A DNA stretch of 64,000 bases from assembly GCA_949825025.1 (NCBI GenBank), contig OX463785.1:4691979-4755978 (forward strand), in the 5' to 3' direction. Positions 1 through 64,000 of this stretch are shown one piece after another. Position 1 is the first letter of the stretch. Each line of letters starts with the position of its first letter. The DNA comes from Siphlonurus alternatus. Taxonomy: Eukaryota > Arthropoda > Insecta > Ephemeroptera > Siphlonuridae. The translations under genes were made by a program, and so were the position numbers. Below the pieces are notes generated by a model, which did no database searches, was not told the DNA's origin, and saw only the letters and a list, made by a program, of their open reading frames with translations.

Positions 1-74
1 TCCTTTTTGTTTTCGGTGTAATGCCTTTCGTTTAAATTGTTTTCGTTATTTTATTTTTCGTTCTTTTGACGTAG

Positions 75-310
75 ACTCATTTTTTTATTGCAGAAATGGA
101 TTGAGGATGCAAAGTTATGCTACTCTGATTTTTTTCAGATTTTTTAGAGCCCGGCAACTATTTTTTAAAAATGATTGAAAGTGCAGAAAAAGTGCCGCCT
201 CTTGCCGCCTCTCTTAATAAAAGATAGGACCCAAAAGGGACGTGGATTCGTACCCGACCTCGCCAAAACTTTTTAGCAATACTTCCCAGTCCCTAAAAAA
301 TCTGAAAAAA
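75..310. mobile_element. Palindromic MITE, P family, degraded copy
   Basis: The left arm runs from a poly-T/ATTGCAG motif through GAAATGGATTGAGGATGC to a GAGCCCGG block. The right arm is a decayed complement ending in AAAAAATCTGAAAAA. The centre carries a variant core (CGTGGATTCGTACCCGACC) also seen in the copy at 14,035. It matches the P-family copies at 9,333, 9,885, 15,672, 18,802 and 24,952. No coding capacity. Confidence 0.7.
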
Positions 311-475
311 TATATTATATTACATATATTATATAATAATAAAATAACACAATTTACATAATAATATAATATTATATACTTATTATAAATATATAATATA
401 ATTATATATTATTATATACTTATTATATGTAAATAGATAATATAATATTATTATATATATACTATATATAGACAC
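311..475. repeat. AT-only low-complexity tract
   Basis: Nearly pure A/T with irregular TATAATAT repeats, following directly on the MITE. No gene or folded RNA is visible. Confidence 0.8.
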
Positions 476-684
476 CTCTCTAGCATGGAGGAAATAGACT
501 ATAATTTATCCATGCCTCTCTAGTTTTGTTTTAAATCGCTCAAATATCGTAGTCCCTATGTCCCTATCCCGCGTCTTTCATTCTAACAGCGTTGCCGGAT
601 TAAAACTTTTTTCTGCTTCATTCTTCTTGGCTGAGGGAAAGATCCTTGCTTTTTCACGTCACTAGTGGCAATATGCTCAAACCC

Positions 685-876
685 CATAAGAGTACATTTC
701 CATGGAGCGATGGGCTTGGCAAAGCGAGAAATGCGCACTTGCTTCAATCTCGTATGGCAGCCATGTTGGTGATCAAAATCGCTCCCCGCAAGGCGAGGAA
801 ATCCCAAGCCTCTGATTGGCTGCAGCACGTGATTTTCTCACTTTACCCGCTCTATGGAAATGCACCTTTTAAGAGT
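685..876. mobile_element. Short palindromic MITE-like element
   Basis: The left arm (685-709, AAGAGTACATTTCCATGGAGCG) is repeated as its reverse complement at 849-876 (CGCTCTATGGAAATGCAC...AAGAG). The ~140-bp centre is GC-richer than its surroundings. No target duplication could be fixed. The open frames crossing it have no recognisable motif. Confidence 0.5.
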
Positions 877-1633
877 TGAAAATATTGATCAAAATTACGG
901 TCATAAATAACTACTCAAGTAAAAATAATGTATAGGTATAAGTATGGGACGTATAGGAAATAGTATGGGATTTGATAGAAAGAGGTAGGTAAATGCATTG
1001 AGTATGTATAGGTATTGTATAGGCACGAAATATTTGATAAAAATATGGTGTGGTCAGAAGTATAGGCACCCCTTTATTTTATTTTGTGAGAACTGTGACC
1101 ACACTTTTACCTATACTATAAAATTATCAAAACTGTGCCTACACTTTTGCCTATACCATCATTGGATGGTGAAAAATTTTAAAGTCCAATATTGGACTTA
1201 GAATAATTTTCTCTAGTATACACGGTACTTAATTAATGTTTAATTGGTATAATTTTTTTGAATTAGTAAATAAAACATAATTTAATTTATCCCATGCCTT
1301 TTGCAACTAATATTTAATTATATATTTAATTGCGAGAATAATAAAATCGTATGTTTATATATTTATCTTTTGTTATGTCAAATTTTTATATATCGTTTTC
1401 TGTAATTATAATTTTTATTTTTTTTTTTATTTATTTTTTTTTATTTTAATATAATTTCGATCGATTTAATGAATATCCGCAACTCAAAATCTTTCTTATA
1501 TTTTAGTTGTTTTCTACCACTTCATATATTCTGCGCCGCGCGAGTTGAATTTTTTTTCCCTGTCTTGTGATTGGCTACAGATGCGTCAGCTGTTTATTTG
1601 TTATTGTAACGCTCTCAAAGAGAAAGTTTTGAG

Positions 1634-4555
1634 ATGGCGTCTGTTCTTCAATTTGTCGTGAATTTCTGTCTATTTATGAGAAAAGAAATGCTAAAAACTG
1701 CATTCTGGCTCGTTATATCGGTAAGTTACTAATTCATACTTCATATTATATTGTTTTGAGTATTCATGGGACACATTATAATTTCATTTTTTCAATCACT
1801 TCAGGTGTCTCCTGGATGATGATGTCAACTACGGCCAAACTGCATGGTATGCATACAGCTTCAGCGAGTGGAGCTTTGCTCACATAAACGGTAAGTCTAT
1901 ATAGGATCTTGTTCTTTATTATTAATGTATCAAAAACGATTATGTGCTTGTTGTATATTGACTCGCATGTTTACTGTATGCATACCATAACACATTACAT
2001 AATCTGTACTGTACAGTGCACAGCCCAGTTTTGGATTTTAGCTCTCTTTTGGTTCCGAACTGCTTTTAGGCTCTTTATAGGCAAAAAAAGTTAAAAAAGA
2101 AAATTGTTTCTTATTTTTTTTTTTCATATCCCACCACACAAATTTTTTTTTTACTCAAGAGATGCTCTGATATGGAACTAAAATTATGGATAAACTCAAT
2201 TGCTACATTCTATTGAACATGTTAATATTTTTTCAAAAATTTAAGAACCCTAAATATGGCAGATAAAAATTGTTAAAAGAGCGAAATGTCTTAAGGGGAT
2301 CCGTTACCGGGCTACGTGGTGTACGTGCAGACAAATTTAACATTTCTACTGGTTTGATGCATTATTGTAATTACAATAATCCTATCCAACCTTGCAGGTT
2401 GCACTTTGGCGTGAGGGTGGTGAAGCGGATGTTGCAGCTGGAAGGGAGGCGAGAGATGCGGGGTGAGATCATAGAGGGCAGCTACGTCTCCTTGCAGGAC
2501 CTCATCGTAGTCATAAAGAATGGTGAGTACCAGACACAAACTTTTGTTTTCACTATTTACTGTAAGTCATTATGGCAGTGTTTCTCGGAGGGTGTTCCTT
2601 GAGCAAGTAGTACTGACTCGTCGCTACATTATAAAACCAACATGGTTGCCATTTAACGTAAACTGCTACCAGACACAAATTAACTTGTATTTTCAGTACG
2701 TTATCATGGCAATGTTTGTCAAGGTTGTTAGCTGGTCTGACTCACTGCTGAATTTTGTAAACAAAATGGCTGCCATTTAACGTAACCTTCAACTTGACAC
2801 AAACTAACTTACATTTCAGTACGTTATTATGGCAAAATATCTCGGAGGCAGTTTTTTTGTTACATACTGACTAGTCGCTACTAATTTTAAACAAAATAGC
2901 TGCCATTTAGCTCAACCTTCATCTAGACACAAACTAACTTGCATTTCAGTACGTTATGATGGCAAAGTGTCTCGGAGGCAGTTTCTTTGTTACGTACTGA
3001 CTAATCGCTACTAAATTTAGACAAGATGGCTGCCATTTAGCGGAACCTTCAACTTGACACAAACTCACTTGCATTTCAGTACGTTATGATGGCAAAGTGT
3101 CTCGGAGGCAGTTTCTTTGTTACGTACTGACTTGTAGCTACTAAATTTAACAAGATGGCTGCCATTTAGCAGAACTTTCAACTAGACACAAACTCACTTC
3201 CATTTCAGTACGTTATGATGGCAAAGTGTCTCGGAGGCAGTTTCTTTGTTACGTACTGACTAGTCGCTACTAATTTTAACCAAAATGGCTGCCATTTAGC
3301 TCAACCTTCATCTAGACACAAACTAACTTACATTTCAGTACGTTATTATGGCAAAATATCTCGGAGGCTGTTTCTTTGTTACATACTGACTAGTCGCTAC
3401 TAAATTCAGACAAGATGGCTGCCATTTAGCGGAACTTTCAACTAGACACAAACTCACTTCCATTTCAGTACGTTATGATGGCAAAGTGTCTCGGAGGCAG
3501 TTTCTTTGTTACGTACTGACTTGTCGCTACTAAATTTAACAAGATGGCTGCCATTTAGCTCAACCTTCATCTAGACACAAACTAACTTGCATTTCAGTAC
3601 GTTATGATGGCAAAGTGTCTCGGAGGCAGTTTCTTTGTTACGTACTGACTAGTCGCTATTAAATTTAGACAAGATGGCTGCCACTTGGCGGAACCTTCAA
3701 CTTGACACAAACTCACTTGCATTTCAGTATGTTATGATGGCAAAGTGTCTCGGAGGCAGTTTCTTTGTTACGTACTGACTAGTCGCTATTAAATTTAGAC
3801 AATATGGCTGCCATTCAGCTTAACCTTCAACTAGACACAAACTCACTTGCATTTTAGTACGTTATGATGGCAAAGTGTCTCGGAGGCAGTTTCTTTGTTA
3901 CGTACTGACTAGTCGCTACATTATAAAACCAACATGGCTGCCATTTAAAGTAAACTGCTACCAGACACAAACTTGCTTGTATTTTTAGTACATTATCATG
4001 GCAATGTATCTCTGAATTTGTTAGTTGGTCAAGTATTGACTCATCGTTGAATTTTGTAAACAAAATGGCTGCCATTTAAAGTAACCTGCTACCAGACACA
4101 AACTGACTTGTATTTTCAGCACGTTATCATGGCAATGTCTCCCGGAGACTGTTTTTTGGTCAACTTCTGACTCGGGAGTCGTCGCTACATCATGAACCAA
4201 GATGGCTGCCTTGTAACAAATACTATTACCGCACAAAACTAAATTGTGTCCTCAGTTTGTTATGGTAGAAATGTGTCCCTGAGGCTAATTCTTGGTCAAG
4301 TACTGACTCGTAGCTGCATTATAGAACACATATGTTTATTGTTTGATTTACGTCAAAATAAATTATCGGACGTAACTTTGTGTAATTTTATTTCATGTTT
4401 TTAACGTAATGTTTGTCATTACAGATTGATTGTGGATATGGTATGGCAAACCTCTTCCGTTGGAATCATCAGAGCCAAGCTGCCGGGAGTCTACCCAGAA
4501 CCTGTAGTTTCTACCGATTATTGTATTATGCTTAGAAGGAAATATAAGAAATAAA
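1634..4555 (+). other. Exon-like islands of an unrecognised spliced gene inside the TIR element
   Basis: Four segments have clean GT-AG borders: ~1,634-1,720 (donor GTAAGTT), 1,805-1,890 (acceptor TTCAG, donor GTAAGTC), 2,398-2,522 (acceptor TTGCAG, donor GTGAGT) and 4,425 to ~4,555 (acceptor TTACAG, AATAAA at 4,550-4,555). Segment 2,398-2,522 is far GC-richer than its flanks and open throughout. Joined to the previous segment it gives a 58-residue frame from an ATG at 1,845, with a basic stretch RVVKRMLQLEGRR and then SLQDLIVVIKN. This resembles the N-terminal helix-turn-helix of transposon-borne integrase-core proteins, but that is only a resemblance. The frame stops just after the junction with the last segment, so the gene is broken, alternatively spliced or non-coding. 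Confidence 0.35.
2523..4330 (+). repeat. 130-bp minisatellite, ~13 units
   Basis: The phrase ATGGCTGCCATT recurs at 2,766, 2,896 (ATAGCTGCC), 3,026, 3,155, 3,285, 3,415, 3,544, 3,674, 3,804, 3,934, 4,065 and 4,202, a spacing of 129-131 bp that loosens at the right end. Each unit holds GACACAAACT, a TTTCAG-TACGTTATGATGGCAAAG block and TACTGACTAGTCGCTA. Middle units are nearly identical while outer units are diverged, as expected from unequal exchange. The array lies in the inferred last intron of the exon-like islands. Confidence 0.9.
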
Positions 4556-5123
4556 GTATTGTTTATTAAAAATAATGTTTTTCTTCATAATATAATAAAT
4601 TATAATATTTGTTTTTACTGACAATTTTATTTCTATATTGGAATAATGTTGATTAATTTTACTATGTTATCTGTTTTGTTTATATGTTGTTTAATTGTAC
4701 CTTTTTGATAAACCAATAAATTTTAATTAATAAAAATAAAATAATTGTGCAATTTTTATTTAATTAGAGTACAGGATAGTGGAAATAAGTTTTCTACCCA
4801 TACTTTTGCCTATACCATTATTTGGTGTGGGCAGAAGTATGGGTACCATTATAGTACCATGGTGTGTGCAAAAGTATAGGCACAAGTGTAGGAGAAGAGT
4901 GTAGGCATAAGTATAGGAAAATCGGTCATTTTCCCCATACTTTATGCACATACTTTTGGTATAAGAACAGTGTGGGTATGCCCATACAATATCCCATATT
5001 ATTTCACATACTATTCCTATACAATTTTTTTACTTGAGTAAGGTATCTAATAGAACACCTGAAATGTTTCAGACATTCTTTTAATATCTAATAATAGTCT
5101 CAGTTTTTCAAAGATTGGATGCA

Positions 5124-5402
5124 CGAGTTGAAATAAATTTAATCTTTTATTCGCTTTATATTAAGGTCTCCTCTCGTCTAATTTTCTCTTTTTTTTTTGT
5201 ACCATGTCAGAGAAAAAAAAAAAGAGGATAATACACGAAATTACGTCATTTTCCCTCTTCTTGATAATGAAATTTTAGAAATATTGTCTTCATTTTATCC
5301 TCACTTTGAGCGAAGAGGAAAAATAAGATTGTTTTAAAGGTAATAGGATTATTAGATTAGGTTTAGTAAAAGATGTGTTGAAAACGAAAATTTTTCAATT
5401 AG
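5124..5402 (+). mobile_element. MITE, B family (ends GAGTTGAAA...TTTTCAACT)
   Basis: It begins GAGTTGAAATAAATTT and ends near TTTTTCAATT, with an internal CTCTTTTT / AAAAAGAGG stem and the shared phrase CACTTTGAGCGAAGAGG. Full or near-full relatives lie at 17,642, 19,513, 43,337 and 49,718 (inverted), with partial ones at 11,205 and 51,016. Non-coding; the short terminal inverted repeats suggest a DNA-transposon MITE. Confidence 0.65.
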
Positions 5403-5806
5403 GATGCGCACAAGATAATTGAAAACCACACCAACGACTTTTCACTTCCTCTTCAAAATATGTTTAACCCCTACCTTGTATCGCTTGCTGGGTTGGTGAA
5501 GTTCGAGACACCTTTGCCCTCAATTTTTCAACAAAATTCCCCAGTTTCATTGTCAATGATTCCAGCTTTTCCAGGATTTTTATTAAATCCCCCGGGGAAT
5601 TTTGGGCACCAACCTTTAAAAGCACATCATATACCTTCCGTGTATGTGACCAGATATTTGACAGAAAATTTTGATTCTAACATTTGTGTCAAATTTCTAG
5701 TCATAATACACGGAGGTCTTAAGAGGAGAACAGAACACTTAATGCTCAAATTTTCGTTAATATTCGTACTATATATTTGCTCAAGGTAGATTTAACACGG
5801 ATCAGC

Positions 5807-6165
5807 TGTTTATTTATTTCACCAATATACATTACAAAAAAACAAGAATTGGTGAAATGGGATACTTTACAAGGCACTGTTGAGCGCCAATACACATAAA
5901 GTGGTAAAATACCCTTTACCTGAAAAATTAAACATAAAATTTAATGGAAAAAAAAAGTAAAACAAGTCATACAAAAACACTTGTCACAAAAGAAAACAAC
6001 AAAAAAGTCTCATTGTTCATTCACTGCACAAATCAATCAAATATGACTTACACATTGGGTTGAAACTATTTGGGGATGTAAGGGTATTGATGGTGGCAGG
6101 AAACTCATTCCAAGAAGTCACAGAACGATATTTAAACCCAAGCTGTTCGACGTAGTCCCCTTTGT
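5807..6165 (-). pseudogene. LINE 3' end (Jockey/CR1-like reverse transcriptase tail)
   Basis: Read on the minus strand, ~6,150-6,012 encodes the typical C-terminal tail of a non-LTR reverse transcriptase. It contains LGFKYRSVTSWNEFPATI and a terminal SYLIDLCSE before a stop. A 3' UTR then ends in GGTGAAATAAATAAA at ~5,810. Only the last ~50 codons remain, so this is a 5'-truncated dead copy. The 3' end resembles that of the LINE at 7,475-8,480. Confidence 0.6.
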
Positions 6166-6480
6166 TTAACATGTAAACTTGAGCAAATTCACAAAAATTC
6201 TGAAAAATTTTTGAGAGGCAGATTTTAGTGCCTAAAAGCCATAGAAATAATTTAAAAACAATTAAACGAGCTAATTATTTGTTAATTAAGTTTTTATTTT
6301 GTTTCTTCATGGGAAAGCCTTGTGCTGAAAATTAAAAATAAAAATAATTTAAAAAAAAATCTGCTCCTTTATTGTTTTGAAATTTTTTCGATGGCTTTAA
6401 GGCATCTGTCTCTAAAAATATTTCAGAATGTTTGTGAATTTGCTAAGGTTTACATGTTAATCAAAGGAGACTACGTCGAA
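6165..6480. mobile_element. Inverted-repeat MITE, D family
   Basis: The left arm at 6,168-6,255 (AACATGTAAACTTGAGCAAATTCACAAA ... CTAAAAGCCATAG in outline) returns inverted at ~6,388-6,467 (GTGAATTTGCTAAGGTTTACATGTTAA). A partial relative is at 10,958-11,160. The AT-rich centre has no coding sequence. Confidence 0.6.
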
Positions 6481-7289
6481 CATCTGATCAGAGTTATCTC
6501 TACCTTAAATGCATTATCAAAAGTTATCTTTGCAGATATATATGACAGTTATTGATAAATAATTTATTGGGTAATTTTAATTAATAATTCTTACTTTTGT
6601 TTGTACTATTCCAAAAATGTTCAGTTATAATTCTAATTTATTTGTTTGGGGTGGCTGTTCACTTTGTGCTTAGGTTCTGCCTTTTTCAGTTCACCCATTG
6701 AGCTTACAGGTATTTTATTGTAATATGCTTTTTATGTGTTTTTATTTGGCTCAATAAACATTTATTTTTAGATGAAATTAATTTGTTTTACTTTCACCAT
6801 CTGATAATTTTAATGCATAGAAATTCAAAATCAACTTACCACTGTACTAAAGAAGCAGATGACACAACATAAAATAATTAGACGTGTCAACTTGATCTCC
6901 ATTTTTATGTACTGAGTACCATGCAACAGTCTGTACAAATAACGTCAAAGTGATGTGTTATCGAGCAGCATGCAAAGAATATAGCGAAGAATGTAAAAAA
7001 TTGTTTAACAATAGAATGATATTTTTAATAAAAAATAGAAAAAAAAATATCTCCCGGAAGTTACTGGAGCTAAAAACTACCTGTTTTTTGTCTTAGATAT
7101 ATGATTTTGTTGTATAAGTGTATGAATTGCAGTCACTAATATGTGTTGAAATTATCATGTAAATTGTAAAGTAGTAATATAATAATTATATTATACAGTA
7201 TATTTTATTATCTACTTCATAAAATATTTTTTATATAGTGAAGATATTTACAGAGTGTTAATTTTGTACAGCATAATATTATACTAAGA
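6481..7289. other. AT-rich stretch without recognisable gene
   Basis: No splice-bounded open frame, RNA gene or repeat of a family seen elsewhere in the window was identified here. Confidence 0.5.
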
Positions 7290-7291
7290 AT

Positions 7292-7470
7292 GTGAGGTAT
7301 ACACTTGACCAGGTCTCGTCAGATCACCGAAGTCAAGCATCGCCGAGCGTGGTTAGTAGTTGGATTGGTGGCCATTTTCAACAAAAATCACGTTTCCTAC
7401 TCACAATCAGGGGTAAATTGTTGCGCTTCTCCACTATGTGGTTCCCCTGGCTTTAGACAATTGCACTTCC
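7292..7470 (+). mobile_element. 5S-rRNA-derived SINE (SINE3-like)
   Basis: About 65 nt at ~7,308-7,372 match the middle and 3' part of 5S rRNA. The stretch runs GGTCTCGTCAGATCACCGAA, then GTCAAGCATCGCCGAGCGTGG, then TTAGTAGTTGGATTGGTGGCC, covering the 5S internal promoter region. The following ~100 bp are unrelated to 5S and form the SINE body. The 5' third of 5S rRNA is absent, so this is not a working 5S gene. The right end abuts a LINE tail in the opposite orientation. Confidence 0.65.
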
Positions 7471-7474
7471 AGTT

Positions 7475-8480
7475 TTTATTTATTTATTTTTATTTATTTA
7501 TTTCACCCAAAGTACAAATACAAAATATATTACAAAAATTAGGGTGCGGATTGCAACAAAGCACCGATGGCACTATTTCACTAAAAAGTGGGTACAATCC
7601 TTTATATAACTACTGAAAAAAACAATCATTAGCTGTAAGCTTGTGTCAAAATAAATGTGTAATCATAAACTATTTTTACAAATATAGTGTTTCTTTAAAA
7701 CACTAGAAAACTGTGTTTCAGAACATTTCTTGATAGGACCCGGAAGCCGATTCCACTCATCCACGGATCTTATTACAAAGCCATTTTTGTAACGATCAAT
7801 TCGAGCCTTTGGTGGAATGAGCCGAACTGCCCCGTCTTGCCCTCTAATGGGACGTCCATTGACTACAGAATTAGCGAAGTTTAAATCAATTTGTCCAATT
7901 TGACACTTATGAAAGAATTTAAGGTCCATAACCTCAAAATAGCCCTTAATAGGGACTATATTTGTTGTTCTGCAGTCAGGAATATTATTTTTATAAACAA
8001 ATTTCAAGGCCTTTTTTTCTAAACTCTGGAATTTTTTCATATTAGTGGAAGTAGTTGGGTGCCATGCTGGTGCTGCATATGTTATTATTGACCTTATCAG
8101 CGCTAAATAAGCTATACGCTTAACTTTAGTGGTGCTACCAAACAAACTACGTTTGAGAAAACCTAACAATTTTGCAGCTTTGCATCTTACATTTTCAGTT
8201 TGCAAATTCCATCTCATGTCAGAAGTCAACATAACACCCAATACTTTAATGCTGTCACAATATGAAATGATATCATTATTGATATAATATTCATATTTTG
8301 ATGGCAAAAGACTTAATGATATGTCCATTACCTTACACTTTTTTACATTCAATGACATTCCATTATTACAACACCAAACAGAGATATTGTTGAGATCATT
8401 CTGTATAGCTATGTTGTCTTCTTCACTCTGAATTAATCTAAATAAAGTAGAGTCATCAGCATATTGGATTAATTCAGATG
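7475..8480 (-). pseudogene. 5'-truncated LINE with reverse transcriptase C-terminal half
   Basis: The minus-strand frame 8,474-7,663 encodes ~270 residues of a non-LTR reverse transcriptase. It begins just before the catalytic box (QYADDSTLF), continues through the thumb (SLNVKKCKVM, KVLGVMLTSDMRWN, AYLALIRSIITYAAPAWHP) and ends with the usual tail RSVDEWNRLPGPIKKC. The fingers, palm start and endonuclease are missing. The 3' UTR (7,662-7,475) ends in an ATAAATAAA tail. The frame stays open for ~35 codons upstream of QYADD, but those residues look unrelated. Jockey or CR1 group is likely; the clade is not resolved. Confidence 0.8.
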
Positions 8481-8574
8481 ATACACAGTCAAGAAGTTCA
8501 AGAAGTTCATTGACAAAAGCTGAAGCGTCCATCCTGACTGAGGTTTCCACGTTTCTCTCAGTCGCAGGCAAATG

Positions 8575-9332
8575 CTGGGATGGATTGCAAAAAGGCCATG
8601 GCTGCCCTCGTTCTTAATGAACTCGCGAAACGCTTAAGTTGGGGGTTTCGGGGTTTCAGACTTAGTAAGTAATTAGTTAATAGAAGTACCTAAATTGTGG
8701 TTTAAATGATTAAAAAAACATTAATTCTAATCTGGCGTTATCATTGAGGTTACTGAATACTTTGTCATTTTATCAATGTAAACAAAAGGTTGATTCATCA
8801 GAATATTTGATCAGAGGGTCAGGGAGTTCAATGATGTAATAATTAAAGAGAAGAAGGTCGGTAATAACAAATAACAAAGTCTTCAGTAACCTCAAAGATA
8901 TTATAGCGTCAGATTAGAACAATAAATAAGTAAATGGTATAATTAATGCAAGTAATCGAAAAGAAATAAAACGGCGATTGTGAAATATATAATATATATT
9001 ATTTATGTATATTATATTAACTGCATATTAAATTCAATCTAAATTTTTCAAACCAAATATTTCTTTTAAATATATTCGAAACACTTGTAGGTTAAGTACA
9101 GTACATGAATATTTGTATTATTAATGCATTATTTTATTTGTATATTATTATTAAACAAATTTATTTTTAGTTTCCTACGAAATAAGAAAGTTAAATTAAA
9201 ATTATACTAACTCAATTTTATATGAAATGATGATAATAATTTTTCTTTCGATGCAACAAAAAGGAATTACAAATAAATTGAAAATCATCTGAGAAATTAG
9301 TATTTACGGGTAGCCAGAAACAATGAGTAATA
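8575..9332. other. AT-rich stretch without recognisable gene
   Basis: Apart from a slightly GC-richer patch at 8,580-8,665 nothing recognisable was found. It has TATATAT runs near 8,990-9,010. Confidence 0.5.
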
Positions 9333-9654
9333 ATGGAGTATTGTCCTCAATTTTTTTTATTGCAGAAATGGATAGAGCGTGCAAAGTTATGCTACCCTGT
9401 TTTTTTCAGATTTTTTAGAGCCCGGGAACTATTTTTAAAAAATTATTGAAAGTCCTTTTTGTGACGTCACGCGGCGACAAGTCCTATCTTTTTCTAAAGG
9501 AGCGGCGTCTCGTGACGTCACAAAAATAACTTTCAATAATTTTTTAAAAATAGTTCCCGGGCTCTAAAAAATCTGAAAAAATTCAGGGTAGCATAACTTT
9601 GCACGCTCTATCCATTTCTGCAATAAAAAAAATTGAGGACAATACTCCATTACA
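9333..9654. mobile_element. Palindromic MITE, P family, near-perfect copy
   Basis: This ~320-bp element is almost entirely self-complementary. The left arm starts ATGGAGTATTGTCCTCAATT and the right arm ends with its inverse. Near the centre are TGTGACGTCACG and CGTGACGTCACA, separated by a spacer with AAGTCCTATCTTTTTC. It is flanked by TA on both sides. As RNA it would form one long hairpin. Confidence 0.85.
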
Positions 9655-9884
9655 CCTAGAATTGAAATCCACATAATAAAATACAATAATATATATTGTT
9701 AAAAAACACCTATACTATTAGGTCTAGTATATTTTAGTTCTGGCAATCATGAAGCCTACTTTATTGTGAACTGGTTATGCAATGACTATATATTTTACGT
9801 TTTATACGAAAGAACATTATTATTAATTCATAAATTATTATAAATTATATTAATTATATATTAAATTATTAAATTAATTTATTT

Positions 9885-10214
9885 GATGGAGTATAGAACT
9901 CAATTTTTTTATTGTAGAAATGGATACAGGGTACAAAGTTATTCTACCCTGATTTTTTCAAAATTTTTAGAGTCCGGGAACTATTTTTAAACAATTATTA
10001 AAAGTCTTTTTTTGTGACGTCACGAGGCACCACTTCTTAAGAAAAAGATAGGACTTGCCACCTCGTGACGTCACAAAAAGGACTTTCAATAATTTTTAAA
10101 TAATAGTTCCCGGGCTCTAAAAATTCTGAAAAATAATCAGGGTAGCACAACTTTGCACCCTATAAAAAAAATAAAAAATAAATAAATAAAAAAAAATTGA
10201 GGTCGATACTCAAT
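9885..10214. mobile_element. Palindromic MITE, P family
   Basis: Same plan as 9,333-9,654: ATGGAGTAT at the left, GGTCGATACTCAAT at the right, paired GTGACGTCAC motifs near the centre. The right arm carries a short A/T insertion near 10,170-10,195. Confidence 0.8.
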
Positions 10215-11990
10215 AGTTTAAAAAAAAATATTCGCACGAATTGCACGAATTTAATGATAATGCCATTTTATCGCAAACCAACTACAGTTCAATAAATATA
10301 AGGTTACCACTGGAATGAGCCGGAAGTGGAAGGATTTTGGCCAAACTATAAAAATGAAAAATTTAAAAGTCTTGTAATAGTTTGAAATCCCTAATTAAAT
10401 ATTAATCTTTCTTCAATATTCCACGTTAAAAAAACTACATCTGTAAGTCTGTTTATTTTTTTTTATCTTAAATATTATATCAAATAAGGTTGAACTTTTC
10501 ATCTGTTGAGATGTTTATTAATCTCAACATAAATTATATATTAACCTTTGATTAGAGATTACAATCAATCATAAATAATTTGAGGTGTTTGAGGTAAAAA
10601 AAAAGTTCGTGACTCTTCAATATGATATCAATGTTTGTATAAATTTGGTAGATAAAAAATAAAAAAAAAAATGATGAGATAATATATAATGTTGCCTAAG
10701 ATTTTTGAACTCTATTGTTAGTATCAGTCTGATAATTCAAGCATATTAATTTCAAATCATAAGCATGACATTTTCTTTTTAAAAAACAATTAATTAAAGG
10801 AATAAATGAAATATAATGACATAATGTCCCTACTTTCACGTACTTATAGTTTGATGATAGTGTATAGTAACTGTACTTAAAACTGGAGGCTTTGTAAATG
10901 AAAATAATAGAAGGTTTATTATTTAGGTAGAGAAAACGTCGATCAGCTGTTTTTTAGCTCCATATGATTAACATGTAAACCTTAGCAAATTCACAAAAAT
11001 TCTGAAATTTTTTTGAGAGGCATGTATTGGTGCCTAAAAGCCATATAGAAAAATTTTCAAAATAATTTATCGAGACGATTTTTTTGGTTAATTTATTTAA
11101 TTTTCAGCATAGGGTTTTTCCATGGAGAGCCAAACTAAAAACTTAATTAAAAAAAATAGCCAACATTTTTAGTAAAAAAATGAGAAAATTCGAGGAAACG
11201 CCTTTTTGCCTCTCATGGAGCATAAAATATTAAAAATATTGTCACCTTTTCATCCTTTTTGATCGAGTAATAAATAAGATGTGTTTTGAGGTTAAAAAAT
11301 TAGATTTAGACGTGTAAAGGATGAGTTGAAGACGTAATATTTCACCTACTTAAGTGGGGAAGTAGGGTATAGTATATTTATATTGTCTTATTTTTTTAAA
11401 TGTGCATCAATTTCCCTCCAGTTTCCATTATATTAACAACGTAATGACATTGTCTTTAAATATTCCAATTAGCGTTAACCGAAACGAAAATTAACTTTGC
11501 AACATTACAGTATTTTTTACATAAATTTTCATCAAAAATTTTCAAGCTTAATATTTATCAATTAATGATTAATTTATTCAATTTGCAATGTAATTTTTTT
11601 TCAGGCTCTAACATGTTTTGATTGTGGATTTCTTATGATTTCAAAATTACATTATTATACTGAAGTAAATAAAAAAATAAAAACAAATCAATAATTTTGT
11701 CTTATTATATTTTTTATTCATTTACAGTACTAGTAAATTATATAAAACAATGGCTTCTTATAAAACAACTTTGACAAAAATTATTTTATTATAAAGCTGC
11801 ATTTTTAACATGAGTGTAAATTTAAAAAATAATCACTTCATACAACATTTGGAATGCAGCAAATAAATGAAGCTAATAGCTGCCAATTTGTTTAATTAAT
11901 AACATTATAATCATTAATATAACAATTTATTGAAGTACATGATTTAATTTTTTTACAAAATGAAACATAGATTTCAAAATAAGGTAAATT
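10215..11990. other. AT-rich intergenic DNA with MITE fragments
   Basis: It contains half of a D-family inverted-repeat MITE (10,958-11,160) and a partial B-family MITE (11,205-11,353, with AGACGTGTAAAGGATGAGTTG). A possible lectin A polyA signal (AATAAA on the minus strand) is at 11,926-11,931. No coding region was found. Confidence 0.55.
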
Positions 11991-12061
11991 TAAATTAATT
12001 TAAATCTACCGCCATTTATAATTTAGATTACAATTAAAAACATACACATCGTTGATGACAT

Positions 12062-15601
<3,540 letters not shown>

Positions 15602-15670
15602 GATGGCTTTGATCTGAAACGAAATAAGGATATTATTAATATTTTATTTTACTATGATGCTAATTACTAA

Positions 15671-15993
15671 CAATGGAGTATCGAACTCAATTTTTTTATT
15701 GCAGAAATGGATAGAGGGTGCAAAGTTATGCTACCCTGATTTTTTTAAAGATTTTTTGAGACCGGGAAGTATTTATAAAAAAATTATTAAAAGTCCTTTT
15801 TGTGACGTCACGAGACGCCGCTCATTAAGAAAAAGATAGGACTTGCCGCCTCGTGACGTCACAAAAAGGACTTTCAATAATTTTTAAAATATAGTTCCCG
15901 GTCTAAAAAAATCTGCAAAAAATCAAGGTAGCATAACTTTGCACCCTCTATCCATTTCTGCAGTAAAAAAAATTATGAGGTCGATACTCCATT
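15671..15993. mobile_element. Palindromic MITE, P family
   Basis: CAATGGAGTATCGAACTCAA at the left returns inverted at the right (GTCGATACTCCATT). It has GTGACGTCAC twice around a spacer with AAGATAGGACTTGCCGCC. It lies in the first intron of lectin A, between the 5' UTR exon and the ATG exon. Confidence 0.85.
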
Positions 15994-16377
15994 CTAAGAG
16001 TATTAAAAAACAAAGTAAAGCTAGCATCGAAAAAAAAAATATGATGACACATGCTACACCAGAGAGAGATGGGGGGGGGGTCAAAATCACCAGCTAATAA
16101 AATCAAATGTGTTTTTAACTACTTTCTTTTCCGGAAATACTTACTCTTTGACTAACTAGGGATTACAAATCTTTTCAGATTTTTAGAGCAATATTTCGCA
16201 ATATTTTTCCCACTTTAAGTGATTTGGAAAATGGGTCGCTTTGACCCTCTCCCCTCCCTTGGTAAATTGTGTGACAAAAAAGTATCTTGATAATACTAAG
16301 GTCATTAAACACAATATTCTACTCTTAAAAATAAATTGGCACTTAACGTTTACTGTCTTACATTTCAATCAACTCAC

Positions 16378-16442
16378 CAGATAGTTTCGATGTAAGAAGA
16401 AGTAGTGATTTGATTTGGTGTGGAATGGATTGTCTTATATAG
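16378..16442 (-). promoter_or_regulatory. Lectin A TATA promoter and 5' UTR exon
   Basis: On the minus strand CTATATAAGA (16,442-16,433) is a good TATA box. About 25-30 bp downstream begins an untranslated first exon ending at 16,378 with ACTATCTG|GTGAGT. Lectin B has the same arrangement, including ACTATCTG|GTAAGT at its first donor, which supports homology of the promoter regions. Confidence 0.7.
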
Positions 16443-16982
16443 AGCCAAGATCCTTGTCTGTCATTTGTAAGTGTGGTAATATTAATAAAAAAAAAACATT
16501 GATATCAAATCAAAGGTTCCAAACTTCCCAATTGCAACATATATTCCTCATTGCAACACATTTTCTTCTGTATTTGCCAATGTATTTGCCAAAAATCCTT
16601 CAAATTTTTTATTTTAATCTGACATCTAGTTCTTTAAACACAGATTTTAATTGATACTTATTTACCCAACAAACCATACTGCAGATGATAGCTCTAGATT
16701 AGCTCTAAACTTGCTTAATAGATGCAAATTACTTAAATTAACGATAAAGTTTGTGTCAATAGAAAAACAAACAAACCTATCAGATGTACCTGTCAGACCC
16801 GTATAATATTATTTATTATGAAGTGGTGATGAAATATCAATAAGAAACAAAAATTATTTAGCTATGCAATTGTATAGGTATTGCAAATTATAAAAAACTT
16901 ATATTTTTAAAATTTACGCTTTCACAACTTTATATAGTAACTAAAAATTTCCTTCATTTTTTTTTCTCTCGGAACTCTAGCA
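16443..16982. other. AT-rich intergenic stretch
   Basis: No gene-like signal was seen upstream of lectin A in this interval. Confidence 0.5.
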
Positions 16983-17325
16983 TTATCCAAAGTCTTCTAC
17001 TCGCAATGGTTGTAACAAAACATTGTTTATAATGTCTGTCACATGAAACCTTTTTCATTGTTAAACATGGGACGACGTATAGTGCCTGATTTTGCTACCA
17101 GAGCAGGGATTATTGGCTCTAGTAGACACAAAAACTTTTAACATTGATGGGTAATTTTTAATAATAAGTTATTAACATGTAAACAGCTAAGGCAGTCTGA
17201 ATGCTCTGATGTAAATCAACAACCGTCCCGTGTTTTTCACTTGCAGGATAGACATTACCAACAATACTTTGTTATAAACTTGTTTATAAATAAATTAATA
17301 AAGTATTGTTGTATCGAGTATAATA
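16983..17325 (+). mobile_element. Dispersed repeat, C family
   Basis: It shares blocks in inverted order with 42,272-42,834: TCTTCTACTCGCAATGGTTG, TGTTAAACATGGG, and CCAACAATACTTTGTTATAA near GTATTGTTGTATCGAG. The latter pair makes a local hairpin at one end. The lectin B copy carries a MITE inside it; this one does not, so ~340 bp is the empty length. Confidence 0.6.
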
Positions 17326-17641
17326 GAAGACTTTAAAAATTACTATTTTTTTTTTGTCTCAAGCTATAGCTAGAGAAGGGGGGGGGGAGTGAACGAAACA
17401 CTATAGTTACATCCCTTTAATAAAGTATTTAAAAGCTTATTTACCCTCATTATTTCATTATTTCCTGGACATGCCGGACATGTGTTGCTCATTTTTTTCA
17501 GTTTTTTTTGGAGCAGTTTTTTTTTTATATTTTATCTCTGCTTCAACAGTAAGTTTCGACCTGTCCTCCCCTTTCCTCCTCACGGACCCACGGGCCCTAT
17601 CTCTTGGTAATGCTAGAAACTAAAGAACCATGAAACTTCCA

Positions 17642-17892
17642 GAGTTGAAATAAATTTCATCTTTTCTTCGTTATTATAATAAGCTCTCTTCTTATTTTGC
17701 ACCATTTTAGAGGAAAAAAAAGAGGAAAAGACGAGATTACGTATTTTTTCCTCTTCTTGAGCATAAAATATTAAAAATGATATCTTTATTTCATACTCAC
17801 TTTGAGTGAAGAGGATATAAGATGTGTTTTAGAGGTAAAAAGATTAGGTTTAGACGTGTAAAGGGTGAGTTAAAGACGTAATTTTTTAACTA
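17642..17892 (+). mobile_element. MITE, B family
   Basis: GAGTTGAAATAAATTTCAT at the start, CACTTTGAGTGAAGAGG inside, and GAGTTAAAGACGTAATTTTT at the end. Confidence 0.7.
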
Positions 17893-18384
17893 TAGCTAGG
17901 GCGTATTGGGATGAACAGTATTTCATGAAGGATGCCATCAATCACATTTAAATCCACATTTAAAAAAAAAATAAAAAAAAATATCTAAAATTTAATGCTT
18001 ATTACATGGTGTAGATAATTATTTAAGGTGGTTGCATGAGCAACGCAATCATTCTACCTTACAGGAGCTGGGAGAAAAAAAATGCGCGCGCAGACCCCCC
18101 ATTCTGATGATTCTGAGCGATATTTAATTAAAAAACTTAAAAATTACAAAACAGAATATTAAAAATTATAAAATCTGGGGAAATATTAGACTCTCAGAAT
18201 GAATATCATAAGTATTTTAATTTGGTTCGTGTTATAAATTTGGCAAAATCTGTCATAACATGGGGATAAATTTGATGACATGAAGCAACTGTAAAGAAGA
18301 TGTCATAACCCATAAACTTGATACAAGAAATCAATTATCAGAATGTACGTTATCACATCATGTATATAATTGTACCATTATCAA

Positions 18385-18745
18385 ATAATAGATATGGTGA
18401 AAGAACCTTGGATGTCCTTTTATCTAAAATTTGGAATACATTCCATTGTTTATTAAAGAGTCAAAGGGTAAAATTGAACTTAAAATCCAAAAATTAAAAA
18501 TTTGTTTATATCCCATAATATTTTTCGTTTCAGTTTTTTTAATTTTTTTTTTTTTTTTTTTTTAGTGCAATTTGCAATTGTATGTTGTATACTATATTTT
18601 TCTTGCTGACTTTTGCAATTTTGTTCTGCTGAGCTCATTAAAAATGTAAGATGATTGTAAAAAAAGTACCTACCTATGAGGCTTCTGGCCTTGGTAGGAC
18701 TGTATTGTTGTTTTTTATGAATAAAAAAATTAAAAACAAAAAAAT
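18385..18745 (+). pseudogene. LINE 3' remnant
   Basis: The plus-strand frame around 18,390-18,500 reads YGERTLDVLLSKIWNTF with a basic tail, which has the YGxR...IWN pattern at the end of many LINE reverse transcriptases. A T-rich segment and a 3' end with AATAAA and an A-rich tail at ~18,720-18,745 follow. The frame is otherwise decayed. Confidence 0.4.
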
Positions 18746-18801
18746 TAATTAATTTATAATATTCTCACAAAATGTCATTGTACTTATGAAAATTGCATGC
18801 T

Positions 18802-19120
18802 AATGGAGTATTGACCTCAATTTTTTTATTGCAGAAATTAATAGAGCGTGCAAGGTTATGCTACCCTGATTTTTTTCAGATTTTTTAGAGCCCGGGAACT
18901 ATTTTTAACAAATTATTGAAAGTTCTTTTCGTGACGTCACGAGACGCCACTCCTTAAGAAAAAGATAGGACTTGCCACCGTGTGACGTCACAAAAAGAAT
19001 TTTTAATAATTTTTTAAAAATACTTCCCGGACTCTAAAAAATCTGAAAAAAAGCAAGGTAGCATAACTTTGCACGCTCTATCCATTTCTGCAATAAAAAA
19101 AATGAGGTCAATACTCCATT
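18802..19120. mobile_element. Palindromic MITE, P family
   Basis: AATGGAGTATTGACCTCAAT at the left and its inverse at the right, with GTGACGTCAC motifs around the centre. Confidence 0.85.
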
Positions 19121-19512
19121 GTTTGCCATTCTAAGCACGGTGTTACATGGACAACAGATAGTTTTTGATTACATTATAAATAATAATCCCTGGTACACCG
19201 CAACAAGCCTTTGTGTGATCATCGCTATCAGATTGAGGGTTCAACTTTTAAGATTTTATTATCTCTAGATGCTTTTCATTGTAAAAACTTAAATTTTATT
19301 GTTTATTTTATTAAGATTAGAAAGATCAAAGGTTTTGGGTTCGTCTACCCAATGTACTCTGTTACCTAACCATAGATGACTTAATAGATAAAAATCTAGC
19401 GATTGATATAATATTGAAACAAGGTTATGTGGTAAATATAAAAAAATAAGTAAATAAAATAATATTATAATCTAGCAACTGACTTCTGGCTGCCATATTT
19501 ATTATCAATTGC

Positions 19513-19794
19513 CCGAGTTGAAATAAATTTCATATCTTATTTGCTAATACACGCTCTTTCCTAGTCTAATTCGTTCCTATGTTGCACCATTTTAGAGCGT
19601 AAAAAGAAGGAAAAAGACGAGATTAAACTTATTTTTTCCTCTTCTTGAACATAAAATGTTAAAAACATTGTCTTTATTTTATCCTCACTTTGAGCAAAGA
19701 GAAAATAAGATGTTTTAGAGTTTAGAGGTATAAGGATCATGCTTAGACGTGTAATGGATGAGTTGAAGACGTAATTTTTCAACTAGAGTGCATG
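19513..19794 (+). mobile_element. MITE, B family
   Basis: Starts CGAGTTGAAATAAATTTCAT and ends GACGTAATTTTTCAACTAG; the termini are inverted repeats of about 10 bp. Confidence 0.7.
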
Positions 19795-19848
19795 GTCATG
19801 TAATGGAATCAATACAGTGACATAAATAAAAACTTAACAAAAGACCTC

Positions 19849-19966
19849 GATCAGAACAGCATAAAGACCATTGCAGCTAGGTAAAGGCTATTGTTGCAAC
19901 AATGTAAATAAGAAACAGCTGACCTTTATCTGCAATGGTCTTATTGGTCTTTATGCTGTTTTGATC
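19849..19966. repeat. 118-bp hairpin-forming inverted repeat
   Basis: GATCAGAACAGCATAAAGAC with CATTGCAG returns as CTGCAATG ... GTCTTTATGCTGTTTTGATC, with a loop of ~50 nt. It lies 3' of the protease gene. Confidence 0.7.
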
Positions 19967-20175
19967 CTAATGGCCTCAATTGTTGAAGGATAAGACCCCT
20001 CTGTGTAAGGTTCAGCCAATCGAAGTGCGTAATTGCAGTGACGTCACATAAAAAGTATAAAAAGTGTAACAGTTTAAACACCAAATTTGACAGTGGGCGA
20101 ACGTGACACCACCATAGTTATTGCAGCCACCATGTTTTTAGGTAAAATAATGAAACACCACTTAGTTTCCATGCA

Positions 20176-20181
20176 TTTATT
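20176..20181 (-). terminator. Protease polyA signal
   Basis: AATAAA on the minus strand, about 45 bp after the protease stop codon at 20,226-20,228. Confidence 0.6.
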
Positions 20182-20439
20182 GATCATTCAGTTACATTGG
20201 ATTTCTACCTATGTAATACTGCCACCTAGGCTCTGATCATGGCGGTCATTCCCGCGGTCGATGCGATCCACTGCAGGAAGCTAGTGACACGTGCGAAGCC
20301 CTGGGGGTAGCCGGTACACGTGGGTCCAGAGAATGACGTCACTCCGATCAGGGTCCAGTTGCCATCAGCCTCCTTGTAGACCAGTGGGCCGCCACTGTCG
20401 CCCTGAGTCACCACGAATACAGTCAAATTTACCTCATTT

Positions 20440-20635
20440 TTCATACGGAAGTAGCCGGAAGTGTGAGGTTTCTATTATAGTGTTTCTGTCTGTATTTCAG
20501 CGCCACATTTTCACATATTTCAGTATTTCTGCGTAAAACTTATACTCTGAATAAAGTTTCAAAACTAATTAAGCGACAAACAGAAGAGCTGCACTTCCAG
20601 CTACTTCCGGTTGGAATATAAAACCTATTTGACGT
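20440..20635. repeat. Imperfect inverted repeat in the last protease intron
   Basis: CGGAAGTAGCCGGAAGTG (left) faces CACTTCCAGCTACTTCCGG (right), ~190 bp overall; probably a decayed MITE. Confidence 0.45.
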
Positions 20636-21227
20636 ACTGTATATTTCCTTTTTATCACAAGTTTTACAGTTACACGCGCAACTTCCATATAATATAGAGA
20701 TTAAATTATTTATAGAGACGGGCACACGGGGCACAAAATCCGTGCACTCTTCTTGTTTCATTTTTAGTATAATAGAAAAAGTGTAATAAAATTACACAAT
20801 CGTATTATTTAATAGTATATTAATTGGCTTCGAGCTAATAATGAAAATTTGGCTTCACAATAAAGAAACAAAAGTATAACCATATATTACTAAAAAATAC
20901 CTCACTAGTGCCTTTTTACATTCGGTCTTAATATGTTACCTTCATCAGTCGTGGATCCAGAAAAATTTTTGGAGGGGGTTGCCTCCATAAAGCCAATGTT
21001 AAAAAAAATTGGAGTGGTGGAAATGCCTATATTGCCCATGTTAAATACAAAATTTGGGGGGGGGGGGGCTGCACCCCCCTGTATCAATGCCTGACCTTCA
21101 TAAAGAAATGACCTTGGGCAAGGTGGTGGGAGCTCACCTGACAGATGGACGAGGTGGCCGAGGCGTCCACGCAGAGGGTGGAGCTGACGACAGTAGTTCC
21201 GTACACCGCCGCGCAGTTGGCGTTGGT

Positions 21228-22814
21228 TTGATTGATTGATTGATTTATATTTTGGGGCAATTGACACATTTTGGTCATGTATGCCCCCAGCGCGGCCTTT
21301 AAGAGACCGCAGATTTTTGACTGTTTCCCATATGGGATTTTATTTCTTTGTTTATTGTGTCTATGTTTTGATTTTCTTTGTTTTTCTCGTTTCTTTTCTT
21401 TGTTTGTTTCTGTTTACAGCTCTCTTCGTAGGTTCGCCTTAGTGGTGAACTCTAAGATGCGCTGCACTGCTTCCTCGTCGTTTGCGAGAACCTCTTTAGT
21501 GGAGCCTGTCATTTTGCAGGTCCTTCTTTCTTCCACGTAGTGGCGACAGTCCGTGAGGATGTGGTCCACTGTCAGTTCTTCGGCACAGGTTGCACACAGA
21601 GGAGAGGCTTCGTGCTCCATGAGGTGGCCGTGTGTCAGCCTGGTGTGTCCGATGCGCAGTCTGGCGAGGATGACCTCGTCCCTGCGGTTCTTTCTGTAGC
21701 TGGTCTGCCATGCGCGTGGCATTTCCTTGATGTTCCGCAGTTTGTTGTCATATGTGACCTCTTGCCACGATGCTTCCCATCTCCTTTGGATGTCCAGTTG
21801 TAGCGAGTTGCGGAAGTCGTCTGATGTGATCTCCTCCGAGTCCCAGTCCTCTTTCTCAGAGGCTCGCTTTGCGGCTTTGTCTGCAGCCTCATTTCCAGGG
21901 ATTCCAGCATGGCCGGGTACCCAGAGGAAAGAGACGTATTTGTCCTGGTTTGCCAACTGGTAGAGACAATCTTGGATTTTCTTTGCCAGTGGATTCTTGG
22001 GGAATGTTTTCTCAATTGTCTGGAGGCTACTGAGGGAGTCGGTACAGATCATAATGGATCTGTCGTCTCTTTCCAAACAGTGCTCGAGAGCTTTCCAGAT
22101 GGCGTACATTTCTGATGTGAATACACTTGTTTGCTCACGCAGGCAGTATCCATGTTCTTCGTTGTTGATGACGAAGGCACAACCAACGTCATCGTCCTTC
22201 TTTGAGCCATCGGTGAAGACCAGAGTGTAGTCTCTGTACTGATCTATCACTTCTGAGTAAATGCCCCTGTAGAGTAAGGGGTCTGTACTGTCTTTTTTGT
22301 TGTTTGCCAGGTCAAGTCTCACGCGTGGGCGTGGAATTTTCCACGGTGCAATCGAGCTTGGTACCTGGTTGTACACAGCGGGGAGATAGTGGATTCCCAG
22401 GTCTCCTGTGAGAAGTTCCCTCGCCCGGATGCCCAGAGGCCTTGTTGTTTTATGTCTTTGGAGGTATTTATTCCTGTGCTTTGGTTTGAAGACGCACTCG
22501 AATGTTGTGTGCTGTGGCTTGCTAAGAAGACTCGCGATGTAGTTGCAAGTTAGCAAGTCTCGCCTGCTCTTGAGTGGTGGTTCTCCAGCCTCTGCACAGA
22601 GGCTTTCTATTGGGCTAGAGCGAAATGCTCCTGTGGCCAGCCTCAGTCCAGTGTTGTGGACTGGGTCAAGCGTTTTGATATATGACGGTCTAGCTGAGTT
22701 GTAGATTATTGCTCCATAGTCTAGCTTGGAACGAACCAGGGCCCGATAGAGTCGTAAGAGTACCACTCGGTCAGCACCATAGGACTTTCCACTCAAGACA
22801 CGGAGAAGGTTAAG
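21228..22814 (-). mobile_element. I-element copy I-1, 5'-truncated, inside protease exon 6
   Basis: The 3' end with a (CAAT)n tail lies at 21,228. The copy stops at 22,814 inside ORF2, after the reverse transcriptase core and before the full thumb. The retained ORF2 part (22,814-21,414) covers the distal thumb, RNase H (FTDGS, SEMYAIWKAL, CTDSLSSL, GHAGIPGNEAAD) and the C-terminal CCHC. Exon sequence flanks both sides with a ~12-bp target duplication, preceded on the 5' side by an extra GCCAAC. 5' truncation is usual for target-primed insertion. It carries T at 21,951 and A at 22,209, markers used to show that I-2 is a chimera. Confidence 0.9.
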
Positions 22815-23514
22815 GTTGGCGTTGGCGTTGGTGATCACCGTCCGGGTCACAGAGTTGAGCACCTGACTCACCGCGCCACCTGGGGGAAAATTAGAAGTTA
22901 AATAGATGTTAATCCAGGGAGAGTTTCAACGTACTAAAATCAAGTCCCTGTTTGCGTTAGTGGTATATCCTGAGCAACTCGCAGAAGCCAAAGTTTTAAA
23001 AAACATGTTTGTGACGTGCCATTAGACACGGCACACAAGACTAATGTTACGTTGCACTCACCGTTAGTGGTAGCTCCCCAGCCACTGGCAGTGGCTACAA
23101 TTCCGGCGAATGTGTTAGTGGCGTCAGAAAACCTTGGCAGACGGATGTATTTTATGGTTGCTGAAAAACAGGAGTCATGAGATGCGTTTACAATGACATT
23201 ATGAAGGTGTAACAGGATCAAAAGTGGCGTCACAGATTTTGTATAAATATAACCTCACGTTCCACTGTGACCTACCTGTGGTCCCCATCACGTTCTGCAG
23301 CCAGATCACAGCCACGTCGTTCTGTAGGGTGGTCGGGTTGTAGCTGGGCTGTTTAGTCACTGCATTCGCATGGTACTGGACGCGGCCTGTAGTGAACGTG
23401 TTCAGCTTGATGATGCCGAAGTTCAGCCAGAACTGGGTGCGGCTGCAAGGGGGGAGTTAGTTAATGTGTAAATATATTGGTATGTAAATAAGTTTGTTTT
23501 TCGACAAAGCTAAA

Positions 23515-24090
23515 AAAAAAAAATGCGCACACCTAAATGCGCACACCTAAATGCGCCTCTAGCGATTCAAGCAAAGCCTGAATTAGCAAAATAATATTTC
23601 CAGCTTTGCTTATTTAAATTCGATAATTTCTAGAAGTGATCAAATGAAAAAAACAGCAAAGCCCGAAGAAAAGTATTATTTCGGGCTTTGCTCATTTAAA
23701 TTTAATCATTTCTAGAAGTGATCAAATCAGAAATATCAAAGTCCTGAGAGAAATTCTATTTATGGCTTTGCTCAATTAAGTTTGATAATTTTTGGAAGCA
23801 ATATTGCTCAAATCAGAAAAAAAAAGACACAAAACTGAGAAGACATTTTATTTCAGACCCTACGTGAGTAAATAAAATTATCAATTCTTGGTTGGAGAAC
23901 AAGGCAAACACCGAAGTATACCTTCTTATAATTCCTTAATTCACAGAAGAATACCTTATGTGAACCAAAGACACTATATTAAATTAGCAAAACCCGAAAC
24001 AGAACTTCTCTTCGGGCATTGCTTTTCTGTTTTTATCACTTCTTGAAATCATCAAAATTAAGAAAGCAAAGCCCCAGTATTTATTAATTA
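23515..24090. repeat. Tandem hairpin repeats in protease intron 3
   Basis: It opens with ATGCGCACACCTAA in triplicate (23,523-23,560). Units of ~90 bp follow (23,568-23,820), each pairing AGCAAAGCCCGAA with TTCGGGCTTTGCT and followed by ATTTCTAGAAGTGATCAAAT. A diverged unit lies at 23,980-24,085. The array is copied at 29,559-30,134. Confidence 0.75.
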
Positions 24091-24951
24091 CGGATTTTGT
24101 TCAAATGGTTAGTGACACTTTTAGGTTTGTTGTGCGCGATTTTTCTGGGCTTTGGTGCCAACATATAAATATATCCCTTTCCCTATGTCACGTACTTGTG
24201 GACACAGTGAGCTGCGGTGAGTACATAGTTGCCGTAGATGAACGAGCCTCCACAGAAGGCCACGTTGTCAGCAACGATGGCCACTTGCCAGGGAAACTGT
24301 CCCACAATGGCTGCAGACCCACCGATGATTTGACCGTTCACCGTGGTTGCTCCTGTAACATTCCAAATATTTTTGCACCAAACTCTGATACCTGCTTACT
24401 GTAAAGAAATATCTAAACATTAGAGAGCTTCAAATTTTAACTTCAAAATAGCCCCGCTAGTGGATCCTCCAGGGGAGGATTTTAGCTTGTGTCTCTGGGG
24501 GGAGCGGTGCCCTATCTTGCAATGTTAAAATTTTGAATTGGAGGGTGACGGGTGGGGTTGGCAACATCTTCATGTATTTTGGGGACTTTGGAGGTTTGGG
24601 GCGTGTTCACCACAGCACCCCTTCCTTTAATCCACTGCGATCAGCATCGTCTGATCCACAATGATACGATGCTAAACTACAATGGTATAACGTCATTCAA
24701 AACAAGTATAATATTATTACCATTGGATCTGCTTCATGGAAGGTTTTCATTGAGGGACATGCTAACTTATAAGGTGCGTGAGAATATGATAATATCATGC
24801 ATGCAGACATATTTGTCATATTGTTAGCCATTTGCATAAAAAGCGAGACCTTATATAATATAATCGTATTAATTGATATTTATATAAAGAACAGGCTAAT
24901 TTGGGAACCACTACTCACCAAAAATGCACGTCACAGAACATCACCTTTATA

Positions 24952-25284
24952 CAATGGAGTATTGAACTCATTTTTTTTTATTGCAGAAATGGATAGAGGG
25001 TGCAAATTTATGCTACCCTAAATTTTTTCAGATATTTTTGAGACCGGGAACTATTTTTTTTTAAAAAATTTGAAAATCCTTCTTTTTGTGACGTCACGAG
25101 GCAGCAAGTCCTATCTTTTTCTTAAGAAGCGGCGTCTCCTGACGTCATAAAAAGGACATTCAATAATTATTTAAAAATAGTTCCCGGTCTCAAAAAAATG
25201 TGAAAAAAAAAAAATCAATGTAGCATAAATTTGCACCCTTTATCCATTTCTGCAATAAAAAAAATTGAGGTCGATACTCCATTG
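24952..25284. mobile_element. Palindromic MITE, P family (unit 1)
   Basis: Ends CAATGGAGTA / TACTCCATTG; central GTGACGTCACGAGGC. It lies in protease intron 2. The duplicate is at 30,996-31,328. Confidence 0.85.
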
Positions 25285-25741
25285 CAGAACTAGCTTGAAA
25301 TGCTGTGAAATTAAGAATTTGGCTGATATTCAACGAAATATGTTGTGACGGACTGGCAGAATGACATTCAGGGGGGAAGGATTAAGTCATAAAATATTGC
25401 AGTGATGTAAATTCTAAAGTGTAATCTATTTTTTTAAGGGAAGGATCGCGATGCAGCCCCTCTTTAACCTCCTCCTTTCTAGATCTGTTTTAAAAAAGAG
25501 GCGTAATCAAATATCAAATTTGATCACGGATGATTCAATGAAGGACATACGAAGGATAAAGTGAGTTACCTTTTGGTTTGTTACCGGCAAGAACAGGCAC
25601 GCCTGGGACACTCCATGTTACATCTGCTGCCTGGGAACACACAGGAAAGTGAAAATGTCGCTGCCCTTTCAAAATGTACTTACAATTAGTGCTGTGTCGG
25701 CACTTCAGTTCTCACTCATAAATATGTTGACTTTTTTTTTA

Positions 25742-25803
25742 AGTTACTGCCGAGATTCGAACCCCGGATTTCCATCAAATCTGAACGCTTCACCAACTGT
25801 AGA
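25742..25803 (-). other. tRNA-like fragment
   Basis: On the minus strand ACAGTTGGTGAAGCG (A-box-like) is followed ~30 nt later by CCGGGGTTCGAATCTCGG, a paired T-arm with a B-box-like loop. The D arm is short and the acceptor pairing is poor. This suggests a tRNA pseudogene or a tRNA-derived SINE head, not a working tRNA. The duplicate is at 31,786-31,847. Confidence 0.35.
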
Positions 25804-25846
25804 GACTTCAATAACTTTTAATTATTATTAATGGTATAATGATTTA

Positions 25847-26153
25847 TTAGAATGTGAAACTTTTAGTGGCTTAATCGAAAGAAGGGAAGAAGGGAAATAT
25901 GGAACTGTGAATTTTTTCAGATTTTTTTGAGACCGGGAACTATTTTTACAAAATTATTGAAAGTATATTTTATGACGTCACGTGCGGCACTGCCCTATCT
26001 TTTTTCTTAAGGAGTACCGCCCGTGACGTCATCAAAATAGACTTTCAATAATTTTTTAAAAATTGTTCCTGGTCTCAGTAAAATCGGAAAAAATTCACAG
26101 TACCATATTTTGCCCCTTCTTTCGATTAAGCCACTAAAATTTTCACATTCTAA
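25847..26153. mobile_element. Palindromic MITE, divergent P subfamily (unit 1)
   Basis: The ends TTAGAATGTGAAACTTTTAG and the inverse at 26,134-26,153 differ from classic P copies. The inner part (CAGATTTTTTTGAGACCGGG, TATGACGTCACG, CTTTCAATAATTTTT) is clearly the same family. The duplicate is at 31,891-32,197. Confidence 0.75.
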
Positions 26154-26424
26154 TATCTCATTGCAGTACGTAAATCGGGGGCATTATTTAATTAAATATT
26201 AATAATAATTACATTATAATTATTTAGTACATATTAGTACACATTATTCCATGAAAGAGAGAAAGAAAACTGAGAATTTATAAAGAAATTATTTGAAAAT
26301 ATCAAATAAAAACATCATAAGTATTAGTAGGGGGTTGCTAAGCCCTACCTATTAATAAAAATATTAATTAAAAATTAAGGAAATCTAGTGAAGTTCTCAT
26401 AAACAACAAATATAAATGGAATGG

Positions 26425-26766
26425 ACGACATGCAACATATTTTTATTGTAGAAATTAATAGAGCCAAATTATGATAATCTTCGATTTTTTTTTTCATATT
26501 TTTTAAGTAACGAATTATTTTTATGAAATTATTAAATGTGCGTGCATGCCTCCTGAAGGTGTTCAGCCCCTGTAATTAGTATATTCTTTTTATTAAGGAT
26601 CCAGGGGGCCGACACAATTTGTAGGATTTTCAATAATTTTTAAAAATATAATAAATATCCACAAAAAAAAAAAAAAATAAAAAAAAAACACTCAGAGTAT
26701 GCCATGGGAATTTGGTACCATTTATTCACTTTTGCAATAAAAAATTGTCAATCAAGTAGTCCATTG
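26425..26766. mobile_element. Decayed P-family MITE (unit 1)
   Basis: It keeps ATTTTTATTGTAGAAATTAATAGAG on the left and TTTTGCAATAAAAAATTG...GTCCATTG on the right, with a mutated centre. The duplicate is at 32,469-32,810. Confidence 0.5.
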
Positions 26767-26894
26767 CTGGTTTAACTGATGACCATTTTAACTTAGACAA
26801 GTTGTTACCTGCACGGCGGCGAGGAGGCACGCGACGACTACGAACATCAAGAGCTTCATGGTGGTGAAGTGATGGTCGGACAGAGCGAGGGCCG

Positions 26895-26904
26895 CTCTTA
26901 TACC
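26895..26904 (-). promoter_or_regulatory. Protease TATA box (unit 1)
   Basis: GGTATAAGAG on the minus strand, ~35-45 bp upstream of the start codon at 26,859, leaving a short 5' UTR. The identical box of unit 2 is at 32,939-32,948. Confidence 0.65.
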
Positions 26905-27272
26905 GCCTGTAACGTCATCAAATAATTACGTCCTTCGATTTTAATTCCAAATTTTCACAGCTGTTACATTGTTGTGCTAATTCTTACGATTGTTATGAAG
27001 GTGAGTGACAGTCCAATTTTAACGTCATTTTTATAATAATTTTAACGCTTGTATTTATGTTTTGTATTTAGCATTAAATTATATATGCCAGCATAGCAAT
27101 TGCGTCACTTTTAAAACACGGTTTAGTAAGCTCTCTTTATATTGTTTGATAATCATAAAAATTATTTGATCCTCGGCATTGTTGTAAACTAACCTCCAGT
27201 TCTCTTCAGGTCATTTTATTTAAAGTTTTATGATGTTCAAACCAAATTATCAACAAACTAATTTGTCAAATC

Positions 27273-28858
27273 TGATTGATTGATTGATTTATATTTTGGG
27301 GCAATTGACACATTTTGGTCATGTATGCCCCCAGCGCGGCCTTTAAGAGACCGCAGATTTTTGACTGTTTCCCATATGGGATTTTATTTCTTTGTTTATT
27401 GTGTCTATGTTTTGATTTTCTTTGTTTTTCTCGTTTCTTTTCTTTGTTTGTTTCTGTTTACAGCTCTCTTCGTAGGTTCGCCTTAGTGGTGAACTCTAAG
27501 ATGCGCTGCACTGCTTCCTCGTCGTTTGCGAGAACCTCTTTAGTGGAGCCTGTCATTTTGCAGGTCCTTCTTTCTTCCACGTAGTGGCGACAGTCCGTGA
27601 GGATGTGGTCCACTGTCAGTTCTTCGGCACAGGTTGCACACAGAGGAGAGGCTTCGTGCTCCATGAGGTGGCCGTGTGTCAGCCTGGTGTGTCCGATGCG
27701 CAGTCTGGCGAGGATGACCTCGTCCCTGCGGTTCTTTCTGTAGCTGGTCTGCCATGCGCGTGGCATTTCCTTGATGTTCCGCAGTTTGTTGTCATATGTG
27801 ACCTCTTGCCACGATGCTTCCCATCTCCTTTGGATGTCCAGTTGTAGCGAGTTGCGGAAGTCGTCTGATGTGATCTCCTCCGAGTCCCAGTCCTCTTTCT
27901 CAGAGGCTCGCTTTGCGGCTTTGTCTGCAGCCTCATTTCCAGGGATTCCAGCATGGCCGGGTACCCAGAGGAAAGAGACGTATTTGTCCTGGTTCGCCAA
28001 CTGGTAGAGACAATCTTGGATTTTCTTTGCCAGTGGATTCTTGGGGAATGTTTTCTCAATTGTCTGGAGGCTACTGAGGGAGTCGGTACAGATCATAATG
28101 GATCCGTCGTCTCTTTCCAAACAGTGCTCGAGAGCTTTCCAGATGGCGTACATTTCTGATGTGAATACACTTGTTTGCTCACGCAGGCAGTATCCATGTT
28201 CTTCGTTGTTGATGACGAAGGCACAACCAACGTCATCGTCCTTCTTTGAGCCATCGGTGAAGACCAGAGTGTAGTCTCTGTACTGATCTATCACTTCTGA
28301 GTAAATGCCCCTGTAGAGTAAGGGGTCTGTACTGTCTTTTTTGTTGTTTGCCAGGTCAAGTCTCACGCGTGGGCGTGGAATTTTCCACGGTGCAATCGAG
28401 CTTGGTACCTGGTTGTACACAGCGGGGAGATAGTGGATTCCCAGGTCTCCTGTGAGAAGTTCCCTCGCCCGGATGCCCAGAGGCCTTGTTGTTTTATGTC
28501 TTTGGAGGTATTTATTCCTGTGCTTTGGTTTGAAGACGCACTCGAATGTTGTGTGCTGTGGCTTGCTAAGAAGACTCGCGATGTAGTTGCAAGTTAGCAA
28601 GTCTCGCCTGCTCTTGAGTGGTGGTTCTCCAGCCTCTGCACAGAGGCTTTCTATTGGGCTAGAGCGAAATGCTCCTGTGGCCAGCCTCAGTCCAGTGTTG
28701 TGGACTGGGTCAAGCGTTTTGATATATGACGGTCTAGCTGAGTTGTAGATTATTGCTCCATAGTCTAGCTTGGAACGAACCAGGGCCCGATAGAGTCGTA
28801 AGAGTACCACTCGGTCAGCACCATAGGACTTTCCACTCAAGACACGGAGAAGGTTAAG
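27273..28858 (-). mobile_element. I-element copy I-2, recombinant between I-1 and I-3
   Basis: The left flank (TTTGTCAAATC) is the same as for I-3, while the right flank is the protease exon 6 junction of I-1. Internally, base 27,995 is C as in I-3 (34,039) but T in I-1 (21,951). Bases 28,253, 28,286 and 28,369 match I-1 and differ from I-3 (34,297 G, 34,330 G, 34,413 A). One private change is at 28,105. The crossover thus lies within about 260 bp. It encodes only the C-terminal part of ORF2. Confidence 0.9.
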
Positions 28859-30995
28859 GTTGGCGTTGGCGTTGGTGATCACCGTCCGGGTCACAGAGTT
28901 GAGCACCTGACTCACCGCGCCACCTGGGGGAAAATTAGAAGTTAAATAGATGTTAATCCAGGGAGAGTTTCAACGTACTAAAATCAAGTCCCTGTTTGCG
29001 TTAGTGGTATATCCTGAGCAACTCGCAGAAGCCAAAGTTTTAAAAAACATGTTTGTGACGTGCCATTAGACACGGCACACAAGACTAATGTTACGTTGCA
29101 CTCACCGTTAGTGGTAGCTCCCCAGCCACTGGCAGTGGCTACAATTCCGGCGAATGTGTTAGTGGCGTCAGAAAACCTTGGCAGACGGATGTATTTTATG
29201 GTTGCTGAAAAACAGGAGTCATGAGATGCGTTTACAATGACATTATGAAGGTGTAACAGGATCAAAAGTGGCGTCACAGATTTTGTATAAATATAACCTC
29301 ACGTTCCACTGTGACCTACCTGTGGTCCCCATCACGTTCTGCAGCCAGATCACAGCCACGTCGTTCTGTAGGGTGGTCGGGTTGTAGCTGGGCTGTTTAG
29401 TCACTGCATTCGCATGGTACTGGACGCGGCCTGTAGTGAACGTGTTCAGCTTGATGATGCCGAAGTTCAGCCAGAACTGGGTGCGGCTGCAAGGGGGGAG
29501 TTAGTTAATGTGTAAATATATTGGTATGTAAATAAGTTTGTTTTTCGACAAAGCTAAAAAAAAAAAATGCGCACACCTAAATGCGCACACCTAAATGCGC
29601 CTCTAGCGATTCAAGCAAAGCCTGAATTAGCAAAATAATATTTCCAGCTTTGCTTATTTAAATTCGATAATTTCTAGAAGTGATCAAATGAAAAAAACAG
29701 CAAAGCCCGAAGAAAAGTATTATTTCGGGCTTTGCTCATTTAAATTTAATCATTTCTAGAAGTGATCAAATCAGAAATATCAAAGTCCTGAGAGAAATTC
29801 TATTTATGGCTTTGCTCAATTAAGTTTGATAATTTTTGGAAGCAATATTGCTCAAATCAGAAAAAAAAAGACACAAAACTGAGAAGACATTTTATTTCAG
29901 ACCCTACGTGAGTAAATAAAATTATCAATTCTTGGTTGGAGAACAAGGCAAACACCGAAGTATACCTTCTTATAATTCCTTAATTCACAGAAGAATACCT
30001 TATGTGAACCAAAGACACTATATTAAATTAGCAAAACCCGAAACAGAACTTCTCTTCGGGCATTGCTTTTCTGTTTTTATCACTTCTTGAAATCATCAAA
30101 ATTAAGAAAGCAAAGCCCCAGTATTTATTAATTACGGATTTTGTTCAAATGGTTAGTGACACTTTTAGGTTTGTTGTGCGCGATTTTTCTGGGCTTTGGT
30201 GCCAACATATAAATATATCCCTTTCCCTATGTCACGTACTTGTGGACACAGTGAGCTGCGGTGAGTACATAGTTGCCGTAGATGAACGAGCCTCCACAGA
30301 AGGCCACGTTGTCAGCAACGATGGCCACTTGCCAGGGAAACTGTCCCACAATGGCTGCAGACCCACCGATGATTTGACCGTTCACCGTGGTTGCTCCTGT
30401 AACATTCCAAATATTTTTGCACCAAACTCTGATACCTGCTTACTGTAAAGAAATATCTAAACATTAGAGAGCTTCAAATTTTAACTTCAAAATAGCCCCG
30501 CTAGTGGATCCTCCAGGGGAGGATTTTAGCTTGTGTCTCTGGGGGGAGCGGTGCCCTATCTTGCAATGTTAAAATTTTGAATTGGAGGGTGACGGGTGGG
30601 GTTGGCAACATCTTCATGTATTTTGGGGACTTTGGAGGTTTGGGGCGTGTTCACCACAGCACCCCTTCCTTTAATCCACTGCGATCAGCATCGTCTGATC
30701 CACAATGATACGATGCTAAACTACAATGGTATAACGTCATTCAAAACAAGTATAATATTATTACCATTGGATCTGCTTCATGGAAGGTTTTCATTGAGGG
30801 ACATGCTAACTTATAAGGTGCGTGAGAATATGATAATATCATGCATGCAGACATATTTGTCATATTGTTAGCCATTTGCATAAAAAGCGAGACCTTATAT
30901 AATATAATCGTATTAATTGATATTTATATAAAGAACAGGCTAATTTGGGAACCACTACTCACCAAAAATGCACGTCACAGAACATCACCTTTATA

Positions 30996-31328
30996 CAATG
31001 GAGTATTGAACTCATTTTTTTTTATTGCAGAAATGGATAGAGGGTGCAAATTTATGCTACCCTAAATTTTTTCAGATATTTTTGAGACCGGGAACTATTT
31101 TTTTTTAAAAAATTTGAAAATCCTTCTTTTTGTGACGTCACGAGGCAGCAAGTCCTATCTTTTTCTTAAGAAGCGGCGTCTCCTGACGTCATAAAAAGGA
31201 CATTCAATAATTATTTAAAAATAGTTCCCGGTCTCAAAAAAATGTGAAAAAAAAAAAATCAATGTAGCATAAATTTGCACCCTTTATCCATTTCTGCAAT
31301 AAAAAAAATTGAGGTCGATACTCCATTG
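30996..31328. mobile_element. Palindromic MITE, P family (unit 2)
   Basis: Duplicate of 24,952-25,284, produced by the segmental duplication rather than by transposition. Confidence 0.85.
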
Positions 31329-31890
31329 CAGAACTAGCTTGAAATGCTGTGAAATTAAGAATTTGGCTGATATTCAACGAAATATGTTGTGACGGACTGG
31401 CAGAATGACATTCAGGGGGGAAGGATTAAGTCATAAAATATTGCAGTGATGTAAATTCTAAAGTGTAATCTATTTTTTTAAGGGAAGGATCGCGATGCAG
31501 CCCCTCTTTAACCTCCTCCTTTCTAGATCTGTTTTAAAAAAGAGGCGTAATCAAATATCAAATTTGATCACGGATGATTCAATGAAGGACATACGAAGGA
31601 TAAAGTGAGTTACCTTTTGGTTTGTTACCGGCAAGAACAGGCACGCCTGGGACACTCCATGTTACATCTGCTGCCTGGGAACACACAGGAAAGTGAAAAT
31701 GTCGCTGCCCTTTCAAAATGTACTTACAATTAGTGCTGTGTCGGCACTTCAGTTCTCACTCATAAATATGTTGACTTTTTTTTTAAGTTACTGCCGAGAT
31801 TCGAACCCCGGATTTCCATCAAATCTGAACGCTTCACCAACTGTAGAGACTTCAATAACTTTTAATTATTATTAATGGTATAATGATTTA

Positions 31891-32197
31891 TTAGAATGTG
31901 AAACTTTTAGTGGCTTAATCGAAAGAAGGGAAGAAGGGAAATATGGAACTGTGAATTTTTTCAGATTTTTTTGAGACCGGGAACTATTTTTACAAAATTA
32001 TTGAAAGTATATTTTATGACGTCACGTGCGGCACTGCCCTATCTTTTTTCTTAAGGAGTACCGCCCGTGACGTCATCAAAATAGACTTTCAATAATTTTT
32101 TAAAAATTGTTCCTGGTCTCAGTAAAATCGGAAAAAATTCACAGTACCATATTTTGCCCCTTCTTTCGATTAAGCCACTAAAATTTTCACATTCTAA
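31891..32197. mobile_element. Palindromic MITE, divergent P subfamily (unit 2)
   Basis: Duplicate of 25,847-26,153. Confidence 0.75.
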
Positions 32198-32938
32198 TAT
32201 CTCATTGCAGTACGTAAATCGGGGGCATTATTTAATTAAATATTAATAATAATTACATTATAATTATTTAGTACATATTAGTACACATTATTCCATGAAA
32301 GAGAGAAAGAAAACTGAGAATTTATAAAGAAATTATTTGAAAATATCAAATAAAAACATCATAAGTATTAGTAGGGGGTTGCTAAGCCCTACCTATTAAT
32401 AAAAATATTAATTAAAAATTAAGGAAATCTAGTGAAGTTCTCATAAACAACAAATATAAATGGAATGGACGACATGCAACATATTTTTATTGTAGAAATT
32501 AATAGAGCCAAATTATGATAATCTTCGATTTTTTTTTTCATATTTTTTAAGTAACGAATTATTTTTATGAAATTATTAAATGTGCGTGCATGCCTCCTGA
32601 AGGTGTTCAGCCCCTGTAATTAGTATATTCTTTTTATTAAGGATCCAGGGGGCCGACACAATTTGTAGGATTTTCAATAATTTTTAAAAATATAATAAAT
32701 ATCCACAAAAAAAAAAAAAAATAAAAAAAAAACACTCAGAGTATGCCATGGGAATTTGGTACCATTTATTCACTTTTGCAATAAAAAATTGTCAATCAAG
32801 TAGTCCATTGCTGGTTTAACTGATGACCATTTTAACTTAGACAAGTTGTTACCTGCACGGCGGCGAGGAGGCACGCGACGACTACGAACATCAAGAGCTT
32901 CATGGTGGTGAAGTGATGGTCGGACAGAGCGAGGGCCG

Positions 32939-32948
32939 CTCTTATACC
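32939..32948 (-). promoter_or_regulatory. Protease TATA box (unit 2)
   Basis: Same GGTATAAGAG as in unit 1. It drives, if active, the truncated protease copy. Confidence 0.6.
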
Positions 32949-33501
32949 GCCTGTAACGTCATCAAATAATTACGTCCTTCGATTTTAATTCCAAATTTTC
33001 ACAGCTGTTACATTGTTGTGCTAATTCTTACGATTGTTATGAAGGTGAGTGACAGTCCAATTTTAACGTCATTTTTATAATAATTTTAACGCTTGTATTT
33101 ATGTTTTGTATTTAGCATTAAATTATATATGCCAGCATAGCAATTGCGTCACTTTTAAAACACGGTTTAGTAAGCTCTCTTTATATTGTTTGATAATCAT
33201 AAAAATTATTTGATCCTCGGCATTGTTGTAAACTAACCTCCAGTTCTCTTCAGGTCATTTTATTTAAAGTTTTATGATGTTCAAACCAAATTATCAACAA
33301 ACTAATTTGTCAAATCTGATTGATTGATTGATTTATATTTTGGGGCAATTGACACATTTTGGTCATGTATGCCCCCAGCGCGGCCTTTAAGAGACCGCAG
33401 ATTTTTGACTGTTTCCCATATGGGATTTTATTTCTTTGTTTATTGTGTCTATGTTTTGATTTTCTTTGTTTTTCTCGTTTCTTTTCTTTGTTTGTTTCTG
33501 T

Positions 33502-36500
33502 TTACAGCTCTCTTCGTAGGTTCGCCTTAGTGGTGAACTCTAAGATGCGCTGCACTGCTTCCTCGTCGTTTGCGAGAACCTCTTTAGTGGAGCCTGTCAT
33601 TTTGCAGGTCCTTCTTTCTTCCACGTAGTGGCGACAGTCCGTGAGGATGTGGTCCACTGTCAGTTCTTCGGCACAGGTTGCACACAGAGGAGAGGCTTCG
33701 TGCTCCATGAGGTGGCCGTGTGTCAGCCTGGTGTGTCCGATGCGCAGTCTGGCGAGGATGACCTCGTCCCTGCGGTTCTTTCTGTAGCTGGTCTGCCATG
33801 CGCGTGGCATTTCCTTGATGTTCCGCAGTTTGTTGTCATATGTGACCTCTTGCCACGATGCTTCCCATCTCCTTTGGATGTCCAGTTGTAGCGAGTTGCG
33901 GAAGTCGTCTGATGTGATCTCCTCCGAGTCCCAGTCCTCTTTCTCAGAGGCTCGCTTTGCGGCTTTGTCTGCAGCCTCATTTCCAGGGATTCCAGCATGG
34001 CCGGGTACCCAGAGGAAAGAGACGTATTTGTCCTGGTTCGCCAACTGGTAGAGACAATCTTGGATTTTCTTTGCCAGTGGATTCTTGGGGAATGTTTTCT
34101 CAATTGTCTGGAGGCTACTGAGGGAGTCGGTACAGATCATAATGGATCTGTCGTCTCTTTCCAAACAGTGCTCGAGAGCTTTCCAGATGGCGTACATTTC
34201 TGATGTGAATACACTTGTTTGCTCACGCAGGCAGTATCCATGTTCTTCGTTGTTGATGACGAAGGCACAACCAACGTCATCGTCCTTCTTTGAGCCGTCG
34301 GTGAAGACCAGAGTGTAGTCTCTGTACTGGTCTATCACTTCTGAGTAAATGCCCCTGTAGAGTAAGGGGTCTGTACTGTCTTTTTTGTTGTTTGCCAGGT
34401 CAAGTCTCACGCATGGGCGTGGAATTTTCCACGGTGCAATCGAGCTTGGTACCTGGTTGTACACAGCGGGGAGATAGTGGATTCCCAGGTCTCCTGTGAG
34501 AAGTTCCCTCGCCCGGATGCCCAGAGGCCTTGTTGTTTTATGTCTTTGGAGGTATTTATTCCTGTGCTTTGGTTTGAAGACGCACTCGAATGTTGTGTGC
34601 TGTGGCTTGCTAAGAAGACTCGCGATGTAGTTGCAAGTTAGCAAGTCTCGCCTGCTCTTGAGTGGTGGTTCTCCAGCCTCTGCACAGAGGCTTTCTATTG
34701 GGCTAGAGCGAAATGCTCCTGTGGCCAGCCTCAGTCCAGTGTTGTGGACTGGGTCAAGCGTTTTGATATATGACGGTCTAGCTGAGTTGTAGATTATTGC
34801 TCCATAGTCTAGCTTGGAACGAACCAGGGCCCGATAGAGTCGTAAGAGTACCACTCGGTCAGCACCATAGGACTTTCCACTCAAGACACGGAGAAGGTTA
34901 AGTGGCTGTTGGCATTTTGCCTTCAGGCTTCTAAGATGGGGCCTCCACGACAATTTGCTGTCGAAAATGAGTCCCAGAAAGCGGACAGTATCAGAGCATG
35001 GGATCGGAATTCCTCCCATCTGGAGCTCAGGCTCTGGTTGCACACCACGCAGTCTGTGGAAGTGGACCACAGTGGTTTTCTGCGCAGAGAATTTGAATCC
35101 GTTGGATCTGCTCCACCTGAACAGTTTGTTGATGCACATTTGAAGTTGTCGTTGAGCCGTCCTCAGAAGTTTTGCTGCGCAGTAGATGATGAAGTCATCC
35201 ACATACAGTGAACTCCTGATGGGGTGACTGACATTGCGAACGATGCTGTTGATCGCCACAGCGAACAATGTTACACTCAGCACCGATCCTTGGGGGACGC
35301 CAGTCTCCTGGGCTCGTTGATCAGAGATGGTGTTACCAACACGTACTGAAAAGACTCGGTCCTTCATGAACTCTCGGATGAAGACTGGCATGTGACCGCG
35401 CAGTCCCCATTCATGGAGGGTCTTGAGTATTCCGTGTCTCCAGGTCGTGTCGTAAGCCTTTTCCATGTCGAAAGACACGGCTACGAGGTGTTCTTTGTTG
35501 AGGTAGGCGTTCTGGATCTCGTTTTCGAGTTTCACCAGGTTGTCGGTAGTAGAGCGATGTTGTCTGAACCCACATTGCTCATTGGAGAGAAGGTCATGTT
35601 TTTCAGCGAACCACACCAGGCGCTTGTTGACCATTCTTTCCATCACTTTGCACAGGACAGAAGTGAGGGCGATTGGGCGGTAGCTCTTCGGATCGATTTT
35701 GTTTTTGCCGGTTTTGTAGATCGGGATGACGATGGCTTTTTTCCACAGTTGTGGGAAAATGCCTTCGAGCCAGATTCGGTTGTACATCTGGAGAAGTTGA
35801 ACAGACGCTTGATTGTTCAGGTGTCGTAACATCTCTATGTGGATTTGGTCTTGGCCAGGAGCTGAGCTCTTGGCATCTTTGAGTGCTGCCTCCATCTCCC
35901 ACATGGTGAAAGGATGATTGTAGTCCAGGTCTTCTCTTGTGGAGAAGTCGGGTGGTCTACTCTCTGCCCTGTCCTTGTGAGGGATGAATGCTGGGTCATA
36001 GTTAGTTGGGTCTGAGATTGAGGAGAATGTGTCTGCCAGAATGTTAGACACTGCCTCTGGTGTTGTCTCTATTACTCCATTGACTTCAAGAGCAGGGATG
36101 GCCATGCATGTGCTCTTTCCATCAATTTTGCGGATCTTGTCCCAGACTTCCTTGACAGGAGTCGTGGAGTTGACTGAAGATACGTAGCTTTGCCAGGAGG
36201 CCTTCTTTGCCTCCCTGATAATTTGTCTTGCGTTGGCTCGGCATATTCGGAACCATTCGACATTTTCTGGTGTTGGGCGTTTCTTGCATCGTCGGAGCGC
36301 TCTCCTACGCTCTCGAATCGCCTCTTTGCATTCTGGTGTCCACCAGGGCACTGGTATTTTCCCAGGCCTGGTGTTTGTCTGTGGGATGGTGTCCAAAGCT
36401 GCCGCCAAAAGTGCGTTGGTAAATGCTTCCACCATTTCGTCTATTCCCTGAGTGGGATCCCACGGGACCTGGGCTTGCTCAGTGTATCTGGGCCAGTCAG

Positions 36501-37194
36501 CTTTATCAAGGCGCCACTTTGGTGCACGCTCTTGTCGTATTTCATTTTCTAACATTTCTGTTACTATTGGGTAGTGGTCACTACCATAGGTGTCATCGTA
36601 TGCTCGCCACTCCAGTTTGGGAGCAAGTCGTGTAGTGCAGATGGTCAAATCAATTGCAGAGTGCGTGCCAGTAGCCATCGTCACATGTGTTGGTTCTCCT
36701 GTGTTGAGGATGGTGAGGCTCTCGATGTTCACAAACTGCTCAAGTATACGCCCTCGCTGGTCGATGCGGTCACATCCCCAGACGGTGTTGTGAGCGTTCA
36801 AATCTCCCAAGAGAATGTACGGCTTGGGGAGTTGGTGCACAAGGGCAACGATCTGCTGTTGTGTTACATTTACATTCGGTGGAAGATATACGTTGCAGAT
36901 GCATACCTTGTGAGGAATGAGCATCTGCACCGCAACTACTTGAAGTTCCGTGACTAGTGGCACTTCCTGCGAGAAGGCGTCATTGCGAGCAAATGTCGCG
37001 ACTCCCCCACAGGCAATGTCGCCATCCACGTAGTCTTTTCTGTAGCATGTGTAATTCTTCAATTTTGCATCTTGTGTAGGCTTAAGCCTAGTTTCCTGTA
37101 AACAAATGGCAAGAGGGTTATTCTGAGACATGAGAAGGCTCAGGCCTTCACGTTGTCTGTAAAAACCGTTCATATTCCATTGAAGGGTAGCCAT
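33502..37194 (-). CDS. I-element ORF2: APE endonuclease / reverse transcriptase / RNase H (I-3)
   Basis: 1,230 residues. Residues 1-225 form an APE endonuclease (CLQETRL near 33, GDLNAH near 130, SDHYPIV near 204) that nicks target DNA. The reverse transcriptase spans about 455-760: SYRPIALTS, CGFRQHRST, FDMEKAYD, GVPQGSVLS and the catalytic YVDD at 664-667. RNase H spans about 955-1,090, with acidic residues in FTDGS, SEMYAIW, CTDSLS and the GHAGIPGNEAAD box. A C-terminal CATC...H...C motif lies near 1,168. All key residues are present, so the protein could be active. It starts 9 nt after the ORF1 stop, which suggests termination-reinitiation. The variant PRPCVRL separates it from I-1, I-2 and I-8. 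Confidence 0.95.
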   Translation of the reverse strand: MATLQWNMNGFYRQREGLSLLMSQNNPLAICLQETRLKPTQDAKLKNYTCYRKDYVDGDIACGGVATFARNDAFSQEVPLVTELQVVAVQMLIPHKVCICNVYLPPNVNVTQQQIVALVHQLPKPYILLGDLNAHNTVWGCDRIDQRGRILEQFVNIESLTILNTGEPTHVTMATGTHSAIDLTICTTRLAPKLEWRAYDDTYGSDHYPIVTEMLENEIRQERAPKWRLDKADWPRYTEQAQVPWDPTQGIDEMVEAFTNALLAAALDTIPQTNTRPGKIPVPWWTPECKEAIRERRRALRRCKKRPTPENVEWFRICRANARQIIREAKKASWQSYVSSVNSTTPVKEVWDKIRKIDGKSTCMAIPALEVNGVIETTPEAVSNILADTFSSISDPTNYDPAFIPHKDRAESRPPDFSTREDLDYNHPFTMWEMEAALKDAKSSAPGQDQIHIEMLRHLNNQASVQLLQMYNRIWLEGIFPQLWKKAIVIPIYKTGKNKIDPKSYRPIALTSVLCKVMERMVNKRLVWFAEKHDLLSNEQCGFRQHRSTTDNLVKLENEIQNAYLNKEHLVAVSFDMEKAYDTTWRHGILKTLHEWGLRGHMPVFIREFMKDRVFSVRVGNTISDQRAQETGVPQGSVLSVTLFAVAINSIVRNVSHPIRSSLYVDDFIIYCAAKLLRTAQRQLQMCINKLFRWSRSNGFKFSAQKTTVVHFHRLRGVQPEPELQMGGIPIPCSDTVRFLGLIFDSKLSWRPHLRSLKAKCQQPLNLLRVLSGKSYGADRVVLLRLYRALVRSKLDYGAIIYNSARPSYIKTLDPVHNTGLRLATGAFRSSPIESLCAEAGEPPLKSRRDLLTCNYIASLLSKPQHTTFECVFKPKHRNKYLQRHKTTRPLGIRARELLTGDLGIHYLPAVYNQVPSSIAPWKIPRPCVRLDLANNKKDSTDPLLYRGIYSEVIDQYRDYTLVFTDGSKKDDDVGCAFVINNEEHGYCLREQTSVFTSEMYAIWKALEHCLERDDRSIMICTDSLSSLQTIEKTFPKNPLAKKIQDCLYQLANQDKYVSFLWVPGHAGIPGNEAADKAAKRASEKEDWDSEEITSDDFRNSLQLDIQRRWEASWQEVTYDNKLRNIKEMPRAWQTSYRKNRRDEVILARLRIGHTRLTHGHLMEHEASPLCATCAEELTVDHILTDCRHYVEERRTCKMTGSTKEVLANDEEAVQRILEFTTKANLRREL

Positions 37195-37203
37195 TGGAAG
37201 TTC

Positions 37204-38646
37204 TTATGGTTTGGGAGGGGTTTTAGCCCCAACCTTAGTTGCTGTTTGTGTTAACTTTTTCTGACTCTTGCCAGCGTTTGCATCGTATTTCTTTTTGTCC
37301 TCCAGGAATTGTTTCCCGGGTGGTAGTATTGGCTTTCGTTCTGGTTTCTTCGAAGATGTATTAATCGATCCAGAGGTACGAGGGGCCTTTAGTTTGGGTT
37401 CTTGCTGTGCAGCTGGAGCAGAGATTGTTTCTTGCTCTTCTTGCATTTCTGCAGTTTCAGGAGCAATTTGCTCCGCTTTTTTCTGTTCGGAAGAAGTTGA
37501 GGGTTTATCTGTCACCTCTTTAGCTTCCGGTGTCGTGAGGAGCGGCTGCTCTACTCCAGACTGGCTTTCGGTGTCCATGTTTTCAGACTCGCTGAACACG
37601 CGGACTTCTTGGTTTCTGCGGCGTCTTAGACGCTTCTGCTTTCTTTCCTCCTCTTGCTCGGACTCTTGAGATTCTTGAGGGGTTTGGTCAGTTGCCTGAC
37701 GTTTTTTCAGCCTTTGGGTAGATAACACCTGCGTAGGTATCATCTGCTTCTTTGGTTCTTGTTGTTTCTGTTCTTGCTCTATGTTCTTTCCTTGTTGGCG
37801 TTTTCCTTTGAGAACTGCCTTCGCGAAAGTATTCACCAGAGCTGGGGTGCTTTCTCTCAGCTTAGCCTGGGCGGCACGGTAGCTGATTTTGTCCAAGACC
37901 ATGTATTCTTGGATTTTGAGCTCTTCTTTGTTTCGTGGGCAGTTTCTAGACCAAGATACGTGCTTTCCCTTGCAGTTTACACAGCTCTGCTCAGCTGTGC
38001 AGTTGTCTTCATGTATTTTGCTGCCGCACTTGCCGCAGACTTCGTCCACTCTACACACTTTGCTGGTGTGTCCGAATTTCTGGCATTTGTAGCAGCGCAT
38101 AGGATTTGGAATGTAAGCTCGTACCTTCAAGAAAAATCTGGCGATTTGTATCTTTTCCGGCAGAACTGTTTGGTCAAATGTTAGGATGTAGTTCTCGGTG
38201 GGGACCAGTTCAGTGCCCTTACGTTTCTTGATCTGGGTAACTTCAGTTACCTTGTATTCTTTCAGCTCCTCCTTGATGTCCTCCAGTGTTGATTGCATCA
38301 GGCCAGAGCATGAGATTATTCCCTTTGTTTGATTTAGGGAGCGATGTGCCTCGACTGTGACTGAGGTTTCTCCAAGGTTTTTCACTGTTAAGATCTTTCG
38401 GGACTGATCATCCGAGATTGTTTCTACGAGGATGGATCCGTCTTTCAATGTTTGATAGCTTTTGGGTTGGCCAAAAGCTAACATCATATTGCGGTGGAGA
38501 CGGATTGCACACAGCTTATCCAGTCTTTCACCTTGCACATTACATTTTATGGTGAGGTATGTAGGGGCCTCCCTCCCCTCCCTGAGCCGGTTGTCGTGAG
38601 AGAACGTGAGTTCTCGCCACGCTGGTCGCTTGCTCCTCTTCGACAT
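37204..38646 (-). CDS. I-element ORF1: zinc-knuckle nucleic-acid-binding protein (I-3)
   Basis: 480 residues. Three CCHC-type knuckles lie at ~183-240: CYKCQKFGHTSKVC, CGKCGSKIHEDNC and CVNCKGKHVSWSRNC. The basic N-terminus begins MSKRSKRPAW. The last ~200 residues are a Gln/Glu/Lys-rich low-complexity tail. In this family ORF1 coats the RNA to form the transposition particle. The ATG follows CCA and is the first in frame after the 5' UTR. I-3 reads CPRNKEEL where I-4, I-7 and I-8 read CPRYKEEL. Confidence 0.9.
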   Translation of the reverse strand: MSKRSKRPAWRELTFSHDNRLREGREAPTYLTIKCNVQGERLDKLCAIRLHRNMMLAFGQPKSYQTLKDGSILVETISDDQSRKILTVKNLGETSVTVEAHRSLNQTKGIISCSGLMQSTLEDIKEELKEYKVTEVTQIKKRKGTELVPTENYILTFDQTVLPEKIQIARFFLKVRAYIPNPMRCYKCQKFGHTSKVCRVDEVCGKCGSKIHEDNCTAEQSCVNCKGKHVSWSRNCPRNKEELKIQEYMVLDKISYRAAQAKLRESTPALVNTFAKAVLKGKRQQGKNIEQEQKQQEPKKQMIPTQVLSTQRLKKRQATDQTPQESQESEQEEERKQKRLRRRRNQEVRVFSESENMDTESQSGVEQPLLTTPEAKEVTDKPSTSSEQKKAEQIAPETAEMQEEQETISAPAAQQEPKLKAPRTSGSINTSSKKPERKPILPPGKQFLEDKKKYDANAGKSQKKLTQTATKVGAKTPPKP

Positions 38647-39245
38647 TGGAAAAATGGCAAAGAAAGTTGAGAAAGATATATGAACGCTTTATGAGTAGGT
38701 CCACAAATTGTAATCATAAGAAAAAGGGTTGCCGCGCTCACGGCCACGAGGTCATTACTGCCACCAAGGGACCTCCCAAGGTGGAGAGGGGTGCTGTAAA
38801 ATGCCTCGCCCTAGAAGAGGACTCCTGACAACTAGGACTTGAAAACTCTGCTCTCCATGAGCTAACATAAATGCTTCGCCATGGTAAGGATTGCCCAACG
38901 GAGCAAGACACGTACGGGGCTTTGCAGAGCGATTACAGCATCGGAATTGGGGCGGAAAGATGAGTTCTCCAGGTTCTGGTGCATGTCCGGCGTTAACTGA
39001 TCGAGATCAGCGCTCTTGTATCCTCTTGTCGCCGTGTGAATTACGGATCTCGCTTGATTAGGTGGGATAGCCACCCAACTTCCACTGGGATACAACCGTG
39101 CGAGGGCTAGAAGAGAGCCCAAAGAACGGACCGGGTGCTGCCGTACTATTGCCTACTAACATCCCCCACCAACGCAATTCTATGATAGTCCGGGAAGGTT
39201 CCCGGGAAGATTAAAAGGAAGAAAGAGAGAAAAGAGAAAAGGTTT

Positions 39246-39352
39246 GAGCTGCCTGTTAGCACCATGCCTGTCTTTGGCCGAGCAATTGTCCGGCCAAAGG
39301 CAAGCAAAGTGAGCCCCTCCTACCACGACAAGGTCATAGCAGCTCGTGGGAG
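39246..39352 (-). ncRNA. HDV-like ribozyme of I-3, P1 damaged
   Basis: P2, P3, P4 and the CTAA strand are as in I-4, I-7 and I-8. The element begins CTCCCAC instead of CCCCTCCCAT, so only about four P1 pairs remain, and J1/2 has a T-to-C change. Self-cleavage is probably weak or lost. Confidence 0.55.
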
Positions 39353-39441
39353 TTTATTCCAAGCAAACCTAATGTTGAAAGTACAGGCTCCATGTAAAAC
39401 GGAGTATTCCTCATCAGACAACATTCAGTAGCTTGGAAGGG
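39353..39441. other. 89-bp hairpin spacer between I-3 and I-4
   Basis: It is not I-element sequence. TTCCAAGC and AATGTTG at its left face CAACATT and GCTTGGAA at its right, so it folds as an imperfect hairpin. Read on the minus strand it ends in AATAAA directly before I-3. It may be a MITE scrap or filler from the event that truncated I-4. Confidence 0.5.
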
Positions 39442-41019
39442 TCTATGTTCTTTCCTTGTTGGCGTTTTCCTTTGAGAACTGCCTTCGCGAAAGTATTCAC
39501 CAGAGCTGGGGTGCTTTCTCTCAGCTTAGCCTGGGCGGCACGGTAGCTGATTTTGTCCAAGACCATGTATTCTTGGATTTTGAGCTCTTCTTTGTATCGT
39601 GGGCAGTTTCTAGACCAAGATACGTGCTTTCCCTTGCAGTTTACACAGCTCTGCTCAGCTGTGCAGTTGTCTTCATGTATTTTGCTGCCGCACTTGCCGC
39701 AGACTTCGTCCACTCTACACACTTTGCTGGTGTGTCCGAATTTCTGGCATTTGTAGCAGCGCATAGGATTTGGAATGTAAGCTCGTACCTTCAAGAAAAA
39801 TCTGGCGATTTGTATCTTTTCCGGCAGAACTGTTTGGTCAAATGTTAGGATGTAGTTCTCGGTGGGGACCAGTTCAGTGCCCTTACGTTTCTTGATCTGG
39901 GTAACTTCAGTTACCTTGTATTCTTTCAGCTCCTCCTTGATGTCCTCCAGTGTTGATTGCATCAGGCCAGAGCATGAGATTATTCCCTTTGTTTGATTTA
40001 GGGAGCGATGTGCCTCGACTGTGACTGAGGTTTCTCCAAGGTTTTTCACTGTTAAGATCTTTCGGGACTGATCATCCGAGATTGTTTCTACGAGGATGGA
40101 TCCGTCTTTCAATGTTTGATAGCTTTTGGGTTGGCCAAAAGCTAACATCATATTGCGGTGGAGACGGATTGCACACAGCTTATCCAGTCTTTCACCTTGC
40201 ACATTACATTTTATGGTGAGGTATGTAGGGGCCTCCCTCCCCTCCCTGAGCCGGTTGTCGTGAGAGAACGTGAGTTCTCGCCACGCTGGTCGCTTGCTCC
40301 TCTTCGACATTGGAAAAATGGCAAAGAAAGTTAAGAAAGATATATGAACGCTTTATGAGTAGGTCCACAAATTGTAATCATAAGAAAAAGGGTTGCCGCG
40401 CTCACGGCCACGAGGTCATTACTGCCACCAAGGGACCTCCCGAGGTGGAGAGGGGTGCTGTAAAATGCCTCGCCCTAGAAGAGGACTCCTGACAACTAGG
40501 ACTTGAAAACTCTGCTCTCCATGAGCTAACATAAATGCTTCGCCATGGTAAGGATTGCCCAACGGAGCAAGACACGTACGGGGCTTTGCAGAGCGATTAC
40601 AGCATCGGAATTGGGGCGGAAAGATGAGTTCTCCAGGTTCTGGTGCATGTCCGGCGTTAACTGATCGAGATCAGCGCTCTTGTATCCTCTTGTCGCCGTG
40701 TGAATTACGGATCTCGCTTGATTAGGTGGGATAGCCACCCAACTTCCACTGGGATACAACCGTGCGAGGGCTAGAAGAGAGCCCAAAGAACGGACCGGGT
40801 GCTGCCGTACTATTGCCTACTAACATCCCCTACCAACGCAATTCTATGATAGTCCGGGAAGGTTCCCGGGAAGATTAAAAGGGAGAAAGAGAGAAAAGAG
40901 AAAAGGTTTGAGCTGCCTGTTAGCACCATGCCTGTCTTTGGCCGAGCAATTGTCCGGTCAAAGGCAAGCAAAGTGAGCCCCTCCTACCACGACAAGGTCA
41001 TAGCAGCTCATGGGAGGGG
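39442..41019 (-). mobile_element. I-element copy I-4, 3'-truncated (5' UTR and ORF1 N-terminus)
   Basis: It has an intact 5' end (CCCCTCCCATG at 41,019), the full 5' UTR and ORF1 codons 1 to ~288 (40,310-39,442, including all three zinc knuckles). It breaks off at 39,442, and the frame runs ~9 codons into the spacer. ORF2 and the 3' end are absent. Loss of the 3' part is unusual for a non-LTR element and implies a later deletion or recombination. The 5' end lies 10 bp beyond the lectin B AATAAA. Confidence 0.9.
40910..41019 (-). ncRNA. HDV-like self-cleaving ribozyme at the I-4 5' end
   Basis: Same fold as described for I-8 (51,800-51,909), with complete P1 CCCCTCC / GGAGGGG. P1 starts exactly at the element boundary, the expected cleavage point. 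It is transcribed in the same sense as lectin B, just downstream of its polyA signal. Confidence 0.7.
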
Positions 41020-41029
41020 CTTTTATATT

Positions 41030-41035
41030 TTTATT
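41030..41035 (-). terminator. Lectin B polyA signal
   Basis: AATAAA on the minus strand, ~112 bp after the lectin B stop at 41,147-41,149. Normal cleavage 10-30 nt downstream would fall at the junction with I-4. Confidence 0.6.
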
Positions 41036-41146
41036 ACATAAGATTCCCCGCATGTAATTTTAAACACAATTTACTGGCAGAATGAATAATTCAATTCAAA
41101 ATTTTGATAACAAATTAAACATGATTGCTGAAGTCATGACAACTTC

Positions 41147-44100
41147 TTAAACCTCGCAGATATAAGCATGGTGATGAAGACACTCAACTTCAGCCCAGCC
41201 TTGTGTCGTTGTAGCGTTGTCATAACTGGTGGCCATGCATCCTTGTTGGGAAATGTCCTCTAGAGGGTTGCCAGCCAGCCAATTGGTGTAAGTGAAGTCT
41301 GTGCCAGCAACCTCCCACTGCCATTGGTTGGACATGGCTGAACGAACACCGGAAGTCCACCAGTTCCAGTTGGCAGGGTCTGTGGGACAGTCAGATAATT
41401 AACTCCTGAAATTTTTATTAGTCAATCAAAATGGGACGGAGGAAAAAAGAAATATTTTTATTTTATGTGATTTTTTTATAATACTGAAACATGAAATGAA
41501 AATTTATAGAACATGTTACCCGGATCATACGCTTATGACGTTATTACGTTCATTGTTCAAACTACAACAATGAAAAACATGTCCAGAGATGATTCAGAAG
41601 ACGGAAAAACTCTCGATCAGAAATTCAAAAATTTCCAATTTATTTGGAAAATTGTAGTGAACGAAAATTTAGAAATTTTGATTGGTCGAGAGCTTTTCTG
41701 TTTCCGATTCCGGCTATTTGTTGTTAAACGCACTTAACTCAAGATTGCAAACTAATATACACATATTATCATTATTTTCAGCACATTTAACATAACAACA
41801 TTTTTCACGTAAGATATTCTATCTTATATTTATTTGCTATGTGAATAATTATATACATTTAGAATAAAACAACATTGAAATTTTTATTGGTGCTATCATT
41901 AGTACAGTGAAGGAATGAGACTTCAGTCAAAATCGCCGTTTCTTTATACAGATTAATCAACTTTTAATTTTAAAGAGTTTATAGCCAATCACATTCAAGT
42001 ATTTTAGATTCCATCGCAGTGTGAATTTTTAAAAATAAAAATTGCCTTCCTGGCTTGCTATGCTTTTTTTGAATTCAATGGGGCATACAAATTTATGCAA
42101 TTATTTCACGCGTGTCTTAAACCAAAATGAAAAAACATTCGTCTGAGTATATTTAAAAGGAATGTCATCTATATGGCAGTGAAAAGTTAATAACTCAGGT
42201 AAAGAGCGTTTGTTCAAAGACAAGTTGTGAACGTATTGCCAATTTTATTTAGCAAAGCGAGGTATGCCCACCCCATGCTCGATACAACAATACTTTATTT
42301 ATAAACAAGTTTATAACAAAGTATTGTTGGTAAAATGTCTGTCCTATGAGTGAAAAACATGGGTCAGTTGTTGATTTAAATGTAAAGGTCCTTTCACATA
42401 GTCCGATTTTGCCGCAAAAACATGCGGTAACACGCCGCAACAAAAATTGTTGATGACGCCGCAAAATACCGCGATGTCTTGCTGCACGTTTTGCGGCGTG
42501 TTGCGGCGCGCCGCAGAAAAATCAAAGTCATTCTGATTTTTCTGCGGCATTCACGTGATTTTCTGCCGCAACAGCCGCAGACGAACAAGATTATGTGAAA
42601 AGCTTGCAGTAATTCTGCAACACGTTGCAGCAAAATCGGAATATGTGAAAGGACCTTAAAGTTAATGAAAATTACCGTTTATTATGAAAGTTGTTGTGTC
42701 TACTGTCTCTGCTCAGGTGGCAAAATTAGGCATTGCGTCGCCCCATGTTTAACAATGAAAAAAAGGCTTCATGCGACAGGCATTATAAACAATTGTTTGT
42801 TGCAACCATTGCGAGTAGAAGACCTTGGCTCAAGGACACAAAGGACTTACCCAGAGTCATGATGTGATTCAGGATCCTGTCGTCTCTTTGGGTTGAGCTC
42901 AAACGCATCAGGTCCATGTTGTTAATTCTGCATGCTGAAAAGGCCTGGTTCCATGTCATCTGTAAACAGAAAGAAAAGTTTTTGAGAGTAAGACATAAGA
43001 GTCTGTTGTTTAACATACACGTTGACTAGTTTAAACTTTGCAACATTTCCACATGTTGAAATTTTTAAGCAGAAGTTCCTTATGCCTCAGTCGGTATGTC
43101 TAATGAGTCACATTGAGTCTTATCAACGGCGATTCAATGTCATCTGTTGAAGATTTATGAGAATAAGATTTTTTATCAACAGAGATATAGAGACTCACAC
43201 TCAAACTTTGTAGATAAGAAAGTGAGTATGTTATCAGTGAGATCAGCGTCCTAATTTATCAGAATAGTGATAAGCGCAAAGAAAACATAAACAAATATGG
43301 TTATTTAATTATTTAGTAAGAGGTCTTTTAACTATACCCGAGTGGAAATAAATTACATATTTTATTCGCTATATTATTATATTCTCTCCTCGTCTTATTT
43401 CCTCCCATTTTGCAGTAATTTAGAGAAAAAAAGACAAGATTTTCTCTTATTGCATATAAAATGTTTAAAATATCATCTTTATTTCATCCTCACTTTGAGT
43501 GAAGAGGAAATAAAGTGTGATTTTAGGATAAAACGATTTAATAAGATTAAGTTTAGACGTGTAAAGGATGAGTCTAAGACGTAAATTTTTATCTAGGGGA
43601 CCGTTAATTTCAATCATTATTATACGTAATATAATTAATTGTACACAAAGATAGAATCACAATTAATTATAATTATATTTTATTTAGATAACTTACGCTG
43701 CCACCTTCTTCGCTGAAGAAATATTCATTGCCCTCCAGGGTCACGTATCCGCGAGTACCTGTAGAGTGTTAATATAATGTAAGTAAGATAATATGTATTC
43801 TTATAATGAGCAACTTACATGAAATGATTGATTGATTGATTTATATTTTGGGGCAATTGACACATTTTGGTCATGTATGCCCCCAGCGCGGCCTTTAAGA
43901 GACCGCAGATTTTTGACTGTTTCCCATATGGGATTTTATTTCTTTGTTTATTGTGTCTATGTTTTGATTTTCTTTGTTTTTCTCGTTTCTTTTCTTTGCT
44001 TGTTTCTGTTTACAGCTCTCTTCGTAGGTTCACCTTAGTGGTGAACTCTAAGATGCGCTGCACTGCTTCCTCGTCGTTTGCGAGAACCTCTTTAGTGGAG

Positions 44101-45351
44101 CCTGTCATTTTGCAGGTCCTTCTTTCTTCCACGTAGTGGCGACAGTCCGTGAGGATGTGGTCCACTGTCAGTTCTTCGGCACAGGTTGCACACAGAGGAG
44201 GGGCTTCGTGCTCCATGAGGTGGCCGTGTGTCAGCCTGGTGTGTCCGATGCGCAGTCTGGCGAGGATGACCTCGTCCCTGCGGTTCTTTCTGTAGCTGGT
44301 CTGCCATGCGCGTGGCATTTCCTTGATGTTCCGCAGTTTGTTGTCATATGTGACCTCTTGCCACACGAAAAATATGTAATAAACGAAAGTGGTTTCATAA
44401 TGAAATAATTATATTTATTTGTTTTTGTGAATTATTTAATGGTATAATGACTTCTCCACTTTAATCAACATTAAGACACAATTATTTATACACAAAAACC
44501 TTCATAAAAATATTTCAAAAAAATTAAATAATTGAGCTTTTCAATTGAATAACATTTTTGAAAAAATAGAGTTTTTGCAAAAAGTATGAAAAAATTGAAA
44601 TTTAATTTTTCTATATAACATAATATAACAATGATTATTGAAGTATAAAAAAATCTTACCTGGTAGGGAGTCTTTCGTCAATGATGCTGCATTTGCCTTT
44701 AAAAAAATATGTTTTAAAATTACACTCTTTAATAACATTAGAGTATATAGTTTAATTTGACAAGCCTTTTGAAAAGCCAATCATTACATTTGGCCCTTTC
44801 AAGGATATAATATATTAATATTTAATATATGACAAGAAGGATGGTATTTTTAAATGTTGACAAGTTTGTTATAATTAACAGTACTCTTTGCTAAGTTTGA
44901 ATGCTTACGCAATTGGAGGAATAAATAAATTGAATTAAAATAAAATTATTAAGTTAAATTAAGGCGCCAAATACAAGGCTCGGTTATGTAGTATTTATTT
45001 TTTTATATGTGGGAGGCCTTCACAAAAAGGATTAACCACAATAATTTTTCAAATTGATATTTTTTATATTTGAAACTTTGGAGGTCATGAAATTAATAAG
45101 TTCAATTAAATCAATTTTTTAACATTTTTTTTGTTTCTAATTTTATTGAAATAGTTCCGGGACAAAAAAATATCTGAACAAAAATTCATAGCAGCATAGT
45201 TTGAAACCTTTTATTTATTTTCGCAACAAAAATGTTTTATGAAAACCCTCCGTTATACAGTTCTAAATGTGAAATGAATATTTTTGATAATTTTACTCAC
45301 GGCATAAAGAACGCCGCAAAACAGCAGAACACAGGCAGCTAACTTGAACAT
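41147..45351 (-). CDS. Secreted C-type lectin B (5 coding exons)
   Basis: Exons in order are 45,351-45,301, 44,696-44,660, 43,758-43,697, 42,959-42,851 and 41,379-41,147, giving 163 residues. The signal peptide is MFKLAACVLLFCGVLYA. The single C-type lectin domain shows GTRGYVTLEG, MTWNQAFSAC, RDDRILNHIMTL, NQWQWEV, YTNWLAGNP, QQGC, WAEVEC and HHAYICEV. Exons 3 and 4 have the same length as in lectin A (62 and 109 bp), so the two are paralogues. The sugar triplet position reads NPL, unlike EPN or QPD, so canonical Ca-dependent mannose or galactose binding is doubtful. Introns carry I-5 and several MITEs, but no exon is damaged. Likely an extracellular immune or gut lectin. Confidence 0.9.
41930..42040. 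mobile_element. Decayed copy of the CTTTATACAGGTTAAG repeat
   Basis: TTCTTTATACAGATTAATC, AGCCAATCACATTCAAGTATTTT and a GTGTGAATTTT end follow the order of 48,440-48,576. It lies in the last intron of lectin B. Confidence 0.4.
42272..42834 (-). mobile_element. Dispersed repeat, C family, interrupted by a MITE
   Basis: Inverted relative of 16,983-17,325, split at 42,386-42,656 by a nested MITE. Its right end stops 17 bp before lectin B exon 4. Confidence 0.6.
42386..42656. mobile_element. 271-bp MITE with TAA target duplication (Harbinger-like)
   Basis: It begins AGGTCCTTTCACATAGTCCG and ends with the inverse (CGGAATATGTGAAAGGACCT). It is flanked by TAA at 42,383-42,385 and TAA at 42,657-42,659. 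GC-rich GCCGCAA / TTGCGGC motifs repeat throughout. A 3-bp TAA/TTA duplication is typical of PIF/Harbinger elements. Confidence 0.75.
43337..43594 (+). mobile_element. MITE, B family (lectin B intron)
   Basis: Starts CGAGTGGAAATAAATTACAT, contains CACTTTGAGTGAAGAGG and ends GTCTAAGACGTAAATTTTTATCTAG. Confidence 0.6.
43825..44364 (-). mobile_element. I-element copy I-5, 5'-truncated, in a lectin B intron
   Basis: 540 bp with the (CAAT)n tail at 43,825, 3' UTR and the last ~115 codons of ORF2 (to 44,010), including the C-terminal CATC motif. Flanks give only a weak candidate target duplication (ACATGAAA / ACACGAAA). It is in the sense orientation of the lectin gene. Confidence 0.85.
44781..45300. 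other. Lectin B first coding intron, AT-rich
   Basis: It holds a decayed half of a P-family MITE (~45,115-45,250: ATAGTTCCGGGACAAAAA, TTTTCGCAACAAAAA). Nothing else was recognised. Confidence 0.45.
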
Positions 45352-45680
45352 GGCTGATTTCTGAAACAAATAAAAAGGTTTAAGGTTTAATACGCTATTA
45401 TTTAAGCAATTAATAAAAGCTTTTGTTATATTACAGGAATAATAAACATTAAATGGAAACAAAACATTTAATTAAAAAAAATTATAAACAAATATTCATA
45501 TTTTTATTAATATAAAAAATTACATACATGAAAACAAAATATTTGTAATTTATTAATAATTACATAAATGAATGTGAAATATATTAATTTTGTTTTAAAA
45601 AAGAGTGTATTTATGAGCTTAAAGCTCGAGGCGGGGTAATGCAAATTAGGGATAGTATATTCGATTGAAGCAAAACTTAC

Positions 45681-45745
45681 CAGATAGTTACAGTAGAAAG
45701 ACTGTTGCTAAGTTATTTGAGATGAGGTTTGAGGTTCTTATATAG
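45681..45745 (-). promoter_or_regulatory. Lectin B TATA promoter and 5' UTR exon
   Basis: CTATATAAG (45,745-45,737, minus strand) stands ~30 bp before an untranslated exon ending at 45,681 with ACTATCTG|GTAAGT. It splices to 45,360, nine bases before the ATG. Confidence 0.7.
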
Positions 45746-45749
45746 TCCC

Positions 45750-46540
45750 TGGTGTAGCTCAACAATCCTTTTAAATGACGTGTGTCAACAATTAAAAAAA
45801 TACAAATATTGCTATCCGATTTTTTAGAGTTCAAGTTTTAAGATTGCAATTTTTTTACTGTGTTTCTATGCCGCAAGCACTTCAAATATTTTATTGTTTA
45901 ATTCGAAGATTGTGTTAAACGAAGGTTATTGTATCAGTATACCCTACAAACTATAATGCATAGCAAACAGATTAGCAAGTTGCTTAATACTTTATAAAAA
46001 AAATCATTAACATTGTTGATAAAGATTATGTGGGAAAATGTGGATCACAAAACTTATCTACCAACTTGCATTTTTTAAAAACTGATGATGAAAAGCTAAA
46101 AAAAAATAATAATTTGACAAAATTAATGGTATTTTATAATTTTATTATTTAGCACTTGATCAGACATTAACAAGGATTCATGTGTTATATCGATGTTGTG
46201 TTTCATATTATGAAAATTTTGAGGATTTTGCAGTGATTTTTAGGCATATTTAGAGGACATCAAATTATGTTATGGCACTTTTTTTTTTGCATATATTTTT
46301 AAACCCTTTAATGAATATTTTTCATTTAAAATAAATTCAATAATTCATTTAAGATAGTATAGTATGAAAGGAATGCATTTTTATTACAATAATTTAAGTA
46401 TTTCCTGTTCGAGATTATTTTTATTAATATTCTTGTATGGGATGAAGTATTTATAATAAAATAAATATTATAAATTCAATAAATAAATATTCTTTATTAT
46501 TTTTTATAATAAAATAATTATTATAAATTATAATTAAAAT
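45750..46540. other. AT-rich intergenic DNA
   Basis: No gene or recognisable repeat family was seen. Confidence 0.5.
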
Positions 46541-48090
46541 TAATTGACCATTTTACAGAGATTTCTACGTTCCTTTAACTATAACAACATATCATCTCCT
46601 TTCAAATCTTTACATTAATAATTAATATTTTATTACAATCCATATATTTTTTTATACTAATACTATAATGAAATTTTAAAACAATAATAAAATCTACATT
46701 GTTAAAATATTATTTTGTTAGAAGACGGTGTACGTGCAATGAAAATTAATAGAAAATGTTAAATTTGGAGCAAATTCCTCTTCTTGAGGACGTTTAAATT
46801 AAAATTAATTTGACGATGTGTTTAAAATGACTAAATGTACTTTACGTGCAGTTAATTATTCAATTTTTACTTTATAAACAAGTAATTAACAAACTCATAA
46901 TTCAAGAAACAGTTTGCTGTTAATTTATTTCATTCAATTTTATAAATTTATTTACGAAATTTACTATCGTACAAGTTGTTAATAAATAAATTTTTCAAGA
47001 AACATATTTTTTATTTATATTTTAACTTCCGTTATAATTAGGCAGTGATCGCGTTTATACACAAGTCATTACTGTTCCCAGTTACGTGTTGTTACATTTT
47101 GTGGAAATTAATTGCCATTTTTATTTCGCCATATTGGGCGATTAAGGGAAAGAATATAATTAACTTTAGTTTCTCATTATGTTTGAGCTAAACGAGGATG
47201 GTAACACGAGTTATTTATTGCAACTATAATTATTATAAAGTGCAATTCATGGAAGCAATTTCTTTACTAAAAATAATTGTACTTTATAACTGACAAAAAA
47301 AAAAAAAAACAAATATATTATTATGCTTTCATAAAAAATTAAAGTATTAATAAAATTTCAATAAAATATAGACGTATTTCGAGTTTAATAATTTACATTC
47401 AGTAGGTATAAGTTAAAGAAATGTAACCGAATTCATTGACTTTTTGTGTTCTTCCTTGTAGCTATTACATTTTTTTTTATTTAATTATTTATTTATTTAT
47501 TTTTTTTTTTTTTTGGATTTCAAGACTTAAAGCTAAATAATTAATTACTACCATTATAACATCATCATCATTTTAATTTATATATAAATTATAATATAAT
47601 TATGTAAATACAGAGATTTCAAGACAATAATTTAAATTGTTAACTGTAATTGTTTATTTTGTTACAAGAAGGTGTTGTTGTTTTCACCGACCATTTTACT
47701 GAAGTTTCCACGTTCCGTCAATAAAAGTGCATACGTTCTTATTTTGACTATGAATCATAGTACATGTAACAGGTATTTTAAATTGATTAAATTAATTGAA
47801 TACGTGATAATTCTCATTACTAAAATTAAATTATATATAATGTATTATAGTATTTAGCAAAACTATTCAGAATTGTATAATATCTTATTATTTAAAGACG
47901 AGCAAATTTCGTTTAGTAAAAAGGTTAAATTTGTTAAGACTCCTAAGTATTCCTCGTTTTGAGATGTAATTAAAAATAAATAATTATGACAGAATAAATT
48001 TGAGGCAATCATAAAAATAATGTTTATTAAAAAAATATTCCATTATGATCAAAAACTGACTGGTGTAAAAAAATTCAGTACTGTATATAT

Positions 48091-48250
48091 CGTCCCTCGT
48101 CCGGAATAATGAGCTATTTTGTTATTTCAGACGAACGCAAAAATAAGCCTTATTTCATAACTATTTAAAGCTCATAATTGCGCTCACTTGAAATAGCAGG
48201 TAGCTCATTATTTCAGCAAAATCATATCTCATTATTCCGGACGAGGGACA
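48091..48250. mobile_element. Palindromic MITE with GTCCCTCGTCCGGAATAATG ends
   Basis: TCGTCCCTCGTCCGGAATAA at the left returns inverted at the right (TTATTCCGGACGAGGGAC), ~160 bp. A fragment is at 13,480-13,570. Confidence 0.75.
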
Positions 48251-48439
48251 AAAATTCAACAATAATATAGCCAAGTAAAATGAATCACTCACTCATATTT
48301 TCAACAACAAAGCACTTTACAATAATTTATAAACGATTTGGCAGATATGTATCGAAATTTTAAGTGCCAGGAAGTGAAGAAGATGACAAAAGAGGTGAAG
48401 ATATTTTAACGATGGAACAGGTAGACGTTGTCACCTGTC

Positions 48440-48576
48440 GTGTCAATCAACGTTCCTTTATACAGGTTAAGCCACCGATTGGACCAATGTTAAAGGGCTA
48501 AGCCAATCACGTTCAAGTATTTTTGGCCACATCGTGCCGCGAAAATTTGAATGCGCCCATCATGCAATGCTATTTT
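48440..48576. mobile_element. CTTTATACAGGTTAAG repeat cut by I-6
   Basis: It matches 12,602-12,860 at its start and ends abruptly at ATGCTATTTT, where the I-6 tail begins. Confidence 0.5.
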
Positions 48577-49472
48577 TGATTGATTGATTGATTTATATTT
48601 TGGGGCAATTGACACATTTTGGTCATGTATGCCCCCAGCGCGGCCTTTAAGAGACCGCAGATTTTTTACTGTTTCCCATATGGGATTTTATTTCTTTGTT
48701 TATTGTGTCTATGTTTTTATTTTCTTTGTTTTTCTCGTTTCTTTTCTTTGTTTGTTTCTGTTTACAGCTCTCTTCGTAGGTTCGCCTTAGTGGTGAACTC
48801 TAAGATGCGCTGCACTGCTTCCTCGTCGTTTGCGAGAACCTCTTTAGTGGAGCCTGTCATTTTGCAGGTCCTTCTTTCTTCCACGTAGTGGCGACAGTCC
48901 GTGAGGATGTGGTCCACTGTCAGTTCTTCGGCACAGGTTGCACACAGAGGAGGGGCTTCGTGCTCCATGAGGTGGCCGTGTGTCAGCCTGGTGTGTCCGA
49001 TGCGCAGTCTGGCGAGGATGACCTCGTCCCTGCGGTTCTTTCTGTAGCTGGTCTGCCATGCGCGTGGCATTTCCTTGATGTTCCGCAGTTTGTTGTCATA
49101 TGTGACCTCTTGCCACGATGCTTCCCATCTCCTTTGGATGTCCAGTTGTAGCGAGTTGCGGAAGTCGTCTGATGTGATCTCCTCCGAGTCCCAGTCCTCT
49201 TTCTCAGAGGCTCGCTTTGCGGCTTTGTCTGCAGCCTCATTTCCAGGAATTCCAGCATGGCCGGGTACCCAGAGGAAAGAGACGTATTTGTCCTGCTTCG
49301 CCAACTGGTAGAGACAATCTTGGATTTTCTTTGCCAGTGGATTCTTGGGGAATGTTTTCTCAATTGTCTGGAGGCTACTGAGGGAGTCGGTACAGATCAT
49401 AATGGATCTGTCGTCTCTTTCCAAACAGTGCTCGAGAGCTTTCCAGATGGCGTACATTTCTGATGTGAATAC
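48577..49472 (-). mobile_element. I-element copy I-6, 5'-truncated
   Basis: 896 bp: (CAAT)n tail, 3' UTR and ORF2 from the middle of RNase H (SEMYAIWKAL, 49,457) to the stop at 48,762. It has several private substitutions (K for N in LAKQDKY), so it is slightly older than the full-length copies. Confidence 0.85.
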
Positions 49473-49717
49473 CGCGATTCCTGTATTTTGTTGTATTTTG
49501 ATTGTTGTTAATAACCTTATTAACCATTGTTGATATATAAATTAAGTGAGTCATAAATTACAGTTCCCAGTTACGTGTTATTTTAGATTTTAGGGAGGTG
49601 TATACATCGAGGGAGATTAACGAAAAATTATAATATATCCCAGTTTCTTATTAATTATGTATAGATAGACAACTATTTAGTAAGCATAGACATTTATATA
49701 ATTATTGCAACTGTACT

Positions 49718-49970
49718 CTAGTTGAAATATTACGTCTTCAACTCATCTGGTACACGTCAAAACCTAATTTTTAATCTCTAAAGCACATCTCATTTCCTCT
49801 TCGCTCAAAATGAAGATGAAATTGATAATAATTCTAACATTTTATGTTCAAGAAGAGGGAAAAACACGTAATCTTTTTTTTTTTTTCCTCTAAAATGCTG
49901 CAAAATATTAGGAAATTAGACAAGAGGAGAGCTTAATAGCAAATAAAAGATGAAATTTATTTCAACTCGG
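49718..49970 (-). mobile_element. MITE, B family, inverted
   Basis: Starts CTAGTTGAAATATTACGTCTTC and ends AAATTTATTTCAACTCGGG, the reverse complement of the other copies. It lies inside the second diverged ~1.4-kb unit. Confidence 0.7.
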
Positions 49971-51015
49971 GATATATAATTATATTATTTATAGCAATGT
50001 CATGTGCAGTTCATGCAGGCTATACTTTTTTAATAAAAATTCAGTACAATTGTAACAATTCTAAATTTGATATATAATTGAAAAAGTTCAAGTTTATTTT
50101 ATTTCGTGCAAATAAAAGTATGCATAAAATTTGTATAAAATAGACGTTTATAAAATTCAATAAGTTACATGATTCAGTAGGTTAATAACTTTTGAAACTC
50201 TGTTCATTGTGTCATTTCTTGTAGATATTAGGTTACTGTTTTTAAAGTATTTCAAGATATTGAAGATAATTAATTACTTGGTACCAACATAACTTAATTT
50301 AATATCCATAATTATATTATTATATAATTAAAGATATTTTAAGAAATTAATGAATATCGTTAATAGCTGAGTGGATTTAATTTTAAATCGTTCTATTACA
50401 GGAAAGAATGAAGAATGTTCATTTTACCGACCTTTTGACACAAGTTTCCACGTTCCGTTAGTAAAAATACACACACAGTTCTCTCACCTTTGAATCATTA
50501 CTTTATTATGTGAAAGTTACTGGATTAATAATTTTTTCTTTTTTTTTTAAGACGTTCAAATTTCGTATAATTTCATAATTATAATTATAATTTATTATAA
50601 TTAGTATAATTTCGTGAATTTCATTGCTATAATTTATTTCAACTCATATATAACGAGATTTCGCATATTTCTCTTTTTGAGAGGTAAATTAAAATAATAA
50701 CAGATTAAATTTTAAAGTAATTATAAACTAATATAATTCATTGTGCTTAAATATCGAGAGGAGAAAAGTACAAAAGCATCTATGAATGAGCCAGGTAACA
50801 ATAAATGACTCATTCATATTTTCTAACAAAAAACACTTAAAACATTTTACTAAAATCTATAAACGAATTGGTAGAAATATATTGAAAAGTTAAGTGCCTG
50901 GCAGTGAAGTATTTGGCAAATGAGGTGAAGATATTTTAACGATGCAGCAGGTAGATGTTATCACCTGTCCTGTCAATCATACCTGGGGGAGGAGGGGGGG
51001 CAATTAATGACAACC

Positions 51016-51132
51016 CTAGTTGAAAAATAACGTCTTCAACTCATCCTTTACAGGTCTAAACCTAATTTTTTTTTTTTTACCTCTAAATCACATCATATTT
51101 CCACTTCGTTCAAAGTGATGATGAAATATCTT
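51016..51132 (-). mobile_element. Partial B-family MITE, inverted
   Basis: CTAGTTGAAAAATAACGTCTTCAACTCATCC then a poly-T run and CACTTCGTTCAAAGTGATG; the rest is missing. Confidence 0.55.
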
Positions 51133-51799
51133 GGAATATAGGATCTCATTATTAATATTATATTAGTATTATATAGTATATATGATAATTACATCATAGC
51201 CTTATTCAATTTTTAGGAAGAATTTATATAAGGATGTACTGGATGTATAAGTTGGTCACAAAATTAAATAATTACAATGCATTATCTAAATATACAATAA
51301 TAATTTCATTCAGGTGTTCCATTAACAACATAATATTTGAAGAGTAAATAATAATTAGATAATTACTGACATCTAAATTTAAACTTTAATATTAAATAAA
51401 TAAAATTATTTTCGTGGTACACACACCACAATTATTACCTCTGTCTAATTTATTTTTATTACCACGCAGTCTATGGAAGTGTGGTGAAAATTTTATATAG
51501 CCGACCCTTTGAGATGGGTTGACAAAGTGCTCTCTATAATACTCAACAAAAATTACAAACATTATCTTTATAATTAAAAAAAATGCAGTTGCAGCAACTC
51601 AGTTCATGAACACACAATTCTTCCTAAGAAGAAGTAATAGTTTTACTTTATTAGAAATAAATGAAACTTTTAATGTAATGATCTGATTAATTCTTAAGAA
51701 TTGTCATTTTATCTGAATATTAGTCGTAATTTATGGTATAACTTTTTTTAATTTTATTTTTTAATATTTGAGTAAACAAAATAGTATTAAACCCTGAAT
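51133..51799. other. AT-rich stretch without recognisable gene
   Basis: Nothing recognisable between the partial MITE and the start of I-8. Confidence 0.5.
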
Positions 51800-51909
51800 C
51801 CCCTCCCATGAGCTGCTATGACCTTGTCGTGGTAGGAGGGGCTCACTTTGCTTGCCTTTGACCGGACAATTGCTCGGCCAAAGACAGGCATGGTGCTAAC
51901 AGGCAGCTC
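51800..51909 (+). ncRNA. HDV-like self-cleaving ribozyme at the I-8 5' end
   Basis: The pairings can be drawn directly. P1 is CCCCTCC (51,800-51,806) with GGAGGGG (51,835-51,841). P2 is GAGCTGC (51,810-51,816) with GCAGCTC (51,903-51,909). P3 is ACC (51,821) with GGT (51,831), around the 7-nt loop TTGTCGT. P4 is a long hairpin from CAC at 51,844 to GTG at 51,893-51,895. The J4/2 strand CTAACAG follows P4 at once, placing C51,896 where the HDV catalytic cytosine lies. P1 begins on the first base of the element. HDV-like ribozymes at 5' ends are known in R2, RTE and L1Tc elements, where they free the element RNA from upstream transcripts. Assigned from base pairing only. Confidence 0.75.
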
Positions 51910-52148
51910 AAACCTTTTCTCTTTTCTCTCTTTCTCCCTTTTAATCTTCCCGGGAACCTTCCCGGATTGATTGATTGATTTATATTTTGGGGCAATTGAC
52001 ACATTTTGGTCATGTATGCCCCCAGCGCGGCCTTTAAGAGACCGCAGATTTTTGACTGTTTCCCATATGGGATTTTATTTCTTTGTTTATTGTGTCTATG
52101 TTTTGATTTTCTTTGTTTTTCTCGTTTCTTTTCTTTGTTTGTTTCTGT

Positions 52149-55100
52149 TTACAGCTCTCTTCGTAGGTTCACCTTAGTGGTGAACTCTAAGATGCGCTGC
52201 ACTGCTTCCTCGTCGTTTGCGAGAACCTCTTTAGTGGAGCCTGTCATTTTGCAGGTCCTTCTTTCTTCCACGTAGTGGCGACAGTCCGTGAGGATGTGGT
52301 CCACTGTCAGTTCTTCGGCACAGGTTGCACACAGAGGAGGGGCTTCGTGCTCCATGAGGTGGCCGTGTGTCAGCCTGGTGTGTCCGATGCGCAGTCTGGC
52401 GAGGATGACCTCGTCCCTGCGGTTCTTTCTGTAGCTGGTCTGCCATGCGCGTGGCATTTCCTTGATGTTCCGCAGTTTGTTGTCATATGTGACCTCTTGC
52501 CACGATGCTTCCCATCTCCTTTGGATGTCCAGTTGTAGCGAGTTGCGGAAGTCGTCTGATGTGATCTCCTCCGAGTCCCAGTCCTCTTTCTCAGAGGCTC
52601 GCTTTGCGGCTTTGTCTGCAGCCTCATTTCCAGGGATTCCAGCATGGCCGGGTACCCAGAGGAAAGAGACGTATTTGTCCTGGTTCGCCAACTGGTAGAG
52701 ACAATCTTGGATTTTCTTTGCCAGTGGATTCTTGGGGAATGTTTTCTCAATTGTCTGGAGGCTACTGAGGGAGTCGGTACAGATCATAATGGATCTGTCG
52801 TCTCTTTCCAAACAGTGCTCGAGAGCTTTCCAGATGGCGTACATTTCTGATGTGAATACACTTGTTTGCTCACGCAGGCAGTATCCATGTTCTTCGTTGT
52901 TGATGACGAAGGCACAACCAACGTCATCGTCCTTCTTTGAGCCGTCGGTGAAGACCAGAGTGTAGTCTCTGTACTGGTCTATCACTTCTGAGTAAATGCC
53001 CCTGTAGAGTAAGGGGTCTGTACTGTCTTTTTTGTTGTTTGCCAGGTCAAGTCTCACGCATGGGCGTGGAATTTTCCACGGTGCAATCGAGCTTGGTACC
53101 TGGTTGTACACAGCGGGGAGATAGTGGATTCCCAGGTCTCCTGTGAGAAGTTCCCTCGCCCGGATGCCCAGAGGCCTTGTTGTTTTATGTCTTTGGAGGT
53201 ATTTATTCCTGTGCTTTGGTTTGAAGACGCACTCGAATGTTGTGTGCTGTGGCTTGCTAAGAAGACTCGCGATGTAGTTGCAAGTTAGCAAGTCTCGCCT
53301 GCTCTTGAGTGGTGGTTCTCCAGCCTCTGCACAGAGGCTTTCTATTGGGCTAGAGCGAAATGCTCCTGTGGCCAGCCTCAGTCCAGTGTTGTGGACTGGG
53401 TCAAGCGTTTTGATATATGACGGTCTAGCTGAGTTGTAGATTATTGCTCCATAGTCTAGCTTGGAACGAACCAGGGCCCGATAGAGTCGTAAGAGTACCA
53501 CTCGGTCAGCACCATAGGACTTTCCACTCAAGACACGGAGAAGGTTAAGTGGCTGTTGGCATTTTGCCTTCAGGCTTCTAAGATGGGGCCTCCACGACAA
53601 TTTGCTGTCGAAAATGAGTCCCAGAAAGCGGACAGTATCAGAGCATGGGATCGGAATTCCTCCCATCTGGAGCTCAGGCTCTGGTTGCACACCACGCAGT
53701 CTGTGGAAGTGGACCACAGTGGTTTTCTGCGCAGAGAATTTGAATCCGTTGGATCTGCTCCACCTGAACAGTTTGTTGATGCACATTTGAAGTTGTCGTT
53801 GAGCCGTCCTCAGAAGTTTTGCTGCACAGTAGATGATGAAGTCATCCACATACAGCGAACTCCTGATGGGGTGACTGACATTGCGAACGATGCTGTTGAT
53901 CGCCACAGCGAACAATGTTACACTCAGCACCGATCCTTGGGGGACGCCAGTCTCCTGGGCTCGTTGATCAGAGATGGTGTTACCAACACGTACTGAAAAG
54001 ACTCGGTCCTTCATGAACTCTCGGATGAAGACTGGCATGTGACCGCGCAGTCCCCATTCATGGAGGGTCTTGAGTATTCCGTGTCTCCAGGTCGTGTCGT
54101 AAGCCTTTTCCATGTCGAAAGACACGGCTACGAGGTGTTCTTTGTTGAGGTAGGCGTTCTGGATCTCGTTTTCGAGTTTCACCAGGTTGTCGGTAGTAGA
54201 GCGATGTTGTCTGAACCCACATTGCTCATTGGAGAGAAGGTCATGTTTTTCAGCGAACCACACCAGGCGCTTGTTGACCATTCTTTCCATCACTTTGCAC
54301 AGGACAGAAGTGAGGGCGATTGGGCGGTAGCTCTTCGGATCGATTTTGTTTTTGCCGGTTTTGTAGATCGGGATGACGATGGCTTTTTTCCACAGTTGTG
54401 GGAAAATGCCTTCGAGCCAGATTCGGTTGTACATCTGGAGAAGTTGAACAGACGCTTGATTGTTCAGGTGTCGTAACATCTCTATGTGGATTTGGTCTTG
54501 GCCAGGAGCTGAGCTCTTGGCATCTTTGAGTGCTGCCTCCATCTCCCACATGGTGAAAGGATGATTGTAGTCCAGGTCTTCTCTTGTGGAGAAGTCGGGT
54601 GGTCTACTCTCTGCCCTGTCCTTGTGAGGGATGAACGCTGGGTCATAGTTAGTTGGGTCTGAGATTGAGGAGAATGTGTCTGCCAGAATGTTAGACACTG
54701 CCTCTGGTGTTGTCTCTATTACTCCATTGACTTCAAGAGCAGGGATGGCCATGCATGTGCTCTTTCCATCAATTTTGCGGATCTTGTCCCAGACTTCCTT
54801 GACAGGAGTCGTGGAGTTGACTGAAGATACGTAGCTTTGCCAGGAGGCCTTCTTTGCCTCCCTGATAATTTGTCTTGCGTTGGCTCGGCATATTCGGAAC
54901 CATTCGACATTTTCTGGTGTTGGGCGTTTCTTGCATCGTCGGAGCGCTCTCCTACGCTCTCGAATCGCCTCTTTGCATTCTGGTGTCCACCAGGGCACTG
55001 GTATTTTCCCAGGCCTGGTGTTTGTCTGTGGGATGGTGTCCAAAGCTGCCGCCAAAAGTGCGTTGGTAAATGCTTCCACCATTTCGTCTATTCCCTGAGT

Positions 55101-55841
55101 GGGATCCCACGGGACCTGGGCTTGCTCAGTGTATCTGGGCCAGTCAGCTTTATCAAGGCGCCACTTTGGTGCACGCTCTTGTCGTATTTCATTTTCTAAC
55201 ATTTCTGTTACTATTGGGTAGTGGTCACTACCATAGGTGTCATCGTATGCTCGCCACTCCAGTTGGGGAGCAAGTCGTGTAGTGCAGATGGTCAAATCAA
55301 TTGCAGAGTGCGTGCCAGTAGCCATCGTCACATGTGTTGGTTCTCCTGTGTTGAGGATGGTGAGGCTCTCGATGTTCACAAACTGCTCAAGTATACGCCC
55401 TCGCTGGTCGATGCGGTCACATCCCCAGACGGTGTTGTGAGCGTTCAAATCTCCCAAGAGGATGTACGGCTTGGGGAGTTGGTGCACAAGGGCAACGATC
55501 TGCTGTTGTGTTACATTTACATTCGGTGGAAGATATACGTTGCAGATGCATACCTTGTGAGGAATGAGCATCTGCACCGCAACTACTTGAAGTTCCGTGA
55601 CTAGTGGCACTTCCTGCGAGAAGGCGTCATTGCGAGCAAATGTCGCGACTCCCCCACAGGCAATGTCGCCATCCACGTAGTCTTTTCTGTAGCATGTGTA
55701 ATTCTTCAATTTTGCATCTTGTGTAGGCTTAAGCCTAGTTTCCTGTAAGCAAATGGCAAGAGGGTTATTCTGAGACATGAGAAGGCTCAGGCCTTCACGT
55801 TGTCTGTAAAAACCGTTCATATTCCATTGAAGGGTAGCCAT
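52149..55841 (-). CDS. I-element ORF2: endonuclease / RT / RNase H (I-7)
   Basis: 1,230 residues, uninterrupted. It has the same endonuclease (QET, GDLNAH, SDHYPIV), reverse transcriptase (YVDD) and RNase H motifs as the I-3 copy. Differences seen are few: Q for K in LAPQLEW, APPLCATC for ASPLCATC, and V for A in TTKVNLRREL. The ATG is 9 nt after the ORF1 stop. The product would nick target DNA, prime reverse transcription and remove the RNA strand. Confidence 0.95.
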   Translation of the reverse strand: MATLQWNMNGFYRQREGLSLLMSQNNPLAICLQETRLKPTQDAKLKNYTCYRKDYVDGDIACGGVATFARNDAFSQEVPLVTELQVVAVQMLIPHKVCICNVYLPPNVNVTQQQIVALVHQLPKPYILLGDLNAHNTVWGCDRIDQRGRILEQFVNIESLTILNTGEPTHVTMATGTHSAIDLTICTTRLAPQLEWRAYDDTYGSDHYPIVTEMLENEIRQERAPKWRLDKADWPRYTEQAQVPWDPTQGIDEMVEAFTNALLAAALDTIPQTNTRPGKIPVPWWTPECKEAIRERRRALRRCKKRPTPENVEWFRICRANARQIIREAKKASWQSYVSSVNSTTPVKEVWDKIRKIDGKSTCMAIPALEVNGVIETTPEAVSNILADTFSSISDPTNYDPAFIPHKDRAESRPPDFSTREDLDYNHPFTMWEMEAALKDAKSSAPGQDQIHIEMLRHLNNQASVQLLQMYNRIWLEGIFPQLWKKAIVIPIYKTGKNKIDPKSYRPIALTSVLCKVMERMVNKRLVWFAEKHDLLSNEQCGFRQHRSTTDNLVKLENEIQNAYLNKEHLVAVSFDMEKAYDTTWRHGILKTLHEWGLRGHMPVFIREFMKDRVFSVRVGNTISDQRAQETGVPQGSVLSVTLFAVAINSIVRNVSHPIRSSLYVDDFIIYCAAKLLRTAQRQLQMCINKLFRWSRSNGFKFSAQKTTVVHFHRLRGVQPEPELQMGGIPIPCSDTVRFLGLIFDSKLSWRPHLRSLKAKCQQPLNLLRVLSGKSYGADRVVLLRLYRALVRSKLDYGAIIYNSARPSYIKTLDPVHNTGLRLATGAFRSSPIESLCAEAGEPPLKSRRDLLTCNYIASLLSKPQHTTFECVFKPKHRNKYLQRHKTTRPLGIRARELLTGDLGIHYLPAVYNQVPSSIAPWKIPRPCVRLDLANNKKDSTDPLLYRGIYSEVIDQYRDYTLVFTDGSKKDDDVGCAFVINNEEHGYCLREQTSVFTSEMYAIWKALEHCLERDDRSIMICTDSLSSLQTIEKTFPKNPLAKKIQDCLYQLANQDKYVSFLWVPGHAGIPGNEAADKAAKRASEKEDWDSEEITSDDFRNSLQLDIQRRWEASWQEVTYDNKLRNIKEMPRAWQTSYRKNRRDEVILARLRIGHTRLTHGHLMEHEAPPLCATCAEELTVDHILTDCRHYVEERRTCKMTGSTKEVLANDEEAVQRILEFTTKVNLRREL

Positions 55842-55850
55842 TGGAAGTTC

Positions 55851-57293
55851 TTATGGTTTGGGAGGGGTTTTAGCCCCAACCTTAGTTGCTGTTTGTGTTA
55901 ACTTTTTCTGACTCTTGCCAGCGTTTGCATCGTATTTCTTTTTGTCCTCCAGGAATTGTTTCCCGGGTGGTAGTATTGGCTTTCGTTCTGGTTTTTTCGA
56001 AGATGTATTAATCGATCCAGAGGTACGAGGGGCCTTTAGTTTGGGTTCTTGCTGTGCGGCTGGAGCAGAGATTGTTTCTTGCTCTTCTTGCATTTCTGCA
56101 GTTTCAGGAGCAATTTGCTCCGCTTTTTTCTGTTCGGAAGAAGTTGAGGGTTTATCTGTCACCTCTTTAGCTTCCGGTGTCGTGAGGAGCGGCTGCTCTA
56201 CTCCAGACTGGCTTTCGGTGTCCATGTTTTCAGACTCGCTGAACACGCGGACTTCTTGGTTTCTGCGGCGTCTTAGACGCTTCTGCTTTCTTTCCTCCTC
56301 TTGCTCGGACTCTTGAGATTCTTGAGGGGTTTGGTCAGTTGCCTGACGTTTTTTCAGCCTTTGGGTAGATAACACCTGCGTAGGTATCATCTGCTTCTTT
56401 GGTTCTTGTTGTTTCTGTTCTTGCTCTATGTTCTTTCCTTGTTGGCGTTTTCCTTTGAGAACTGCCTTCGCGAAAGTATTCACCAGAGCTGGGGTGCTTT
56501 CTCTCAGCTTAGCCTGGGCGGCACGGTAGCTGATTTTGTCCAAGACCATGTATTCTTGGATTTTGAGCTCTTCTTTGTATCGTGGGCAGTTTCTAGACCA
56601 AGATACGTGCTTTCCCTTGCAGTTTACACAGCTCTGCTCAGCTGTGCAGTTGTCTTCATGTATTTTGCTGCCGCACTTGCCGCAGACTTCGTCCACTCTA
56701 CACACTTTGCTGGTGTGTCCGAATTTCTGGCATTTGTAGCAGCGCATAGGATTTGGAATGTAAGCTCGTACCTTCAAGAAAAATCTGGCGATTTGTATCT
56801 TTTCCGGCAGAACTGTTTGGTCAAATGTTAGGATGTAGTTCTCGGTGGGGACCAGTTCAGTGCCCTTACGTTTCTTGATCTGGGTAACTTCAGTTACCTT
56901 GTATTCTTTCAGCTCCTCCTTGATGTCCTCCAGTGTTGATTGCATCAGGCCAGAGCATGAGATTAATCCCTTTGTTTGATTTAGGGAGCGATGTGCCTCG
57001 ACTGTGACTGAGGTTTCTCCAAGGTTTTTCACTGTTAAGATCTTTCGAGACTGATCATCCGAGATTGTTTCTACGAGGATGGATCCGTCTTTTAATGTTT
57101 GATAGCTTTTGGGTTGGCCAAAAGCTAACATCATATTGCGGTGGAGACGGATTGCACACAGCTTATCCAGTCTTTCACCTTGCACATTACATTTTATGGT
57201 GAGGTATGTAGGGGCCTCCCTCCCCTCCCTGAGCCGGTTGTCGTGAGAGAACGTGAGTTCTCGCCACGCTGGTCGCTTGCTCCTCTTCGACAT
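55851..57293 (-). CDS. I-element ORF1: zinc-knuckle protein (I-7)
   Basis: 480 residues with three CCHC knuckles and the Gln/Glu/Lys-rich tail. One difference from I-3 is Leu for Ile in NQTKGLISCSG. Complete and probably functional. Confidence 0.9.
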   Translation of the reverse strand: MSKRSKRPAWRELTFSHDNRLREGREAPTYLTIKCNVQGERLDKLCAIRLHRNMMLAFGQPKSYQTLKDGSILVETISDDQSRKILTVKNLGETSVTVEAHRSLNQTKGLISCSGLMQSTLEDIKEELKEYKVTEVTQIKKRKGTELVPTENYILTFDQTVLPEKIQIARFFLKVRAYIPNPMRCYKCQKFGHTSKVCRVDEVCGKCGSKIHEDNCTAEQSCVNCKGKHVSWSRNCPRYKEELKIQEYMVLDKISYRAAQAKLRESTPALVNTFAKAVLKGKRQQGKNIEQEQKQQEPKKQMIPTQVLSTQRLKKRQATDQTPQESQESEQEEERKQKRLRRRRNQEVRVFSESENMDTESQSGVEQPLLTTPEAKEVTDKPSTSSEQKKAEQIAPETAEMQEEQETISAPAAQQEPKLKAPRTSGSINTSSKKPERKPILPPGKQFLEDKKKYDANAGKSQKKLTQTATKVGAKTPPKP

Positions 57294-57892
57294 TGGAAAA
57301 ATGGCAAAGAAAGTTGAGAAAGATATATGAACGCTTTATGAGTAGGTCCACAAATTGTAATCATAAGAAAAAGGGTTGCCGCGCTCACGGCCACGAGGTC
57401 ATTACTGCCACCAAGGGACCTCCCAAGGTGGAGAGGGGTGCTGTAAAATGCCTCGCCCTAGAAGAGGACTCCTGACAACTAGGACTTGAATACTCTGCTC
57501 TCCATGAGCTAACATAAATGCTTCGCCATGGTAAGGATTGCCCAACGGAGCAAGACACGTACGGGGCTTTGCAGAGCGATTACAGCATCGGAATTGGGGC
57601 GGAAAGATGAGTTCTCCAGGTTCTGGTGCATGTCCGGCGTTAACTGATCGAGATCAGCGCTCTTGTATCCTCTTGTCGCCGTGTGAATTACGGATCTCGC
57701 TTGATTAGGTGGGATAGCCACCCAACTTCCACTGGGATACAACCGTGCGAGGGCTAGAAGAGAGCCCAAAGAACGGACCGGGTGCTGCCGTACTATTGCC
57801 TACTAACATCCCCCACCAACGCAATTCTATGATAGTCCGGGAAGGTTCCCGGGAAGATTAAAAGGGAGAAAGAGAGAAAAGAGAAAAGGTTT

Positions 57893-58002
57893 GAGCTGCC
57901 TGTTAGCACCATGCCTGTCTTTGGCCGAGCAATTGTCCGGCCAAAGGCAAGCAAAGTGAGCCCCTCCTACCACGACAAGGTCATAGCAGCTCATGGGAGG
58001 GG
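57893..58002 (-). ncRNA. HDV-like self-cleaving ribozyme at the I-7 5' end
   Basis: Same P1, P2, P3, P4 and CTAA elements as I-8. P4 here is better paired: GGCCGG replaces the GACCGG of I-8 and I-4, restoring a Watson-Crick pair. That change preserves the stem. Confidence 0.72.
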
Positions 58003-58557
58003 GAACCTTCCCGGACTATCATAGAATTGCGTTGGTGGGGGATGTTAGTAGGCAATAGTACGGCAGCACCCGGCCCGTTCTTTGGGCTCTCTTCTAGCCC
58101 TCGCACGGTTGTATCCCAGTGGAAGTTGGGTGGCTATCCCACCTAATCAAGCGAGATCCGTAATTCACACGGCGACAAGAGGATATAAGAGCGCTGATCT
58201 CGATCAGTTAACGCCGGACATGCACCAGAACCTGGAGAACTCATCTCTCCGCCCCAATTCCGATGCTGTAATCGCTCTGCAAAGCCCCGTACGTGTCTTG
58301 CTCCGTTGGGCAATCCTTACCATGGCGAAGCATTTATGTTAGCTCATGGAGAGCAGAGTTTTCAAGTCCTAGTTGTCAGGAGTCCTCTTCTAGGGCGAGG
58401 CATTTTACAGCACCCCTCTCCACCTTGGGAGGTCCCTTGGTGGCAGTAATGACCTCGTGGCCGTGAGCGCGGCAACCCTTTTTCTTATGATTACAATTTG
58501 TGGACCTACTCATAAAGCGTTCATATATCTTTCTTAACTTTCTTTGCCATTTTTCCA

Positions 58558-60000
58558 ATGTCGAAGAGGAGCAAGCGACCAGCGTGGCGAGAACTCACGT
58601 TCTCTCACGACAACCGGCTCAGGGAGGGGAGGGAGGCCCCTACATACCTCACCATAAAATGTAATGTGCAAGGTGAAAGATTGGATAAGCTGTGTGCAAT
58701 CCGTCTCCACCGCAATATGATGTTAGCTTTTGGCCAACCCAAAAGCTATCAAACATTGAAAGACGGATCCATCCTCGTAGAAACAATCTCGGATGATCAG
58801 TCCCGAAAGATCTTAACAGTGAAAAACCTTGGAGAAACCTCAGTCACAGTCGAGGCACATCGCTCCCTAAATCAAACAAAGGGAATAATCTCATGCTCTG
58901 GCCTGATGCAATCAACACTGGAGGACATCAAGGAGGAGCTGAAAGAATACAAGGTAACTGAAGTTACCCAGATCAAGAAACGTAAGGGCACTGAACTGGT
59001 CCCCACCGAGAACTACATCCTAACATTTGACCAAACAGTTCTGCCGGAAAAGATACAAATCGCCAGATTTTTCTTGAAGGTACGAGCTTACATTCCAAAT
59101 CCTATGCGCTGCTACAAATGCCAGAAATTCGGACACACCAGCAAAGTGTGTAGAGTGGACGAAGTCTGCGGCAAGTGCGGCAGCAAAATACATGAAGACA
59201 ACTGCACAGCTGAGCAGAGCTGTGTAAACTGCAAGGGAAAGCACGTATCTTGGTCTAGAAACTGCCCACGATACAAAGAAGAGCTCAAAATCCAAGAATA
59301 CATGGTCTTGGACAAAATCAGCTACCGTGCCGCCCAGGCTAAGCTGAGAGAAAGCACCCCAGCTCTGGTGAATACTTTCGCGAAGGCAGTTCTCAAAGGA
59401 AAACGCCAACAAGGAAAGAACATAGAGCAAGAACAGATACAACAAGAACCAAAGAAGCAGATGATTCCTACGCAGGTGTTATCTACCCAAAGGCTGAAAA
59501 AACGTCAGGCATCTGACCAAACCCCTCAAGAATCTCAAGAGTCCGAGCAAGAGGAGGAAAGAAAGCAGAAGCGTCTAAGACGCCGCAGAAACCAAGAAGT
59601 CCGCGTGTTCAGCGAGTCTGAAAACATGGACACCGAAAGCCAGTCTGGAGTAGAGCAGCCGCTCCTCACGACACCGGAAGCTAAAGAGGTGACAGATAAA
59701 CCCTCAACTTCTTCCGAACAGAAAAAAGCGGAGCAAATTGCTCCTGAAACTGCAGAAATGCAAGAAGAGCAAGAAACAATCTCTGCTCCAGCTGCACAGC
59801 AAGAACCCAAACTAAAGGCCCCTCGTACCTCTGGATCGATTAATACATCTTCGAAGAAACCAGAACGAAAGCCAATACTACCACCCGGGAAACAATTCCT
59901 GGAGGACAAAAAGAAATACGATGCAAACGCTGGCAAGAGTCAGAAAAAGTTAACACAAACAGCAACTAAGGTTGGGGCTAAAACCCCTCCCAAACCATAA
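58558..60000 (+). CDS. I-element ORF1: zinc-knuckle protein (I-8)
   Basis: 480 residues. Same organisation as the I-3 and I-7 copies, with small differences (QEQIQQEP for QEQKQQEP, RQASDQ for RQATDQ). The insertion of I-7 in the 5' UTR separates it from the element's 5' end by 6 kb, so expression is likely lost. Confidence 0.9.
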   Translation: MSKRSKRPAWRELTFSHDNRLREGREAPTYLTIKCNVQGERLDKLCAIRLHRNMMLAFGQPKSYQTLKDGSILVETISDDQSRKILTVKNLGETSVTVEAHRSLNQTKGIISCSGLMQSTLEDIKEELKEYKVTEVTQIKKRKGTELVPTENYILTFDQTVLPEKIQIARFFLKVRAYIPNPMRCYKCQKFGHTSKVCRVDEVCGKCGSKIHEDNCTAEQSCVNCKGKHVSWSRNCPRYKEELKIQEYMVLDKISYRAAQAKLRESTPALVNTFAKAVLKGKRQQGKNIEQEQIQQEPKKQMIPTQVLSTQRLKKRQASDQTPQESQESEQEEERKQKRLRRRRNQEVRVFSESENMDTESQSGVEQPLLTTPEAKEVTDKPSTSSEQKKAEQIAPETAEMQEEQETISAPAAQQEPKLKAPRTSGSINTSSKKPERKPILPPGKQFLEDKKKYDANAGKSQKKLTQTATKVGAKTPPKP

Positions 60001-60009
60001 GAACTTCCA

Positions 60010-63000
60010 ATGGCTACCCTTCAATGGAATATGAACGGTTTTTACAGACAACGTGAAGGCCTGAGCCTTCTCATGTCTCAGAATAACCCTCTTGCCATTT
60101 GCTTACAGGAAACTAGGCTTAAGCCTACACAAGATGCAAAATTGAAGAATTACACATGCTACAGAAAAGACTACGTGGATGGCGACATTGCCTGTGGGGG
60201 AGTCGCGACATTTGCTCGCAATGACGCCTTCTCGCAGGAAGTGCCACTAGCCACGGAACTTCAAGTAGTTGCGGTGCAGATGCTCATTCCTCACAAGGTA
60301 TGCATCTGCAACGTATATCTTCCACCGAATGTAAATGTAACACAACAGCAGATCGTTGCCCTTGTGCACCAACTCCCCAAGCCGTACATTCTCTTGGGAG
60401 ATTTGAACGCTCACAACACCGTCTGGGGATGTGACCGCATCGACCAGCGAGGGCGTATACTTGAGCAGTTTGTGAACATCGAGAGCCTCACCATCCTCAA
60501 CACAGGAGAACCAACACATGTGACGATGGCTACTGGCACGCACTCTGCAATTGATTTGACCATCTGCACTACACGACTTGCTCCCCAACTGGAGTGGCGA
60601 GCATACGATGACACCTATGGTAGTGACCACTACCCAATAGTAACAGAAATGTTAGAAAATGAAATACGACAAGAGCGTGCACCAAAGTGGCGCCTTGATA
60701 AAGCTGACTGGCCCAGATACACTGAGCAAGCCCAGGTCCCGTGGGATCCCACTCAGGGAATAGACGAAATGGTGGAAGCATTTACCAACGCACTTTTGGC
60801 TGCAGCTTTGGACACCATCCCACAGACAAACACCAGGCCTGGGAAAATACCAGTGCCCTGGTGGACACCAGAATGCAAAGAGGCGATTCGAGAGCGTAGG
60901 AGAGCGCTCCGACGATGCAAGAAACGCCCAACACCAGAAAATGTCGAATGGTTCCGAATATGCCGAGCCAACGCAAGACAAATTATCAGGGAGGCAAAGA
61001 AGGCCTCCTGGCAAAGCTACGTATCTTCAGTCAACTCCACGACTCCTGTCAAGGAAGTCTGGGACAAGATCCGCAAAATTGATGGAAAGAGCACATGCAT
61101 GGCCATCCCTGCTCTTGAAGTCAATGGAGTAATAGAGACAACACCAGAGGCAGTGTCTAACATTCTGGCAGACACATTCTCCTCAATCTCAGACCCAACT
61201 AACTATGACCCAGCATTCATCCCTCACAAGGACAGGGCAGAGAGTAGACCACCCGACTTCTCCACAAGAGAAGACCTGGACTACAATCATCCTTTCACCA
61301 TGTGGGAGATGGAGGCAGCACTCAAAGATGCCAAGAGCTCAGCTCCTGGCCAAGACCAAATCCACATAGAGATGTTACGACACCTGAACAATCAAGCGTC
61401 TGTTCAACTTCTCCAGATGTACAACCGAATCTGGCTCGAAGGCATTTTCCCACAACTGTGGAAAAAAGCCATCGTCATCCCGATCTACAAAACCGGCAAA
61501 AACAAAATCGATCCGAAGAGCTACCGCCCAATCGCCCTCACTTCTGTCCTGTGCAAAGTGATGGAAAGAATGGTCAACAAGCGCCTGGTGTGGTTCGCTG
61601 AGAAACATGACCTTCTCTCCAATGAGCAATGTGGGTTCAGACAACATCGCTCTACTACCGACAACCTGGTGAAACTCGAAAACGAGATCCAGAACGCCTA
61701 CCTCAACAAAGAACACCTCGTAGCCGTGTCTTTCGACATGGAAAAGGCTTACGACACGACCTGGAGACACGGAATACTCAAGACCCTCCATGAATGGGGA
61801 CTGCGCGGTCACATGCCAGTCTTCATCCGAGAGTTCATGAAGGACCGAGTCTTTTCAGTACGTGTTGGTAACACCATCTCTGATCAACGAGCCCAGGAGA
61901 CTGGCGTCCCCCAAGGATCGGTGCTGAGTGTAACATTGTTCGCTGTGGCGATCAACAGCATCGTTCGCAATGTCAGTCACCCCATCAGGAGTTCGCTGTA
62001 TGTGGATGACTTCATCATCTACTGCGCAGCAAAACTTCTGAGGGCGGCTCAACGACAACTTCAAATGTGCATCAACAAACTGTTCAGGTGGAGCAGATCC
62101 AACGGATTCAAATTCTCTGCGCAGAAAACCACTGTGGTCCACTTCCACAGACTGCGTGGTGTGCAACCAGAGCCTGAGCTCCAGATGGGAGGAATTCCGA
62201 TCCCATGCTCTGATACTGTCCGCTTTCTGGGACTCATTTTCGACAGCAAATTGTCGTGGAGGCCCCATCTTAGAAGCCTGAAGGCAAAATGCCAACAGCC
62301 ACTTAACCTTCTCCGTGTCTTGAGTGGAAAGTCCTATGGTGCTGACCGAGTGGTACTCTTACGACTCTATCGGGCCCTGGTTCGTTCCAAGCTAGACTAT
62401 GGAGCAATAATCTACAACTCAGCTAGACCGTCATATATCAAAACGCTTGACCCAGTCCACAACACTGGACTGAGGCTGGCCACAGGAGCATTTCGCTCTA
62501 GCCCAATAGAAAGCCTCTGTGCAGAGGCTGGAGAACCACCACTCAAGAGCAGGCGAGACTTGCTAACTTGCAACTACATCGCGAGTCTTCTTAGCAAGCC
62601 ACAGCACACAACATTCGAGTGCGTCTTCAAACCAAAGCACAGGAATAAATACCTCCAAAGACATAAAACAACAAGGCCTCTGGGCATCCGGGCGAGGGAA
62701 CTTCTCACAGGAGACCTGGGAATCCACTATCTCCCCGCTGTGTACAACCAGGTACCAAGCTCGATTGCACCGTGGAAAATTCCACGCCCACGCGTGAGAC
62801 TTGACCTGGCAAACAACAAAAAAGACAGTACAGACCCCTTACTCTACAGGGGCATTTACTCAGAAGTGATAGACCAGTACAGAGACTACACTCTGGTCTT
62901 CACCGACGGCTCAAAGAAGGACGATGACGTTGGTTGTGCCTTCGTCATCAACAACGAAGAACATGGATACTGCCTGCGTGAGCAAACAAGTGTATTCACA

Positions 63001-63682
63001 TCAGAAATGTACGCCATCTGGAAAGCTCTCGAGCACTGTTTGGAAAGAGACGACAGATCCATTATGATCTGTACCGACTCCCTCAGTAGCCTCCAGACAA
63101 TTGAGAAAACATTCCCCAAGAATCCACTGGCAAAGAAAATCCAAGATTGTCTCTACCAGTTGGCGAACCAGGACAAATACGTCTCTTTCCTCTGGGTACC
63201 CGGCCATGCTGGAATCCCTGGAAATGAGGCTGCAGACAAAGCCGCAAAGCGAGCCTCTGAGAAAGAGGACTGGGACTCGGAGGAGATCACATCAGACGAC
63301 TTCCGCAACTCGCTACAACTGGACATCAAAAGGAGATGGGAAGCATCGTGGCAAGAGGTCACATATGACAACAAACTGCGGAACATCAAGGAAATGCCAC
63401 GCGCATGGCAGACCAGCTACAGAAAGAACCGCAGGGACGAGGTCATCCTCGCCAGACTGCGCATCGGACACACCAGGCTGACACACGGCCACCTCATGGA
63501 GCACGAAGCCCCTCCTCTGTGTGCAACCTGTGCCGAAGAACTGACAGTGGACCACATCCTCACGGACTGTCGCCACTACGTGGAAGAAAGAAGGACCTGC
63601 AAAATGACAGGCTCCACTAAAGAGGTTCTCGCAAACGACGAGGAAGCAGTGCAGCGCATCTTAGAGTTCACCACTAAGGCGA
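60010..63682 (+). CDS. I-element ORF2 (I-8), last codons replaced by I-9
   Basis: All catalytic motifs are present: QETRL, GDLNAH, SDHYPIV, FDMEKAYD, YVDD, FTDGS, GHAGIPGNEAAD and CATC. After TTKA the frame passes into the inverted 3' end of I-9 and stays open to 63,897, adding ~70 unrelated residues rich in Phe and Leu. The missing part is only the final six or so residues, so enzymatic domains are untouched. Confidence 0.9.
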
Positions 63683-64000
63683 TTATTATTATTATTGATT
63701 TATATTTTGGGGCAATTGACACATTTTGGTCATGTATGCCCCCAGCGCGGCCTTTAAGAGACCGCAGATTTTTGACTGTTTCCCATATGGGATTTTATTT
63801 CTTTGTTTATTGTGTCTATGTTTTGATTTTCTTTGTTTTTCTCGTTTCTTTTCTTTGTTTGTTTCTGTTTACAGCTCTCTTCGTAGGTTCGCCTTAGTGG
63901 TGAACTCTAAGATGCGCTGCACTGCTTCCTCGTCGTTTGCGAGAACCTCTTTAGTGGAGCCTGTCATTTTGCAGGTCCTTCTTTCTTCCACGTAGTGGCG
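63683..64000 (-). mobile_element. I-element copy I-9, 3' end only (continues past the window)
   Basis: The tail here is (AAT)n instead of (CAAT)n, followed by the standard 3' UTR and the end of ORF2 (stop at 63,876-63,878). It is inserted in inverted orientation into ORF2 of I-8. Confidence 0.9.

Follow-up and report, generated by a model that had tools for sequence, protein, structure and literature searches.

In PMC3774820, HDV-like ribozymes are described at the 5' junction of R4, Dong, Baggins, L1Tc and RTE elements, and their occurrence in R2, RTE and L1Tc, mentioned in an earlier sequence-only reading of the DNA studied here, is borne out by that source together with PMC4035085. PMC3774820 also reports a conserved U-G reverse wobble pair in the L3 loop of HDV-like ribozymes, and PMC4908430 places cleavage by the HDV-like fold at the first base of P1. 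For the ribozyme drz-Agam-2-1, the latter also describes a J1/2 spacer that is needed and a paired J1/2 domain that speeds cleavage. How LINEs that lack a fixed target acquire a precise 5' end is understood only in part.

The window, by which we mean the whole stretch of 64,000 nt analysed here from the mayfly Siphlonurus alternatus (contig OX463785.1), carries a LINE of which I-8 is a full-length copy (51966..58002, minus strand), running from the ribozyme to an (AATC)n tail. Self-comparison splits another copy, I-4 (plus strand), into a 5' end at 51800..51965 and a remainder at 58003-63682, past I-8, so that I-8 is an insertion within I-4, flanked by a target-site duplication of 12 bp. This duplication, GAACCTTCCCGG, can be read beside the 3' end of I-8 (51954..51965, plus strand) and again touching base 1 of its ribozyme (58003..58014, plus strand). 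An ORF1 with CCHC knuckles, together with an ORF2 carrying endonuclease, reverse transcriptase and RNase H domains, is the layout that marks the I group. The window element has this layout: the ORF2 of I-8 (52149..55850, minus strand, 1233 aa from stop to stop) matches the three domains, and CCHC zinc-knuckle motifs are recognized by eye in its ORF1 (55851..57335, minus strand, 494 aa from stop to stop), Pfam matches to PRE_C2HC and zf-CCHC lying below cut-off. The putative ribozyme heads an autonomous element that encodes an endonuclease and a reverse transcriptase. The family is apparently recent, given that its window copies are about 99.5-99.7% alike over long stretches in self-comparison and have clear target-site duplications.

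The putative HDV-like ribozyme of I-4 occupies 51800..51909 (plus strand), as judged from its helices, from covariation and from a strict descriptor. P1 pairs CCCCUCC with GGAGGGG (51800-51806/51835-51841), P2 pairs GAGCUGC with GCAGCUC (51810-51816/51903-51909) and P3 pairs ACC with GGU (51821-51823/51831-51833). J1/2 is CAU (51807-51809), L3 is UUGUCGU (51824-51830), J2/3 is the 4-nt UAUG, and a single A lies between the 3' strands of P3 and P1. A J2/3 of 4 nt and a single base from P3 to P1 are unusual for HDV-like ribozymes. J1.1/4 (CU, 51842-51843) leads into a long, imperfect P4 (51844-51854/51885-51895 plus a distal part, the whole spanning 51844-51895), after which comes J4/2 (CUAACAG, 51896-51902). 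The presumed catalytic cytosine, C97 of the 110 nt, is the first base 3' of P4 (51896, in C-U-A-A). The sequence-only reading had drawn this double pseudoknot with CTAA directly after P4; P1, P2, P3, P4 and L3 were all found where it had put them, and the sequence does read CTAA from C51896. The HDV-type features are thus present, namely P1, P2, P3 and P4 with P1 and P2 crossing, a U and a G in L3, and a C 3' of P4, and the HDV-like interpretation is supported by the fit of helix order, loop residues, presumed catalytic C and base 1. Three window copies begin alike, as had been claimed, at 51800 (plus strand), 58002 (minus strand; the ribozyme of I-8, 57893..58002) and 41019 (minus strand; 40910..41019), and differ only by A or G at the position equivalent to 51861.

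A fourth core, at 39345 on the minus strand, is absent from the sequence-only reading. It belongs to a longer form of the ribozyme (39246..39441, minus strand, 196 nt) heading an element that self-comparison places at 33318-39352 plus a leader to 39441 (minus strand). Just before P2 (5' strand 39345-39339) this copy reads AAACUCC, an incomplete P1 with GGAGGGG. Further upstream, CCCUUCC (39441-39435) pairs 7/7 with GGAGGGG, with one G-U, and the J1/2 between it and P2 is a structured domain of 89 nt (39434-39346). Eleven long-form sites occur in the host genome, the window's fourth copy included, and they share about 85-98 nt of upstream sequence, 96.5-100% identical to L038 or to the window copy, beyond which their flanks differ within 250 nt, L035 and L036 being alike further out. 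The possibility that the 11 AAACUCC copies are segmental duplicates with a broken P1 was ruled out, the 250-nt flanks sharing only these ~85-98 nt. The leader starts with CCCUUCC at 8 sites and with UCCUUCC at L037, L041 and L043; in all 11 it pairs 7/7 with GGAGGGG across a J1/2 of 89 nt. As the common sequence stops at about CCCUUCC or UCCUUCC and the flanks differ beyond it, the 5' end of the long-form element follows the 5' strand of P1. Folded alone, the 89-nt J1/2 gives -22.5 kcal/mol, with a helix adjoining P1; for the whole long form the free minimum (MFE) lies at -78.2 kcal/mol, far below a ribozyme-like fold without P2 at -66.0 kcal/mol. A Rfam search of 39200-39500 at E up to 10 gave three weak matches far below gathering scores, which we take as chance.

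The 5' ends of other copies agree with this. In nine copies the target-site duplication adjoins base 1 of P1, and in three it ends one base earlier. Among short-form copies, the duplication runs up to the base before C1 in I-8, L003, L004, L006, L033 and L011, and one extra base precedes base 1 in L010, L012 and L013, the duplication of L012 being less certain because its flank recurs about 480 bases further on. The flanks of nine short copies of the window element are all unrelated, no two of them matching within 250 nt. Clean duplications directly before CCCUUCC were found in three of the eight long-form 3' regions read (L038, L040 and L042); L037 and L041 have a tail and no clean duplication, and L034, L035 and L039 lack a tail where one was expected. 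In the window itself, the long-form element (33318-39441) starts exactly where the element beginning at 41019 (39442-41019, minus strand), which ends after about 1.58 kb, breaks off; the former seems to be inserted in the latter, but we saw no target-site duplication beside the 3' end of the former.

In the host genome (455.7 Mb), a 115-nt query found at least 40 scored places, 77-100% identical among the matches listed, and two core patterns found 73 and 74 places, compared with 0 and 1 for reversed-pattern controls. We accepted 72 core places and read 66 of them, the six left out all belonging to family 4. Two one-mismatch places (C7:21417197 and C9:8361869) were taken as chance, and a third place, with three mismatches (L093), gave no core with the pattern script. 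The whole core is present at 65 of the 66 sites read, L043 being cut. P1 is paired 7/7 at 55/65 sites (45, plus ten long-form sites in the upstream register), P2 is paired 7/7 at 46/65 and P4 is paired in at least 10/11 pairs at 58/65. J4/2 starts with CUAA or CCAA at 64/65 sites and with CUUA at the other, and J1/2 measures 3-5 nt in most short copies.

Covariation was examined in a core alignment of 26 distinct trimmed rows (728 cells, 28 pairs) with registers set by hand; it has no separate long-form row, which in the correct P1 register equals that of L007. Pairing is seen in 92.6% of the 728 cells of this alignment; the figure for shuffles is 84.5%, with 0/500 of them reaching the observed level, and only 35-55% of cells pair when the partners are slid. 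Two-sided changes occur at 14/28 pairs (P1 3/7, P2 3/7, P4 8/11, P3 0/3), a number again reached by 0/500 shuffles; these counts are of dependent events, as the rows are paralogues from one genome and many are close kin. The number of pair types was reached by 6/500 shuffles. P1 changes from C-G to U-A at position 3 in L087/88, at position 4 in seven rows of family 4 (position 3 being a C-U mismatch in four of these) and at position 7 in L086; position 3 is unpaired in 6/26 rows, and the pattern that retrieved the rows with the clearest changes in P1 itself requires part of the P1 3' strand. P2 reads GAGUUGC/GCAACUC in L015 and AUGCUGC/GCAGUAU in L086, and its position 2 turns from A-U to U-A in family 4, where the rest of P2 is weak (at most 5/7 pairs). 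P3 is invariant, and therefore uninformative. U22 and G27 of L3, C64 and A67 are invariant in 26/26 rows, C64 being the column equivalent to C51896. A second alignment, of 14 whole ribozymes made with MAFFT, gave 97.7% of cells paired (reached by 0/500 shuffles), its three two-sided pairs being reached by 90/500 shuffles and its number of pair types by 233/500. In this alignment, and in the rows used for P1.1, the long-form row keeps the AAACUCC register for P1. A possible P1.1 between L3 and J1.1/4, a helix of one or two pairs in HDV-like ribozymes, would here be a single G-C pair, GC in 26/27 rows and GU in one, without covariation; its neighbour is U-U in 27/27 rows, and a slide by +2 pairs better. 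The sequence-only reading had made covariation in P1, P2 and P4 a point on which its proposal should stand or fall, and in the core alignment the outcome is favourable for all three, within paralogous families of one genome.

The sequences are compatible with the fold, covary in P1, P2 and P4 and have invariant L3 and J4/2 residues, and the 5' junctions lie at base 1 in both forms. It is very probable, on the strength of this sequence comparison, that the 110 nt at the head of this I-group LINE are an HDV-like self-cleaving ribozyme that would release the RNA at base 1. The element would be transcribed by read-through from host sequence upstream, and the nascent RNA would fold into P1, P3, P4 and the P2 pseudoknot. 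C97 (51896) would then act on the phosphodiester just 5' of P1 base 1, presumably co-transcriptionally, and the released RNA would start exactly at the element's first base. This RNA could serve both as mRNA and as template for reverse transcription, in which case each new copy would begin at base 1 and inherit the ribozyme. The copies of the second form, with the same core and an 89-nt J1/2 domain, start at the moved base 1.

The head of the element could instead be a conserved, non-catalytic 5'-UTR structure resembling an HDV ribozyme, such as an aid to translation start, a reverse-transcriptase binding site or promoter DNA. Conservation alone is uninformative here, since the 5' UTR is as conserved as the ribozyme (83.7% over its next 526 aligned nt and 81.8% over the ribozyme, between the two LINE families), and Pr77 of trypanosomatids is described as both promoter and ribozyme. 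Against a structure without cleavage stand the invariance of the HDV-specific loop residues and of the C after P4, the two-sided changes in three of the seven P2 pairs, and the position of the element's 5' end, which coincides with base 1 of P1 in nine copies checked by their target-site duplications and in the long form has shifted together with the P1 5' strand. We regard such a structure as improbable.

More improbable still is a nested fold, with P1, an extended hairpin (positions 15-23 with 27-35 of the 110 nt) and P4, and with no P2, pseudoknot or cleavage. It is the MFE structure of the short form (-44.5 kcal/mol), and its hairpin is paired in 94.0% of cells of the core alignment. P1, P3 and P4 alone give -35.9 kcal/mol and the P2 duplex -11.4 kcal/mol, and by this rough addition the two folds are of similar stability, too close to be separated by energy without a pseudoknot model. 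The alignment speaks against the nested fold, in that none of the 9 pairs of its hairpin shows a two-sided change and the inner A-U pair is broken in 14/26 rows. It also leaves the P2 strands unpaired with each other, yet these pair in 90.1% of cells and show the two-sided changes at 3/7 pairs mentioned above.

That inverted repeats of a repetitive 5' UTR merely happen to lie in this order, to which the 351 matches of a loose double-pseudoknot descriptor in 268 shuffled windows (~1.3 per window) might point, can practically be dismissed in view of the strict descriptor, the shuffles and the covariation. The loose descriptor was rejected as a test for its poor selectivity, and for the same reason the double-pseudoknot drawing alone proves little. 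The strict descriptor adds a U at L3 position 1, a G at the last but one L3 position and the closing of P4 next to the C, and was set with the sequence already known. It has 3 matches in the window, the three short copies, and 7 in 1,156 dinucleotide-shuffled windows, 6 of which have any; it misses the fourth copy because it limits J1/2 to 0-8 nt. Of the descriptor or covariance search that the sequence-only reading had proposed, the descriptor part came out in its favour and the covariance part did not, as Rfam gave no family match for the whole window at gathering threshold or for 51700-52000 at E up to 10. Because the Rfam models miss this ribozyme, the covariation set could be used to build a covariance model for it. 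The two core patterns had 0 matches in viral_contigs. In genome_contigs the short core matched 22 places, all with bacterial titles, which we take as chance rather than as relatives, the best covariance-model score in this pre-selected set being 19.2 bits (rough E 0.015, L066).

The HDV-like ribozyme occurs in several settings across the host genome, and many of the 72 accepted core matches lie away from the head of any LINE. Family 1 is the I element of the window, with short and long forms, and family 2 is a sister LINE built in the same way, its long matches to family 1 showing 82.5-83.3% identity in ORF2 and 53-54% in ORF1. No open stretch of 250 aa was found in 11 loci of family 3, and none of 200 aa in 13 loci of family 4. 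Satellite arrays follow the ribozyme in the four loci of these families that were run, of 345 bp in L016 and L018 and of 161 bp in L068 and L077. L080, L086 and L087/L088 are diverged stand-alone ribozyme copies with compensatory changes. The 1.35, 1.35 and 2.45 kb downstream of L080, L086 and L087 have no LINE similarity in DNA and, at the protein level, only one 18-residue match (E 0.34); L088 was read over 401 bases only. A single ribozyme lineage may have spread through two autonomous LINE families, of which one has both forms of J1/2, as well as through satellite-bearing repeats and to stand-alone places; L080, L086 and L087/L088, keeping the fold by compensatory changes in P1, P2 and P4, would then be independently maintained, possibly domesticated, self-cleaving ribozymes. 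We consider this tentative reading rather unlikely.

Several other features of these repeats were observed. In L068, the 161-bp array flanks a block in inverted orientation. An A run, followed in places by 1-3 T, stands just before base 1 in L016-L025, L028, L067-L079 and L089-L092 (families 3 and 4); such a junction could have arisen by a template jump from the 5' end of the ribozyme onto a poly(A) tail. A short, 5'-truncated LINE 3' end, reading GGGCATACATG...CCAACCAACC, is found just downstream of the ribozyme in L018 (from base 299) and also in L019-L025 and L028, and in L018 it is flanked by a 14-bp direct repeat, AACTTGAATTTTTG, recognized by eye. In L104 (1902-1937) and L105 (1958-1993), 36 nt resemble a part of the long-form J1/2 at 86%; in each case a family-3 ribozyme follows several hundred bases downstream.

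The window holds further repeats. Between 21229 and 34913, copies of a 6,044-bp unit that are 99.9% identical follow one another head to tail; the unit contains the final 1.6 kb of the LINE together with other sequence. Repeats of ~320 bp (9331-9652, 15672-15993, 18802-19120, 24952-25284 and 30996-31328) also match their own reverse complement, in a foldback-like manner. There is in addition a tandem repeat with a period near 130 bp (2555-4210) and, on the minus strand, a fragment of another reverse transcriptase just under the Pfam cut-off (7663-8613). Among the ORF2 relatives listed, the first to bear an animal name comes from a mayfly and is a partial protein (49% across 35% of the query). 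A full-length relative (P0012, 40%) is filed under Pantoea sp. Taur and is probably animal DNA in a bacterial assembly. ORF2 alone found no relative in viral_contigs, where an ORF2 profile gave one short RNase H match (L106).

Among the titles and abstract openings listed from the literature, with most subscription journals outside this scope, no report on the element or the core was recognised. HDV-like ribozymes heading LINEs are a kind already known, of which this one would be a well-supported new case. The two forms provide a natural test, as the 5' strand of P1 lies 86 nt further upstream behind the J1/2 insertion and the element's 5' end is found there too, and with J1/2 of 3 nt and 89 nt they are a ready pair for studying the effect of J1/2 on cleavage.

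Among known systems, R2 resembles the mayfly element in having an HDV-type fold at its 5' end with a conserved U and G in L3, and in the release of the element from a co-transcript, the R2 of Drosophila being cleaved at the exact 5' junction, as would be the case here (PMC3774820). As described there, however, R2 sits at one site in the 28S rDNA and in most analysed species is cleaved 9-36 nt upstream, inside the rRNA, whereas the flanks here are varied and the 5' end is base 1 or one off. RTE, R4/Dong and Baggins1, which are other elements likened to this one by description, have 5'-terminal ribozymes cleaving at the element's 5' end according to the same source. The L1Tc/ingi elements of trypanosomatids, with their Pr77 hallmark, likewise have a ribozyme at the 5' end of a LINE and in non-autonomous relatives; according to PMC4035085 it measures ~77-94 nt, compared with 110 or 196 nt and a long P4 in the mayfly. 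The long form resembles by description drz-Agam-2-1 of a mosquito, which belongs to the same fold class and has a large structured J1/2 (PMC4908430). The mayfly ribozyme differs from it in that one element family has J1/2 of both 3 nt and 89 nt, and in that the J1/2 helix of the long form is separated from P2 by about 15 nt.
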